Positions 1-64,000 of a stretch of DNA of 64,000 nucleotides are shown in pieces; within the stretch, counting starts at the first letter, position 1; each line of letters begins with the position of its first letter. A program made the translations under genes and the position numbers. The notes below the pieces were generated by a model that was given only the letters and a program-made list of their open reading frames with translations, was not told the origin of the DNA and did no database searches. Origin of the DNA: Porphyra umbilicalis (Eukaryota; Rhodophyta; Bangiophyceae; Bangiales; Bangiaceae). The stretch lies in the NCBI GenBank assembly GCA_002049455.2, contig KV919127.1, positions 1-64,000 of the forward strand. Direction: 5' to 3'.

Positions 1-636
1 GGACCCCGTCGCCGCAGGTGGGGCGCCGTCGTCACAACGCAACGACTGGGCTCCGCCGGCTGCTTGCCATTCACAACAAGCTTGCGGCAACTGGGGCGGG
101 GGACAAGGACGGGCGCTGTCACCACAAGACGACGGCCACTCGGGCGGCGGGCAAGAACAGCCTTCGTTGCCACCCCGCAGCGACTGCGTGTCACCGGCTT
201 GTCAGATCCCACTTCAAGCCGGCGGTGGCGACGGACGGCACCCGAGAAGCGGGGGACGTCCGCCTGAAGGCATGAACGGCGGCGGGTCGCCAGACCAAGG
301 TCACCGCCCCCCGCAACACGTGAGCGCGCCGCCGGCTCGCGACTCTCTCGCGCTGGCCGGATGCAGGTGCGCGCCGCCACCGGACGGTGTGCCGCCTTTA
401 AGGCAGCAGTCAACCGCGGAAGCGGCCGCTCACAGGCGCCACCGCCAGCCAACGGGCCGTCGCAAGCCGGCGGAAAGTCGGCACCGCCGGCTGCAAAACA
501 ACGCCAAGCCGGCAGAGCTCAGCACGTGCCGGCCGAATGCCGGCCGCCGGCAGCCATCGCGCACCCCCCGCCCGTCCCGACGTCGAGTCCCGCGGCCCTG
601 GGGGAGGCGTCGGCGGACACGCCGGTGGCGGGCCGC
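1..636. other. GC-rich sequence, no gene recognised
   Basis: This stretch is GC-rich, with overlapping short ORFs on both strands. None has a domain or a start context I can support. It leads directly into the 18-bp minisatellite. Confidence 0.5.
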
Positions 637-798
637 GACAAGCCGGCGGTCCACGACCAGCCGGCGGGCCAGGACCAGCCGGCGTACCAGGACCAGCCGG
701 CGGAATAGTACCAGCCGGCGGACCAGGACAATCCAGGGGACCAGGACAAGCCGACGGACCAGGACCAGCCAGCGGGCCAGGACAGGCCGGCAGGCCGA
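637..798. repeat. 18-bp minisatellite, nine units
   Basis: Nine consecutive 18-bp units starting with GACCAG or GACAAG can be read from 637 to 798. Because 18 is a multiple of three, every frame stays open, which gives misleading collagen-like or Pro-rich ORFs on both strands. In the frame of the unit the peptide is a six-residue repeat, D-Q-P-A-x-Q. The fourth unit carries TAG in place of CAG, so that frame is closed. I treat it as non-coding minisatellite DNA. Confidence 0.85.
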
Positions 799-902
799 GA
801 AAAGCTGGCGGCAGCAACGTGCACGCCGCCGCTGGTGCACAAGTAGTGAACGTTGACGCCGTCGGCTGTGGCGTTGCTGCGCCCACGCACGCACCCCCAC
901 GA

Positions 903-1371
903 ATGGGTAATGGTCTGGGATGGACGGACAAGGAGCGTGCGGCGCTGTAAGAGGCGCACGTGAGCACGTCCCTGGACCTGGTTGTGGGGGCGGACCAGAG
1001 TGGGCCGACGTTTTGGACCTCGGTCGTGGCAGCATGGAAGACGTTGCTGGCAGGGCGCCCTGGCGCCCTTCGGCGCACTGAGCGCGGCGTGGGGTGGGTG
1101 CAGAAGCAGTGGATCAAGATCCGCTAGGGCGTCAACGAGCTTGGCTCTCACCACCAGGCGGTCAAGCGTATGGAGCTGACGGGGAAACTAGGTGACGAGG
1201 ACATGATCATCGCTGCGATGGCGCGCTTCTGCGGCGCCAACGTGTACGAGGCGGTACTTAAAGACAGGATGGCGGACAAGGCCAAGGGCAAGGCCACCAA
1301 GTGCAAGGCCGAGCAAATGCACTGCCCGTGGGTCCCGTGCTGGCGGATGCTGCAGCACGTTGACAAGTTTT
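903..1371 (+). pseudogene. Decayed Harbinger Myb/SANT-like accessory gene
   Basis: Read in one frame from the ATG at 903, the sequence gives a Myb/SANT-like pattern typical of the second gene of PIF/Harbinger transposons and their plant derivatives: WTDKE near the start, then VGADQSG, FWTSVVAAW and WVQKQWIKI, and a PWVPCWRML segment near the end. That partner normally binds DNA and helps the transposase enter the nucleus. The frame is broken by TAA at 948-950 and TAG at 1125-1127, with homology continuing in the same frame after both. The gene converges on the transposase fragment on the other strand and meets it at about 1350-1370, which suggests that an internal deletion removed both 3' ends. 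The family call is moderately sure. Confidence 0.6.
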
Positions 1372-2036
1372 GCGGAGCGCTTACCCTTACGGGAATGGTA
1401 CTGCCCGGCCAGCGCCTTGGGGCACTTGAGCCAGTGCCAGTGGGTGCAGTCAATAGAGCCGATGCAGCCCGGCGTGCCACGGGCCGCGTTACGAGTGAGA
1501 ATGTGCTTTACTTGGTCCTCGGTCAGGCGGCGCAGATACGTCGCCTCCCACTTGTCGACGATGACGTTGGTGAGGTGTCGGGTAGCCTCTGCGATCGTAG
1601 ACTGCGACAGGCGGCAGTACTCGTCGTGGCGGTCGTAAGGCTCCCCGTAGCCCAACACCCGCGCCGTCGCCAGCAGCTTCTGAATCGGATACGATTGCGG
1701 CCGCCCAGTTGCGTTGATCGAACGTCTCCACCACGGCTCCTTGCGCACGGCCGTGTAGAGCCGCTTGAAAACTGCTTGCGGCATGCGATTGCGCTTCTTA
1801 ACATCTCGCTCGCTGTAGACGGGCGGCTCCCCACCGACGCCAAAGTAGTCGCGCATGATAAAGTGGGCGCCCAGCTCAAAGTTGCGGTCCCGGTTAGGCC
1901 GTCGGCCGGGGCGAGAACCCCCCGCCGAGCGCTTCTCCACGCGCCCGCGCACGGTCAGCAGCGCCCTCCGGATGCGTAGGCCGGTTCAATATCCAAGCAC
2001 CATGGCGACGTCCAAATCGTCGTAAAAATGAACCAT
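1355..2036 (-). pseudogene. PIF/Harbinger transposase fragment, 3' truncated
   Basis: The minus-strand frame from the ATG at 2036 encodes an N-terminal region and the first half of a plant-type Harbinger nuclease domain (DDE_4 / PF04827 type). Visible motifs are GRRPNRDRNF, a GRPQSYPIQKLL segment, GEPYDRHDEYCRLS, and GSIDCTHWHW, which carries the first catalytic Asp and is followed by CPKALAGQY. An in-frame TGA lies at 1986-1988. Homology stops near 1355, just after the AGQY segment, so the downstream second Asp and the Glu are missing. The protein cannot be an active transposase. A better preserved relative lies at 23476-24747, and the accessory Myb-like gene abuts this fragment. Confidence 0.8.
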
Positions 2037-2039
2037 CTG

Positions 2040-5000
2040 CAGCCGCTCCAGCACCCATGCGGCGCGGGCCCGGTGTGGGCCAGAAAAAGCACAGGGTGAA
2101 GAAGACGGTGGGCACAACGGAGTGAATTCACGTGGGGGGCACGAAGACGGTGGTCGGGGGTGGTCACCACGACGGTGGGTGGGTGAGGTGGGTAAAGGGT
2201 GCGATCGCGAACGTCAGCTGGGCCACGGGTGACGAAGTCGGGAGGGCAGTGGCGCGGCCCTCTCCCCCCACCTCAAGTCAGGCCCTCAAATCAGGCCCGC
2301 TCACGCGAGCGCAGCGCGGCGACACCAGCCCCACCACGCCTGATCGGGCCACCTCGCAGTGTACCCCCTCAAATCAGGCGCGCACGTGCGGGTCCGGCCC
2401 GATCATGCGAGTTCCCACCCTCGTTGGCCCCATGGGCCCTCACGGGTCCTCAGTCCAGTGTACATCGTGGGAACAAGCGCTGCATGGCTGTGAGCGAGCC
2501 ACGTGGGTCGTCGTGTGCGCTCGAATCGGGCCGCGACTCTCCTTCCACTCCTCTTCGGCCGTGACTCTCTTCCAGTCCTCGTTTTCTGAGCCTGGGCGCG
2601 CGCGAGGTGGTGTCAATACAGTTGAACAGCTTGGCTCCTCTCGAGGTACAGCATTCGCTAGGTCCTTACGGCCGTTCCAGATCGCCTGCAGGCCCTCAAT
2701 CCCCTGCGCGTGTGCTGCGGCAACGTTTCCCGCACGATCACGCCGCCTGCGACGTCCCTAGATTTCGGACAAAAATCAGATGTGATCATTCGGGATCATT
2801 GGTGCTACACGTGGTGACCGCAGCTGTCGTCCGAGTCCTCCAGCACGTCGTGCCAGCAATGAGATTGGCTCTAAAATGGTTCGGATCCGTTCGAAATTTG
2901 GCGTCGACGTCCACATCGAGGCACCACGCCTAGTTGTGAGGTGGCTCTTTTGGATTTGAAAAGCAAGATGCCTTTACAAAAGTTGCCTGAAAGCGCCGCG
3001 ATTCTGATGTGGCCTCCAGTGCCTCTGGTCGACACTCTCGTGTCTGAGAAGCGATTTAGCAGCCCGTCTGGCTCGCCGCCACGTCCGCCCGTCGCCAGAG
3101 CATCCCGCACCGTGCTCTTGATCGCTGTGCCGCCATCCTGCCGCCTCTCCTTTTGCCCCTTATGTTTCTAAGCACCTTGAGGGCTGGCCCTGGACGTCAA
3201 CAACTATTTAGTAAAAGAGGGTCTGCATACAGCCAGGATGTGCGGTCAGCAAGACCGAACAACACGCGCTTTGCCGTCAACGAAGGCAGTCCAATTACTC
3301 TGGGCTCTTTTGTTGATAGTCTTGGGTGGACCGTATGTTTTTGGCATCATCGTGATCAGCTCTCTGAGTCGAACCCAATGGTATGAATGGAACCCATCCG
3401 ACCCCCATCGGTTCGGGCATCACACTGCATGTTCTTCGAACTGGGCTCGTCAGATGTCATCTCTCGCGCATGAGAGCCGAAGACATATCAGAGACCAGCC
3501 TTCACACAGGGAGTGGACTCAAGGGCATCTCGCCTGTTGAGTAGGTGCCATGCGCTGATTGGCCCACATCCACTTCCGCAGGAAAAACTAAGGACATGGA
3601 GGTAGTAAGTGCGATGTTTTCCAACCCCACTGCCGGCCACCGCAACCGCCAATAGAGAACCCAAATTGTTGGACCGATCCAATCAGGTGGCTTCCTGGGC
3701 CCTGATATCCAAAAGAGCCGCCGGAGGCGGTCTTTACTGATGGTCGATTGCACGCATTAAGGCGCATGAGCGCGATTCATATTGGCGCGCACAGGACTCG
3801 GCAATGGAATGAGCGTTGGCGCTCCGCATGGACGCATCCTAGAGCCTACTTCATCAGCGTTTTTATTACACACTTTCAGACGGCTACGACAATAGGCTTG
3901 AGAGATAGGCATTTTTACTTGCATCCCACCGTTGTCTTGACAGCCTTTTTGTGGAATGAATGGCCCGCTGATGACGCTGCAGGCGGTAAATCGACGTGAC
4001 TAGGCAACAAAATGCGTGCCCTCGGTGCTGCGGGGATGTCTGGACGACATTTGCGGCCGTTGGTCAACATGGGCGGTGGTGGTGGGGGGCAGGTGATGCT
4101 GGTAGCCGGCCGAGAGAAAGTGCATTTCCATGGGGTGCCAGATCGGATCAATACGTGTCTTGCATCAGAAATTGGTCAGAGCCAGTTCCGGATCGGCAGA
4201 GACGAAGAGAACGGCGCGATTCTGGAGGGACAGAGAAACACCGACGAGTATCTCAGCGCTACACGATCCTTTGAGCGCCTAGTTTTTTTCTCCTTGAGTA
4301 CCCATGCCACGGAGACCATTTCTGTTTACTTCTCCTGGTTAAAAAAAGTCTAGAACAGCAGGAAGAACTCTTGGCTCATGCGCCTAAATGCATGGAATAT
4401 ACCTTCAGGCCTGGCCCTCTATGCAGACCGGGGCCTCAGATTACGAAAGGCCTGCGTACCCTGATTTTTTTTGGTATGGACTTATCGTGGAATATTATCG
4501 GGTTTACAAGTCGATACCCTCCGTTTGTGGACGGATCCGCATAGAACCGATTGCTGTGTGTGATGCTTTCTGCATACGCTGCCACGTTTAGCCACGTTAG
4601 ACACGTGGCTGCAATATTTGCGGAATGCGACATTGGTGGGTCTGCTCTAAGCTGCCAATCAGTGCGTCAGAACCTTGACCCGAAGAGCATGGCACGTCCT
4701 CATCGCAATTTTCTTACGTTATTCGATACGTGCGGTTGTTGACGCACTCTGAAGCTCAGTTCTGCAGCATAAGAACGTGTTCTCTTGCACTCACTGTCCG
4801 CACCGCCGCGAGATGCTTCTTGTGATATGAAATTTTACAAGTGGAATCCGTGCAAAACCTGGTTGCAAACCAGTGGTACCGAAAATAGGGCCACAGGGTA
4901 CTGTGAGGGGGGTGTCAACAAGTTCTTGGAGTCCATTCCGTCACTCGACGCATCCATGACGGCCACACCTATCTTCCATCCGTTTAAGACTAAACCGAAA

Positions 5001-5332
5001 CCGAGCGAGGGCCGCTGCGTATCTCGCAGCGTTTGGTACATCATGGGGGCTACTCTACAACCGAAGACACCTGTTCGGACCCACGCTGCTAAATTTGCAC
5101 TTTCATGTCAAGTTACAACCGGTCGAACCAATCGAACGGAACTGTAATGGTTCCGTCCGCCCAGCGATCGACGACGGGGTGCCTGGCCATCGCCGTCCAT
5201 GCCGCCGTAGACGCCTCCCCTCGACCTTCCTCTTCCCCGCCGCCCACTTCCGCACCTCTGTACCCTCACACGACGCGTACCCCGCCCCTTGCTCCTGCGC
5301 TTGCCCCTTTCCCCCCACCCCCCCTCTGCACC
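2040..5332. other. Intergenic, lower GC, no recognised gene
   Basis: The first 700 bases continue the GC-rich style. From about 2900 the base composition becomes more balanced and ORFs are short and unrelated to anything I recognise. I see no convincing repeat ends, tRNA or conserved domain. The last ~100 bases before 5333 are pyrimidine-rich, as expected for the 5' leader of a ribosomal protein gene. Confidence 0.5.
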
Positions 5333-5785
5333 ATGGCGTTGGTGGAAGAGAACAAGGTAACCGGCTACACGGTGAAGGATGTGGCGGCCGCGGAGTTTGT
5401 GACGGCCTACGCCGCGCACCTCAAGCGCGTCGGCAGCCTGGAACTGCCGAAGTGGGTCGACGTGGTTAAGACGGCGACCTTGAAGGAGCTGGCCCCCTAT
5501 GACCCCGACTGGTACTATATCCGGGTGGCGTCGCTTGCGCGCAAGGTGTACCTGCGGTCGGGCACGGGCGTCGGCGCCTTTACGAAGGTGTATGGCGGGC
5601 GCATGCACCGGGGCACGCGGCCGTCGCACTTTTCCAAGTCCTCCAAGGGTATCATCCGGTCGGCGCTGCAGCAGCTGGAGACGCTCGGCATTGTGGAGAA
5701 GGACCCGACGGGCGGACGCCGGATCACCCGCAAGGGCATGTCAGAGATGGACACGCAGGCGGCCACGTGCTTGCAGCGGTCTTGA
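5333..5785 (+). CDS. RPS19: 40S ribosomal protein eS19
   Basis: This is an uninterrupted 150-residue protein of the eS19 family, a small-subunit component needed for 18S rRNA maturation and 40S assembly. Diagnostic stretches are [12 protein letters not shown] near the N terminus, [51 protein letters not shown] and [13 protein letters not shown] near the C terminus. Length matches the family (about 143-156). The start at 5333 is chosen because it sits in a CACC-ATG context after a long pyrimidine-rich leader, and because upstream in-frame residues are low-complexity. No intron interrupts it. The convergent ABCF fragment lies just downstream, separated by a 43-bp minisatellite. Confidence 0.97.
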
Positions 5786-5827
5786 GGAGTGGTGCTTTAG
5801 GTGCACAGCGACGGCGGAATTGGCGGC

Positions 5828-5995
5828 GATGGCGGTGGGGGGTGGTCGGCTCTGATGCGGTATGGGCGGCGGTGGCGGTGGGGGGTGGTCGGCTCTGACG
5901 CGATATGGGCAGCGGTGGCGGTGGGGGGTGGTCGGCTCTGATGCGGTATGGGCGGCGGTCGCGGTGGGGGGTGGTCGGCTCTGATGCGCACCACC
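5828..5995. repeat. 43-bp minisatellite, four units
   Basis: The marker GGTGGTCGGC recurs at 5841, 5884, 5927 and 5970, an exact 43-bp period. The array fills the gap between the stop of eS19 and the residual 3' end of the ABCF fragment, and the last unit runs straight into ABCF-like coding sequence. Read from the minus strand it appends a meaningless His/Pro-rich tail to the ABCF frame. Confidence 0.9.
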
Positions 5996-7403
5996 TCCCC
6001 GTCCTTCTCCATCCGCTCGAGCAGCTTCTGCCGCGACTTGACTTGCTTGGCCCGCGCCGGGGAGGAGCGGTACCTGCGAATAAAGCTGCGCTGCTCAGAC
6101 AGGTACTTTTGCTGGCGCTCGTACGCGGCCTGCCACACCTTGCGGCGCTCGGCCTGGAGTTTGAGGAACGTGATGTAGTTGCCCGAGTACTCAAACGCTT
6201 CCCCCGCCTCCAGCTCGACAATCTTGGTGCAGAGGCGGTCGAGGAACTCGCGGTCGTGGGAAACAACGACCATTGGCAGCTCGTTTTGGCGGAGGAACGA
6301 CTCGAGCCACTGCACCGACTCGAGGTCCAGGTGGTTGGTCGGCTCGTCGAGGCAGAGCAGGTCCGGGTCTTTCAGCAGCACCTTGCCGAGGCCGATACGC
6401 ACCGTCAGCCGCCCAATAAGGCGGCGACGAGTATATCGTCGTCGCCCTCCTCAAACCCGAGTCCAGGCAGCAGCCGGTCGATGCGGGCGTCCAAGTTCCA
6501 CGCGTTGACCCGGTCGCACTCTCCGCGGAGCGACTCGAGGTCGTTGAGGAGCCCCTCGAGGGCGACCAAGTCGTCGCCCGCCGCCGACACGGCCGCCTCG
6601 GCCGCCTCGTACTTGGCCAACAGCTCATTCTCCTCGGTACAGGCGGTCACAAACTCCTCCCGCAGCGTGCGCGTCAAGTCGAGCTCGTCCACAAACTCCT
6701 GCCGCAGGAAGGCGACCTTGGTGCGCGCCGACGAGCGCACGACGGACCCCGCGTCCGGCTTAATCTCCCCCGAAGATGATCTTGAGCATGGTGCTCTTGC
6801 CGACGCCGTTGGCGCCGCACAAGCCCACCCGGTCCCCCGACTGGACCTCCCACGTGGCGCCCGCAAGCAGCTGCGTGTTGCCAAACGCCAGCTGGATGTC
6901 CTCCAACCGCACCGACGTGTACTTTTCGCCACCCGACGACGCGGCGGCGCGCTTGAGGTTCCCCTGGTTGGCCGCCGTCTTGCGCCGGCCGGCGAGCGTA
7001 AACGTTGCCATCTGATCAGAAAAGTTTTCAAACTCCTCGAGCACCTCTGGGTCGGCCTCAAAGGACTCGTCATTGGCGAGCGCCCGCAGCTCCTCCGACT
7101 CATCTGCGTCCTCGTCGTCTGACGATGCCGCCTCGTCCGCCTCGGGCCCCGGCTCGGGGTCCTGGACCTCCTCCTCGGGCTCCTCCTGGTGGACTTCGGG
7201 GGGCGCCGCCTCCACGGCCGGCGCCGCCGCCGACGCGACGGTCACTGACGGAGCGTTGGCAGGCGCGCGCCGAGGGGGGCCAGAAAGGCCACCACGCTGC
7301 CGTCGACGGCGCGGGTCTTGGGGGGGAGGGGGGGGGTGGGTGCCGCGCAGCCGACGGGGGGAGCTCCCCGCAACGCGCCCGCGGCGCGGCGCGACGTGTC
7401 CAT
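5981..7403 (-). pseudogene. ABCF5-like ATPase, one cassette only, frame-broken
   Basis: ABCF proteins are soluble twin-cassette ATPases acting on ribosomes; plant ABCF5-type members are plastid-associated. Here only the first cassette and the inter-cassette linker are present. An Ala-rich leader begins at ATG 7403. An acidic segment follows, then Walker A (GLCGANGVGKST), an ABCF5-like NLDARIDRLLPGLGF stretch, Walker B (DLLCLDEPTNHLD), the H-loop (VVVSHDREFLD) and a helical linker ending in MEKDGEVVRI. The leader changes frame near C-rich sequence at about 7320-7340. A one-base change lies near 6767-6775 after Walker A. At 6400-6410 the ABC signature reads LLGG followed by TGA and a frame change. 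The whole second cassette is absent and is replaced by the 43-bp minisatellite. I read this as a decaying gene copy, though some shifts could be sequence errors. Confidence 0.8.
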
Positions 7404-8380
7404 GACAGACCGGGGGAAAGGCCACGTGGGGTTGGGACGGACGGCCAGGTCAGGACGCATGCCAAAAGCTTTAGTCAGCCGTTTCCGAAGAGGATACGCG
7501 TCGCATAGTCGCGAGTTGCAGTAAAATCCCACGTTCAGGCGGGATTTCTATCACCTTTCATGGGATCCTAAAAAGATTTTGGTCCACACATTGGCGCACG
7601 CCTTTCGGATGAGGCGTGATATTTATCAAACACGCCCAACCCAACCGATCGGTCCTCGGCAACAAACCAAGGGATTCGAAAAAATACGTGGAAGCTTTGC
7701 ATGGAAGTTCTGTGAACATTACTCTGAACAATTTGGCCATCTGCCGAGCTTGTGCTTGAATGGAATCGCACGACTCGCACGCGGTGCCCGTCGACGCGTC
7801 ATGCTTCTCGCAGCTGTATGTGCTCGATATCGGTCGTCACCGCCAACCCACCGCAGCTGCTTCTTCGAGGGCAGGTTCATGCCCGCTGTGCGTCTCCATT
7901 GTCGGGGAGCCTGTCCACCATGAGGGGTGGGCGGGGTGGCACCCCCGCCACCCCCAGCATTGGGCCATCAACGGCGGTGGCGGGCAAGTGGACGGCTGGC
8001 AGTCTATCGGGGTCGGCCAACCGGTACGCGACACTGGGAGCGTCGGCGCGAGGGGGTAGCTGGGGATATTTTCAGGCGCTCTGGGCTCCTGTGCATTAGG
8101 AGGACTGGTTTGGTCGGCTGCGCCTGACCACAGGCTGCCTGTGAGTGGATGCCGCTCGGTCAGGGCTCGCTTGCGTTTCCCCCCGCGACGGCGAGGGATG
8201 CACTCTGTGTTGAACTGCGAGGCTGCTTATGCGGACACAACGTCTGCCATCTTCTTTCGACTGACACACTGCGTCCTGTACAACGTCGGCCCCCTGTACG
8301 TTCCTGCTTGTTGTCCCGCGCCGACCGCCGGGCTCCCGGGCGTGTTGCCACCCACCCCCCGCGCCCTCCACCCCTCCCAG
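7404..8380. other. Intergenic; may hide exon 1 of the E2-like gene
   Basis: No domain is recognisable. The 3' end is a pyrimidine-rich tract ending in CCTCCCAG at about 8373-8380, which looks like a splice acceptor for the E2-like gene downstream. The short first exon (start Met plus a few residues) should lie in this interval, but I could not pick it among several ATGs. Confidence 0.4.
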
Positions 8381-9188
8381 CATCCAAATAGAGTTGCAAA
8401 CCCTCTCGGCCGCGACCTCCACCGCCGCCCCCGGCCACCTCCCGGCCTTCATGGCGGGCCCCAACGGCGCCGACCTGTACGCGTGGACCGCCACGGTCAG
8501 CGGCCCGAGTGGCTCCCCCTACAGCCGCGGCCTCTTCTTCTTTGACATCCGCTTCCCTGGCAACTACCCCTTCTCTCCCCCTGTGGTCGTCCTCCGCAGC
8601 CGCATTTACCACCCCAACCTGGTCGCCGGCACGACGGTGGCTATCCGCACGCTGTCGGAAGACGGCTGGTCGGCGGCGACGACCGTGTACGATGTGCTGC
8701 GGGGCATCCGCGAGTTGCTCGCGGAGCCCGACCCGCACGACGCGGTCGTTGGGTCGGTGGCAGAGCAGTACGTGACGGTACGTGTGGGGGTGGTTGGCTC
8801 GGGGGTGTCTGACCGTGGCCGCACGGAGGTGTGTGCGGTGGCGGGGAGTGCACCAGAGGGCGGGGTCGCACCGGTGCGCCGACGAGGTCGCAAAGACGGC
8901 CGCGGGGGTGAGGCCAGTTTGTCTGCTCCCGCTATCATCGCCGCCTCGCCGTCGCCGCGGGACTTGACGGCCAGCTCCTGGAGCCCACCTGGTTTCCACT
9001 ACTCACTCGGTTGTTGGAACCGTCTTGTGTTGACCTGCGTTTCACTCGTGACGGGGGATTTGGCACGGTGGGTTACGTCGGCCTGTGTGCCCCCGTTCCC
9101 CTTTGCGTACGCCCGGGCCCGGCTGCAACAGGACCGCAAAGCTTTCGACGAAACGGCGCGGGATTGGACACGCCGCTTCGCGTCCTAG
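8381..9188 (+). CDS. Ubiquitin-conjugating (E2) fold protein lacking the active Cys
   Basis: Two exons (8381-8777 and 9132-9188) join in phase across a 354-bp GT-AG intron (donor GTACGT, acceptor CAACAG). They give a nearly complete class I UBC domain: IQIELQTLS helix, WTATVSGPSGSPY, FFFDIRFPGNYPFSPP, RIYHPNL, DGWSAATTV, then a C-terminal helix ending DWTRRFAS. The HPN motif is kept. Where active E2s have I-C-L after the HPN loop, the sequence reads V-A-I, so the thioester Cys is replaced by Ala. It therefore resembles a ubiquitin E2 variant (UEV) in chemistry but a canonical E2 in overall sequence. The start is in an unseen upstream exon because residues just before 8381 form a splice acceptor. 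A role as a non-catalytic E2 partner is inference. A decaying copy is the alternative, but the frame and splice sites are intact. Confidence 0.85.
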
Positions 9189-9365
9189 GTGCACTCGACA
9201 CACTTGTTGGCAACCTCTTGCGCGACTCGGGCGCTTTGCTCGTCGACTAGGCGTTGTCTGGAAAGGACTGGTATGTACCTGATTGTTTGTTTTGTTGCTT
9301 TTTGTGTTCACAGCAGAACGACGCGTCCCCCTGCACCGCCACCCCAAACACAGGGGGGCAGGCGC

Positions 9366-10187
9366 TTAGACGGCCGCCGGCGCCCGCGCGGCCTTGATGT
9401 CCTTGATGGCCTGCGCATAATCGGGCGAGTTGAACACCGCCGAGCCGGCAACGAGCGCGTTGGCGCCCGCCTGCACCACCTTGTACGCGTTGTCGCCCTT
9501 GACGCCGCCGTCCACCTCAATCCAGAGGTTCAGGCCCTTACGGTCGGCCATGGCCCGCACCTCGGCGACCTTCTCCGTCGCGCTCTCAATAAACGACTGG
9601 CCGCCAAAGCCCGGGTTGACCGACATGATCAACACCAAGTCGCACAACTCCATGACGTACTCGAGGACCGACACGGGGGTGGCCGGGTTGAGGACCACGC
9701 CCGCCGACGCGCCGAGGTCCTTGATGAGCTTGAGCGTGCGGTGGAGGTGGATGGTGCTCTCCCCCTCGGCGTGGACCGAGATGATGTCCGCGCCAGCCTT
9801 GATAAAGTCCGGGATGAGCAGTTCTGGCTGCACAATCATCAGGTGCACGTCGAGCACCTTGTCCGTCACGGGCCGGAGGGCGTCCACAACCAGCGGGCCA
9901 ATCGTAATGTTGGGCACAAACCGCCCGTCCATCACGTCCACGTGCACCCAGTCGCAGCCGGCCACGTCAATGGCCTTGACCTCGTCACCGAGCTTGGCAA
10001 AATCCGCCGACAGGATGGAGGGGGAGACAACGACCTGGCCCTTGGTCGGCAGGCCCACCTTCTCCGACCCCATCCGCACGCTCGTCGCCGCCACCGCGGG
10101 GGGGGCGGGCGCGGAGCGGGTGACGCCAGCAAACGAGCTCCGGGCCGACCGCAGGGGCGCGGCGGCGCCAGCGACAAAGGCAACCAT
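9366..10187 (-). CDS. RPE: Ribulose-phosphate 3-epimerase, plastid type
   Basis: The intact 273-residue protein interconverts ribulose-5-phosphate and xylulose-5-phosphate in the Calvin cycle and the pentose phosphate pathway. The TIM-barrel motifs are clear: [22 protein letters not shown] with a catalytic Asp, [27 protein letters not shown] with the phosphate loop, and [13 protein letters not shown] with the second catalytic Asp. About 36 residues before the barrel are rich in Ala, Ser and Arg and lack acidic residues, which fits a plastid transit peptide. The ATG at 10187 is preferred over a farther upstream start because the extra residues would be Pro-rich leader. No intron is present. 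Confidence 0.95.
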
Positions 10188-10772
10188 GGCGGCGGGGGGG
10201 GGGGTGCCGGCGAGACGTAAGGGGCAAGGCAGAGGGGGTGGCGTCACGGTCGGGCGAGGAGGCTGGGTAGAACGACGGTGAGGGGGCGAGTGACGAGATG
10301 GCGGTTGGCTGGGAGATGCGGGGATACGCAGCGCAATGGCAAAGTAAGGTTGGAGAAGAGAAACCGGGGCGCAATCGCTCTCGCCGCTCCGCGTGCACGA
10401 GCGCGTCGCCGGTGCGCGGACGACGTGTGTGGCTGACGAGCGGCCCGTTGTGGATGGGTGTGGTCCCGCGTGCTGTCACCTCGGCCCACCTCCAATCTCC
10501 GGGGTGGAACTGCGGCGCATGTGAGGTCGGTCGCCGCCAGCACACGCGCCAATGAGCGCTCAGAGCACAATATGGCGTGCAGATTCGATCCAACCGACCT
10601 CCTACAGTTCACTCGGCATGCTACCAAGATCGCACCGATCGAAAAGAAATTATATTTCAAGCGCATCACCTTCAATCGCTGCCCGTTTACGGACACGTCG
10701 CGGTAGGGTTGCGCCTTCGCGTCTCTCCCGCCAGGTCTCATTCCTGCGAGGCTCTGGTTGTGACCTCACCTC
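10188..10772. other. Upstream region of RPE, no gene recognised
   Basis: This region contains the likely promoter and 5' leader of the epimerase (read leftwards), including a run of ten or more G near 10194-10202. No ORF shows a recognisable domain. Confidence 0.4.
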
Positions 10773-11314
10773 CCTGGCACCAACCCCACGGTCCCCCCAC
10801 CCTTGCCTCTCCAATGGCACCGGCTCACCCGCTTCTGCGTCGCTCCGCCGTCGACGCGGCTGCAGACGCAGCCGTCAATGGTGGGCGCCCCCCCCCTTCC
10901 GCGCCGCCCTGTCGGCACCCCCCCCCTGCCCTCCGACCCCTCGCGCATTTGCTCCTCGCTGCCGCCGCCGCCACGGCGCTCTCCGCCAACACTTTCGTGC
11001 AGTATGTGGTGCCCGCACTCGGCACGGGTCACAGGGCCTGCCTGGCACCAACCCCACGGTCCCCCCACCCTTGCCTCTCCAATGGCACCGGCTCACCCGC
11101 TTCTGCGTCGCTCCGCCGTCGACGCGGCTGCAGACGCAGCCGTCAATGGTGGGCGCCCCCCCCCTTCCGCGCCGCCCTGTCGGCACCCCCCCCCTGCCCT
11201 CCCACCCCTCGCGCATTTGCTCCTCGCTGCCGCCGCCGCCACGCCACGGCGCTCTCCGCCAACACTTTCGTGCAGTATGTGGTGCCCGCACTCGGCACGG
11301 GTCACAGGGAGCGT
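10773..11314. repeat. Tandem duplication, two units of about 270 bp
   Basis: The segment beginning CCTGGCACCAACCCC at 10773 starts again at 11041, and both units end with GGGTCACAGGG. The units are almost identical. The second gains about 5 bp in a GCC-rich stretch near 11240, so equivalent positions are 268 bp apart at the start and 273 bp apart at the end. Only the second unit continues into unique sequence, so the first is the probable partial copy. Confidence 0.9.
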
Positions 11315-11491
11315 GCGTCCCTCGCCGCCGCCGGCTGGGGTGGCGGCACCATCTTTTACACGTGCCACGGCAACGTGGCCTCCGCGCTCTACGCCACCGC
11401 CGTCACCGCCGTTGCGGCGTGGGAGGCGGCGGGCTGGTCCCGGGGGGGAGGGGGGGGCGCGGCCTGTGGCGTGCCCTCGACCGGTTGGTGA
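10814..11491 (+). CDS. Hypothetical protein spanning the tandem duplication
   Basis: An ATG at 10814 (repeated in unit 2 near 11082) opens an Ala-rich frame with a hydrophobic stretch followed by ALSANTFVQYVVPALG. The segment recurs in the second unit and continues into RASLAAAGWGGGTIFYTC and an Ala-rich helix ending before a TGA at 11491. I recognise no family. The hydrophobic Ala-rich segments could be membrane helices. Because the duplication shifts the frame in its first part, either the second ATG or an unduplicated ancestral form is more likely to be the true reading. This is a weak call. Confidence 0.3.
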   Translation: MAPAHPLLRRSAVDAAADAAVNGGRPPPSAPPCRHPPPALRPLAHLLLAAAAATALSANTFVQYVVPALGTGHRACLAPTPRSPHPCLSNGTGSPASASLRRRRGCRRSRQWWAPPPFRAALSAPPPCPPTPRAFAPRCRRRHATALSANTFVQYVVPALGTGHRERASLAAAGWGGGTIFYTCHGNVASALYATAVTAVAAWEAAGWSRGGGGGAACGVPSTGW

Positions 11492-11720
11492 CGGGTGGGG
11501 AGTGGTCCCCGTCACGGCCACGACGGTGTTCGTGTGTGTGGAGTACGATGAGCTCGTCCATTTTCATCCATTGTACGCTTGATGCCATATGTGGGGTGGG
11601 GAGCAGCGGGGAAGACGGAGGGGAAGACACGGAGATGCGTGCCGTACGGCTGGTGAGCAGCTAGCTCGCGGCGCAGAGGTGGTTCCACGAGGCCGCCGCC
11701 CTTTGATCCGTCCCGTCAAG

Positions 11721-13190
11721 TTAAAGAATGCGCGAAGCGCAACGAACAGCCTCGGAGCATACACCCCCAAAACGCCCGGGCAAGGCAAGCGCCACAGAGA
11801 AACGACAAGCGCTCGACACGCCGGGACCGCGGACGCCCGACCGCCCACCGTCCGACGCGGCTGATGCCGTGCCCCGCGCCGCCGCCGCCGCAGTGCGGCG
11901 GTGCCGGCGGCCGCCACGGTGGCAGTGACGGCGGCAGCGACGGCGCCACCGCCGCCGCCGATGCAGAGCCACTTGCGGTGCGGGGGGGGGGGGGGATTGA
12001 GGGGCGGGAGGGTAGGGGGTACGGACTGCACCGCCCCCACAGACGGCGACGCGACGCCCGAGGGCGAGCGGCCGCAGCGCGCTGCGCCACCGGACGACGC
12101 GCACGGCGCCACCGCCGCGCACGTTGCCGCAGGTGCGCTGCGCGTGTCCGACTGCTCCCCCTCCTGTGGCACGGCCGTGGCCATCCAGCTACACACGGGG
12201 GGGACACGCTGCGCGCTGCGTCGGCGGCGGCGTCGGCGGCGGCACCCCCAGCCGCGCCGTCGCCGGCCACCCACTGGCGGCCGCGGCGGCGGCGGTGCCC
12301 GCCATCGGCGGCAGGTCGCGCGCGCCGTCGCCCGCGCGCCCGTGCCAGACGACGCGCCGCCGCCACGGGTAGATGCGCGGCTGCCGCCACGCTTAAGGGC
12401 TGGGGGGCGCCCCCCCCCCCCCGCCTCCCCCTCCCAGTGACCGCCGGCCGCGGCGCCGCACGCCGCCCTGTAATTGCGCCGCCGCCGCTGGCGGGCGAGC
12501 GCCGCGCGCCTGTCGTCGCCGCCAGCCGCGGCGGCGGGTGTGGCCGACGGCGGCCGCGTCGCCGCCGCCCGCCCCGCACACCCGGTCCGCGTGCCACCCG
12601 ACGGCACCCCGCGCGTGCGACGGCGACCGCAGCGGCCATCCCCCCGACCGTGGCCTCACCGCCCCCGCCCACGATGGTCACATCGCCGGAGCGCGCGGCA
12701 CATCCCACACGACGACCACACGGGCCACGTCGGCGACGGCCGCCGCCGCCCGCGACGCGGCGGCTCCGTCGACCCTCAGTGCCGCCGCCGCGGCGGCGGC
12801 CGACGCGGCGAGACGCACCGCCACCGCTCGCCGCAGCCGCAGGGCGGGGGAGGGGGGGTGGGGGAGGGTCCACCGTCAGCGGCAACGCCGACGCCACCCC
12901 CGTCGCCGGCGTGGGTGGGGGCGGCAGAGGCGCCGCCGCTCGCGACTCTTGAGTCATCGACGGCCGGTGGCGGTGCTGGCGGCGGGGGGGGCCGGTGGGC
13001 GGCGTCGGAGGCGGGGGCGGGGGGGGGGGGGGGGGGCGCGCCGCCGCGGCGGGCGTGGCGGGCGCTGGGTGCCCGCCGGCGCCCCCTCCACAAGGGTGAA
13101 GAACGAAGCGCCGCGGCATCCACCGCCGACGCGAACTTTCGTACGGGTCCGAAAGTAAACACACACACGCAGGTGCACACACAGTTTTGG
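11721..13190 (+). repeat. GC-rich ~1.5-kb repeat, copy 1 (forward)
   Basis: The segment starting TTAAAGAATGCGCGAAGCGC and ending near GAAAGTAAACACACACACGC recurs on the opposite strand at about 14455-16035 (near full length) and 13840-14450 (partial). All copies have all six frames largely open because of composition. One frame gives a similar conceptual peptide in two copies (TDGDATPEGERPQ then VAAGALRVSD), so an ancestral coding frame is possible. I recognise no domain. The copies are too diverged to be recent. Confidence 0.75.
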
Positions 13191-13729
13191 CCATGCCTGC
13201 GGCGCACACGCGGGCCAGAACGCCCTGAGCACGCCCCCCAGTTTCCAACTTTGCTGCTGGCTCAACAAACCCAACAACCTTTGCTGCCAAAACGATGCGA
13301 TCATGCCCACCGCCAGGCCCGCGTCAAAGCCCTCGACCAAATCATCTGGCCATCGTGGCACTCTTCATGCTGGGAGCACCCAATGTAAGCGCCACGTTTG
13401 CGATGATCTCTCGTCCGTCAGACTAATGACGACGCAAACTGCTTCATGCTCACCGGCCCCACGGCCCGCTCCACAAAAAAACTGCATACGGACTCTGCAG
13501 ACGCCACATGAAAGCATTCTACAACAAAACACACGACGGGGAACGCTCAAGAGACGCCTACGACCCGGACAAAGACGGCTAGGCGTCGCATCCGAGATTC
13601 GTGCACGATCGCGGGGCGTTCGTTGACGTGGCATGGCTTCTGGGACCCTTCCGGGCAACGTTGCGCAAGTTACCGTTCCCACAACCAATAGGATCACGTC
13701 CTTGGCTCGATTTGAAAAATCTGCTGGCC
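13191..13729. other. Spacer between inverted repeat copies, no gene seen
   Basis: This sequence has moderate GC, separates repeat copy 1 from the TIR-bounded element and carries no domain I recognise. Confidence 0.4.
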
Positions 13730-16129
13730 GGCAGATTGAAATCCAGGCGAGGTTACAAGGCTGTTCTTGGCAGGATGGCCAAAACTAAAATGTGTGCGCA
13801 CGCGTGAAAATGTGTGTTGCATTTGGGCGCTCGGACGACGGCGCGCGCGACCTGCCGCCGGTGGCGGGCGCCGCGGCAGCCGGTGTGTGGTCACTGGCCG
13901 GCGACGGCGCGGCTGCGGGTGCCGCCGCCGTCGCCGCCGCCGACGCAGCGCGCAGCGTGTCCCCCCCGTGTGTAGCTGGATGGCCACGGCCGTGCCACAG
14001 GAGGGGGAGGAGTCGGACACGCGCAGCGCACCTGCGGCAACGTGCGCGGCGGTGGCGCCGCGCGCGTCGTCCGGTGGCGCGGCGCGCTGCGGCCGCTCGC
14101 CCTCGGGCGTCGCGTCGCCGTCTGTGGGGGCGGTGCAATCCGTACCCCCTACCCTCCCGCCCCTCAATCCCCCCCCACCCCCCTCACCGCGAGTGGCTCT
14201 GCATCGGCGGCGGCGGCGGCGCCGTCGCTGCCGCCGTCACTGCCACCGTGGCGGCCGCCGGCACCGCCGCACTGCGGCGGCGGCGGTGCGGGGCACGGCA
14301 CCAGCCGCGTCGGACGGCGGGCGGTCGGGCGTCCGCGGTCCCGGCGTGTCGCGCGCTTGTCGTTTCTCTGTGGCGCTCGCCTTGCCCAGGTGTTTTGGGG
14401 GTGCATGCTCCGAGGCTGTTCGTTGCGCTTCGCGCCTTCTTTAATTCGGGCCAGAACCGGGCTCGTGGTGCATCCAGCAACGAGGTGCACTGCGCTGCGT
14501 GTGTGTGTTTACTTTCGGATGCGAATGAAAGTTTGCGTCGGCGCTGGATGCCGAAAATGGCTGCGGGACGGTCGGGCACCCACCGTCCTTCACGTCCGCT
14601 TTGGCGACACGCCGCCCCCCCCCCCCCCGCCCTGCCCCTGCCGCCGACGCCGCCCACCCCTCCCCCCCCCGCCACCGCCGCCGCCGGCCGTCGAGGACCC
14701 AGTGTCGCGAGCGGCGGCGCCTCCGCCGCCATCACCCACGCCGGCGACGGGGGCGGCGTCGGCGTCGCCGCCGGCGGTGCACCCTCCCCCCCTCCTCCCC
14801 CCACCCTGCCGCTGCAGCGGGCGGTGGCGGCGCGGCTCGCCGCGTCGGCCGCCGCCGCGGCAGCGGCTCTTTGCGTGGACGGCGCCGCCTCGTCGCGGGC
14901 GGCGGCCGCCGCCGCCGACGTGGCCCAAGTGGTCGGGGGGATGGCCGCCGCGGCCGCCGTCGCGCGCGCGCGTCGGCGTCTGGTGGCACGCGGCCGGGTG
15001 CGCGGGGCGGGTCGAGGCGGCCGACCACGGCCGCGTCGCGCCGCCGTCTGCTTGCGCCCTGCACGTGCCTCTGCGCCGCGCGGGGGTGTGGCCACTGGCG
15101 GCAGCCGCGTGCTCGGCACACACGCGCGCGCCACAGCCAGTCGTGGCCGCCGTTGCGACCGCTACCGGCCGGGGTGGGCGGCGGCGAAGCGGCCGCCGCC
15201 GGCCACACCCGCCGCTCTGGCTGGCGGCGGCGACGGGCGCGCGGCACTCGCCCACCGGCGGCGGCGGCGCCAATGACAGGACGGCGCGCGGCGCCGCGGC
15301 GGGCGGTCACTGGGGGGAAGGGCGGGGGGGGGGGGGGGGGCGCCCCCCTGCCCGTCCCCGTGTCGACAGAGGCGCGCCTGTCCAAAGCGGCGGCGCGTCG
15401 GCTGGCACGAGCGCGCGGGCGACGGCGAGGGCGATGGCCGCCGGGGGCGGGCGCCGCTGCGGCCGCGGCCGCCGGTGGCTGGCCACCGGCCGGCGACGGC
15501 GCGGCGGGGGTGCCGCTGCCGACGCCGCCGCCGACACAGCGCGCAGCGAGTTCCCCCCGTGCGTCACGGGGCGGCCACGGCCGCGCCACTGGGGGTGGCG
15601 GGGTCGTACACGCGCACCGCACCTGCGGCGACGCGCGCGGCAGTGGCGCCGCGCGCGTTGTTTGGCGGCGCGGCGCGGCGGCTGCTCGCCTTTGGGCGCC
15701 GCGTCGCTGTCTGTGGCGGCGGTGCCGTCCGTAACCCCTACCCTCCATCCCCTCAATCCCCCCCGCGCCCCCCCGCACCGTGAGTGGCCCTGCATCGGCG
15801 GCGGTGCCGCCGCCGTCGCTGCGGTCGTCACAGCCACCGTGGCGGCCGCCGGCACCGCCGCACGGCGGCGACGGCGGTGCGGGGCACGACACCAGACGCG
15901 TCGGGCGGCGGGTGGTCGGGCGTCGGCGGTCCCGGCGTGTCGGATGCGTGTTGTTTCTCTGTGGCGCTTGCCATGCCCCAGCGTTTTGGGGTTCTATGCT
16001 CCGAGGCTGTTCGTTGCGCTTCGCGCCTTCTTTAATGCAACACACATTTTCCCGCGTGCGCACACGTGTTAGTTTTGGCCATCCTGACAAGTGCAGCCTT
16101 GTAACCTCGGCTGGATTTTGACACTGCCC
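13730..16129. mobile_element. TIR-bounded element carrying two GC-rich repeat copies
   Basis: An inverted repeat of about 85-90 bp with roughly 85-90% identity bounds this 2.4-kb interval: left arm about 13736-13823, right arm about 16031-16122. Shared blocks include CGAGGTTACAAGGCTG, AGGATGGCCAAAACTA and AAAATGTGTGTTGCA. Inside lie two tandem, same-strand (minus) copies of the GC-rich repeat seen at 11721-13190: a truncated one at about 13840-14450 and a near-complete one at 14455-16035. No transposase is recognisable, so it would be non-autonomous. I could not define a target-site duplication. Confidence 0.65.
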
Positions 16130-16155
16130 AATTGGGCCGCAGCTGTGCGCGTTTT

Positions 16156-16435
16156 ATGCGTGCTGCTGGCGCCTTGGTGCTCACGCCGTCTACCACCCTG
16201 CTCGTTGCGCACGTTCAATCTGCTGTGCCCGCCCTTCCCCCGGTCCCCCGACGGCCGAGACCCCTGCTACATCCGTGTGTTGCCTGCTGGAACCTCATGG
16301 TCGCTGGAGCCCCGTTGCTATGCGGAACCCGCCTGTATCGGGCAGATGGATCGCCTCCACGACAGAGCTGCCCAAGTCGACGCGCCCACTCTGCTGCCTG
16401 ACAGGTGCTATTCCGAGGGGGGCCATGGCAACTGA
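16156..16435 (+). CDS. Possible small secreted Cys-containing peptide
   Basis: The ATG at 16156 begins a hydrophobic leader (MRAAGALVLT onward) that could be a signal peptide. The following frame, one base over, gives a Cys-containing segment (DPCYIRVLPAG, PRCYAEPACIG) that ends at a TGA at 16433-16435. Joining them needs a one-base frame change in a C-rich stretch near 16230-16245. No family is recognised, and it is a weak candidate. Confidence 0.2.
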
Positions 16436-16663
16436 ATATCCATGGAAAAAGGGAATCGCGCGCGCCACTTTTAATGGTGGGCGTGTGCCACGTTCCTTTG
16501 ACTAAACACACCAAGGTTCCGCTGGCGGGCTCCCTACCTCCCATCAGGGTCGGCCCTGACTCAGCCAGTAGTGGCGATGCTCGTGCCCCGCACCGCTGCC
16601 CGAGTCGGATGCCACCGCAGAGGCACCCAAGCGACCTTCCCGCTCGCCCTTATCCCGGCAGCT

Positions 16664-17149
16664 CTACGACTCGTCGGCCGCGGAAATGGCGGCCGAGCCA
16701 GCCCCCGATCCGCCAAGAGCCCCCCGCCGCCAGCAGCAAAACCGGGGCAGCCGAGTCGTCGTCCTGATCCACTTGTACACAATGCAGCGGTAGCACCTCC
16801 TGCACCACCTCGATCTGCGGCAGAAGAGGACGGTGCCGCCGTCGGAGACACTGGAGCCGGGACTCAGCGACGTTGAGGAGTACCACGAGTAGAAGACCCT
16901 GGCCCACACAGTCCTCGTGTAGGTGCCGCAGAGAAAAGCTCTACACCGGCCGATTGGCCGCGGGGGTGAGTATCCGAAAGATGCATCGCCCGAGATCCTC
17001 GCCCGGTCGCCGGCGCCACTGCTGCCTTCCGACGAAGAGGTTTCGGCGACGTACTTGTCGGGCACCTCTTCCCCCTGCGCCGCTACCACCGTCACGAGCA
17101 GCAGCGCGGTCGTGAGCCCAACCGCTAGGAAGGACTTGAAGGACACCAT
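16664..17149 (-). CDS. Hypothetical protein with signal peptide
   Basis: The ATG at 17149 opens a typical secretory signal: basic start MVSFKSF, hydrophobic core LAVGLTTALLLVTVVAA, then a QGEE cleavage region, followed by an acidic Ser-rich segment. The remainder to the stop at 16664 is Arg/Ser/Cys-rich and looks less like natural protein, so the true gene may splice or shift frame after about residue 50. No domain is recognised. A secreted or cell-wall role is inferred from the signal alone. Confidence 0.4.
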   Translation of the reverse strand: MVSFKSFLAVGLTTALLLVTVVAAQGEEVPDKYVAETSSSEGSSGAGDRARISGDASFGYSPPRPIGRCRAFLCGTYTRTVWARVFYSWYSSTSLSPGSSVSDGGTVLFCRRSRWCRRCYRCIVYKWIRTTTRLPRFCCWRRGALGGSGAGSAAISAADES

Positions 17150-18129
17150 CGTGGCCGATGGCGAGGGTCGAAGGCGGGAGAAGAGTATGAGGCGGCGGGG
17201 GTGGGGAAGGTAAGGCAGGCAGGTGAAGAAAAGGCGCGGTGATCTGGCTGAAGAAGGCAGTAGTTGGTGTGCGGATGGGGCGAGGGGCTGCTTCATCGAC
17301 CACCGCGGCTGAGTGACCCGTTTTATGTGTGCCCCGCCCACATCGAGCCTATCGCCCGTTTGCTTGACTGGTCACAGCAACACGCAGGGGCGAGGAGTGG
17401 TTCCCGCCCGCGGCCAACGCGGCCAACCTCGCCAAGACCCCCGCCGCCGGCGCTAGGGAGTCCCCCGTGGCTGCAAGGGGTATGTGGAAGGAGGACAGCA
17501 CGATCGGCTACGGCGGCTTCTCTCACGTTTGGGGAGGCCATTAGCTGTCTCACGTCTGTTCCACTTCCCGCCTCTGCCAGCTGTGGATCCCTACCCCCTG
17601 ATCGTCACAAAGACTGCATCTAGAACGGGAGGCCGAACGGGGGTCCCGTTCGGAGGCCATCCAAACGGGAGCGACTCCTCCTGTTCGCGAACGGAAGGAA
17701 GAACGGGAGAAACTCCCGTTCGGAACAATCGATGCTAGGCTCTGACCGTAATGCTTGCAGTCGTGAGACGGTCTCGATGATGTTTTGGACATCTCAGCTA
17801 ATGTAGGCCAATAGGATGGCTTGGTCGTGTAGGATGGACATCGCCATGCTTCTGCGAGGTCTACAACTGGATCATTCCACCTGCGGCTTGGAGTTTCATC
17901 TAGATCAGTAAAAATACAGCTCGGTTGACATTGCAATTTCTCCGACTCGCCGTCGTCGCGACCACAGGTGCGACTCATCTTCTTCGTGCGATCCGATTGC
18001 GTCCGCCACGGACTTGGTCTCAGCAGGCGCGACAGCCCATCACCACACCAAAATCCGTACCTTCCCTGCCGAAGGGTTCAGGACTACGAGCACCCCAAAA
18101 AACCGCACAATTGGTACAGCCGTGTCTTG
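17150..18129. other. Intergenic with GAACGGGA-type hairpins
   Basis: No gene is recognised. At 17633-17653 (CCGAACGGG with CCCGTTCGG) and 17701-17721 (GAACGGGAG with CTCCCGTTC) there are two short perfect hairpins of a motif family that recurs at 46143-46241 and 47568-47651. Confidence 0.6.
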
Positions 18130-18401
18130 CTCTCGGTACTACCTGCCCACTTGTTTCCCCACTTGTGATGCTGCCACCGTTGGTATATGGCCAGCCATGA
18201 TGGGTGCACCGTTTGGCTGTCCTCATGGCCGTAGTGCCAGCCGTAGTCCCCCGAGACATAAAACAGAGCAGTAACAACAAGCAGTGCGCAGGGGCCCCAA
18301 GTAACTGTCATCGTTCAGAGATTAGCGCAATAATAATCGACCCTAGTTAACAGAAGTATTAAGTGTGTGTCTCGCGATCTCCTGCTGTCCGACCTCGAGA
18401 T
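18130..18401 (+). repeat. 270-bp dispersed repeat, copy 1
   Basis: From CTCGGTACTACCTGCC to GACCTCGAGAT this sequence is repeated in the same orientation at 47283-47556. Shared blocks include GGTGCACCGTTTGG, GAGATTAGCGCAATAATAAT and GTCTCGCGATCT. Both copies contain GTATTAAG near their 3' side, resembling the TTAAGGG terminus of the element at 50143-50795, so this may be an element end. Function is unknown. Confidence 0.75.
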
Positions 18402-18664
18402 GTTTTTTGGTTGCATTCTGATACTATAAACCCGCTGAACCAGCGAAGCACCGGAATACCATCGCGACTGGATCGTGAGGTGGTGTCAGTTTCACATGAA
18501 CAGGCGGTGAACGGGAGCGACCCCGTTCGGCGTGTCGATATTTCTGACGAGCTGCCGCGCCCGAGATATTTTATTGTTGCTTTCTGATACTGTAAGTTCT
18601 CTGAACCAGCGCAGCACCGGAATACCATCGCGACTGGATCGTGAGGTGGTGTCAGTTTCATATG
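18397..18664. repeat. Local direct repeat of about 100 bp
   Basis: The segment 18397-18499 recurs at 18563-18664. Both contain TGAACCAGCG, GCACCGGAATACCATCGCGA and TGGATCGTGAGGTGGTGTCA. The spacer between them has TGAACGGGAGCGACCCCGTT, another member of the GAACGGGA hairpin motif. Confidence 0.85.
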
Positions 18665-21111
18665 CGTGAGAGTACCCCGAGGCACTCAAGTCACACCCAA
18701 ACCCAACGGTTGGCTGGGCGTTCGGCGGTAGATCCAACGGCGCTTGGATGCAGAACTCTCGTGAGGGGCGTCGAATGTGAGGCGGGACGCCGCGGTGCGA
18801 AAGGATCACGACCAGATCAGGGGGCATCAGGAACTAGGACACAACCATCATGCCATGTGAGTATGGCGAACGGTCGATATGATCGCATCTACTCACACTT
18901 GGCAGTCTAAAGCAGATGCCCCCGCCCCCCCCTGGCAGTCACAAGCTCGTGCCGCCCCTCCCCTCCTCGCCAGCTGCTCCCTGGAGCGCGCTGCGCCGTC
19001 ACGCGCGGGGAGGCGCAGTGCGTGCCCCGCCGTCGCCCCCATCCCGCCGGCGGTAGCGGCGACGATAAACGTCGTGCTCTCCGCCACCGTCCAATCTACT
19101 GGCCGCGCCACCCAGACGTGGTACCCTCCTCCCCGACCCGACGGCGGGGAGCGCCCCCACCCCGCCGCCTCCGGCTTCGTGCGGCTGCTGATCGCCGACG
19201 GCGCCGTACGGCGGCGACTGCGGCAACAAGGCGAAACTGCCGACGCGCCCCATGGTGGTGCGGGGGTACCTAACTTCCCCAACCGCCCCCGCGAGCGGTC
19301 ACCGCCACGGAGGATGTCGGCGCCGAGTGGGCCGGGCCGTCCCCACGTGCCCCTGTGGCGCCCGCCCGCAGCCATGGGGGTGGCGGCACCCTGTGGCGTC
19401 GCCGCCTCTATGCCATTGACGGAGCGGGCGACGCCCGCCCACTTTGAACAGGCGTAGCGACCGCCGCCCCTTCCCGCGTGAACCCTCAGCGCACAGCCAA
19501 CAACGCTTCATCGACTCCGCATCCAAACCAACTTAGAGCACACCCAGCAATGTCGCTAGTTCACACACGTAGCCGATATTCGTGCCACGTTGTCCACGTG
19601 GCACATATACGCACAATCTGGCAATGTCGGCGTTCGTTCCCGCTTCACAAACGGTGCGGGACCCACGGAACGTGTTAAAAACAAGAATGTAATTACAACC
19701 GGATAAATCAGGCGTGGTTCGCACACTCGTTCGCATCGTGCGAACCCTCCCCCAAAAACGGCCTCCATTCTCCTGGGTTCGTACGATGCGAACACTACAC
19801 TGCGGGTCGGTATTTCATCGCCGGGATAGTTCTAAATTTACCGGCTTGTAAATCTATAACGAGTAGACGCGAAAGAATGTGTTGAGATAGCCATGCAAAG
19901 CTCCTGTGAGATGGCCGCAGCATGATTCGGAGGATCATGTGCACAACAGTTCCGTGGATCAGCGAAAATCCAATAATTCAGATTGCCTGATTCTCGAGTG
20001 ACCTCTGTGGTTCGGCAGTTCATCACTACAGTTCTGGACTCGTTCAACGGATCATCTTTGGGACTGACTCTGGGATCGTTCCAGAAGCAGTGTCATCCTG
20101 ACCCACAGATCATCTCGGGGACTGTCATTCGAAAAAAATGTGAGGACCTGTTTAACTGATAGTCTGACTGCCTCTTCCGCAAACAAAAAGTCTGCCTATT
20201 TCGTCAACAGTGTGAACACCAACTTGTGGACACTCTCTTCGTTCAGACCAATGCCCAACTTGTAATCTGACATATCACTCATGCGCTTGAGAAGCTGGTG
20301 CGTGTACTTCTGAACCGTAATGAACCGGGGGATTGTGAGTTCGGGACGTGATGTGTTAGGACGATAGGGGACGAGATTGCCACTGAGCTGAGAACGAATT
20401 TACTGCGCGTGAAGGAGACCCAATCATTGAAAAATCGGGACTGGGTGCGTCCGGGACTTCACGGTATTCTCGATGTGCGAGCCGACGCATGTTTACCCAG
20501 TTCCCATCCCCTCTGCGCCGGGAAACAGCGTGTCGGTCGCACGACTACCAAGTCACATTGAGGTTCCCTCTGCACACGTTTTGTGGCCCAGGAGCGACGC
20601 CCCATGGGCAGGTCTTGCTCTCTGATCGGTTTCGGCAGACCCTCCTCACGACGTCACTCGAAGTAGTCTAGGCTATCATCTACGATCAAGTCCTTGAGGC
20701 AGGAATCTAGATCAATCTTGCGCACTCGTTCACTCAATCTATGACGACGATCCCCAGGATGATTGTACTCCGACGCCAGGATAGTCCTGAGCACGATCCT
20801 CAGGATGATCTTGCTCCCACTTCAGGACAGTTCTCAGCACGATACGCAGAACGATCAGAACCAGCGAATCGGAATGATCCTTCACGAGCATGGGGCAGCA
20901 ACTTCGCCGGACAGTTGCCAAATCTGCAGGTGCTGGTGTGCGGATAACTCCCACTGAGTATCGGTGCAGATGGTCTTCGAGCACTTCTGAACTCCACTGC
21001 GGGCTCTGTCTCCGAGATCAATAAAAAGTGGGCATAATTTGATCGCATGATCAATGTGCGACTGTTCTGCGAACCGTCGGTGGGCGTGTTCAAATCTCGC
21101 AGTTCTCAGTT
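18665..21111. other. Intergenic; GC-rich island, then AT-richer DNA with a hairpin
   Basis: The interval 18915-19470 is a GC-rich island with open frames on both strands and no domain. At 19729-19747 and 19775-19793 a 19-bp inverted repeat (GTTCGCATCGTGCGAACCC, one mismatch) encloses a 27-bp loop. The remainder is AT-richer with no gene or element end that I can define. Confidence 0.5.
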
Positions 21112-21803
21112 TTCCCTGGCCTTTAGGACAGGGTGCTCTCAAAGTGTAGTGATGCACACATATAATTAGATCACGGGACCTGCTCTCCGTTTCAGAGGTG
21201 GCAGTCTGCATTCGTGTCCTCAGGGATCTGAGGGCGTGTCAGGGTCGCGATGACGCTAAAAGCGAATAGAGTGACGTGGCTGAGAAGGACTGTCCTGCCA
21301 CAAGGGTCACAGGGCCCGGGCGGCGGCTGCCCCCCTGCCCCCCCCCACCGCCCCGCGGCGACCGCGCGCGGCATCTTTCGGGGTTTGAACCGCCCACGAT
21401 GACCCGCGCGTGATCGTGCCTGCGCGCCGGCTTCTATTGCGGCGGCGCGTCGGCGGTTGCTGACAACATCTAACGGTAGGGATAGAGGCGCCCCGTCGCG
21501 CGGCGGTCGACCCCACCCGCCCGCACGTGCGCCGTGTCGGCCGCCCCGCCCGTTGCGCGCAGTTGCGCTGCGCGGCGGGGTGACGGCCCCGCCCGTGGGC
21601 GTTGCGCCACGCCGGCCGGCCGCCGCCGCTGCGGTGGCGGCAGCGGCACCTGTTTCCCCGCCCGACGCCCCCCCCGCCCCGGCAATGTGGCTGTACGTGC
21701 CCCCGTGTGTGCTCGTGGCCATGGAGCCGGCCGGCGTGCCCGGTGTCGATGCGTCGCCCAGCGCGCCACCGCCCTGAAGGCCAGGGTATTGCACGCACGT
21801 GCC
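21112..21803 (-). mobile_element. ~680-bp MITE-like element, copy A
   Basis: One end reads CCCTGGCCTTTAGGACAGGG and the other reads, on the opposite strand, CCCTGGCCTTCAGGG preceded by GGCACGTGCGTGCAATA. The same ends and interior recur at 48413-50038 and 51355-52073, with a fragment at 48166-48325. The GC-rich core gives a conserved conceptual frame (THGGTYSH, ATPTGGAVTPPRS) in several copies, but no transposase is visible. It is best described as a non-autonomous repeat family. Confidence 0.8.
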
Positions 21804-21974
21804 TGGATTTAAGGAATCGGGGACAAAACGCTGTGTAGGGCGAGCCCATATTGGCGAATTTGAGGTCGAATACGCGCAATCTGGCTGCTGGGGGTCGTTT
21901 CAAACCAATAAAAAGCGCTGCCACGTCGCATGGGCTTGATCCCGGACGCTTGACCCAGACGAGGCCGTCAAGTA

Positions 21975-22373
21975 TTGCTGATCCCCGAAGTTTGTCCTGG
22001 TGGGCAGAGACTGACTTGCGGACCGACTCTCTTCACCAATCAGATGCGCCCCTGGGACTGACTTGGTGCTCCTGATTGCTTACATGTGCCCATGCAGCCT
22101 GGAAATCAACATCAGCTGCTCTTCTTTTCTGCACTTCTGGCGAGGAGACAGTAGAAAATCTTGAGATCTCTGGTGGGCAGCTTGCTCCGTGCCAAGAAAT
22201 GCGGATCAAGAAGCAGCAAACAGTGAGTTCTGCTGGATGCAAGGTCCTGGCACAGAATGTGGGCTTTCTATTGGCTTCGATGTCTTCTTACTGTCGTTTT
22301 AAACCAATAGAGTGCTCTTATTCGGAGTCTGTCTCTGTCTCTGTCCCCCAGGACAAAATTCGGGGATCACCAA
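21975..22373. mobile_element. 399-bp TA-flanked MITE
   Basis: The termini are inverted: TTGCTGATCCCCGAAGTTTG at the left and, at the right, GGACAAAATTCGGGGATCAC ending CAA. Each is flanked by TA (21973-21974 and 22374-22375), as for Tc1/mariner or pogo-type insertion. Homology between arms extends about 30 bp. A solo right end of the same family lies at about 50910-50935. There is no coding capacity. Confidence 0.8.
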
Positions 22374-23300
22374 TACCACGCTTCCACGAGGTCCACTTCG
22401 GTCAGCCCAGACAGGCAGTGCCAGCCCCTGCGCGACAATCTTCGTGGAACAGCGCGGACGGTGGACGCCGATCCGAGGGAATAGCGCTTGCCCGACCCTG
22501 TCAATGGCTGCGTGGCTGGATTGACCCGTGAACGGGGGGGTCGGGAGGAGCTTCCACGGTTCAGCGCGGGGGGAACGTCCACATGGCCCCTCACGAGCCG
22601 CATCGAAGATGGCTGTCGACAGCCTCAGGGAGGACCACGCGGCTAGCAAACACAGCCGACGCGCTTTTCTACACGCTGCGCCGGGCCCGACTGGAGGATA
22701 GGGTGCTGTCTGCGTAATTGACCTGTCAAAGCAGAATGTGTGGCTCTACGTGCCCCAACAGACCGCTTCCCCGACGTGGCATGCGGCGAGCTACGACCGA
22801 TCCCTGCACTAGACGGGACGAAGTTTGACCAACCCGGCCAGGGGGCACGGGACCCTGGGTCAGCACTGGCGGGTCAAGAGACGCGGAGCTGCTCTGGGCC
22901 GGGCACAGGCCCACCATGATTCATGGCGGCTTCCCCGCCGCCGAGTGTCTGGCTCAACAGCCGCAAAAAAGGAGGGCCGCTGAGCCGTGGGCTGACCTGC
23001 TGACCGTAGAGTCGGGCCCTGCGCGAGATTCAGGCACGCGTGGAGGTGGACGGCCCAGTTTCGTGGTCCGTGAACAGCCGCTCGAACCCCACAGGGGACC
23101 TCAACAGGGGGGGTCGGGAGCACCGACCCCTCCTGAAGGCGCTGTAAGGGACGCTCAATCGCTTATGTCGCGCGGCTGCCTCACTCCCCAGCCATCTGAG
23201 GCACCCCCGTAACACAGGGACATTGAGGGGGGTGGTGGGGGGACACAAGAATGGCGCCGCGCTCAGACCGGCCACCGCTCAAAATCGTCACATCGCCGGT
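22374..23300. other. Intergenic upstream of Harbinger copy 2
   Basis: No gene is recognised. This could include the 5' part of the Harbinger element, but no terminal repeat was identified. Confidence 0.4.
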
Positions 23301-23304
23301 CGCC

Positions 23305-23375
23305 ACCGCGGTTACCACCGCGGTTACCACCGCGGTCACCACCGCGGTCGCGACCGCGGTCGCGACCACGGCGGC
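23305..23375. repeat. 12-bp CCGCGG-based microsatellite
   Basis: CCGCGG recurs every 12 bp with TTACCA, TCACCA or TCGCGA between, about six units. It lies just upstream of the transposase start. Confidence 0.8.
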
Positions 23376-23475
23376 CGCCGCCATCGCTTTCCCCACCGAC
23401 GTTTTTGCGACGCACACAATCACGCACCGCCAACACTACCCACTCCCTTGCTTTGACACCTCTCCGACTATTCCG

Positions 23476-24747
23476 ATGGCGCCCTCACGACGTTTTGCGG
23501 CGGCCTCTCCGTCACCGTCGTCCAGCTCCGATTCGACGTCGGACGAGGAGGCCCCCGCGGCTGACGACGCGTCGGCCGAAGAGACCGTGGCTATCGTGCT
23601 CGCGGCGCGGTCTGTGGGTGTGACCACGGCAATGCGCCTGCGCAGCGGCGGCGCGTATCGGCGCCGCGCCTACGTCGGCTCCGTGCCCGGTCGCCGCGCC
23701 AACCGGGAGAGAGATTTCGAGGGCGGCATGCGCCGCATCATGGCCGACTACTTTGGCCTCGACGGCGATGATCCTGTCTACGACGAGGCGACGTTCGAGC
23801 GCCGCTTCCGTGTGCCCCGTGCCGTGTTCTTCCGGATCTTCGATGAAATCATGGAGCGGCCTTTTTGGCGCCAGGCGGTTAACGCGACAGGGCGTCCACA
23901 GGCCTAGGCGCTGCAAAAGCTCGTGGCCGCCTTCCGTGTTCTCGCATTCGGTGAGTCCTACGACCGAGCCGACGAGTATGTGCGTCTGTCGAAGGCGACG
24001 ATTGAGGTTTGCGTCAAGAAGCTGCTCGAAGATTTGATCACCGATTACGAGGGCCAGTACCTGCGGCAACCGACAACCACAGACCTTAAGACCATCATGG
24101 AGCGCAGCGCCGCTCGGGGTATGCCAGGGTGCATTGGCTCCCTGGAATTCTCCCACTGGGAGTGGCGGGGGTGTCCTAAGGCCCTTGCTGGTCAGTACAT
24201 CTCCCGCAAGAAGCGCCGGGCCATCGTATTAGAGACGATCTGCGATCACGACCTGTACATTAATCACATTTTCGCCGGCGCGCCTGGATCCCACAACGAC
24301 CTCAACGTACTCGGCCAATCCCCGCTGTTTATGGACATGATGGACGGCACCTGGCCGCCTAAGGACCTGCCCTAAAACGTCAACGGTCGCACGCGGACAA
24401 TGCCCTACTATCTGACGGACAAGGCGTACCACAAGTACCTAGTATTCCTGTCGTGCTACCCTAACCCGACCACCCGCAAGCAGCGCATTGTTAACCGGCT
24501 GCAAGAGGCGATGAGGAAGGACGTGGAGCGCCTCTATGGCGTCTTAACAGCAAGATTCTACATGCTGCTGCGGCCATCGAGATTTACGAGCGTTCTCCAA
24601 ATGATCAAGGCTGTGAAGGCGATGGCGATATTGCACAACATGGTCGTCTTGGAGCTACGGGGCGACTTTTTGGGCAACCTGCGCATGGCTGCTGCGGCCA
24701 GCGCCCGCGCCGCCGCCGGGCGGTGGCGGGCCGGCCGCGCCGCGTGA
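23476..24747 (+). pseudogene. Harbinger transposase with two in-frame stops
   Basis: One frame runs from ATG 23476 to the TGA at 24745-24747, interrupted only by TAG at 23905-23907 and TAA at 24373-24375. It encodes a plant-type PIF/Harbinger transposase of about 420 codons: acidic Ser-rich N terminus, GRRANRERDF, FRVPRAVFFRIF, GESYDRADEYVRLS, CPKALAGQY, GAPGSHNDLNVLG, YLTDKAYHK with a conserved Asp, and QEAMRKDVERLYGVL with the conserved Glu. At the first catalytic position the sequence reads GSLEFSHWEW where the family has an Asp (compare GSIDCTHW at about 1.4 kb), so Asp is changed to Glu. Its two nonsense codons and altered catalytic residue point to an inactive copy. No terminal repeats were found. 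Confidence 0.88.
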
Positions 24748-25840
24748 GACCCAGGTGGCCAACCACGCGTCGCGCGCGGAACGGCAGCCGACCGCACCGC
24801 CGCGCGGCCCGCAGGGGCGGTCGACTGCGGCGCGCCCGGCTCCGTCGACATTTCCGCCGCGGGTTCCGGCGCCGCCACCGGCGGCACCGGGCGACCCTGG
24901 TCGGCCGGCAGCTCCGGCGACGGGACGCGAGGCGGCAACGGCGGGCGACAGCGGCTGGCCGTCGGCGGGCGGCGGCAGCGCGCCGCCGCGGTCCGCGGCC
25001 GACAGCAGCGGGGCGGCTCGCGACGGCGGCGGCGGGGCAGCAGAGGGTGGTCGCGGCCGCCCGCTGCCGTCGCCCGCGCGCCGCGGCAAGGCGGCGGGCA
25101 ACGACGGCGACGTGGCGGCGGCCGAGGTGACGGCGGCACTGGAGGGCGGCCCCCCCCCCCCCCCCCCCCGGATGCGCAAGAACCGAGGAGGCGAGTGCGA
25201 GGGCGGGAGGGGGGGCCACCGGCGGGGCCGCGGGGAGCCGCGGCACCAAGCGCGGCGTGCGCACCGGCAGGCGGCGAGCGTTGTGGGCGGGGAGGCGACG
25301 CAGCGGCGGCGAGGCGCCGGCAGGGCGCCGGCGCGGCCGGCACCCACCGTGCCGGGCGGCAGCGGCGCGGCCGGCGGGCGTGGCGGGCGGCTATGGTTCG
25401 ACGACGGCCGCGGCGGCGGCAACGGCGGGCGGCGCGCCCACCCCCGACTCTGGCACGGCGCGGCCAAGCAGGCGCAAGCGTGGGAGCGTTTGGGTGGCGT
25501 CGGAGACGCCGCGTGGCGCCGGCGCGGCCCGCCGCAGCCGGGCATGGTGGCGGCGCTGCGGCCGGCGGGTGCGGCGGGTGCGGCTGGCGGCGACGCGGTG
25601 GCAGCCGGCGAGGCTGTGGCAAGAGCCAGCGGCCCGCCCGCCGCCGCCCCCCGGCGTGCGACGGCCAAAGAGGCGTGCCCGGCTGTGGTTAGGGGCGGCG
25701 CCGCCGGCGCCGCGTCGTCCAAGGGCGTCGGGTGGGCGCCGGTGGCGATGTGGGGTCGCGCCGCGGTGTCGGGCGTGTCGGCGGCAGTGGCGGCGACGGC
25801 GGTGCCAGTCGGCGGCGCCACCCGTGTCTATAGCAGCTAG
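24748..25840. other. GC-rich low-complexity segment after Harbinger copy
   Basis: All six frames are long and open because of composition. One minus-strand frame (ending upstream at 25821) begins MAPPTGTAVAATAADTPD and is Ala/Pro-rich. It could be the remains of an element-borne gene, but no domain is visible. Confidence 0.35.
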
Positions 25841-26142
25841 TCCACGCGGGTGGTCGGATTTCCATAGCAATGGCCACCGCCACGCGCCGCTGCCTCAGCG
25901 CGCGGGGCGTCGGAGGGCAGTTGCGGGCACGTTCGTGCGCACACTTATAGGAAAGCCTCCGCCGGAAGGCGCAGACAAAACCTGATTTTTCTTCTTCTTA
26001 TGCTACCTACACACGCACACACGAAGTGCCTGACGCCCAGGCCAGACACCGACAGCGACCGGGGGAGCCATCTGAGCACAACCACGCCGCGTGCCTGGGT
26101 TTTCGTTTCCTTCCGTACGGACCCCGCCCCACCAGCCATATT

Positions 26143-28462
26143 CTACTTTTTTTTTCGTCTACATTTATTCATCACCTTATTCCCGGACCAGTCGTCTGAC
26201 GACATGGTGATCATATTCGCCGTGTCAACAATAGCCTCCTCCGCATCCTCTGCGTCCAACCGCGACCGTACAGCTTCACGAGCGTCTCCCTCTGACGTCC
26301 CCCCAATGATGTCCTGTCCGAGGGAGGTGCCTCGCATCAGCGCAAGCACCTCATCCACCTCATGTTCCACGTTTGCAAAACCGTTGCGGTACTCACCATG
26401 AGACGCAGCGAGGGAGGCCGACATAGCTACTGGGAGGATCGTGGACTTCACCCAACAGTGCGAAATAGATGTTGACGTCACTTTTTCCCACTCCTCCGCA
26501 ATGAGTGTCGCCGCATCCAACAGGTGGGCACTTCCGCGCCCAGCCAGGCCACAGTTTCGTTCCGGGCGCGGTGTCTGGCTCGGGGGCGGCAGAAGGGCAG
26601 CGAGTAGGCCTTGATGGGCGGCCGCGTCGGCCGCGTCGTCGGGCGCCTCAAGCGCCGCCGACCGCGGCGCACCATACACCCGTAGAACATCAACCGACGG
26701 GGCCCGCCACAGGCGCTCATTCTCCGGACAGAAGCCCCGCAGAGCCCTCGCGGGTGAGGGGGACAGCAGAAGCGACGTGAGCACAGGTATGGGGGGAGGT
26801 GGGGGGGGAGGTGGGGGGGCGGTAGAGGCGGCGATGGGCGCGGCACCTGCGGCGTGGGTGACGGGAAAGTCAGACGAACGGGCAAGGACCGGACGAGGAT
26901 GGCCAGGAGGCGGCGCTTGTAGCGCCTCTTGTGCGAAGCAATTACGCCAACGTCCATTGGCTGGTACACCGCCGTCATGTGGGGGGGAAGAAAACATATT
27001 TCCACGTCCTCGGAGCTTAGTGCAACGTCATGGGTGTATGAATTATCCATGATTAGAGCACACTTGGCGCCCCGGTGCCGTTTGCGAATGGCCGGTAGGA
27101 AGACGTCATTCCACCATCTTTCGTACACATGCTTGTCCATCCACGCCTTTTTCTGGTCGAAGTACGGCAATGAGCATTCGTTGCCTTCCCCACGGAAGCA
27201 CAGCGGGCGGGCGGCCGAGCCAATCATGGCGACTGGCAACTTGTGCGTCCCCGTCGCGTTCGTGCATAGCACGAGCGTGACTCTGTCCATACTGCGCATG
27301 GCCCTGGAGCCGCGCGCAAGCCGGCGGTCACGGCGAGGTACGTACAATCGGGAGGGTAGGCACTTATACAACAGCCCCGTCTCGTCCATGTTGTAAATAA
27401 AATCAGGGGGGAAGCTTTCGAGCTTCCGCCGTATATCCTCCAGGGCCGCGGCCGCCTCGGCCAGGTTGGTGCCACCTGCCTGCCCGTGCATGGCAATGTT
27501 ACAGATGTCGTACCGCTTCAAAAACCCGCGGATGTAGCCATGGCTGGCCGTGAAGCCGGTGCTCGACAGCCGCCCGGCGAGCATACACGCCGCCTCCTGG
27601 AGACGAGCGGTGGTGATAGGGATGCGACGGTTCCCCAGCGAGTATACAGCTAAGTACCACTTGTACAGTGAAGTGTCTAGCTCTGGCCATTGCCCTGCCG
27701 ACAGTTTGTCCGTGCCAACGTGTGTTCATCGTTTGGCATGGCGCGGTACTTGGCGGCAGACCGCAAAATCCTCCGTCCCGTATCCTTAGTGATGGGGATC
27801 GGCAGCTGTCGCGAGACCACCGCCCAGGGGACATGAGCATCCCAAAGGCGCACGATCTGTTTTTTAGTGCAGATCGATATCTCCTGTCGGGGCTTGCTCC
27901 GCCGCCTCCGAGCCACCATGCTGGCCGGTTGTGGGCCATTGGCCACTGCCACGTTGTAGCCACGGATCATTGCAGCCGCCTCTGCAGCTCCCCCAGTCGC
28001 CAGTAGTCCTTGACACGTTGCCGCCGCCGCTTGTGCTGCTTCCCGGACAGCATGGGGCCACTCATGCGTCAGTTCTGGCACAGCCCTCTCAAACGCAGCC
28101 TCAACAGTAGCAGATATAGCATCCAATGACGTAGCCAAAGGTGGCGTGGTGTCGGTCGTGCCACCCAGAGGGCGGCAGGGGGGAAGCGAGTGGTCTGGTG
28201 TAGGGGGAGGGAGTGGGGGAGGCGGGAAGGTAGGTTGGGGGTGTGCGATGGGAGGTGCCGTGGTACGAATGGCATGGTTCGGCGGGGTAGGTGGGGAGGG
28301 GGGGGGTGGGACGACCATCGTGACGGGGACGACGGGCGCGGTAACGACGGTCGGTGTGACGACGGCGCGATGGCCGTGGGCTCGACGACGGCGTCTTTGC
28401 CGTTTATAAACGCTGACGGAAGAATTGACACGAGTTAAGTGGTTGAGAAATTCAGAGGTCAA
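26143..28462 (-). pseudogene. pogo/Tigger (CENP-B-like) transposase, frame-broken
   Basis: Read right to left, the first frame has a Pro-rich region and a CENP-B-type helix-turn-helix (KKQIVRLWDAHVPWAVVSRQ). After a one-base shift near 27690-27730 the next frame has a second DNA-binding segment (LDTSLYKWYLAVYSLGN to HGYIRGFLKRYDI). It then has a DDE_1 nuclease with YNMDETGLLYK, LIMDNSYTH and a third Asp in HMTAVYQPMDVGVI. A further frame change or intron between about 26870 and 26720 leads to a C-terminal domain (LIAEEWEKVTSTSISHCW) that stops at 26143. All three catalytic Asp are present, so decay is recent or the shifts are sequence errors. I did not find matching terminal repeats. Confidence 0.85.
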
Positions 28463-29150
28463 TCTACCAACCTGGGGCGATGCAGCAATCGATTGTCGGT
28501 CGACCTATTTACTTTCATTGCCATCCCCCCCTGGACAAGAACGGAAGCGATAAGAATGGAGAAAAACTTTAAAGGGATGCAGGGCATGAAAATATAGCCA
28601 CGTGCCAAGTGAAGCGCGACGCGGCATGTTTCAAGTCTAAATAATGCTTCGGAACTTACACAAATAGATTGTCTTCGAGCACAGCACAACTCCAGGCCAG
28701 GGTGTTTTCGCGTACGCCCTTTCAGTTCAGAGTGGCGTGAACCGAGCCTCACCCGGGGGTGTAAGCCGAGGGTCAGGCGGCTCGCGAAAACTGTCTGCCC
28801 AAAAAATCGCAAGGCCGCAGCGCTTGGGCCACACCAGTCGCGCCGGGCTGCGTTCCTGTCCCAATGGGGGCCCCGCGCGGCGACCGCACTCCGCACTCGT
28901 GGTTCACCGCGACCGTTGCACGGCGGGCTCTGGGCTGCCGGCCTCCGACGCCACCTCGTTCCCCGTCGCGCGCCTGCAGGCTCCCCTGCTGGGCTGCCTT
29001 CTTGTGCAACCGTCCGTGTCGTCGCGCGCTGTCGTCGACGGTGGCCCTGCTCCTCCTGCTGCTTGCCGCCCGTCTTGCCACCGGCCTCCCCCCCGCGTTT
29101 TCCCTCCCGCGTTTCCCCCCCCGCGTTTTCCCCCCCTCGTGTAGGGCACC
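28463..29150. other. Intergenic; leader of the LURP-one gene
   Basis: No domain is recognised. The final ~100 bases are pyrimidine-rich and precede a CACC-ATG start, which fits a promoter-proximal leader. Confidence 0.4.
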
Positions 29151-30606
29151 ATGGCGGAGCTGGCCAAGATGCAAAACGACCCAAACTTTGTCATTGAGTT
29201 TGCGCTCGGCCCCCCGGCGTCTACGCTCGTCGACCAGACGGGCGCGCCGCCCGAGCTGAACCTGAACTTTCAGAACATGGTCTCCTCTGAAGTCACCCGC
29301 TACGTGCTCAAGAGCGCGCACCTGTCGCTGGACGACCTGCGCATGTTTGACGTCAAGACGGGGAAGCTGGCCTTTGTGTCGCACCACCCAGGAAAAAACC
29401 CCGTACGTTGGCTGTCACTGGCTTTTCTCTGTCTTCAGTTGATTGTTGTTTGTTTGGGGGGCGTGGGTGGGGGGGCAGGGTCGTCCTGTGTCGAGCTGTT
29501 CACTGGCGTCAGCTGGAGCTTCTCTCTACGTGGAACCCGAAGCTGACTGTCGTGGTTCGCACTCTGCTTACTCCGTCTGGCTGGGTGTGCGCTCTCGCGG
29601 ACCCCATTGCGGCGTGCCTGCCTCCCCTCTGCCTATCACGTGTTCTGTGCCAACGCGTCGCTGGCGGACCTGCAGTACGACTCTCTGGACCCGCTCAGCC
29701 TGGGCAATGGCGACGCGAACTACCAGCGCAACACGATGGGTGAGTGGGATTCGGTGTGCGACGTGCGCGGCTACGGGGGCTTCCGCAGCTTCAAGGTGCG
29801 GCCGAAGAAGCTCAGCCGCCACGGCCGCCAGTATGTGCGGTACGACAACCAGGAGGAGCCGCTCTTCAACATGAGCAACGTGAGCCGCCTCAAGTCCCAG
29901 TCCATCCGCCACTCCACCGCCGCGTGCCGCGAGGACGAGCGGGAGCCGGTGTGGACCATCACCGCCGACATGATGGAGCGCACGCAGGTGGTCCTCAATG
30001 AGAAGGAGGAGCAGGTGGCGTTTGTACAAAAGAGCCTCAAGACGCTCATCCTCAACGCGCAGTTTGGCAAGGGCTCCGAGGTCGTCATTGACATTGCGCC
30101 TGGTGTGGACCAGTTTGGTACGTTGGCCGACGCGCTTGTGGTTGCTAGTGCTGGCTGGTCACAGTGCTGGCACGCTCGATGGTTTGGCATGCCACTTGGT
30201 GCGCGGTGTCCTCTGCGCGCATGTGCTGGGCCTCGGTGGCGGCTGTGTACCTTTGCTCCCCTCTGCCGGCTTTCTGACATGCCCTGGACCTTTGTCATTG
30301 ACGTTGTTTGTGTCCGTTTGGTTTCCTTTGCCACCGCCCTCGTCCTTTGTCGTCTGCCTTTCCCTGTCTTTTAACTGCCCCACAGCACTACTCGCCGTAC
30401 TCTTTGCGGAAAAGCAGGTCGGCTCGCACGTTATCAAGGACGGGGTGTCCAACTTTGTCATCAACCCGCTGCAAAACGAGGCCACCGACCAAGCCGTGGA
30501 TGCGCTCGGCATGGGCGAAGCCGTCAATGCGTACAACAGCGTGAGCAGCGGCGCCGCGCACTATGCGCGCGTCGGGCAGTGGGTGCAAAAGTCCTTCTTC
30601 TCGTAA
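29151..30606 (+). CDS. LURP-one-related (LOR) protein, three exons
   Basis: Three exons, 29151-29402, 29676-30117 and 30386-30606, join in frame to 304 residues. Both introns start GTACGTTGG and end in CTGCAG or CCACAG. The family shares the tubby C-terminal / phospholipid-scramblase-like beta barrel. Visible features are LSLDDLRMFDVKTGKLAFVS, VRGYGGFRSFKV, EREPVWTITADM, VVIDIAPGVD followed by a hydrophobic helix LLAVLFAEKQVG, and a polar C-terminal tail. In plants LURP1-type members act in defence, but the biochemical function is unresolved. Here the role is unknown. The start at 29151 has a good CACC context. The third exon adds about 60 residues beyond the usual end of the domain. Confidence 0.8.
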
Positions 30607-31180
30607 CCCCGCGGGCGCCGTGCGCTGTGCGCCGCGCCGCGTCGTCGTCTCTGCGTGAGGGTGCCACGTTTGGGTGTGTGGCCCGTCTGGGTCGTTTGGC
30701 ATGTAAAGGGGTCTGTGGTCCGTGCCGTTTCCGTGACGGGCGTCGACGGTGCGTATAGCGCCGGCGCAGCGGGCGTTGGACGCTGATGCGCTGGGCGTCC
30801 CGAGCCAAACGCGACCGAGAGAGGCGCGAGGCGGACGTGCGGGTCGTCTTGCACTGTCACTGGAGTCCCACGGCGCCGCCGTCCGCACGGTGCAACGCTG
30901 CTGCAACCAGATGGCGTGGTGACACCACCACACAAGATCCAGGCGGATCCGACCGCGGCCACTGCCGGCACCCCCCACCATTGAGGCCCGTTCGCAGCAC
31001 GTTTCGCAGTTCCGCGGGGCCCGCAGAACCGGGGTGCATTATCTGCGAAAGAACATGCAGGCACCAGACAGACCGTGACTATATTTATGAGGCATGCGAG
31101 ACAAGTATATTCCCAATACGATCAAATTGAATATCAATACTGGCTTGGACGTTCGAGATGACCACCTTCGCACCTACTCG
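30607..31180. other. Intergenic, no gene seen
   Basis: Downstream region of the LURP-one gene. ORFs are short and unrecognised. Confidence 0.4.
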
Positions 31181-31182
31181 TA

Positions 31183-32388
31183 CTGTCCCTGACGCAATTC
31201 TGGATCAGCGACGCAAAGCTGGATCACCGGAATCGTCGATTCCAGCTCATTTGCCCGTCTTTTTACTGCTTTTTCTCTCTTCTTCGGCGCTGCTACAAAA
31301 ATAAAACAGCGGAGGGGGAGAAAACATACCAAGAGAAAGCCCAGAGGAAGGCGCATCTTTTGCTGTCAAGGGCGCTCGTATGCTCGAAAAAAAACGGAGA
31401 CGGTCGGGGTGGCGCGGAAGGAGGCCGTCCTTTCGGCGCTAAGTGCTCGTAACATTGCAGATCCGGCCGATCGATCGCGGTCGGGATCACAAACCGGTGA
31501 TCCGGAGCAGTGATCGGGGGCCCTTCGCACGGATGGCACTCATCCGCGAGCGCGCACTTTCTCGCCGACGCGTGCACTCGTTGCTGCCAAGTGCCAGCCC
31601 GCGCGCCCTTTCCGTCAACACCCCCTGTCTGTGCCCGGGACAGCGGCCTGCGAGGTGGTGAGGTGCGGTGGTGCGGCCGCCGCGACGGCGCGCGCCGGCG
31701 TGGTGGCAGGGTGGGGCGGCGCGGCTACCGCGACGGCACCGACGACGCGCGCAGGTGTTGTCGCACGGTGGGGCGGGGCGACCGCCACGACAATACCGAG
31801 CGCCGTGCTGTGGTATGGTAGTGCGGCGCGTCCGCCCCGACGGCACCGACGAGGCGTGCCAGCGTGGTAGCAGTGTGGGGTGGCGCGGCCGCCGCGACGG
31901 CGACGACGAGGAGCGCCGGCGTGGTGGCAGGCTGGGGCGGCGCGGACGCCGCGAAGGAGCCACCGAAGCGCGCCAACCTGGCCGCAGGGAGGGGTGGGGC
32001 GGCTCGGGTGATGGCGTAGTCCTGACGCGGGGGCAACGCGTCCTGTGTGCCACAGGCATGGGGAGGCGAGCACGACCGACCAACGCATCGAACACAATCG
32101 CCTGCTCCAATTGACGATCGTCCACAGTTGCCAAGTAGCGTACGAAATCAATCCGATTCGCCGTGATCCATAGTTGCGTCGCCCGTGTCACGGAAGGTCA
32201 TCAATGAAACACAACTTCAAGCTACCAAAAGGACAAGAAGAACGAGAAAAAAGGCAGCACATGCCGTAGACGAAAGAAAGCTCTCCTCAGCGCCTTCTCA
32301 GATCTGTCTTCAGATGTTTCCTCCGATGAGATCCAAAAACGCTATCCTCCAGAGCAGTATTCTTGATCCAGAATTGCGTCAGGGACAG
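31183..32388. mobile_element. 1.2-kb element with perfect TIRs and TA duplication
   Basis: The terminal inverted repeats are identical for 25 bp: CTGTCCCTGACGCAATTCTG then GATCA at the left, and the exact complement at the right. Each is flanked by TA (31181-31182 and 32389-32390). The interior carries degenerate ~60-bp tandem repeats (31665-31960) and no transposase. This fits a non-autonomous Tc1/mariner or pogo-type element. Perfect TIR identity implies fairly recent activity. Confidence 0.85.
31665..31960. repeat. Degenerate ~60-bp tandem repeat
   Basis: Blocks of the form GTGGTGGCAGGGTGGGGCGG followed by GCGCGGCYRCCGCGACGGC recur about five times inside the TA-flanked element. They explain the open frames on both strands here. 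Confidence 0.7.
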
Positions 32389-32390
32389 TA

Positions 32391-33412
32391 CCACGATGAA
32401 CCCGCCCGTTTGGCAGACTGCCGCCGCGACAGATGTCGATAAGGTGTCTGCGACCATGTGCCCTCGGCGTGTTTTAGCCTCTCCATCCCCCGGTTCAAAG
32501 ACTCTTTCTAATATTGACGACGTGCAGGCCCGCGACGGGGTTTGAAGTTTTGTTTGCCCGCGCCGTGCGCATGCCAGCGGATGGCGTCGTCGCCCTGGTT
32601 AGCTTTTTGCGCTTTCGTCTTCCACATCGCAGGCTGTATCATTTTTGTCGTACAGCTCTGGCCTTGTGATACTTGGGAGGCGGTAGCAACGTTGACATCT
32701 GTGAAGTATTTTGCGCGCACGCCGCCACGCTGTACCAGGCAGTCTGTCGGAAGACCTCGCTTTGTCAGCAGCGACCATAGCCGTTCGGCAGGAATATGAG
32801 AGGGCTGCGGTTGCTTGGTGAACAGGTGGAACGGATGATGTTGACGTAGGGGCAAGATACAAGAATGGGTTCCGCGAGGCGAAGAGACGAGAGTGGTTTG
32901 CCAGGCGGGCTGATGTTGTCGCCGCCAGTCAGAGACAGAATTGAGGCCTGGATAGGGACAAGTTGATCTTCAAATGGTAAAATTACTGATATCAACTCTT
33001 GCGCATTCGCCGGAACTACGTGCAGCGCGGTGCATCCCGGGGTTGTCAACATACGCGGCGCGGCCGCGTATGTTGACAAATCGGGGATGCACCGGGCTGC
33101 AGCGCACCCCGCGGCGACCATCACGAGCCAATAGGAGCTTCGAATCGCGGGCCCCGTCTTCTGCGAAAGCGGTCTGCGAAAGGGCCTGAACCGTCCTAGT
33201 AGGCCCGCAACGCCGCCGCCGGGAGCAGTCACCCCCCCACCCGGTGCACCCCCGCCACCCCACCGCGGTGCCCCACGGCGGTGCCCCACAGCCACGACCC
33301 CCCCCCCCCCCCCCCCCCCCCACTTCCCCCATCTTTTCTCCCCCCCCCCCCCACCCCCCCATCTTTTCTCCCCCCCCCCCCCCCCCCCCCCTGCCCCCCC
33401 CCGACAGCGACC
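32391..33412. other. Intergenic with 38-bp hairpin and long poly-C runs
   Basis: Arms at about 33022-33059 and 33063-33100 form a near-perfect hairpin with a 3-nt loop; the inner block ACATACGCGGC pairs with GCCGCGTATGT. From 33298 the leader of the dCMP deaminase gene is almost pure C: a run of about 24 C, then ATCTTTTCT blocks between further C runs. Confidence 0.7.
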
Positions 33413-34924
33413 ATGATCATTGGCCTGACGGGCCCCCCCTGCGCCGGCAAGGCGACGGTGGCGGCGTGGCTCGCCGCCACCTCCGCCGCCGTCCCCGTCG
33501 CGACGGTGCGCGAGTTGCTGTCGCCCGACCGGGCGGGCCTCCTCGGCTCTGCGTGGCGCCCCGACGTCCACGTCGTCGTCCCGTCGGTCGAGCTGGGGGG
33601 GGGGGCGGACCTCGCGGCGCTCGCCAAACGCCCCTACTTCCTCCTCGTCCGCGTCGACGCGCCGGCGCTCGTGCGGTACGGGCGGTATGTGGCACGGCTG
33701 GCGGGGGGGGGGGGGAGGGGGGAGGCGGGGGGGGGGGGGGGGCGCCAATGGAGGCACCGCAGGGGACCACCCCGTGCCGGGGTGCTTGTGCCCGCCAGCC
33801 GGCGGCGGCGGCCGTGGGGACCCCGCCACCGCCGGCAGCGACGGCAGCCGCGGCGACGGCGACGGCGGCAGTGGCGGCAAGGCGGCCGCCGCGGCGCCGA
33901 CCAGGCCCCCCAGCGGCCCCCCCCCGCCGACCCGACGCGCGCGCACCCCCACCCCGACTGCCCCCACTCCCTCCACGCCTTTATCCGCGCGGACGATCGG
34001 TGGCGGTCCCCCCCCCCCCCCCCCCCCCCCTTCCCCCGACGCCCCCCCCCCCCCCCCCGCCCCCGCCCCGCCGTCACCATCCCCAACGCGCACGCGGGGC
34101 TCCCGCCCCTGCACGCGGCCCTGCGGGCCGCGGACCTCCTCTCCCCCGCGCACCGGCGCCCCCCCTGGGACGCCTACTTTATGGCGCTCGCGCGCCTCGC
34201 CGCCGCGCGCACCAACTGCATGCGCCGCCGTGTCGGCGCCGTCGTCACCGTCGACCGCCGCATCGTGGCGACGGGCTACAATGGCACGCCCGTCGGGGCG
34301 ACCAACTGCGCGGATGGGGGGTGTGAGCGGTGCAACGACGTCGGCGCCTTCCGCCGCGGCGTCGGCCTCGAGCTGTGCGTGTGCCTCCACGCCGAGGAGA
34401 ATGCGATTATCGAGGCGGGGCGCTTGCGCTGCGGGGGGGGGGTCATGTACACCACCGTCTTCCCGTGCATGGCGTGTGCCAAGAAGATTGCGCAGGCGGG
34501 CGTCGTGCGGGTCGTGTATGGGGAGCCGTACGCGACGGACGGGCAGGCGGCGCGGTTTTTGGGGGGGGTCGGCGTCGAGCTCGTGGCGTATAGGGGGGGG
34601 GGGGGGGGGATGGGCAAGACGCCTGGGTCGACGACGTGTCGGAGGACGGGTGGCGGTGACGCGCTGGGGGGGGGGGGGGGGGTACGCGCCCGTGTCTGCC
34701 CCTGCCCGTTTTGCTTCTTGCTTGCCGTTAGGGAGGAGCCCTGTCCCGTTTCTCTTGCCAGGCGACCGGGCTCCTTGGGGGGCGCGGTGGGGCGCAACCG
34801 CACCCATCGACTCGCGGCCCACGCCGGCACGGCCTGGGGGCCTGCCCCCCGGCGTGCGTCGGTCCGCGGCAGCGGCGGGCGCCGGCGGCGCGGCGCCCTC
34901 GTCGTCGGGCGTGCGCGACGGTGA
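33413..34924 (+). CDS. DCD1: Deoxycytidylate deaminase with N-terminal kinase-like domain
   Basis: dCMP deaminase makes dUMP, the substrate of thymidylate synthase. The C-terminal half is a clear zinc deaminase: WDAYFMALARLAAARTNCM, VGAVVTVDRRIVATGYNGTP, NCADGGCERCND, CLHAEENAIIEAG with the His ligand and catalytic Glu, and FPCMACAKKI with two Cys ligands. The N terminus has a P-loop-like GLTGPPCAGKATVA, matching the nucleotide-kinase-like domain fused in yeast-type Dcd1. The last Walker residue is Ala rather than Ser/Thr, so it may not bind ATP. Between them lies a low-complexity region rich in G and C runs (about 33700-34080) that may contain an intron or frame errors. The natural stop is probably soon after VELVAYR (34590), because the remaining tail follows G-runs and looks non-native. 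Confidence 0.88.
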   Translation: MIIGLTGPPCAGKATVAAWLAATSAAVPVATVRELLSPDRAGLLGSAWRPDVHVVVPSVELGGGADLAALAKRPYFLLVRVDAPALVRYGRYVARLAGGGGRGEAGGGGGRQWRHRRGPPRAGVLVPASRRRRPWGPRHRRQRRQPRRRRRRQWRQGGRRGADQAPQRPPPADPTRAHPHPDCPHSLHAFIRADDRWRSPPPPPPPFPRRPPPPPRPRPAVTIPNAHAGLPPLHAALRAADLLSPAHRRPPWDAYFMALARLAAARTNCMRRRVGAVVTVDRRIVATGYNGTPVGATNCADGGCERCNDVGAFRRGVGLELCVCLHAEENAIIEAGRLRCGGGVMYTTVFPCMACAKKIAQAGVVRVVYGEPYATDGQAARFLGGVGVELVAYRGGGGGMGKTPGSTTCRRTGGGDALGGGGGVRARVCPCPFCFLLAVREEPCPVSLARRPGSLGGAVGRNRTHRLAAHAGTAWGPAPRRASVRGSGGRRRRGALVVGRARR

Positions 34925-35847
34925 CCGCCGCCGACGCTCGCCGGCCACCCGGACCGGAGATCCACTGCGGGGGTGACGCTTCCCTTGGCCAATGCCCCTT
35001 TGCTGGCCCGTGGTGGACGGGCCGCTCGCGAGCCGCTCGCGAGCGGCCCGTCCCCCGAGCTCGGGGGCGGGGGCGCGCCGCCCAACAGAGACACCGTGGC
35101 GACCTGTGGCGCGGCGGGCGCGGCGGGCGCGGCGGGATCCGCCACGCCAAGTCCGTGCAAGGGGGCGCGCCCGCCGGGCCCCGCTGACAGCTCACCGGGT
35201 GGGGGTGCCGCGGACCCGCGCGACGCGCGTCCGCCGCTCGTGGCGTCCCCATCCCTTGACGGCTGACCGGCACTGTGAGCGGCGACCGCCCACGTCACGG
35301 GCGCCCGCCCCGCCTGCGCCATCCATTCCGTGGGTAGGGCGGTGCGGCTGCGGCCACCGGCAGGGCGCTACGTACCGCTTCGGATCGCGGTGCTCGCCGC
35401 GAGCCCCGCTGTACGTGTACGCCCGTGCCCGCTGTTCGCGGCTGCTCCTCCCTCAGCGCCCCAGGACACGCACGCTGGTCGCGCGCGGGGCCGGCAGCGG
35501 CGGCCACCCGTCGACCACCGACGCGGCGGTCACGTGCCCCCGCGACTGCCACGCACCCGCCCGCCCGGGGCTCTGGCGGCGAGTGCCGTCCTGCATGCCA
35601 TGAGCGGCTCCCACGGCGCACGTGGGGGGGGCACGCCGCGCCAGTGAGCACGAGCACCCTGACGGTGACCCCAGCGCCATTCATGAGCGACCACCAACGT
35701 CCGTGGCGCGCGTTGCCGCCTCCTCCTCCCCCCCGCACCGTGCGTGTGTGGCCCGACGTCTCCGTCGCCTTTATCAAAGGTTTTGCCACGACCTCTGCTG
35801 GTGGGCACCACCACCACCCCCCCCCGCCCTCCCCTGCACGGCCAACC
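34925..35847. other. Intergenic with strong hairpin
   Basis: No gene is recognised. A perfect hairpin has 18-bp arms (GGACGGGCCGCTCGCGAG at 35015-35032, complement at 35036-35053) and a 3-nt loop, followed at once by the palindrome CCCGAGCTCGGG (35053-35064). It could be a transcription-end structure or a cruciform-forming site. Confidence 0.6.
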
Positions 35848-38009
35848 ATGGCCCACCGGTTCCGCCCCGGCGCCGCGCGCCGCGGCCGCGGCCGCCGCCC
35901 GCCGGCGGCGCGCGTCGGCCGCCTCCTCGCCGCCGCCGCGGCCGCCGTTGCGGCGGCCGCGGCGCTCCCCCCCCCACGTCCGCCGCGGCGCCGACCTGGC
36001 ACGAGCTGGCCGTGACCAACCCCCCCGCGGGCCGCGAGGAAACGTCCCTCGCGCCCTGCGGGGGCCCCAACCTGTGCCTCATTGGCGGCCGCGGGCGCCA
36101 ACGCGTCGGCGTCTACAACACGGCGACGGGGGTGTGGGCGGCGGGCGCCGCGCCGCCCGTTGAGGTGCACCACTTCCAGGCGGTGGCGGGGCCCGGCGCG
36201 CCCGCCGACGGGTGCGTGTGGGTGGCGGGTGCCTTTACGGGCGCCTTCCCGCGGGAGCAAACGGTCGGGAGCATCCACACCTACTGCGCGGCGACGGACC
36301 GGTGGGCGACGGTGGGGGGCGCGATTCCCCGCCCCCGGGGGGGGGGGGCGCCGCGTGGGTCGGCCGCCGCCTCCTGCTCGTCGGTGGGAATGTGGGCGGC
36401 CACGGCGCGCACGCAACGTCGGTCGGCTGGGTCGACGCGTACGACCCGGCGACGGGCGGGTGGACGCTGCTGCCGGATATGCCGCACCCGCGGGACCATT
36501 TTGGGGTGGGCGTCGTCGGCGGGCGCCTCGTCGCGGCGGGGGGGCGGGACTCGGGCGTCGCCAACTTTTTCGACGCAACGGTCGCGGCGGTGGATGTATG
36601 TTGGGTGCCCTGTTGCGGTGTGTCACCCAGCGTGAGAGCGTCACCCAGCGTGAGAGCGGTGGACACACAGAGAGGGGAAGTTGCTGCGTGGGTCGGGCGA
36701 CTGGCCGCGATGGGAGGCAGCCGTCTGACTGGTCCGACCTGCCTTGCCCGCCTGTGCTGCTGCTGGTGACCCCCCCTGCCTTTGTACGTGTGCACCACGC
36801 CCCCCTGCGGTTCCCCCACAGGTCATGGACCTGACCACGTTCATGTGGCTCCCCGCCGGAACCGCGTCGGATATGCCCAGGCCCCGCGCCGGCGGGGGCA
36901 CGACCGTCCTCAACTCGGCCGTCGTCGTCGTTGGCGGCGAGGGCCACGGCCAAGCGTGGCCGACGGTCACGTCCCTCAACGTTGCGACGGGCCGCTGGGC
37001 CACCCTCCCGCCCCTCGCCGCCGGTCGCCACGGCGTTGGCGCCGTCGCGTGCGGCGGCGCGCTCTACACCGCCGCGGGCGCGGGCATCCAATCGTGCTGC
37101 GACTTTCGCCGCTCGACGGAGGCGCTGTTTGTGCCAGCGTCGTCGGGCGCGCTGCCCCGCCCATGTGGTGGCGGCGACGGCCCGCCGGTGGCGCCGGCGC
37201 CCACGGCGACGGCGGTCGCTCCACCGCCCGCTGGGGGTGAGACGGGCCCGATCGTGACGCCCGCGCCGCCGGGCGGCGTTGACGTGACGCCAACGGCGAC
37301 GGCGACGGCAACGGCGGCGCCGTCGACGGGCGTCGGCGCCACGCCAACGCCCGCCGCCGCGTCGCCGTCGCCGTCGCCGTCGGCGGCCGCCAACGCCACC
37401 GACGACGCCGCGTGCTTCCCCGCCGACGCGGCGGTGGCGGTGCCCGGCGGCGGCTCCGTGCGCGTGGCCAACCTCCGCGTCGGCGACGCCATCACCGTCG
37501 TGTCGGCAGCAACGGGGCGGGTGCGGACGTCGACGGTCCTCCTCTTTTCGCACGCGGTGGGCGGCGCAGCCGACGACCGCAAGACGTACCCGTTTGTGGA
37601 GCTGACCGTTGCAGGGGGAGGGGGGTCGGCGCCGAGCGCGCCGCGGCGCCTCCGCCTCTCGGCGGGCCATCTCCTGCCGGTCGGGGCGGCCAAGCGCTTG
37701 ACACCCGCGCGGGCTGTGGCCGTTGGCGATACGGTGTGGGTGGTCGCCACCACCACCGCCGCCGCGTCCAACGCCACCGCCTGCGCCGCGGCGCCCGCTG
37801 CGGCGGCAGCGGTGCCCGCCACGGTCACGGCCGTCGGCCAGACGGCGGCGCGGGGCTTGTACAACCCCCACCCGGCGTCGGCCGACGACCGCCTGCTCGT
37901 CGACGGGGTGGTGGTGGCCGACACGACCGACGCGCTGCCGCGGACGGTGGCGGCGGCGGCGCTCGCCGCCGCCCGTGCCGTGGCAGCGGTGGCGGGGGGG
38001 TGGACGTGA
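35848..38009 (+). CDS. Secreted kelch protein with C-terminal Hint (hedgehog-type) domain
   Basis: ATG 35848 opens a basic leader plus Ala-rich hydrophobic helix (RLLAAAAAAVAAAAALPP), a probable signal peptide. Kelch motifs follow: LCLIGGRGRQ with VYNTATGVW, CAATDRWATVGG, AYDPATGGWTLLPDMPHPRD with VVGGRLVAAGG, and VVVGGEGHG with LNVATGRWATLPPL and GRHGVGAVACGGALY. A GT-AG intron at 36596-36821 is in phase 0. After an Ala/Thr/Pro-rich linker comes a Hint domain (from Cys at 37413): ACFPADAAV, VRVANLRVGDAITVV, RLSAGHLLPVG with the active His, and YNPHPASADDRLLVDGVVV. Hint domains self-cleave before the first Cys. Frame changes occur at the C-run near 35967-35975 and the G-run near 36338-36350; homology continues on both sides, so I suspect homopolymer errors. 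Release of a kelch propeller by Hint cleavage is inference. Confidence 0.85.
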
Positions 38010-38401
38010 CGGGGGGGGGGCTCGCGGGCGAGGGGGGCGTGGGCGGGGCCGCCCGCCGCCTCCTCGCCGCCCTGGCGTCCGCGTGAGAGGGTCCATCGGG
38101 GGATGCGCAAACTCTGTGAGCGACCTCTGGCTGTTTTCGAAGGCATCGTGCGCTACAGTACGTTCCTGGCGTGGGTTCGCACAGGCAAACTGTCGTTTCG
38201 CGAATCTGACTTTCGAACTTTGGGGGCCGCATTGGATTCTCGTGAAGAGGCAGCTCTAAAGTACACAAGGACGACTATATTCAGCGCCACGGGCTAATCA
38301 GACTGAGTGGGGCAGGTGGTCACCAGATGCCAGGACAGACTGTGGCCTGTCGCGGAGCCCAGCCGCGGGCGGGTCGCAGCCCCGCGTCGGTGGGTGAGCT
38401 C
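38010..38401. other. Intergenic between kelch-Hint gene and F-box copy
   Basis: A short ORF at 38103-38297 has no recognisable features. From about 38340 the sequence matches the 3' flank of the F-box/LRR-like gene at 52278. Confidence 0.5.
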
Positions 38402-39508
38402 CTAAAAGTAGGGGCGCGTCGTGGCAAACTGGCCTTCCTCCCACCACGACACGCACAGCCCGGGCGGCGCCTCGCGCAGCCACGCCACCACCTCGGCGGC
38501 GGTCGTCCCATACGGCGACGCGTCCGCCTCGCCGCCGTCGGGCGTCGACCATTCGCCGTCGTCCGGGTGCTCCGTGCGCCACCCCAGGGAGCAGAGGCGC
38601 GGGTGCCGCGGCGCGACGGCCACAACCTCGGCGCGGCTCAGCAGCGACAGCGCGGGCGGCCGCGAAGACCACCCACACGACCACCGCCTCGAGCGCCGAC
38701 GTGCCGCTGGCGGCGGTCCAACACCGCCAAAAGGCCGTCGCCGGCTGCGGGGAGCGCCGGTACTGCAAGCCGACGCACAGCCGCACGGGGGCGGGGAAGG
38801 GCGGCCACACGGCGGGGAAAGATGGGGCCGGGCGCAACCGCCTCCTCGGGGAAAAAAGAGGGACAGCTCCCGCAGCGACGGCAGCAGCGTGAGGGTTTCA
38901 ATGCACGTGCCGGACGCCAAGCCGTGCGCGAGCCCCACCCCCAGCGCCGTCAGCCGGTCGAGCGCGGCGAGCGCACACGGCCGCCAGCGGTGGATAGTGG
39001 CAGCGTGGTAGGGCAGCGACGACACGAGCCCCCACACATCTGCGTCGGTGCACACGAGCCAGTCGCCACGGTTTTCGTAGCGGCCCAGGTGGAGGGAGGC
39101 GGGGAGCGCAGCGCCCGTGTTGACAGCGTCCACCACCCAGCGTAACGGGGGCGGGCGGTCGGGAACGGCCGGCAGCCACAGCTCGTCGAGGCGTCGGCCG
39201 CGGCACAGCGCCGCCAAGTCGCACACGGGGCCGGCCCAGTGGACGGAAAACAGGCGCACGCTCGACAAGTCGGGCAGCTCTGGGAGGCCCACCCCCCGCA
39301 AGGCGTCGACTTGCAGAAGCGTGTCGTTCCAAGTGCAGCCGCGCCAACCACGGCGCCGCCGCCGCGAGCGCGGCGCCGTCGGCACCGCCAACCGTGGCGG
39401 CCTCACACCGGCGCTCCCGCAGCGCCGGCAAGGCGCGCAATGCCGCTGACGGGCCCCCCCCCCGGCGGGCGGACCGCCGCCGTGAGCCACTCGTCGAGCC
39501 ACGCGCTT
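38402..39508 (-). pseudogene. Truncated F-box/LRR-like copy
   Basis: This is a segmental copy of the C-terminal two thirds of the gene at 52342-54105. Matching stretches include VRLFSVHWAGPV, LDELWLPAVPDRPPPLRWVV, TDADVWGLVSSLPYHAA and the identical C terminus TTRPYF. Homology stops abruptly at about 39508, so the F-box-like start is missing. Relative to the intact gene there are compensating frame changes: the stretch after LRELSLFFP reads out of frame until RPPALSLLSRAE, where the original frame returns. The 5' side, near NDTLLQ, is also shifted. It is therefore a 5'-truncated duplicate and probably non-functional. Confidence 0.88.
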
Positions 39509-39744
39509 TCATCCGTAGCAAACACCCGTGTGATGACGGCTCCCCTGCTCCCGCTTTGGGCGCCGCCGTCGCCACGGGTCTCGGCCGCGCCGGCACTGCC
39601 GCGGCCACACAACGTCCGCGGCTGCAGCGGTTGCACCTTTCCCACCGTCGCCCCTCCCCCCCCCCCCCCCTCGCGTCGCTCGTGTTTGCCCGCCGTCCCC
39701 CCCCCCTTTGGCGTTCCCCCCCCCGCCCCCCACAAGCCGCCGCC
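39509..39744. other. Short spacer and pyrimidine-rich leader
   Basis: The spacer is C-rich, with runs of 14 or more C near 39657-39670, and ends in a GCCGCC-ATG context at 39745. Confidence 0.4.
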
Positions 39745-42410
39745 ATGCCCGAATCCCGCCGCGCCGCGGCGGCGGCCGTGGCCAGCGGCACCACGCCGCC
39801 GCGGGACGTTGTCAAAGCGGGGCGCGCCAAGCCCGGCGCCCGCGCGCGGGCGGCGGCCACCGCCACCTCCACGGCGGTGGTGTCCCGCCGCGTCCTATTG
39901 TCGGCCCCGGCGGCCGCCTCGACCGCCCCCCCGCCACCGGGGGGGGGGGCGCCGCCACCGCCCCGCGCCGCGGCCGCCCGCCGCCGCCCACCGACGCGCC
40001 GCCGTCGGCGGCGGCGGCGCCGTCGGCGGCGGCGGGCGGCCGACCCCCCCCCCCCCCCGCCCTCACCGACGTGGCGCGTCGGGCATCCCCGCCCGCCGGC
40101 CGTCGCGCGCCACCCTCTGCTCCCGCGGCAGCGCGGCGGCGGCGGCGGCGGCGCGCCGCGCGGCGCCGCGCGCGGTGCGGCGGCGACCATTGTCAGCGGG
40201 GGGCCGCTCCCCCCGCCCCGCCCCCCCCCCCCCCGCCGGGCGCCGCCGGCGGCGCGGGTACCCCCCGCCACCGACGACGCGTTCCCCCCCCCCCCACGCC
40301 GCCGCCACCACCCTCACCGCCGCCGCCGCGCACACGTTGACGACGCCGACGCGCCGACGCGCGCCGCGGCGGGTCGCCCCGTCGCCGCCGCCGCCGCCGC
40401 CGCGCGGGCGGCGGCGGGGGCGGCGGGCCCCGCCCCCCGCCTCGCCGCCGCGGCGGCGCACGGCCGCACGGCCGTGCGCGCCGACGGCGCGCGCGCGGCG
40501 GCGGCGGTGGCGGCGGCGGGGGGGCGGGGCGGGGGGGGCGTTGGTGGACCTTGGGGGGGGGGGGGGGGGCTCCTCCCGCCGCCGCTGCTCGCCGCCGCCG
40601 CCGCGGCGGTCACGTGGGAGGGGCGGTCCGTGACGCGCGGGGGCCGCCCCCGCGGCCGCGTCCGCCGCGGCGGGGGGGGGGCGGCCGCGGGCGCTGCCGC
40701 GGCGGCTGCGGCGGGCCCCGCCTGGGCGCGCCACCGTGGGGGGGGGGGGGGGGGGCGCCGCCGACGGCGCCGCGCCGACGCGCCCGTGGCGGCGGGGCCG
40801 TCGGCGTTTTTGGCGGCCGTGCCGGCGGGGGTGGAGGCGGGGGGGGGGACGTCCCGGGGGGGGGGGGGGGGGGGGGCCTAGGGGGGGGGGGGGGAATGGG
40901 GGGGGTCCCCGCCCGCCCCCACGCGCGTGGCGGGATGTGGCCGCGGCGGCGGCCGCCGCCGTCGACGCGCCCGTGGCGGCGGCGGTCGGCGGCCGCGCGC
41001 TGCCGCCGCGGCCGGGCGGCGGCGCCGGGGGGGGGGCCTGGGGGGGGGGGGGGGGAATGGGGGGGGGTCCCCGCCCGCCCCCACGCGCGTGGCGGGATGT
41101 GGCCGCGGCGGCGGCCGCCGCCGTCGACGCGCCCGTGGCGGCGGCGGTCGGCGGCCGCGCGCTGCCGCCGCGGCCGGGCGGCGGCGGCGGCAGCGGCGGC
41201 GGCGGCGGCGGCGGCGGCGCCCCGCCGTCGCCCGCCGACGCGGCCGCCGCGGCCGTTGCGCGAGCGGCGGCGGTGCTGATGGCGGCCGCCCCGCACCTGC
41301 CCCCCCCCGCCCGCGCCGCGGCGGCCGCGTCGTGGGCGACCGCGGCGGCGGCGGCGGCGGCCGGCGGCGGCGCGGCGCTGTGCCGCGCCCCCCACTCGGC
41401 GGCGGCGGCGGCGGCGGCGGGGGGCGGCGGGGGTGGCCCCGCCGCCGCCGCCGCACCCGCCGCGTGTGCGCGGCGCTGCGGTCGGGCGTGCCGGCCGCGA
41501 CGGCGGCGGCGGCGGTGCCGCGCCTCCCCGCCGCCGGCGCCACGCCCGGCGGCGCCGCGTGCGCGGCGGCCGCCGCCGCCGCCGTGCTCACCGCCGCGCC
41601 GCCAGAGGGGGGGGGTGCCCCCGGCGCTCGCCGCGTCGGCGGCCGCGGTGTTGCCGGCGGCCGTGCGCCGCGCGGCGGCGGCGGGTGGTGGTGGTGGTGG
41701 CGGGGGGGGGGGGGGGGAAGGGGGGGGTGCGCGTCTGCCCCTGGCGAGCGCCCTGTAGTGTGGGGGCGGGGACGCGCGGCTGCCCGCCGCGCTCGCCCGC
41801 ACCGCCGCGGGGGTGGGGGGCGTGGGGGCGGCGCCGGCGGCCGCCGCCGCCTCGTCGACGGCGGCAGCGGTGGCAGTGGTGTCGGCGGGCGCGTGCCGCC
41901 GGGCCTCCTCGCCCCCTCCTCCGCGCGGTGGCGGCGGTGTCGTCGGGCGCCGCCGCCCCCGCCGCCCCCCCCGTCGGCGGCGTCGTCGCCGCGGCGGCGG
42001 AGGCGGCGGCGGCGGGGGCGGCGCTCGCGGCGGTGGCGGCGGTGGGGGTGCCCGGCGACCCCGGTGCGGTGGCAACGGTGGCGGCGGCCGCCAATGTGCT
42101 CGCCGCCGTGCCCGTCGGCGGCCGCGCGCTCGGCGTGGCGGGCCTGACGGCGGTGGGGGCGGGGGTGGGGGCCCCCGCGAGGGGGGTGGGGGGGGGGGGG
42201 ACACCCCACCGCGCTGGCGGTGTGTGGCCCCCGGGGTGGGGGCGTCCGCCGACGCGGCGGCCGAGGGGGAGGGTCGCGCCGACGCGGAGGGGGGGGGGGG
42301 TGGCCCCCACTGGTCGCCCGCGTCGCCGCGGCGGTGGCGGCGGCGGGGGCGGGGGGGGTGGCGGCGCGGCTACGGCCGGGCGTACGGGGTGGGGGGAGGG
42401 GGGGGGTAGA
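39745..42410 (+). CDS. Ala/Gly-rich locus, possible long low-complexity protein
   Basis: ATG 39745 has a strong GCCGCC context and opens MPESRRAAAAAVASGTTPPR, then a long Ala/Arg/Pro-rich frame. Natural-looking Ala-rich helices continue in other frames after poly-G runs (for example WRDVAAAAAAAVDAPVAAAV at about 41090-41150, and AALAAVAAVGVPGDPGAVAT near 42030-42075). Either several homopolymer errors split one long protein, or the whole locus is composition-driven open frame. There is no recognisable domain. A 162-bp tandem duplication lies inside. The C-terminal boundary is uncertain. Confidence 0.35.
40865..41188. repeat. 162-bp tandem duplication
   Basis: GTCCCCGCCCGCCCCCACGC occurs at 40905 and again at 41067. 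The units are near-identical from the preceding G-run through CGCGCTGCCGCCGCGGCCGG, and 162 bp is exactly 54 codons. Confidence 0.85.
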
Positions 42411-42740
42411 CGCCACTGCCGGAGCGGCGGGGCACGGTGACGACCGCGGCGGTCACGCCCGCGCCGCGTGCGTGCGCCATTTCTGTTGTGGCCGCTGGAT
42501 CAACCCTGGTGGCGCCCACCATGGGCGTGCTTCCATGGTGGAGGCACGGCGGCTCTCGGTGTGGTGCCCGCGCCGCGCGTGCCGCTGCTCGGTGGGCCGT
42601 TTGGGTTTGTGGCTCATGGGATTCCTTCCTACTTTACGCCACCCCACCCACCCCCGTCGTGGCGGTCCGACGCTTCAGACGGTTCCCACGTATAGCCGCG
42701 TGCAGGGGCGCGCGCCCCCCCACCCTTCTTCCCGCGCGCG
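42411..42740. other. Intergenic between Ala-rich locus and VWA gene
   Basis: No gene was recognised. This is the downstream flank of the VWA gene. Confidence 0.4.
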
Positions 42741-43916
42741 TCAGCACTTGAGGCCGACCATATCGACCGGGCGGACGGAAAAGAGCGCGCCCGTCGCGAG
42801 CACCTTGAGGGTGCACCTGAAGAAGAGGGCGTTTGCCTTGGCAGCGTCGCACGCGGCCGCGTCGACGGTCACGCACTGGCGGAGGGTGAGGCTCTTCCCC
42901 GCCTCCACAAATGCCGGCAGCGCGGGCGTGTAGGCGGTCGTAAAGACGCCCGCGCAGTCATGGAGCGATGACGTGATTTCCAGTTCCAGGGCGTCAATGA
43001 GGCCGAGGAGCGCCGCGACTTCGGTGCCCGTGCCGGGCACGAGCTTCGCCATGATCCCGCGGGTGCCGTCGGTGAGGGACGTCCCCTGCCCCGCCGCAAT
43101 CGCGGCGCCCCTCGACGGGGGCTTGCACGACCCCCAGCTGTTGCGTGTGGCGGGGCGAAACGGTCGGTCGAGGCCGCCCGCGAGGCTGACGCCAATGACC
43201 GAAATGCGGGCGGCGCGGAGGGCGGCGAGCACCGACGACCGCGTGTGGCGGACGCCGGGGGCGGGGCACGACGGCTCGTGGCCGGGGACGTCGCCAAACC
43301 AGGCGACGAGCCGCCGCGCGTCGGACGACCACCCCACGCGCGCGTCCGTGGCGAGCGCGTGGAGGGCGACGAGGTTGGCTTCGAGCGCGTCCCCGCCGCC
43401 AGACGCGTTGAGGTCGGCGCTGTCCACCGCCGTCTGCACGGCGCGCCGGTTGGCGGTGAGGGGCTGGTTGAGGCGGAAGCCAAACTCCGACTCGTCCCGG
43501 TACGAGGCGACGCCAAAGCGGACCGTGGTCGACACGGCCCCGCGGGCGTTCATGAGCGCCGTCATCTCTTTGCGCACCGTGGCAATGGCGCTGCGCATCG
43601 AGCCGGTCACGTCGGTCAGCAGCATCAGATCATCCTTGGGCACCGCCCCGCCGTCAATGACCACGTCGCCGCAGAGGGTGTCGCCGGGGCGGGCGCGGCG
43701 GAACGACAGGCGGGGGAGGCGGGTGACCTTGGACGGTTTGGGCGACGGGCCGACGGTCGGCGCGGGGCAGCAGGCGGGGACAGTAAAGTCAATCTCCGGC
43801 CGCCGCGGCGGCACCGACCGCTGCGCGGTGGCCGGCGCGGGGGAAACGACGCACACCGTGACGGCAACGGCGGCGGCAGAGGCGGCGGCAGCCACCAGGG
43901 CACGGGCGCGGACCAT
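42741..43916 (-). CDS. Secreted von Willebrand factor A domain protein
   Basis: This is an intact 391-residue protein without introns. The N terminus is a signal peptide (MVRARALV, an Ala/Val core, then PATAQ). A Pro-rich segment follows, then a VWA/integrin-beta-I-like domain. The metal-ion site is visible as LLTDVTGSM (DxTxS variant), ASGGGDALEAN and WFGDVPGHEP. The C-terminal part has paired Cys (HDCAGVF, LRQCVTV, ACDAAK, FRCTL, ending GLKC), which suggests disulfides and an extracellular location. Such proteins in algae and protists are surface or wall adhesins. The ligand is unknown. The start at 43916 is the only Met preceding the signal. Confidence 0.88.
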   Translation of the reverse strand: MVRARALVAAAASAAAVAVTVCVVSPAPATAQRSVPPRRPEIDFTVPACCPAPTVGPSPKPSKVTRLPRLSFRRARPGDTLCGDVVIDGGAVPKDDLMLLTDVTGSMRSAIATVRKEMTALMNARGAVSTTVRFGVASYRDESEFGFRLNQPLTANRRAVQTAVDSADLNASGGGDALEANLVALHALATDARVGWSSDARRLVAWFGDVPGHEPSCPAPGVRHTRSSVLAALRAARISVIGVSLAGGLDRPFRPATRNSWGSCKPPSRGAAIAAGQGTSLTDGTRGIMAKLVPGTGTEVAALLGLIDALELEITSSLHDCAGVFTTAYTPALPAFVEAGKSLTLRQCVTVDAAACDAAKANALFFRCTLKVLATGALFSVRPVDMVGLKC

Positions 43917-44502
43917 GGTGGTGACGAGTCGGGCTGCGGACGCAGGGGGAGGGGGTCCGGCACGCGCGCACGCCGCGGGCGCCGCTTTTGACAGGGGTGC
44001 TCGCCGCTGCTGTGGACGGAGTGTGGGGTGGCCGCTGCGGCTGGCCTCGGTCGCCGGCGGCTGCCCTTCTTATACCGCTGCGGGCGAGGCGGGCACCTCG
44101 GCTGGCGTCGGCCAGACGCAGCGAACGCACGCGCCCCGTGGACACCGGGGCGTGCCGCTCGCCCCAAACGTTTGCCGCTGCCGCGGCGGCGCGGACACCC
44201 CCGTTGGAGGGCAACCACCTCGACGTGGACGCGCGCGCCGGGGTTGCGCCCGCGCCACAAGGGCGCCCAGACCCGTGTCCGTGGCCTCTGTGCTGACCGC
44301 CCGCCTGCGGGGGCCGCCACCCCACCCCCGCCGCCACCCGCCCGCCACAGGGAGACACCGTGGACACGCTGCGGGGGGGCGGCGCTCCCACGCCGTCGGG
44401 CGGCGGTGGCCCAACGGCGCCACACGGCGGCGCTCCAACGGTGCCCGGCTGGTGGCGCGTGGCGGCGGCCGCGGCGCTTTCCCGCCGTCGGCTTGGCCGG
44501 GG
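43917..44502. other. 5' flank of VWA gene, no gene seen
   Basis: The sequence is GC-rich with shadow ORFs only. It presumably contains the VWA promoter. Confidence 0.4.
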
Positions 44503-45968
44503 ATCATCAGAAACCTGTGCCCACCGGTCAGACCGTCCATCAATATGCTCGACCGGCGGTTGACGCTTCTGACCGGCATCTCAACAGGGCTGTTGACCGG
44601 CCGGTTAGATGAGCGTTTTGAGCGGTAGCGAGTGTCGCGTCAGAAGGAGACACCTTCGTCCCGATGTTTGACGTCCTCGCTCAGAGGGCGTGACAGCTGG
44701 GGTGGGCGATGGCGAGATATTGTGCTTCTCATAAAAACTGAATCCGCAACATCCGATTCAGCATCATGAACCGCCCCCTAAGCCAATGAAACAGTGATTT
44801 TGCAACGGAAGCTGATGCACCGAGGTTCAGTTTTTGCGAGAAGCACGATAATTCCAGCTCTCACCTTCGAGTGTCGTGCAAGGATATAGATAACACATCA
44901 GGACATCCGCAACATAATTCACGACGCTTGGGAAGTTACATGTGTACTGATTGATAATGCTGGGTTGGCCTTGAACTTAATCGCTTACGATCCAGATTCA
45001 GCGGATCCACCTATTGGCGTGCGCTGCGTGCCATGAAGATGACACAGCGACAAGAACGACTGACAGTGAAACACAACAGGTGCGGGCGGCAGCGATCCCC
45101 AGGCCAGTCCCAACATCGGCGTTACCACCATACATCCGCACTTGCTCCTGTGCGGCGGGGACTCCAACCACGCTCCACATCCTCCTCTTCTTCCCCGCCC
45201 TCGACCACGACCCCCCCCCGACCCCTTCTCGTATGCAGTAGCTATATCACGGAGCAGCCCGTTTCCCTTTCTCTCTTTGGCATGATCTTGTTGCTACCCG
45301 ACTATTCACGGTTCCTTTCCCCGTACGTTACACTGCGTCTCGGCGGACACTCTTTTGTCGTCCCCGACTCTTGTTAGCAGAGATGTGCTGCTTGCTGGTG
45401 ACTTTGAGCTTACGGTTGGCCGTGTGAGAATCGGACGATCCCTTCCGCTTGAGCAGTTTATGACTCTGATGCTTCGTTCCTACTGCGTGGCTTTGGCATT
45501 CTGCTCAGCCTGTCTGTTTGTCACTGTCTATTCTCTGCATTGCTCTCTTTTTCGTGGCAACTGCTCTTGCTGTTTCTTCGAGTCGTTTGTGTGCTGCTGA
45601 CTTTGACACGGGTGACCGACACAGCAGAAGTGAATTCGAGCACGATGTTATAGCTCAAAACTAGAAGCGTAATACAACCGAGGCCAGAGTTACTATGACT
45701 GTAAGCAAAACTGCAATTGCGTTTTTGCGTATGAAGTCCAATTCGACTGCCCAAGTACGTGTCAGTCGAGATCTACAAAGCCGCGAGATTGCACCAACGG
45801 GCGGCCACCCAGGCACATGCATTGGTCCATGCCCCTTTCAGTGACTGGGGGGGGGATGTTCTGGTTAGTGTCCGGTTGAACCGTCCATCTGCCTGACCGG
45901 CCGGTCAATGCCGGTTGGTTTTCCGATCAAGTCGCCCAGTTGACCGGTGGGCACAGGTTTCTGATGAT
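44503..45968. mobile_element. 1.47-kb element with perfect 28-bp inverted ends
   Basis: The 28 bp at 44503-44530 (ATCATCAGAAACCTGTGCCC then ACCGGTCA) are repeated exactly in inverted form at 45941-45968. Just inside each end are multiple GACCGG / CCGGTC motifs, including GACCGGCCGGTC at about 45889-45900, which resemble subterminal transposase-binding repeats. A second imperfect inverted pair (about 44716-44744 and 44821-44850, TGCTTCTC plus AAAAACTGAA) is nested inside. There is no transposase and no clear target duplication. Confidence 0.75.
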
Positions 45969-47282
45969 ATTGAACCAGCCTACTTCGCGGCGGCCAGCCG
46001 CGCCGGCAGCGACCCCCCCCCCCCCCTGCGTCGACGCGCGCGGCCGCCGGCGCGGCGGGGCGGCCGTCGGCCCCACCGACGCGCGGCCGTCGACGACCGA
46101 CGCGGCGCCATCGTCAGAACAGTGGACACTTGAACGGGAGCCTGAACGGGAGTCCCGTTCAAGAAGCCCCTGAACGGGAGGTTTCCCGTCCAGGCGTCTG
46201 TGCTGTAACAAAGGCCTGAACGGGAGGAGTTCCCGTTCAGGGCAGCTGTGCCAGGCCCTGAACCGTCTCGTGGCTGATCGCGAGGTCATGCAAGACTGTC
46301 GCACTAACTCAAGCCAATGATATCCCTGCAATGGATTGCGAAGACGTAAACTGTCCAGGTCGGGGTCCTGCACGGGCCTGGATGCCTCTTGCCATCGACG
46401 ATGCGCTGCACAAGAAGTCGGCGCCAAGGCGTGTTCTCGGACCTGAGGTGCACGCACGAGACCGCGGCCGCCGCTCCAGAACTTACCCCGAGTTGCTCTG
46501 TAAAGTCGATCGATGACCGAAGATTTATGTACTTCGTGAGACGACGAATGATGTCAAGCATATATGAGAATGGCCGGCCAATAAAAGTGAGCTGTGCCAC
46601 ACGTAGCCCTCGTGGTAGGTCGGACGTCTCCATGGAAAAAACGGACTTATCTGGTCGATTGGAGACAACTCAAGAGTGACAGGCTAAAGCCTCCGATGAC
46701 CTGACCCTCCACCACCGCGCCGCCGGCGAGCAAGACCACTGCAGTCGTCATCCGAGATCGGAGCGCCCGTGTCGATCTCTCCCGGCTCTTGCTGTCGTGC
46801 ACCAACGTCCCCCTCCCCAACTGGGCGACCCCCTACCATGCTGGGTCTTTGAGCCAGTCTTCCAACAGGTATGTTGTGCGCTGTTTGTGGTTGGATCCTC
46901 TCCTGTCTATCGTTCGTTTGTCTGTCATTGCGTGTCTTCCATCGAGGTCATTGCACCGGATGTTGCACTACCGTACAGGGAGCCCTCGTTCACTGCCATC
47001 TGTGGTAGCTCGCATCTGACTCGTGCCTACATGTGCTACCGTCCATGCATGTTTTTCCCCTGCGTATCGTGTATGTCTTTCTCCCACTTCCTGATTGGAT
47101 TTCTCTCTCCCCCCTCCTCCCTACGTCCGTCCCCCGCTTCCTGCCCCCTATCTCGTACGTCCCCTGTTTTGTCCCGTCGTATCGTTGCTCTTGTTTCTTA
47201 GTCTTCCCCTCTCTCGATATCTCGAGCTCTCGTTTGATGTGGGTTTGGATGGTACGGCATCTGTCGCGGTCTTTGTGCCTTG
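45969..47282. other. Intergenic with GAACGGGA hairpin cluster
   Basis: Perfect palindrome TGAACGGGAGTCCCGTTCA at 46143-46161, an imperfect one at 46169-46194, and CCTGAACGGGA pairing with TCCCGTTCAGG at 46215-46241. The region 46790-47260 is pyrimidine-rich and leads into the 270-bp dispersed repeat. No gene is recognised. Confidence 0.65.
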
Positions 47283-47556
47283 TTCTCGGTACTACCTGCC
47301 GACTGGCTCCCCCACTTGTGTTGCTGCCGCCGTTGGTACATGGTCAGCTATGACGGGTGCACCGTTTGGTTGTCCTCATGGCCGTACTCCCATCCGTAGT
47401 CCCTCCAGAAATAAAGCAGAGCAGCGTAAACGAACAGTGTGCATGGGCCGCCAGTAACCTGTCATCGTCTAGAGATTAGCGCAATAATAATCGACCCTGG
47501 TTAACATGAGTATTAAGGGTGTGTCTCGCGATCTGGTAATGTCCGACCTCGAGATC
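47283..47556 (+). repeat. 270-bp dispersed repeat, copy 2
   Basis: Same-orientation copy of 18130-18401, followed in both places by short GAACGGGA-type sequence. It ends ATTAAGGGTGTGTCTCGCG, similar to the terminus TTAAGGGTGTCG of the element at 50143-50795. Confidence 0.75.
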
Positions 47557-48165
47557 AGGTCCGTGCACCTGAACAACGTTTGTAACAGGAGTTCCCTTGT
47601 TCAGGCGCCGTGCCGTAACAGGGGCCTGAACGGGATTTCCTCCCGTTCAGGATGACCATAGTTCTGACGATCTGCCGGTGGGGGGGGCGTGAGTCAGCTC
47701 CCCCCCGCGCCTTTGCCAGCCGCCGCCGGGCCCCATGATGGCGGCCGCCAGTTGACAGCGGACGTGGCATATAGGAGGGTGATATATAACTGGAGTGCAT
47801 ACAACCGGATATTGACAGTATTCCATCGAATCTGGCTGATGCGCATCAGGCCCATCAAAGATAACTTTCGATGGGCCCTGCGATGCGCATCCTGGCCCGC
47901 ATCGCACCCATCGAACCGATGGAACGCCCCAATTCACCCAACGACGGGGCAATATTATATCATAGGGCTATTTTTGATGCCACGTGCAGAATTCTCATGC
48001 CAGTATCCAATCACCGCGCTACATGTGGCGCTTTGCGATAGCTTCTTCATTGCACTTGAGGTCGGAGGAACGGAGATACGGGCCTTTGAAGTTTTCCCCG
48101 ATCGAGGGCCTCGTCCGAAAGTCGGGCTTGCAGGTGTCCCAGACGTCGACTTCTAAAGTAATCAT
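47557..48165. other. Intergenic, palindrome-rich
   Basis: Hairpins lie at 47568-47605 (CCTGAACAA with TTGTTCAGG) and 47625-47651 (CCTGAACGGGA with TCCCGTTCAGG). At about 47838-47915 there are overlapping palindromes: GATGCGCATC twice, and GGCCCATC with GATGGGCC. No gene was seen. Confidence 0.6.
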
Positions 48166-48325
48166 TCCAGGCACGTGCGTGCAATACCCTGGCCTTCAGG
48201 GCGGTGGCGCGCTCGGCGACGCATCGACACGGGGCACGCCGGCCCGCCCCATGGCCGCGAGCGTGCACGGGGGCTTGTACAGCCACGTTGCCGTGGCGGG
48301 GGGCCCGCGGCGCAGTGGGGCCAAA
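48166..48325 (+). repeat. Fragment of the ~680-bp MITE-like family (copy B)
   Basis: It starts CCAGGCACGTGCGTGCAATA followed by CCCTGGCCTTCAGGG and matches the left end of copy D. Similarity stops near 48303-48325, so it is a truncated copy. Confidence 0.75.
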
Positions 48326-48522
48326 CCCGGGTACCTTACAGAATCGTGTTTTTGTGCTAAATGCGTGCGCGCACGCGTGCAACCCAATCCGGAAATCGGC
48401 GTGAACGCATGTTCTCTGGCCTTTAGGTCAGGGTGCTCTCAAAGTGTAGTGATGCACACATATACTTAGATCAAGGGAGTTGCTCTCCGTTTCAGAGGTG
48501 ACAGTCTGCATTCGTGTCCTCA

Positions 48523-49438
48523 GAGCAAGCCCAGCGGTGCCCGCCAACGCCATAGTATAGCGTTTTCGACTCGATTCGTGGCGCATTGTGAGTGGCCCCT
48601 CCAAATTATGGAGCGGCCGATGGTCGATGTCTTCCAGCGGTTCGGGCGCCAGAGTATAGCGGAAAATCCGAATTCTTCGGGACCGCGCCAGGAAGTGGAA
48701 GAGGAGCCCCGCCTGCACCATCCCAGCTGCAAACCATGCGTTTTCTGCTGGCGGAGCGCCCGCTGCGGAAGTGTAAAGATATGTACTCCCTCCCCTCTCT
48801 ATTCACATATTGCCCCCCCGCCCTGCACCCCCCCACATGAGTTGAAAGGCGTATTTTGGGGGACTCGGCCATCACGCTCGCCAGGAAGAATGCATGGGTT
48901 CAGTGCCACCCCCCCCCCGACCCTCGGCCAGCTGAAACAAACTGAAGATGTCGACGAAGAAACAGACGTATTAGATCGCTTCGCTGTTTAGGTTGAGCAC
49001 AGTGGCGGTGACTGGCAAAAAGACGACAGCATTTGAATCCTCCCTGTTGCACAGTGCTTCCAGGAGGAGGGAATGTATGGTCGCTGGCTTCGAAAGCGAC
49101 GTTGCAGCTGGACGTGTCTTGTGGTCTTTGGTCAGGCGATTGAAAGAAACCACATGGCCACGTCGAAGTGTCACCTGTCCTCACATTCGAGATGACCTTT
49201 CGATTCGCAGCGGCATGTTTCCACCATATGGCTCCGCCAAACGTTGGGATGGCGTACGCCATCCCGAGATCTACGCGTAGATCTCACGCCATACCACCGG
49301 AATATAGCGTCGGATCTCCGCCATCCCAACATTTGGCGTGGATTCCGCGCCATAAATCTGACCCCTGGGCACCCCTTTCCGCTACAATTTGGCGTTAGCG
49401 GAGATTCTCCGCCATAATCCGAACCGCTGGGCTTGCTC
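48523..49438. mobile_element. 916-bp nested TIR element with TCA duplication
   Basis: Terminal inverted repeats GAGCAAGCCCAGCGGT are identical at both ends. The flanking TCA at 48520-48522 and 49439-49441 is a 3-bp target duplication, as for PIF/Harbinger insertions. The element has no transposase. Its right part holds a palindrome nest (49235-49338). Harbinger-type mobilisation by an element like the one at 23.5 kb is inference. Confidence 0.9.
49235..49338. repeat. Nested palindromes
   Basis: Two perfect 20-bp palindromes lie back to back, one at 49246-49265 centred on GCGTACGC and one at 49266-49285 centred on TACGCGTA. They are enclosed by a 20-bp inverted repeat at 49235-49254 and 49319-49338 (CGCCAAACGTTGGGATGGCG, one mismatch). 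Confidence 0.92.
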
Positions 49439-50142
49439 TCAGGGATCTGAGGGCGCGTCAGCGTTGAAAGGGTCGCGATGACGCTAAAAGCGAATAGAGT
49501 TACGCGGCTGAGAAGGACTGTCCTTCCACAAGGGTCACAGGTCCCAGACGGCGCCTGCCCCCCTGCCCCCCCCCCCGCCCCGAGTTGCGCGCGGCGACCG
49601 CGTGCAGCGACTTCCGGGGCTCGACGCGCCCGCGAGGACCCGCGGGTGACCGTGCCTGAGCGCCAGCTTCTGTTGCGGCGGCACGTCGGCGGTTTCTATC
49701 GCCATCTCGCGGCACGGTTAGAGGCGCCCCGTCGCGCGGTGGTCGATCCCATCCGCCCGCCCGTGCGCCTTGTCGGCCGCGCGCAGGTGCGCTGCGCGGC
49801 GGGGTGACGGCCCCGCCCGTAGGCGTTGCACCACGCGGCCGGGCCGCCGCCGCCGAGGCGGCGGCGGCGGCACCCCTTTCCCCGCCCCACGCCCCCCCCG
49901 CCGTGCCAACGTGGCTGCACGTGCCCCCGTGCGTGCTCGCGGCCATGGAGCCGGCCGGCTTACCCGGTATCTATGCGTCGCCCAGCGCGCCACCGCCCTG
50001 AAGGCCAGGGTGTTGCACGTACGTGCCTGGAATCGTCTCATGAGGTAAAGTAGCCGAGAGCAGTTTGTTATCGAGATTTTCTTCGAGATTCTCAGATAAT
50101 CTCAGAAAAACGAGTGCGCCGATTGTGCGTTTGCGGGCTGTA

Positions 50143-50795
50143 TTAAGGGTGTCGTATACTTGGAACGCTCGTCGAAAGAATGGAACGGCACATAATTCGA
50201 TTTCAGCCTGTTTGCCCGTCATGTCGTCTGCGCACGAGACATCAAAGGAAATTTTACAGCCAAGATGGATACACCACCAGCAGAAAAATGCATAGGATGG
50301 AAGATGAGCTTCTGCTCTTTCCATACATGTCTCCTACAGGCAGGATGCATTTCTGCTTCTTCTCACTTGGTGGCTGTTTGTAAAGAGACAACGGATCCCT
50401 TGACAAAGTCAAGGATCATTGCGGATTGACCCGGCAACGCTGCCGTCAACTCGATCGACGTAAGTTCACCCTTCAGGAAGTGTGTGGCTGGCATTCGATT
50501 GCGTCGTCGCGGACCTCTGTTCTCCTCCACAGAACAATCCAATCGACTGTGGATCACGTGTGCACTTGTCGTTCCAGAGTATCGACGATTCAGCACCGGC
50601 AGGACTTGGCGGGGCGACATCCTCGCGCTATAAAGCACACGTGAAGGAGTACAAAAGAGCATACGGTACCTGCGAGGCACTTGAAGAGATCCTCATGGGC
50701 TTTTTTGTCATGTGTTTTGCTCACAGTGACTCATGGCGGTTGATGTGGAAAAAAAAAAAAAAGCAGAAAGTGTTCCGAACATCCGACACCCTTAA
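50143..50795. mobile_element. 653-bp TA-flanked element
   Basis: Inverted ends share TTAAGGGTGTCG perfectly and then about 70% over the next 20 bp (GGAAC-CT conserved). Each is flanked by TA (50141-50142, 50796-50797). The GTATTAAGGGTGT terminus also appears at 47.5 kb and 18.36 kb. There is no transposase domain inside. Confidence 0.75.
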
Positions 50796-51354
50796 TACGG
50801 GCACATTCTGTAGAGATGGGAGCCGACATGCACTGCTGTTGATCCTCTTGGCCAATCACAAACGTCCCTGCATTGCTGTTGCACTCCCGTTCTCTGGCGA
50901 TGAGGACAAAATTGGGGGATCAGCAATACATGAAATTTAGCCTAGTACGCGTCTTAGCACACGTTTAGTATGCGCCCTACTTTCCCGACGATGGCAGTAA
51001 GTGTGACAAAGTCGGGCAGACCGGCAGATAACTGTGGCAATAAGGTACTTCCCAAGCACCTCCAGACCCCGCGCACGACTTGATACGCCCCCCACGAACA
51101 CGGTGTCTTAATGAAGCGTGCAAGAGAATCGAAAACACCTCGTTGGAAGGATGGGAGCGCTCGCAAGCACTTGTTGAGCACATGTGTACGTTTGCACATG
51201 CGCATTTTCACCATGTCGCTCAACACCATAGATAGCGGCTCTCATAGAAGCTTCTGGTGCATCCAAGAAGTCATTGAAAAATGCACTCATGCAAACGTAT
51301 GCATGTTTTAACATGTTTTTGCCAAAAAAATCGCCACGTACGGCCGTTCTCCCA
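50796..51354. other. Intergenic; solo end of another MITE
   Basis: At 50906-50932, GGACAAAATTGGGGGATCAG followed by CAATA matches the right end of the 399-bp MITE at 21975-22373. No left partner is seen. The rest is unrecognised. Confidence 0.55.
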
Positions 51355-52071
51355 AAATTCCAGGCACGTGCGTGCAATACCCTGGCCTTCTGGGCGGTGG
51401 CGCGCACGGCGACGCATTGACACCGGGCACGCCGGCCGGCTCTATGGCCGCGAGCGCGCACGGGGGCGTGTACAGCCACGTTGCCGTGGTGGGGGGGGCG
51501 TCGGGCGGGGAAAGGGGTGCCGCCTCCGCCACCGCAGCGGCGGCGGCCCGCCGGCGTCGCGCGGCGCCCACAGGCGAGGCCGTCACTCCGCCGCGCAGCG
51601 CACCTGCGCACGGCGGGCAGGGTGGCCGACACGGCGCACTGGCGGGCGGGTGGGACTGATCGCCGCGCGACGAGGCGCCTGTAACCGCGCCACTAGATGG
51701 CGTCAGCAACCGCTGATGCGCCGCCGCAACAGAAGACGGCGCGCAGGCACGATCACCCGCGGGTCATCGTGGGCGCGTCAAGCCCCGGAAGTCGCTGCGC
51801 GCGGTCAACGCGCGCAACTCGGGGCGGTAGAGGGGGCACGGGGGCAGGCGCCGTCCGGGCCCAGTGACCCCTGTGGCAGGACAGTTCTTCTCAGCCACGT
51901 AACTCCATTCGCTTTTAGCGTCATCGCGACCCTTCCAACACTGACACGCCCTCAGATCCCTGAGGACACGAATGCAGACTGCCACCTCTGAAACGGAGAG
52001 CAAGTCCCTTGATCTAAGTATATGTGTGCATCACTACACTTTGAGAGCACCCTGTCCTAAAGGCCAGGGAA
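51355..52071 (+). mobile_element. ~700-bp MITE-like element, copy D
   Basis: This is the complete copy in the opposite orientation to copies A and C. It starts CCAGGCACGTGCGTGCAATA at about 51361 and ends CCTAAAGGCCAGGG at 52069. The conserved conceptual frame (THGG-like, TPPRSAPAHGG, DPCGRTVLLSHVT) is interrupted by TGA near 51657. Confidence 0.85.
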
Positions 52072-52072
52072 A

Positions 52073-52168
52073 TCCCGAACTCCTACTGTTGCAAAAGAGT
52101 TCCAAATCGGCCTCCGCGGGGTCGTAGAGGCGGATTTGGAACTCTTTTGCAACAGTTGGAGTGCGGGA
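52073..52168. repeat. 96-bp near-perfect hairpin
   Basis: Left arm 52073-52114 and right arm 52127-52168 are 42 bp each with three mismatches and a 12-nt loop. The inner block TGTTGCAAAAGAGTTCCAAA is perfect. It abuts the end of MITE copy D and may be an independent foldback element or a small-RNA-type hairpin. Confidence 0.9.
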
Positions 52169-52341
52169 TTTTTGGGAGAACGGCTGTACAGGTGCTTCCG
52201 AGGGGTCGTGCAAGTTTTTGTACGAGCGATTTGGGGAAAAACGAGGCTCGTGGTGGATCCAGCAACGAGGTGCACTGCGCTGTGGCCTGTCGCGCAGCGC
52301 AGCCGCGGGCGGGTCGCAGCCCCGCGTCGGTGGGTCAGCTC

Positions 52342-54105
52342 CTAAAAGTAGGGGCGCGTCGTGGAAAACTGGTCTTCCTCCCACCACGACACGCACAGCC
52401 CGGGCGCCGCCTCGCGCAGCCACGCCACCACCTCGGCGGCGGTCGTCCCATACGGCGACGCGTCCGCCTCGCCGCCGTCGGGCGTCGACCATTCGCAGTC
52501 GACCGGGTCCTCCGTGCGCCACACCAGGGAGCGGAGGCGCGGGTGCCGCGGCGCGACGGCCACAATCTCGGCGCGGCTCAGCAGCGACAGCGCGGGCGGC
52601 CGCGAAAAGTCCCACACGACCACCGCCTCGAGCGCCGATGTGCCGCTGCCGGCGGTCCAACTCCGCCAAAAGGCCGTCGCCGGCTGCGGGGAGCGCCGGT
52701 ACTGCAAGCCGACGCACAGCCGCACGAGGGCGGGGAAGGGCGGCCACACGGCGGGGAAGATGGGGCCGGGCGCCTCCGCCTCCTCGGGGTAAAAGAGGGA
52801 CAGCTCCCGCAGCGACGGCAGCAGCGTGAGGATTTCAATGGACGCGCCGGACGCGAAGCCGTGCGCAAGCCCCACCTCCAGCGCCGTCAGCCGGTCGAGC
52901 GCGGCGAGCGGACACGGCCGCCGGCGGTGGATGGTGGCAGCGTGGTAGGGCAGCGACGACACGAGCCCCCACACATCTGCGTCGGTGTACACGAGCCAGC
53001 CGTCACTGTTTTCGTAGCAGCCCAGGTGGAGGGAGGCGGGGAGCGCAGCGCCAGTGTTGACAGCGTCCACCACCCAGCGTAACGGGGGCGGGCGGTCGGG
53101 AACGGCCGGCAGCCATAGCTCGTCGAGGCTTCGGCCGCGGCACAGCACCGCCAAGTCGAACACGGGGCCGGCCCAGTTGACGGAAAACAGGCGCACGCTC
53201 GACAAGTGGGGCAGCTCTGGGAGGCCCATCCCCCGAAAGGCGTCGACTTGCAGAAACGTGTCGTCCAAGTGCAGCCGCTCCAACCACGGCGCCGCCGCCG
53301 CGAGCGCGGCGCCGTCGGCACCGCCAAACGCGGCGGCCTCACACCGGAGCTCCCGCAGCGCCGGCAAGGCGCGCATGCCACTGACGGCCCCCCCCCCCGG
53401 CGGGCGGACCGCCGCCGTGAGCCACTCGTCGAGCCACCCGTAGGAGAGCGCGGGCGTGCCCGCGGGGCGGTCCGAGACAAAGCGCGTGGCCACCACCTCG
53501 AGCGTCGCCGCGTGCGCGTCGAGCAGCGCCGCCACCCCCCCGTACGACGGGGCGTCGGCAACGACCACGTGCGTCAAGCGCAAGACGCGGAGGCGGGCAG
53601 ATGGAAAGGCCGCGCCGCCGACCGCGCGGGCGGCGAGGCCAACGACCGTTACTTCGGATAGGCGCAGGGCGGCCAACGACGGGAGGAGCAGCCCGTAGAG
53701 CACCGCCTCCAGGCCGGCGTGGTCCCCACCGGCTGGCAGGAGGCCCAGGCAGAGGGTGGTTACCCGCGCGTCAGCCGCCGCCAGCCGCCGCGTGTAGCGG
53801 GCCACCGACTCAATGGCAGTGGCGAGGGCCACCCGCCGCCGGGGCGACGCGAGCGCGTGGCCGACAGTGTCGGCGACGGCGGCCGCCGGGGCGGCCGCCT
53901 TCCGCGGCCGGCGGACAACCGTGGCGTCCCGAAACAGGCGCGGCCGCACGTGCCGCTCTGCGGGGATGGCGAGCACGGTGGGGACGCCCATGCCGACGGC
54001 GTGGAGGCGGCGGCAGGTGGCGACCAGCGCCGCGTGCGCCGCGTGGTCGTACGGATCGTACACGGCGGCGGCGATCATGGCCAGCAGGTCATCGGGGAGG
54101 GACAA
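52342..54105 (-). CDS. F-box/leucine-rich-like protein, full length
   Basis: This is an intact 587-residue intronless protein. It opens MSLPDDLLAMIAAAVYDPYD and continues with LVATCRRLHAVGM, an F-box-like pattern (LPDDLL, hydrophobic positions, then C-R-L). The body is made of irregular leucine-rich stretches (LPSLAALRLSEVTVVGL, RLRVLRLTHVVV, LPALRELRCEAA, LERLHLDD, LPSLRELSLFYPEE) spaced like FBXL-type repeats. Such proteins recruit substrates to SCF ubiquitin ligases; the target is unknown. The start at 54105 is the first Met and gives the F-box. A 5'-truncated, frame-shifted copy lies at 38402-39508. Confidence 0.75.
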   Translation of the reverse strand: MSLPDDLLAMIAAAVYDPYDHAAHAALVATCRRLHAVGMGVPTVLAIPAERHVRPRLFRDATVVRRPRKAAAPAAAVADTVGHALASPRRRVALATAIESVARYTRRLAAADARVTTLCLGLLPAGGDHAGLEAVLYGLLLPSLAALRLSEVTVVGLAARAVGGAAFPSARLRVLRLTHVVVADAPSYGGVAALLDAHAATLEVVATRFVSDRPAGTPALSYGWLDEWLTAAVRPPGGGAVSGMRALPALRELRCEAAAFGGADGAALAAAAPWLERLHLDDTFLQVDAFRGMGLPELPHLSSVRLFSVNWAGPVFDLAVLCRGRSLDELWLPAVPDRPPPLRWVVDAVNTGAALPASLHLGCYENSDGWLVYTDADVWGLVSSLPYHAATIHRRRPCPLAALDRLTALEVGLAHGFASGASIEILTLLPSLRELSLFYPEEAEAPGPIFPAVWPPFPALVRLCVGLQYRRSPQPATAFWRSWTAGSGTSALEAVVVWDFSRPPALSLLSRAEIVAVAPRHPRLRSLVWRTEDPVDCEWSTPDGGEADASPYGTTAAEVVAWLREAAPGLCVSWWEEDQFSTTRPYF

Positions 54106-55422
54106 GAGCGAAGCGGGGGGGGGGTGCTGTCGTCCATGGCGGCGGGGGGGGGGAAGGGGGGGCGGCAGCCGCGCGAGGCGGCGGTGGGGGGGCGATGCGC
54201 GCGGACGACAGAGCAGGGGAGTGGTTGGCCGCGGGCGACGGCTCGCGGCGATGGGGTTAGACCGGTCAATCTACGGCCGATAGGCATCGGTGGACGCGTA
54301 CCGCTGGTGCCGGTTGTCAAGCGTGGCGGGGCGCGGGGGGGTCGGTGAACAAGAATGTCAGAGGACCGGTCCCGTCAGCGATTGTGCACAGTGCCTGCGG
54401 GCTTGCATTGGGCAAGAGGCCCCAATCGCCATTGTTGAGTTGTTCGGGCATTTCGATGCAGCTCACCGAGACTTGTTTGATTCCAGTGCCCTTGGTGGGT
54501 TCGACGAAATACGCATACATTATACGTATCGGAACATTCTCTTTCTCTTTGGTGACTCGGGTGCATTTTGAACTCTGCAATTCGCCTGATCGGTTCACGT
54601 TTGACAGGGGTCAAGTGGAGAGCACAGCTGGCGTGGCTGCAGCACAAGCAAGGCGTCCCGCCTGACGTGGGAAACAACCGCCCAAGACGCGGACGGTCCC
54701 TTCTCGAGGGACTGCTCTGAGCAGTTGGGTCCGCCCTTTCCGCTCTTGTTGCTCGCGGAGGTCATTCGTTGGCGGACTGAAACCACCAAATAAAGAAACC
54801 GTGGTCAACCCTGTTTCAAGTGGCAGAGTGGCAGTCGTTCACGTGGCCCCGAGGGGCAGCGCGCTTGTTCTGCTACCAACAGAGCCAACAGATATCGGGA
54901 TGCCAACAGGGATCGTCCTACATGCCCGCACCATGTAGGGTTGAACCTGGCTCGGGTGAGTGCGCGAGACATCATGTCTCGCGCCTTACCTCGCCAGCCC
55001 CAACGGCCCGGTCGCAACGCGAGCGGCGGGGTCGGCCACCCCCAACCGCAATCGGTGGCCGGCAAGCCGCCCGCGATAGTGGCGCGTCGTATGCAGGCCG
55101 TAGGCGGCCATACACTGCGCTGGCGATCCTGCCACCTGTGTCACCTGTCTGCACGTCACGTCATGCCCCTTCCACGGTTCGTTTTCCTCCACCGGTAGCG
55201 CTCCTGCATCCTTTTCGACAGCCAGCGTGGCCCGGCCCAAGGGAGAGGGAGCGACGGCCGCCGGGCCATGGAAGCCAACCGTCATCCATGCGCCTCTCGC
55301 CGCGCCGACGGCGCGACACCTCCCCCCATCTTTTGCCGGCGTCCGCCCTCCCCGCCGTCTGCCCACCGCACACGCGCCCCCCAGCCGACCCACCCCCAAC
55401 GCACGGCGGCGGCTCGCCCCCC
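54106..55422. other. Intergenic, no gene recognised
   Basis: It contains the 5' flank of the F-box/LRR-like gene (G-runs at 54117-54125 and 54145-54154), then balanced-GC sequence with short ORFs only. Confidence 0.45.
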
Positions 55423-55770
55423 ATGGACTCACCGTGGCGCGAGGCCGCGCGCGTCTGCGGGCAGGCGTCGGACCCCGCTCCGCCCGACGGGTCGACGGAC
55501 GCCCACTGCGTGCACTGCCCCGGCGTGGTCGGCGCGTGCCTCTGCGCCCACGGCTGTGACCGCGGAGCGGCCGCGCGGTGCACGCCGCGGTCGCCGTCGC
55601 CGTCGCCGTTGCCGCCGCCGCCGCCGCCGCCACCGCCGCCGGAGCCGCCGTCGCCGTCGCCGTCGCCGTCGCCGCCGCCGTCACCGCCACCGCCGGCGCC
55701 CTCCACGCCAACCCCGTCGTCCTCGTCGGTCACGTCGAGCGAGACGGACACCGACTCGTCGTTGGGGTGA
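55423..55770 (+). CDS. Possible Pro/Ser-rich small protein
   Basis: ATG 55423 opens MDSPWREAARVCGQASDPAP, then a Cys-rich stretch (CVHCPGVVGACLCAHGC), a long Ser-Pro/Pro tract and a Ser/Thr tail ending DTDSSLG. The composition resembles hydroxyproline-rich wall proteins, but there is no signal peptide on this start, and the GCC/GTC microsatellite alone keeps both strands open. Weak call. Confidence 0.3.
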   Translation: MDSPWREAARVCGQASDPAPPDGSTDAHCVHCPGVVGACLCAHGCDRGAAARCTPRSPSPSPLPPPPPPPPPPEPPSPSPSPSPPPSPPPPAPSTPTPSSSSVTSSETDTDSSLG

Positions 55771-56139
55771 ACCTGACGACCGCGGGGGGGGGGCGGGGGT
55801 GGGGGGGGAGCGCGCACGGCACGAGGGTGGGCGCGGCGACGGCGGCGCTGCGGCGGGCAGTGGCCGCGCGCGTCGCGCGCGCTGCGTGGGCGGCGGGGCA
55901 CGCGCGGCACGCGCCGCGCCGAGGCGGGGACGACGACCGAGTGGCCGTGACGCGGGCAACGGCTGATCTGCGTGTGCACCCAATAGGTATAGTTCCGTTC
56001 CGAGAGGAGGCAGGGACGAGCAACCACGACCAACGCACACCACCATCAAATGCATGGCCACCGGCACCAAGACCCGGAGCGGCTACCCCGAGTTGTCCCA
56101 GACGTGACCCCCCGTGCCTGCCCCCCGCCCCCGCGCCCA
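55771..56139. other. Intergenic, 3' flank of serine acetyltransferase gene
   Basis: G-runs and shadow ORFs; no gene seen. Confidence 0.4.
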
Positions 56140-57231
56140 TCAAATGATGTACTCGTGGTCGTCGTCCCCCCCCACACTCTCGACAGCCTCCCGCACGGCG
56201 ACCCCCTCGGCGCGCACCTTCTCCGCCTCCCCCCCCCCGCGCTGGCGAGCACCACACTCTGCCGGTGGTCCATGCTCAACGCCGGCATGCCGCGGCTGCC
56301 GCCCGAAAAGCGCAGCGTGCCGACGACCTTGGCGGGCACCCCCGACACGACGGCCCCGTCGCCCACGTCCTTGAGGACGACCGACCCCGCCGCCACGTGC
56401 GCGCCGACGCCAACGACAATGTTGCCGAGCACCGACGCGCCCGCGCCAATGAGCACCCCGTCGCGCACCTTGGGGTGGCGGTCCCCCCCGACTTTGCCCG
56501 TCCCCCCAAGCGTCACGTGGTGCAGCAGCGACACGTTGTTGCCAACGACCGCCGTTTCGCCCACAACAATGCCCGTCGCGTGGTCCATCATAACCCCCTG
56601 CCCGAGCACCGCCGCCGGGTGGATGTCGACGCCAAAGCGCGCGCTGACCGCCGACTGGAGGTACAGGGCGAGGCTTTTGCGCCCCCGCCGCCACAGCCAG
56701 TGTGCGAGCCGGTGGCACGTGAGCGCGTGGAAGCCCTTGTAGTAGAGCAGCACCACGACGGCGTGCGCCGACGCGGGGTCCCGCGTCATGACCGCGCTAA
56801 TGTCGGCGCGCACGCCGACGCCAAACGCCACATCGTCGGCGGCGACTTCCCGAAACAGTTCCGCCCACTGGGTGGCTTGGAAGTAGGGCGCGTCGAGGCG
56901 GTTGGCGAGGACGGTGGCGAGGGACTCCTCGAGGCTCTCCGCCACGAGGATGGACGCGTAGAGCGTCGACGCGAGCTGCGGCTCGTTGGCCGCCCCAACC
57001 GACGCTTCGCGGCGGATGAGGGACCAGAGGGGGTCCGGCTCGTCGGGCAGCGACGCCATCAGGTCGTCGACGGTCACGCGGGGGCCAAAGCCGGGGCCCG
57101 TGACGGGCACCCCCATCCACGCGGTCGGGGGGGTCGGGCGGGGGACGACCACCCGGCCCCCGGGGGGAACCCGCCGAAAGGTGGCGAGCGTCGCGGGGCC
57201 GACCGCCGAGGCGGTCGACGCTGCCGCCGCT

Positions 57232-57269
<38 letters not shown>

Positions 57270-57553
57270 GGGGGGGGGAGGCGCCCCCACGCTGCGGTCT
57301 GTGGCGGCGGGGGGGGGCGACGCCGGTGGGGGGGGGGGGGGTCCGTCCTCCGCACGGGGGGGGCCCCCGTTGGGGGCGGCGCCGTGGGGGGGGGGGGCGC
57401 CCCGACCATGGCCGGGCGCGCGCGGCCGCCCGGCCGGGGCGCCGCCGGTGGCGGCCACGGGCGGCGGCGGGCCGCCGGCCGGCGGCCCGGCGCGCCGGCG
57501 GTGCGGCCGGTCGGGGGCGGCAGGGGGGCGCCAAAGGCGGCCACGAACTGCAT
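56140..57553 (-). CDS. SAT: Serine O-acetyltransferase, plastid-type
   Basis: The enzyme makes O-acetylserine from serine and acetyl-CoA, the first step of cysteine synthesis. Recognisable blocks are DPLWSLIRREA, ANRLDAPYFQATQW, FHALTCHRLAHWLW, RFGVDIHPAAVLGQGVMMDH with the catalytic Asp-His region, IVVGETAVVG, LHHVTLGGTGK with the catalytic His, and hexapeptide-repeat beta helix through VPAKVVG. The likely start is ATG 57553 (MQFVAAFGAPLPPP, transit-peptide-like). The leader joins the enzyme only by frame changes in G/C runs at about 57270-57410. After VVLASAGG a 10-base run (56229-56238) shifts the frame; the next frame ends in HEYII and a stop at 56140-56142. A C-terminal Ile is the family signature for docking to O-acetylserine lyase, which supports that reading. 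Confidence 0.9.
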
Positions 57554-58114
57554 GCCGGGGGGGGGGGGAGGGGGGCGCGCACCGCGCGGCGCGCGCGGGG
57601 GGGGGGGGCGCGCACCGCGCGGCGCGCGCGGGGGCGGGGCGCGTGGCCCGCGGCAGCAACGAGGCGGCGGGGAGCCGCGCCGTGTGCCGACCACGCGGCA
57701 ACGGCCGATGCCAGCGGGTGTGGAAGGAGCGGGGTGGAGCGCCCGAGAGGCGGAACGATGCCGGTGAGGTGGGGGGGATGGGAGCAGCAGGTCCTTGAGG
57801 AGACGGAGCGCGCGCGTATACGTATAGTACACTGTGGTCGCGGCGGGGGGGGGGGTACAATAGCGCGAGCGCGCGCGGCCGTGACGGTTGCGGTGGTCGT
57901 GCACGCGGCACGCCTCAAGACGCCGGGGATCACGGTGAGCAGGGCCACGTGTCAAGCTGTCGGTTGCGCCGGCCCGCGGCGCGTCGCTGGAGGGACACGG
58001 GCCGACGGTCCGCCGCACCGACGCATCGGCGCCGCTATGATACCGGTCGGCTCGCGCAGCACAACCACACAAGCACCGTTCCCCAGGATGCACCGACACC
58101 TCGGTGGGCACGCT
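57554..58114. other. Spacer between MED14 and serine acetyltransferase genes
   Basis: This holds the putative promoter and leader of the serine acetyltransferase (minus strand) and the 3' flank of MED14. Apart from G-runs near 57560-57610 and GCGCGC-rich repeats, nothing is seen. Confidence 0.4.
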
Positions 58115-60954
58115 TTACATGCACGGCGGGCAGTAGAGGCGTGCACGGACAAAAAAAAAAAAAAACGAGCGAGAAAGAAGGAAGCAAGACGAGAAGATAT
58201 ACAACGCATGCGACAAAACAAAAAAAAATGGAAGCAGCTGTGCCACCCCAACAGCCGACGTGCCGTCGCTACTGTTGCGGCGGCTGTTGCGGGGGTTGGG
58301 GACCCCCCCCCCCCCCCCCGGCGGCGCCTGCGGTGGTGGCGCCGCCGCCGCGGCGGGCCCGTCGGGTTTGCGCGACGAGGAGACGAGCGCGGTGAGGAAG
58401 CTCTCCAGCTTGTCAATCGGCAGCACGACCGTACTCTCCGCCCGCAGTGGGCGCGCAAAGCCCTTTTTGCTGAGGTAGGCGACGATCACGTCCCACTTGG
58501 GCAGCGGCGTAAAGTCGTTGCGCCGCCCGCTGTTGCCGTTGGGGTGCGCAAAGCCCTGCGCAATCATCACAGACGTGGCACGCCCCACGTCAATGACCGT
58601 CACCGACCCGTTGCCGGTGCGCGCGTCCACGTCGACGGCGTGCGTGGAGTGGGGAAAGGCGCGCTGCGGCGGGGGCGGCGGCGCGCCCGCCTCGGCGGCC
58701 GCCGCCACCGCCGCCGCGTGCGCCGCGTTGGCCGCCGCCACCGCCGCCGCGATCGCCGACGGCCCCTGCGGCACGCCCGCAAACACCGCCCGCACGCGGA
58801 GGGCGGTGACAAAGCGGATGCGGCCGCCGGCGCCGGCGCGCACCGCCGCTTCCGCGGCGGCGGCGACCGGGCAGGCGCGTTCGAGGAGGCCCGCGAGGAC
58901 GCCCCCGACGCTCCCCCCCGACGCGTCGAGCGTCTCCTCAATGAGCGGCGCGAGCTGCTCGAGCGTCGGCTGCGACGGGGAAAAGGAGACGGAAAAGCCC
59001 CCCGAGTGCCCCTTGCAGTAGACGTACTCAACGGTCGCCTGGTAGTCGTGTTGTTTGGTGGACCCCGCCGCCGCCGCGGCGGCGCCGCTCGCCGCCGCCG
59101 CCGCCCGCCCGGCGGCGGCCCCATTGGCCACGGGCGGCGGCGCGCCGGGGGGGGGGCGCAGGCGCTTGGGGCCGACGCCAACCACAATGCGCACGGGGGA
59201 GCGGCGGAGGACCGTGTAAAAGGCCGACGGGGGCACCCCGCGCGCGAGCGCCGCCGCCGTGCGCGCGCGCGTCAAGTCGCGGAAGAAGCTCCGCACCGAC
59301 GACGCGTTGGGGGACGGGTAGGTGAACGTGAGCGTCGAGCCGATGCACGACACGCCGACCGGCCACGGGCTGCCGAGCGGCTCGGCGGGGGGCGTCTTGG
59401 CGGCGGCGGCGGCGGCGGCGGCGGCGGGGGGTGCCCCCGCCGCCGGCGGCGGCGACGCGCCGCCGCCCGTCGGCGACGCGGGCCACCCGGCGGGCGACAG
59501 CGGGGAGAGCGTCGAGTCAAAGATGGGCGGCAGCAGCTCCAGGCGCACCTGCCACGCCTCCGAGCCGCGGAGCAGCAGCTCCGCGCGGCGCACGGGCAGC
59601 GGCTCGCACTTGATTTTGAGAAAGGTCCGCGACGCAGTGTCAACGTCCAAGTCCGCATCGTCCCCCGACGAGGAGGAGGACGATTGCTGGTGCGCGTGGC
59701 GGCCCGCATAGTGCGACGCGTCGCGGTCGGCGGCGGCGGCGGCACCGCCGCCGCGCGCCGAGCCGCCCCCGCCGCCGCCGCCGCCGCCGCCGCCGCCCGC
59801 CCCGCGGTCGCCGCCCCCGTGGGTGCCGAGCGCCGCCTCGGTCGCCGCCACCGCCGCCCGCTCCGCCGCGTCGGCGTGCGCCGCCGCCGACGTGGCGGAT
59901 GCGTGGGCGGCCAGCGACGCGGGCGTCGGCAGCGACTGCGCCACGTTGGCCGCCGCAAAGGCGCGGAGGAGCGAATCCCGCCGCAGCCGCCGCTCCACCG
60001 CCTCGCGGGCGACCGCCCAGGCGGCGGCCGCCGCCGCCGTGCCCGCGTAGCGGTCCACCTCCTCGGCGGCCACGACGATGCTGCCGTCGGCAATGGCCGT
60101 TGGCCGAATGTCCGCCGCGGCCGTCGCGTTGCCAATCCCCCCCCCGCTGCCCCACGACGAAAAGGCGGCGGTGGCGGCGGAAAGTTCGGCGAAAAAGGCC
60201 GTCTCTTGGATAAACACGAGGCTATCGCTCGTCGTTGCGTACGTCAGGCGGGGGCGCTTGATGACGGTCGTTGTTGGGGTCAGCGCCGCCACGGGCGGCG
60301 GCGGCGGCGGCGACGCCTTGATCGTCTGGGGGCTGTCACTCGCCGGCGGCCGCCGCCGCACGTAGAGGGGTTTTGGGGGCGCCGGCGGGGGGGTGGGCAC
60401 CGGCTCGGGGGGCGGCGGCGCGAGCGTGAGGAACCGCCGCGGCGCGCGGCGCTCGAGCGGCGCAAACGGCGGCACGAGCTGCCGCGCCGTCATCTCCACC
60501 GCCGCCGACGCGGCGACAGAGGCGGTGCCCGGCGGCAGCGTCCGCGACACGCCGATATCCAACGCGCACACGGCGCGGGCGGCCGCCTCCAACGCCAGCC
60601 GCCGGTCCACGCCCGCAATGGCAGCCGCGACGGCCACGTGCTCCTCCGCCGCCGACGCAAAGTGGTGGTCCCCCGCCCACAACCCCGCGTCCGTCGCGAG
60701 CGTGCTCGTCGACACGCCCGACACGGCCGCCGCCGAGGCGGACGCGGCGGCACCGCCGGCGGGCGCCACCGACGACGGCGGCACCGCCAGCGCGGCGGCG
60801 CCGATCGGGCGCACGGACAGGCCGCCCGTGCGGCACGACGGCCGCACCGTCAAGCCCGTGTGCGCGCCGCGCAGGCGGATGACGAGCGTCGCGCCCGACG
60901 GCGGCAGCGGCAGCGCGCCCGTCGCCGCGCCGCCGCCGTCGCCGTCGCCGCCGC

Positions 60955-60985
<31 letters not shown>

Positions 60986-62408
60986 GCCCGCTGCGCCGCC
61001 ACCCACCGCCGGCGTCGGCGGCGGCCCCGCGGGCGGCCCCGCCACCACGAGCAGCTGCGCCGGCACGAGCGGCGTCCACGGCGCGCCCGGCCGCGCGACG
61101 AGGAGCGCGTCGGCAAGCGTGGCAAGCCGCGCCGCCGACCGGCAGCGCATCGTTGCGAGCAGCAGGCCCTCCACGCTGACGCGGCGCAGGTGGAGCGTCG
61201 ACGCGGCGACCTGGTGCGCGTGCCCCCCCGGCAGGGGCGGCTCGTGGGTGATGGTCACCAGCCGCAACGTGGCCGCCGCGTGGTCGCCAACAACGACCGC
61301 CGCGCGGCCGTCGAGCCCCCCGCCGGGCGCCGGCGGCGGGACGCCCACGTACGCGGCCACGGCCGACGCGGCGGGCGCCACGGGCGACAGGGTGAGGCGC
61401 CCGGGCTCCCGGTGCGCCGTCCAGTAGGCGAGGGTGATGCCAGAGGGGGTGCCGGGGGGGACCCGGGGGGGGGGGGGGAGCCACTCACCCGCAACGCGCC
61501 CGCCGCCCAGGCGCCGCCGGCGAGGGCGGTGGCTTGCGCCTTGACGTGCGCCATGAGCAGGGGTGCTGCTACGCCGCCCGTCATGGCGTCGGCGAGGGCG
61601 GCGAGCGCCGCGCGCGCGCGCGCCGTGGCGACCGCCTGCGTGGCCCCCCGCCGGCGGCGGGCGCGCCAGCCGCCGCCGCTGCCGCGCCGGCGGGCGCCAC
61701 GCCGCTGCCGCCGGCCGACCCGGCGGGCGCCGCCCCACCGCCACTGCCCGCACCGCCGCCGCCAGCCGCGGCAGCGGGCACCCCCGCCGACGCCGCCGCC
61801 GCCGCCGCCGCCGCGGCCGTGGCCGCCCACCGCATGCGGTCGTCCAACAGCCGCCGCAACACCGCCTGCTGCTCTGTCGACAGCAGCGTGCGGGCGCGGG
61901 CACTCCCCGTACCCCCCCCCCCCCCACCCCCCCCCCCCAGCCGCGGCCGCCCGCGCGCGCTCCCCCACCGGCGTGCGCGCGACGGCCGGGACGGGCGCAA
62001 ACGGCCCCGGCGCGTCGGCACACCCGTCGACGAGCACCTCCACGGCGTGCACGCGGAGGAGCGACGTTGCCGCGTCGACGCCGTCGAGGGACAGGCGCGC
62101 GGTCCACGCGTGGGGCACCCCAACCACAACCGTGGCGGCGGCCGCGTCCGCGTCGGCGCCGCCGTCGGCGGGGGCGCCGCCGCCGCCCACCCCCGCGTCA
62201 GCCGCCGGCCGCCACGCGTGGACGACGAGGCCGCCGGGCAGCGGGCCGGCGGAGCGGAGGAGCGCGCGCGTCGCGCGGCCGACGCGGCCGAGGACGTAGC
62301 GCTTGCGCGCGGCGGGGGGCATCGCGTCAATGTCCTCCTCCACATTTTCCGCCTCGTCGGCGGCGGCGGCGGCGCCCGGTGCCGCCACCGCGCCCGACGC
62401 GGGCGCGC

Positions 62409-62444
<36 letters not shown>

Positions 62445-63300
62445 ACGGGGCCGCCACCCCGTCCGCACCCCCGCCGCCGGGCGCCGCGTCGTCCGCCCCG
62501 TCGACGGCCATGTCAATGCCGAGCACGGAGCCGACAATGGCCGGCAGCCGCTGGTACCGCCCCGTGCCGAGCACGTCGGCCGCTTCGGCGAGCGCCGGCG
62601 GCAGCGCCGGCACCGCCGCCGCCGCGTGGTGGGCGCCCCACAGGGCAGACGCGGCGGCTTCCAGCGACCGCACGTGCTCGCCGGCGGCGGTGCCAGACAC
62701 CGCCGCCTTGGCCGTCGCGTTGCCATAGTCCATCAACCACCGGACGACGACGAGGAGGCGCACGAGGCGGTGGCGGGTGCGGAGCGCATACTCAACGACC
62801 GCCTCTTTGCGGGCGTCGCTACTCTGCACAGCCACAAGCGCAACGGAGAGGCAGTAAGCAACATACGTACAGGCGCGGCAGATTGCACGGTCAGTGCGGG
62901 TTAAGGTGCGTGGCACGACCAGAGTCGAGCCAGCTAGATAGAAAAACAACAATACCACGCCAGACACGTCAGTACACGCTGTCAGACCGCACGTCGCCCG
63001 TCCGCTCGCGTTCCTTCGCGCGGCAAGCGAGTTTTCAGTCGCAGCAAGCGCCGCCCCCCCCCCTCACCCCCCCCCCCCCCCCACTCAACAACACCGACGC
63101 ACCTTGTCCGACAGCGAGTCGAGCAGCGCGTGCAGCTCCTTGTACGCCGCCTGCACCGAGTCGTGCACGAGCTTGGCGAGCGCCACCGACGGCATGGCCG
63201 TGTTGGCACCCACGATGGGCCCCCCGCCGTCGCCGGTCGGCACGACCACCGCCGTCGCCGCCGCCGCGGCGGCGGCGCCCGGGGTGACGGGCGCCGCCAT
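58115..63300 (-). CDS. MED14: Mediator complex subunit 14
   Basis: MED14 is the scaffold joining head, middle and tail of Mediator, the RNA polymerase II coactivator. Exon 1 (63300-63103) ends with ALAKLVHDSVQAAYKELHAL and LLDSLSDK. A 279-bp intron (63102-62824, donor GTGCGT, acceptor TGCAG) joins it in phase to SSDARKEAVVEYALRTRHRL and VRLLVVVRWL, then LAEAADVLGTGRYQRLP, the diagnostic MED14 N-terminal motif. Further blocks are RKRYVLGRVGRATRALL, LLSTEQQAVLRRLLDDRMRW and PSGITLAYWTAHREPGRLTL. A long low-complexity body with GSTLTFTYPSPNASSVRSFF follows. Coding switches frame at C14/C12 runs (61912-61938), near 61645, and at a 14-base run (61465-61478). Homology continues after each, so errors or polymorphism are likely. 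Total about 1630 residues, within the family's range. The start Met at 63300 precedes the conserved helix by about 40 residues. Confidence 0.82.
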
Positions 63301-64000
63301 GGTGCGGGGAAAGCGGCCGCCGCTGCCGCCGCGGCGAGGGTGTCAAAACCGCACTGGTGGGGGGGCGTCAAGGGCGCCGCGGCGGCGGGGGGCGTCGACG
63401 CCGCCGCGGGGGTGGGGGCGGCGGCCCCGCGCGCTGCGCGGCGCGGCACCCGACACGGTCGTGCTGTGGCGGGGCCCGCCCACAGCCTCAAGCGGGATGC
63501 CCAGCCGAAAAACACAAAGTGAGCAACACCAAAATCGTACGAGCGCCAGCAGCGGGCAGGGTGACGCGCTGGGGGGTGGTGGGGGAGAGGAGAAGGGTCA
63601 CGCGGGCAATGCGGTGACGGGCGAGCGACGGCGTGATGGTTCCGGTTCGCAACGCGCGACGGAGTGACGTCAAGGACACGAACAGGACGCGTTCGAAATG
63701 AGCACCACCGAGGGGCCGAAAAGAGCGGGCAGGGGCGACTTGATTGGCCGAGTGCGCAAGTCAGCCATTATGAGCCTACTTGTTGTTCTAGTCACTATTT
63801 GTAGGATGAGGGGGTGGGCCACTTTTCATGTCAAGCCACTCGTCATGTATTCTGCTTTCCAGAAAAAGAGAACTCTGCAACGCAGGGCCAATTTGGACCA
63901 GGACGACCATTGGCTGCCGCGCCTGTTTTCTTCTTCGTGACAGGGAGTTGATAGGTGCTACTTTAGATGGATTGCTGTACCCAGCGAATTGACACTCCAT
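63301..64000. other. 5' flank of MED14, no gene seen
   Basis: GC-rich upstream region to about 63480, then balanced sequence to the end of the window. No ORF with recognisable features. Confidence 0.45.

Follow-up and report, generated by a model that had tools for sequence, protein, structure and literature searches.

A kelch-Hint gene in the red alga Porphyra umbilicalis and its family of Hog domains with a putative natural His303

Introduction

Genes in which kelch repeats and a Thr/Pro/Ala-rich linker precede a Hint domain (K+H genes) have been described in the red algae Cyanidioschyzon and Cyanidiococcus, which carry 11 and three copies, respectively, while Cyanidium has none (PMC9812998). 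The Cyanidiophyceae proteins have been termed non-Hh Hog; 17 Hog genes are counted in Cyanidioschyzon and 10 in Cyanidiococcus, and eight of these 10 are expressed predominantly in haploid cells (PMC13353863). Hog frames have been known in Porphyra since 2008, two each in two species, and the Cys of motif J is replaced by Ser, Thr or Asp in the red-algal sequences (PMC2362128, Burglin). The kelch-Hint architecture is not new, as it is already published in other red algae. We found no report of it in a mesophilic red alga among the literature matches listed.

The chemistry of Hog proteins is known from animals. In the Hint domain of fly hedgehog, D303 is the general base that couples both steps of the reaction; the D303A variant keeps cleavage by DTT but not full cholesteroylation, and an engineered D303H variant keeps its structure and cholesterol activity, gains >200-fold with coprostanol and uses a wider range of sterols (PMC9163320). 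H374 is required for cholesterolysis in human SHH; there, the amount of cell-associated product falls drastically when H374, F377 or R381 is changed to alanine, and the same change at P379 mainly lowers total protein (PMC7242414).

Here we describe a kelch-Hint gene in a 64,000-nucleotide stretch of the Porphyra umbilicalis genome (hereafter the window; contig C367 in an assembly of 665 contigs and 83.8 Mb) and compare its Hint domain with the family encoded by the same genome and with the hedgehog proteins of animals.

Results

Layout of the kelch-Hint gene

The window holds a real kelch-Hint gene on the forward strand. Its features are as follows.

35848-35966, + strand: start (ATG at 35848) and signal-peptide-like leader in frame 1, Arg-rich, then Ala/Leu-rich, as judged by eye
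35967-35975, + strand: C9 homopolymer, first frame change; the frame of paralog C316 is open across it
35991-36335, + strand: kelch repeats part 1 in frame 0 (Kelch_6, PF13964, E 9e-7, 29.1 bits, cut-off 25.3)
36337-36348, + strand: G12 homopolymer, second frame change; the frame of C316 is open there
36341-36595, + strand: kelch repeats part 2 in frame 2 (Kelch_1, PF01344, E 3e-10, 40 bits, cut-off 20.1)
36596-36821, + strand: intron of spliceosomal type, phase 0, with GTATGT donor and CCCCCACAG acceptor
36822-37154, + strand: exon 2, last kelch repeats, with Pfam kelch family matches each below its curated cut-off
37155-37412, + strand: Ala/Pro/Thr-rich linker of 86 residues (Ala 22, Pro 20, Thr 13)
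37413-37928, + strand: hedgehog-type Hint domain (PF01079, E 1e-11, 45.2 bits, cut-off 29.7), its end set by hand from the alignment with 22 paralogs of the genome
37413-37415, + strand: nucleophilic Cys, Hint residue 1 (Cys in 23/23 aligned domains)
37551-37553, + strand: His at the site corresponding to D303 in fly hedgehog, putative general base (His in 23/23)
37659-37670, + strand: S-x-x-H (SAGH), equivalent of TXXH (His 23/23; Ser 10/23, Thr 13/23)
37929-38009, + strand: short, Ala-rich tail as read in the assembled frame; it aligns with helix 1 of the hedgehog sterol recognition region, with A/A/R at the positions of H374/P379/R381
37994-38086, + strand: probable true C-terminus in the other frame after the G7 run (37994-38000)

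An earlier note on this DNA had described a signal peptide, at least four kelch motifs, an Ala/Thr/Pro-rich linker and a complete Hint domain in a single gene. On inspection by eye the leader resembles a signal peptide, the kelch repeats were recovered by Pfam, and six of them with GG-type turns can be counted by eye, which is enough for one propeller. The linker has the composition expected from that description, and the Cys codon at 37413, the GD turn, the SAGH motif from 37659 and the LLVDGVVV end of the Hint domain are all present; the PF01079 search that the note had proposed scored above the curated cut-off. The one-gene arrangement is supported, with the fusion also kept in a paralog on contig C316; the assembled frame is not continuous. 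In a Pfam scan (E up to 1) of 35991-36335, 36341-36595 and exon 2, kelch families alone were matched upstream of the Hint domain, and no Hedgehog signalling domain was found.

Several other frames of the window were annotated in passing. A secreted-looking protein with a VWA domain is encoded at 42744-43916 on the reverse strand, with Integrin_beta VWA as the best match over the cut-off and no Hint match. A long GC-rich frame at 33281-34921 (+) encodes a dCMP/cytidine deaminase domain, a frame at 26481-27584 (-) encodes a DDE_1 endonuclease of the transposase type, and between 40001 and 42000 the G+C content is 90%, and both strands contain long low-complexity frames that overlap. Separately, the light-harvesting protein of locus L009 best matched the LHC chain of 7y5e (E 4e-64), and the LHC family of the genome is small (10 PF00504 matches). 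As 7y5e is a Porphyridium entry, both observations point to a red alga.

Frame changes coincide with G/C runs

The assembled gene changes frame at the C9 run (35967-35975), at the G12 run (36337-36348) and probably at the G7 run (37994-38000), so that the leader and the kelch part lie in different frames and no uninterrupted protein can be translated from the sequence as assembled. The whole protein is thus predicted from the paralog C316. With two, probably three, frame changes in the assembly and two further kelch-Hint loci in the genome (C205 and C172) that are truncated and broken, the window copy might be a decaying pseudogene of the kelch-Hint family that makes no working protein. We consider this quite unlikely, as every frame change lies at a G/C run, of 9, 12 and 7 bases, and G/C homopolymers are common places for assembly errors. 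The window contains 101 G/C runs of at least 8 bases. In C316, a single open frame spans the first two break points, which in our view makes homopolymer assembly errors likelier than a pseudogene.

The leaders of the window gene and C316 are similar, and 60 of 109 aligned residues are identical in the first kelch part (35991-36335), 46 of 76 in the second (36341-36595) and 55 of 103 in the kelch part of exon 2 (36822-37154). The intron of C316 has the identical position and phase, its donor being GTACGT and its acceptor CACAG, and both the intron signals and the active-site residues of the window copy are intact. When four segments were summed over 451 codons, the differences between the window gene and C316 at codon positions 1, 2 and 3 numbered 150, 139 and 208, and a chi-square test on these sums gave p 2e-6, although the strong GC bias at third positions lies outside its model. 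This excess at the third position is as expected for coding sequence and, like the intact intron signals and active-site residues, speaks against decay.

The end of the gene depends on the last run. The stop lies about 26 residues past the Hint domain in the assembled frame and about 52 in the other frame. The frame beyond the G run, which stops at 38086, reads VDVTGGGLAGEGG and resembles VDVSGGLLEGGG of L016 and FDVTGGLLHNGAG of L017. Because of this likeness to the tails of two other Hint genes, the true end of the protein may be at 38086 rather than at 38009.

Hint domains form a large family in the genome

We searched the genome with PF01079 and obtained 80 matches, 77 of which were over the curated cut-off, some only together with in-frame neighbors; match counts for families of this size are lower bounds. 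When same-strand neighbors within 1 kb were merged, about 77 Hint loci remained on 63 contigs. Some loci form near-identical pairs, for example L024 and L025, which may represent alleles or recent copies; since such pairs and the lower-bound counts pull on the total, the gene number is approximate. The loci can be clustered: contig C243 carries seven Hint loci within 20 kb (31984-51783) on both strands, a local Hog array.

The earlier note had suggested a search for other algal genes with kelch upstream of Hint, and such genes were found here and are described in Cyanidiales (PMC9812998). C316 (locus L033) shares the kelch part, the linker and the Hint domain with the window gene, with 48% identity when residues 1-390 of the exon 2 query are compared. 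The truncated, broken kelch-Hint fragments on C205 and C172 share 98% identity along 852 bases. At L038, the broken kelch-Hint fragment (1380-2999, + strand) also carries an in-frame tRNA-synt_2d match (24.4 bits, cut-off 19.8), and L039 holds a near-identical kelch-Hint fragment.

Other domains precede the Hint domain elsewhere. We surveyed with Pfam the upstream parts, some of them trimmed, of 16 Hint genes besides that of the window (L012-L018, L022-L024, L026, L028, L030, L031, L033 and L037), in addition to the broken L038 and L039; L019, L020, L021, L025, L027, L029, L034, L035 and L036 were left out. Three of the 16 heads matched a family over the cut-off, namely imelysin in L030, kelch in L033 and fasciclin in L037. 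The remaining 13 had no Pfam family over the cut-off, and 12 of the 16 had no match at E up to 0.01, with one weak match below the cut-off in L028. NCBIfam models gave no match for three proteins. The imelysin head (Peptidase_M75, two stretches) is in frame with the Hint domain of L030 (C21, 5099-7750, + strand) and is possibly iron-related. Two fasciclin domains are in frame with Hint at two loci, on C145 and C100; the fasciclin-Hint coordinates are 274-2169 (+) for L037 and 153567-155048 (-) for C100. The frame that holds the Hint domain of L035 has two fasciclin matches by coordinates.

The order of kelch repeats, Thr/Pro/Ala-rich linker and Hint domain in the window gene is the one that defines K+H genes in PMC9812998. 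Both here and in Cyanidiales, these red-algal genes are multicopy, and the likeness is one of architecture. In contrast to the Cyanidiales genes, the gene described here has one intron and lies in an 84 Mb genome with one open-frame paralog and two broken fragments. The earlier note knew of no characterized kelch-Hint protein; K+H genes are published (PMC9812998), but 'characterized' is a fair limit, as we found no biochemical work on one among the literature matches listed. The Hog proteins of red algae and protists described by Burglin in 2008 (PMC2362128) likewise combine a variable N-terminal part with a Hint domain and a tail, an adduct region there and a putative one here, and have the Cys of motif J replaced, by Asp in the window copy. 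Whereas that work reported two Hog frames in each of two Porphyra species, a single genome here yields about 77 Hint loci with kelch, fasciclin and imelysin heads.

The Hint domains resemble hedgehog and carry His at the D303 position

We aligned 23 Hint domains, including that of the window gene, from the approximately 77 loci. They were mostly the best-scoring ones, so that a count of 23/23 leans to well-kept domains, and they are not independent, as L022, L027 and L031 are 91-96% alike in DNA. The alignment does not include L025, which agrees with L024 at 98% of 1875 bases, nor L034, L035 and the two broken loci L038 and L039. All 23 domains have the nucleophilic Cys, the TXXH His and, within an FSH, FTH or WSH motif, a further His that falls at the D303 position.

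A profile built from the 23 domains matched fly hedgehog structures in the PDB with E-values of 1.1e-24 (6td6), 9.4e-24 (6tyy) and 7.3e-22 (1at0) and human SHH with 2.6e-20 (7e2i). The window Hint domain as a single sequence had tau as its sole PDB match (E 0.19). In the profile alignment, the algal His of the FSH type is aligned to Asp in 1at0 and 6td6 and to His in 6tyy. Judged from these sequences and from PMC9163320, the aligned Asp would be D303 and 6tyy the D303H form. The aligned red-algal Hog domains thus appear to carry naturally the 'base swap' His303. The 6tyy structure and the 23 algal domains share a His at the matching place, but there it belongs to an apparently engineered animal variant and here it is natural. 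D303 is dispensable for thiol cleavage of the fly Hint domain, yet the position is invariant in the algal alignment, which suggests selection on the second step.

The window gene has PF01079 over the cut-off together with an N-terminal Cys and T/S-x-x-H, two of the features expected of Hog proteins. It shares with the Hog parts of fly Hh and human SHH the Cys, T/S-x-x-H and an alignment into the sterol region. We rejected its identity as a Hedgehog protein, which differs in having a signalling domain, where none was matched here in the scanned pieces, in having Asp303 in place of the His at 37551, and in a complete H-P-R set in place of A/A/R. An intein was also rejected, as the best profile match to inteins was far weaker (0.0079) and there is no C-terminal extein. 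As for viral or prokaryotic relatives of the Hint domain, none was confirmed by tblastn in pattern scans: a scan of viral contigs with the 23-domain alignment gave 25 pattern matches and one of genome contigs with a second alignment (A2) gave 90, none of which was tblastn-confirmed, the patterns being short and the scans correspondingly weak.

The tails resemble the sterol helix in part

The profile alignment to 6td6 continues beyond the Hint domain into the sterol recognition region. We placed the human residue numbers (PMC7242414, PMC7906309) via the fly hedgehog alignment and by residue spacing. On this numbering, the equivalent of H374 is present in four of 23 domains, and those of P379 and R381 in 19 of 22 each; the position of F377 is Phe in none of 22 and Leu in 20. 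The last three counts are out of 22 as L021 is cut there. The three positions of H374, P379 and R381 read A, A, R in the window copy and A, V, R in C316, and a second sterol helix (HWY) was not seen by eye in the tails. Across the family, the tail thus appears to resemble the sterol helix in part, and less so in the kelch copies.

The earlier note had argued that the short tail leaves little room for a sterol-binding region and makes hydrolysis likelier. This is doubtful for the family, since the profile aligns into the sterol region and the D303 position is His in 23/23, but the window tail keeps only one of the three H-P-R residues, in line with the doubt about sterol.

Fate of the predicted thioester

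The gene would encode a non-hedgehog Hog protein in which six kelch repeats form a secreted propeller, followed by a flexible linker rich in Ala, Pro and Thr and, at the C-terminus, by an autoprocessing domain of the hedgehog type. Once the protein is in the secretory pathway, its Hint Cys would attack the preceding Ala-Cys bond in an N-to-S acyl shift to form a thioester. The His found in place of Asp303 would then activate a second nucleophile, which would displace the Hint part and release the kelch propeller with a modified C-terminus. The Cys, the TXXH His and the D303-position His in 23/23 domains, taken together with the activity of the D303H fly variant, speak for an alcohol as acceptor, possibly a sterol, rather than for plain hydrolysis, and the alignment into the sterol region with the P379 and R381 equivalents points the same way. 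Against a sterol stand the rarity of H374, the lack of Phe at F377, the loss of the Pro in both the window copy and C316 and the short assembled tail. Weighing these points, we put at about even the chances that the protein is secreted, undergoes the N-to-S shift at Ala-Cys and passes its kelch part on to an alcohol that His303 activates, the leading candidate being a sterol or a lipid of that kind. Across the family as a whole, the acceptor would be an alcohol, with a membrane sterol or a comparable lipid as the most likely one, less clearly so for the window copy. Cholesterol production in red algae has been described as very strong, though Galdieria and Cyanidium make ergosterol and 24-ethylsterols, so that cholesterol is not universal in the phylum (PMC8172173). 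The propeller itself would probably bind a glycan or a wall partner at the cell surface.

The main rival, favored by the poor tail of the window copy, is plain hydrolysis, in which water resolves the Hint thioester and an unmodified, soluble kelch propeller is released. Besides the missing H374 and P379 equivalents, this is consistent with the fly Hint domain alone, which cleaves with water or hydroxylamine and has no cholesterol activity (PMC4695875). We regard it as somewhat unlikely, as the D303 position holds in all 23 domains a His capable of acting as a general base, although thiol cleavage in the fly tolerates loss of the base, and the tails of the family mostly keep the Pro and Arg of the sterol helix.

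A third possibility is that a hydroxyl or amine in the extracellular matrix, from a wall polysaccharide or protein, resolves the thioester, so that the propeller becomes covalently fixed to the wall. Fasciclin domains are usual in matrix proteins, and other Hint genes of the genome carry them; in addition, the His base could activate any hydroxyl. This outcome appears very unlikely, since there is no known acceptor site and the tail is still sterol-helix-like at Pro and Arg in 19 of 22 domains each.

Discussion

Transfer to an alcohol activated by His303, the reading we prefer for the kelch-Hint protein, would have a wider meaning if it applied to the Hog family of this alga. The Hog-tailed secreted proteins of red algae, with kelch, fasciclin, imelysin and many unknown heads, might use the natural His303 chemistry to acquire C-terminal sterol or lipid anchors; we think this unlikely and offer it as a conjecture. 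Hog chemistry would then have a second use, outside animals and across a whole genome, in anchoring proteins generally to the surface, which is speculative to the same degree.

Fasciclin proteins are GPI-anchored in land plants. We detected no match in the genome at E up to 1 for three families of the GPI pathway, PIG-T (PF04113), GAA1 (PF04114) and PIG-A (PF08288), whereas STT3 was found in the same genome (1e-97). The controls of this search were prokaryotic, with PF04113 matched in one and PF08288 in two, none over the cut-off, and PF04114 matched nowhere. Red algae have been described as being without GPI-anchor biosynthesis (PMC3797821); in passages of PMC6032885 and PMC5164836, the subject of GPI in red algae does not come up. 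The absent GPI families, the cholesterol producers and the fasciclin-Hog loci together allow the idea that Hog tails serve as a lipid anchor replacing GPI. This replacement, suggested by a correlation within one genome, seems unlikely. Among the literature matches listed, we found no paper that ties Hog domains to the missing GPI pathway of red algae.

By itself, the kelch-Hint gene extends a published red-algal architecture, and the family setting, with about 77 loci, His303 in the 23 aligned domains and three GPI-pathway families without a match, matters more. If a lipid is transferred, lipidation of the hedgehog type would be an old means of anchoring in general use and not peculiar to animals, and domains with a natural His303 would provide ligation domains that tolerate a wide range of sterols.
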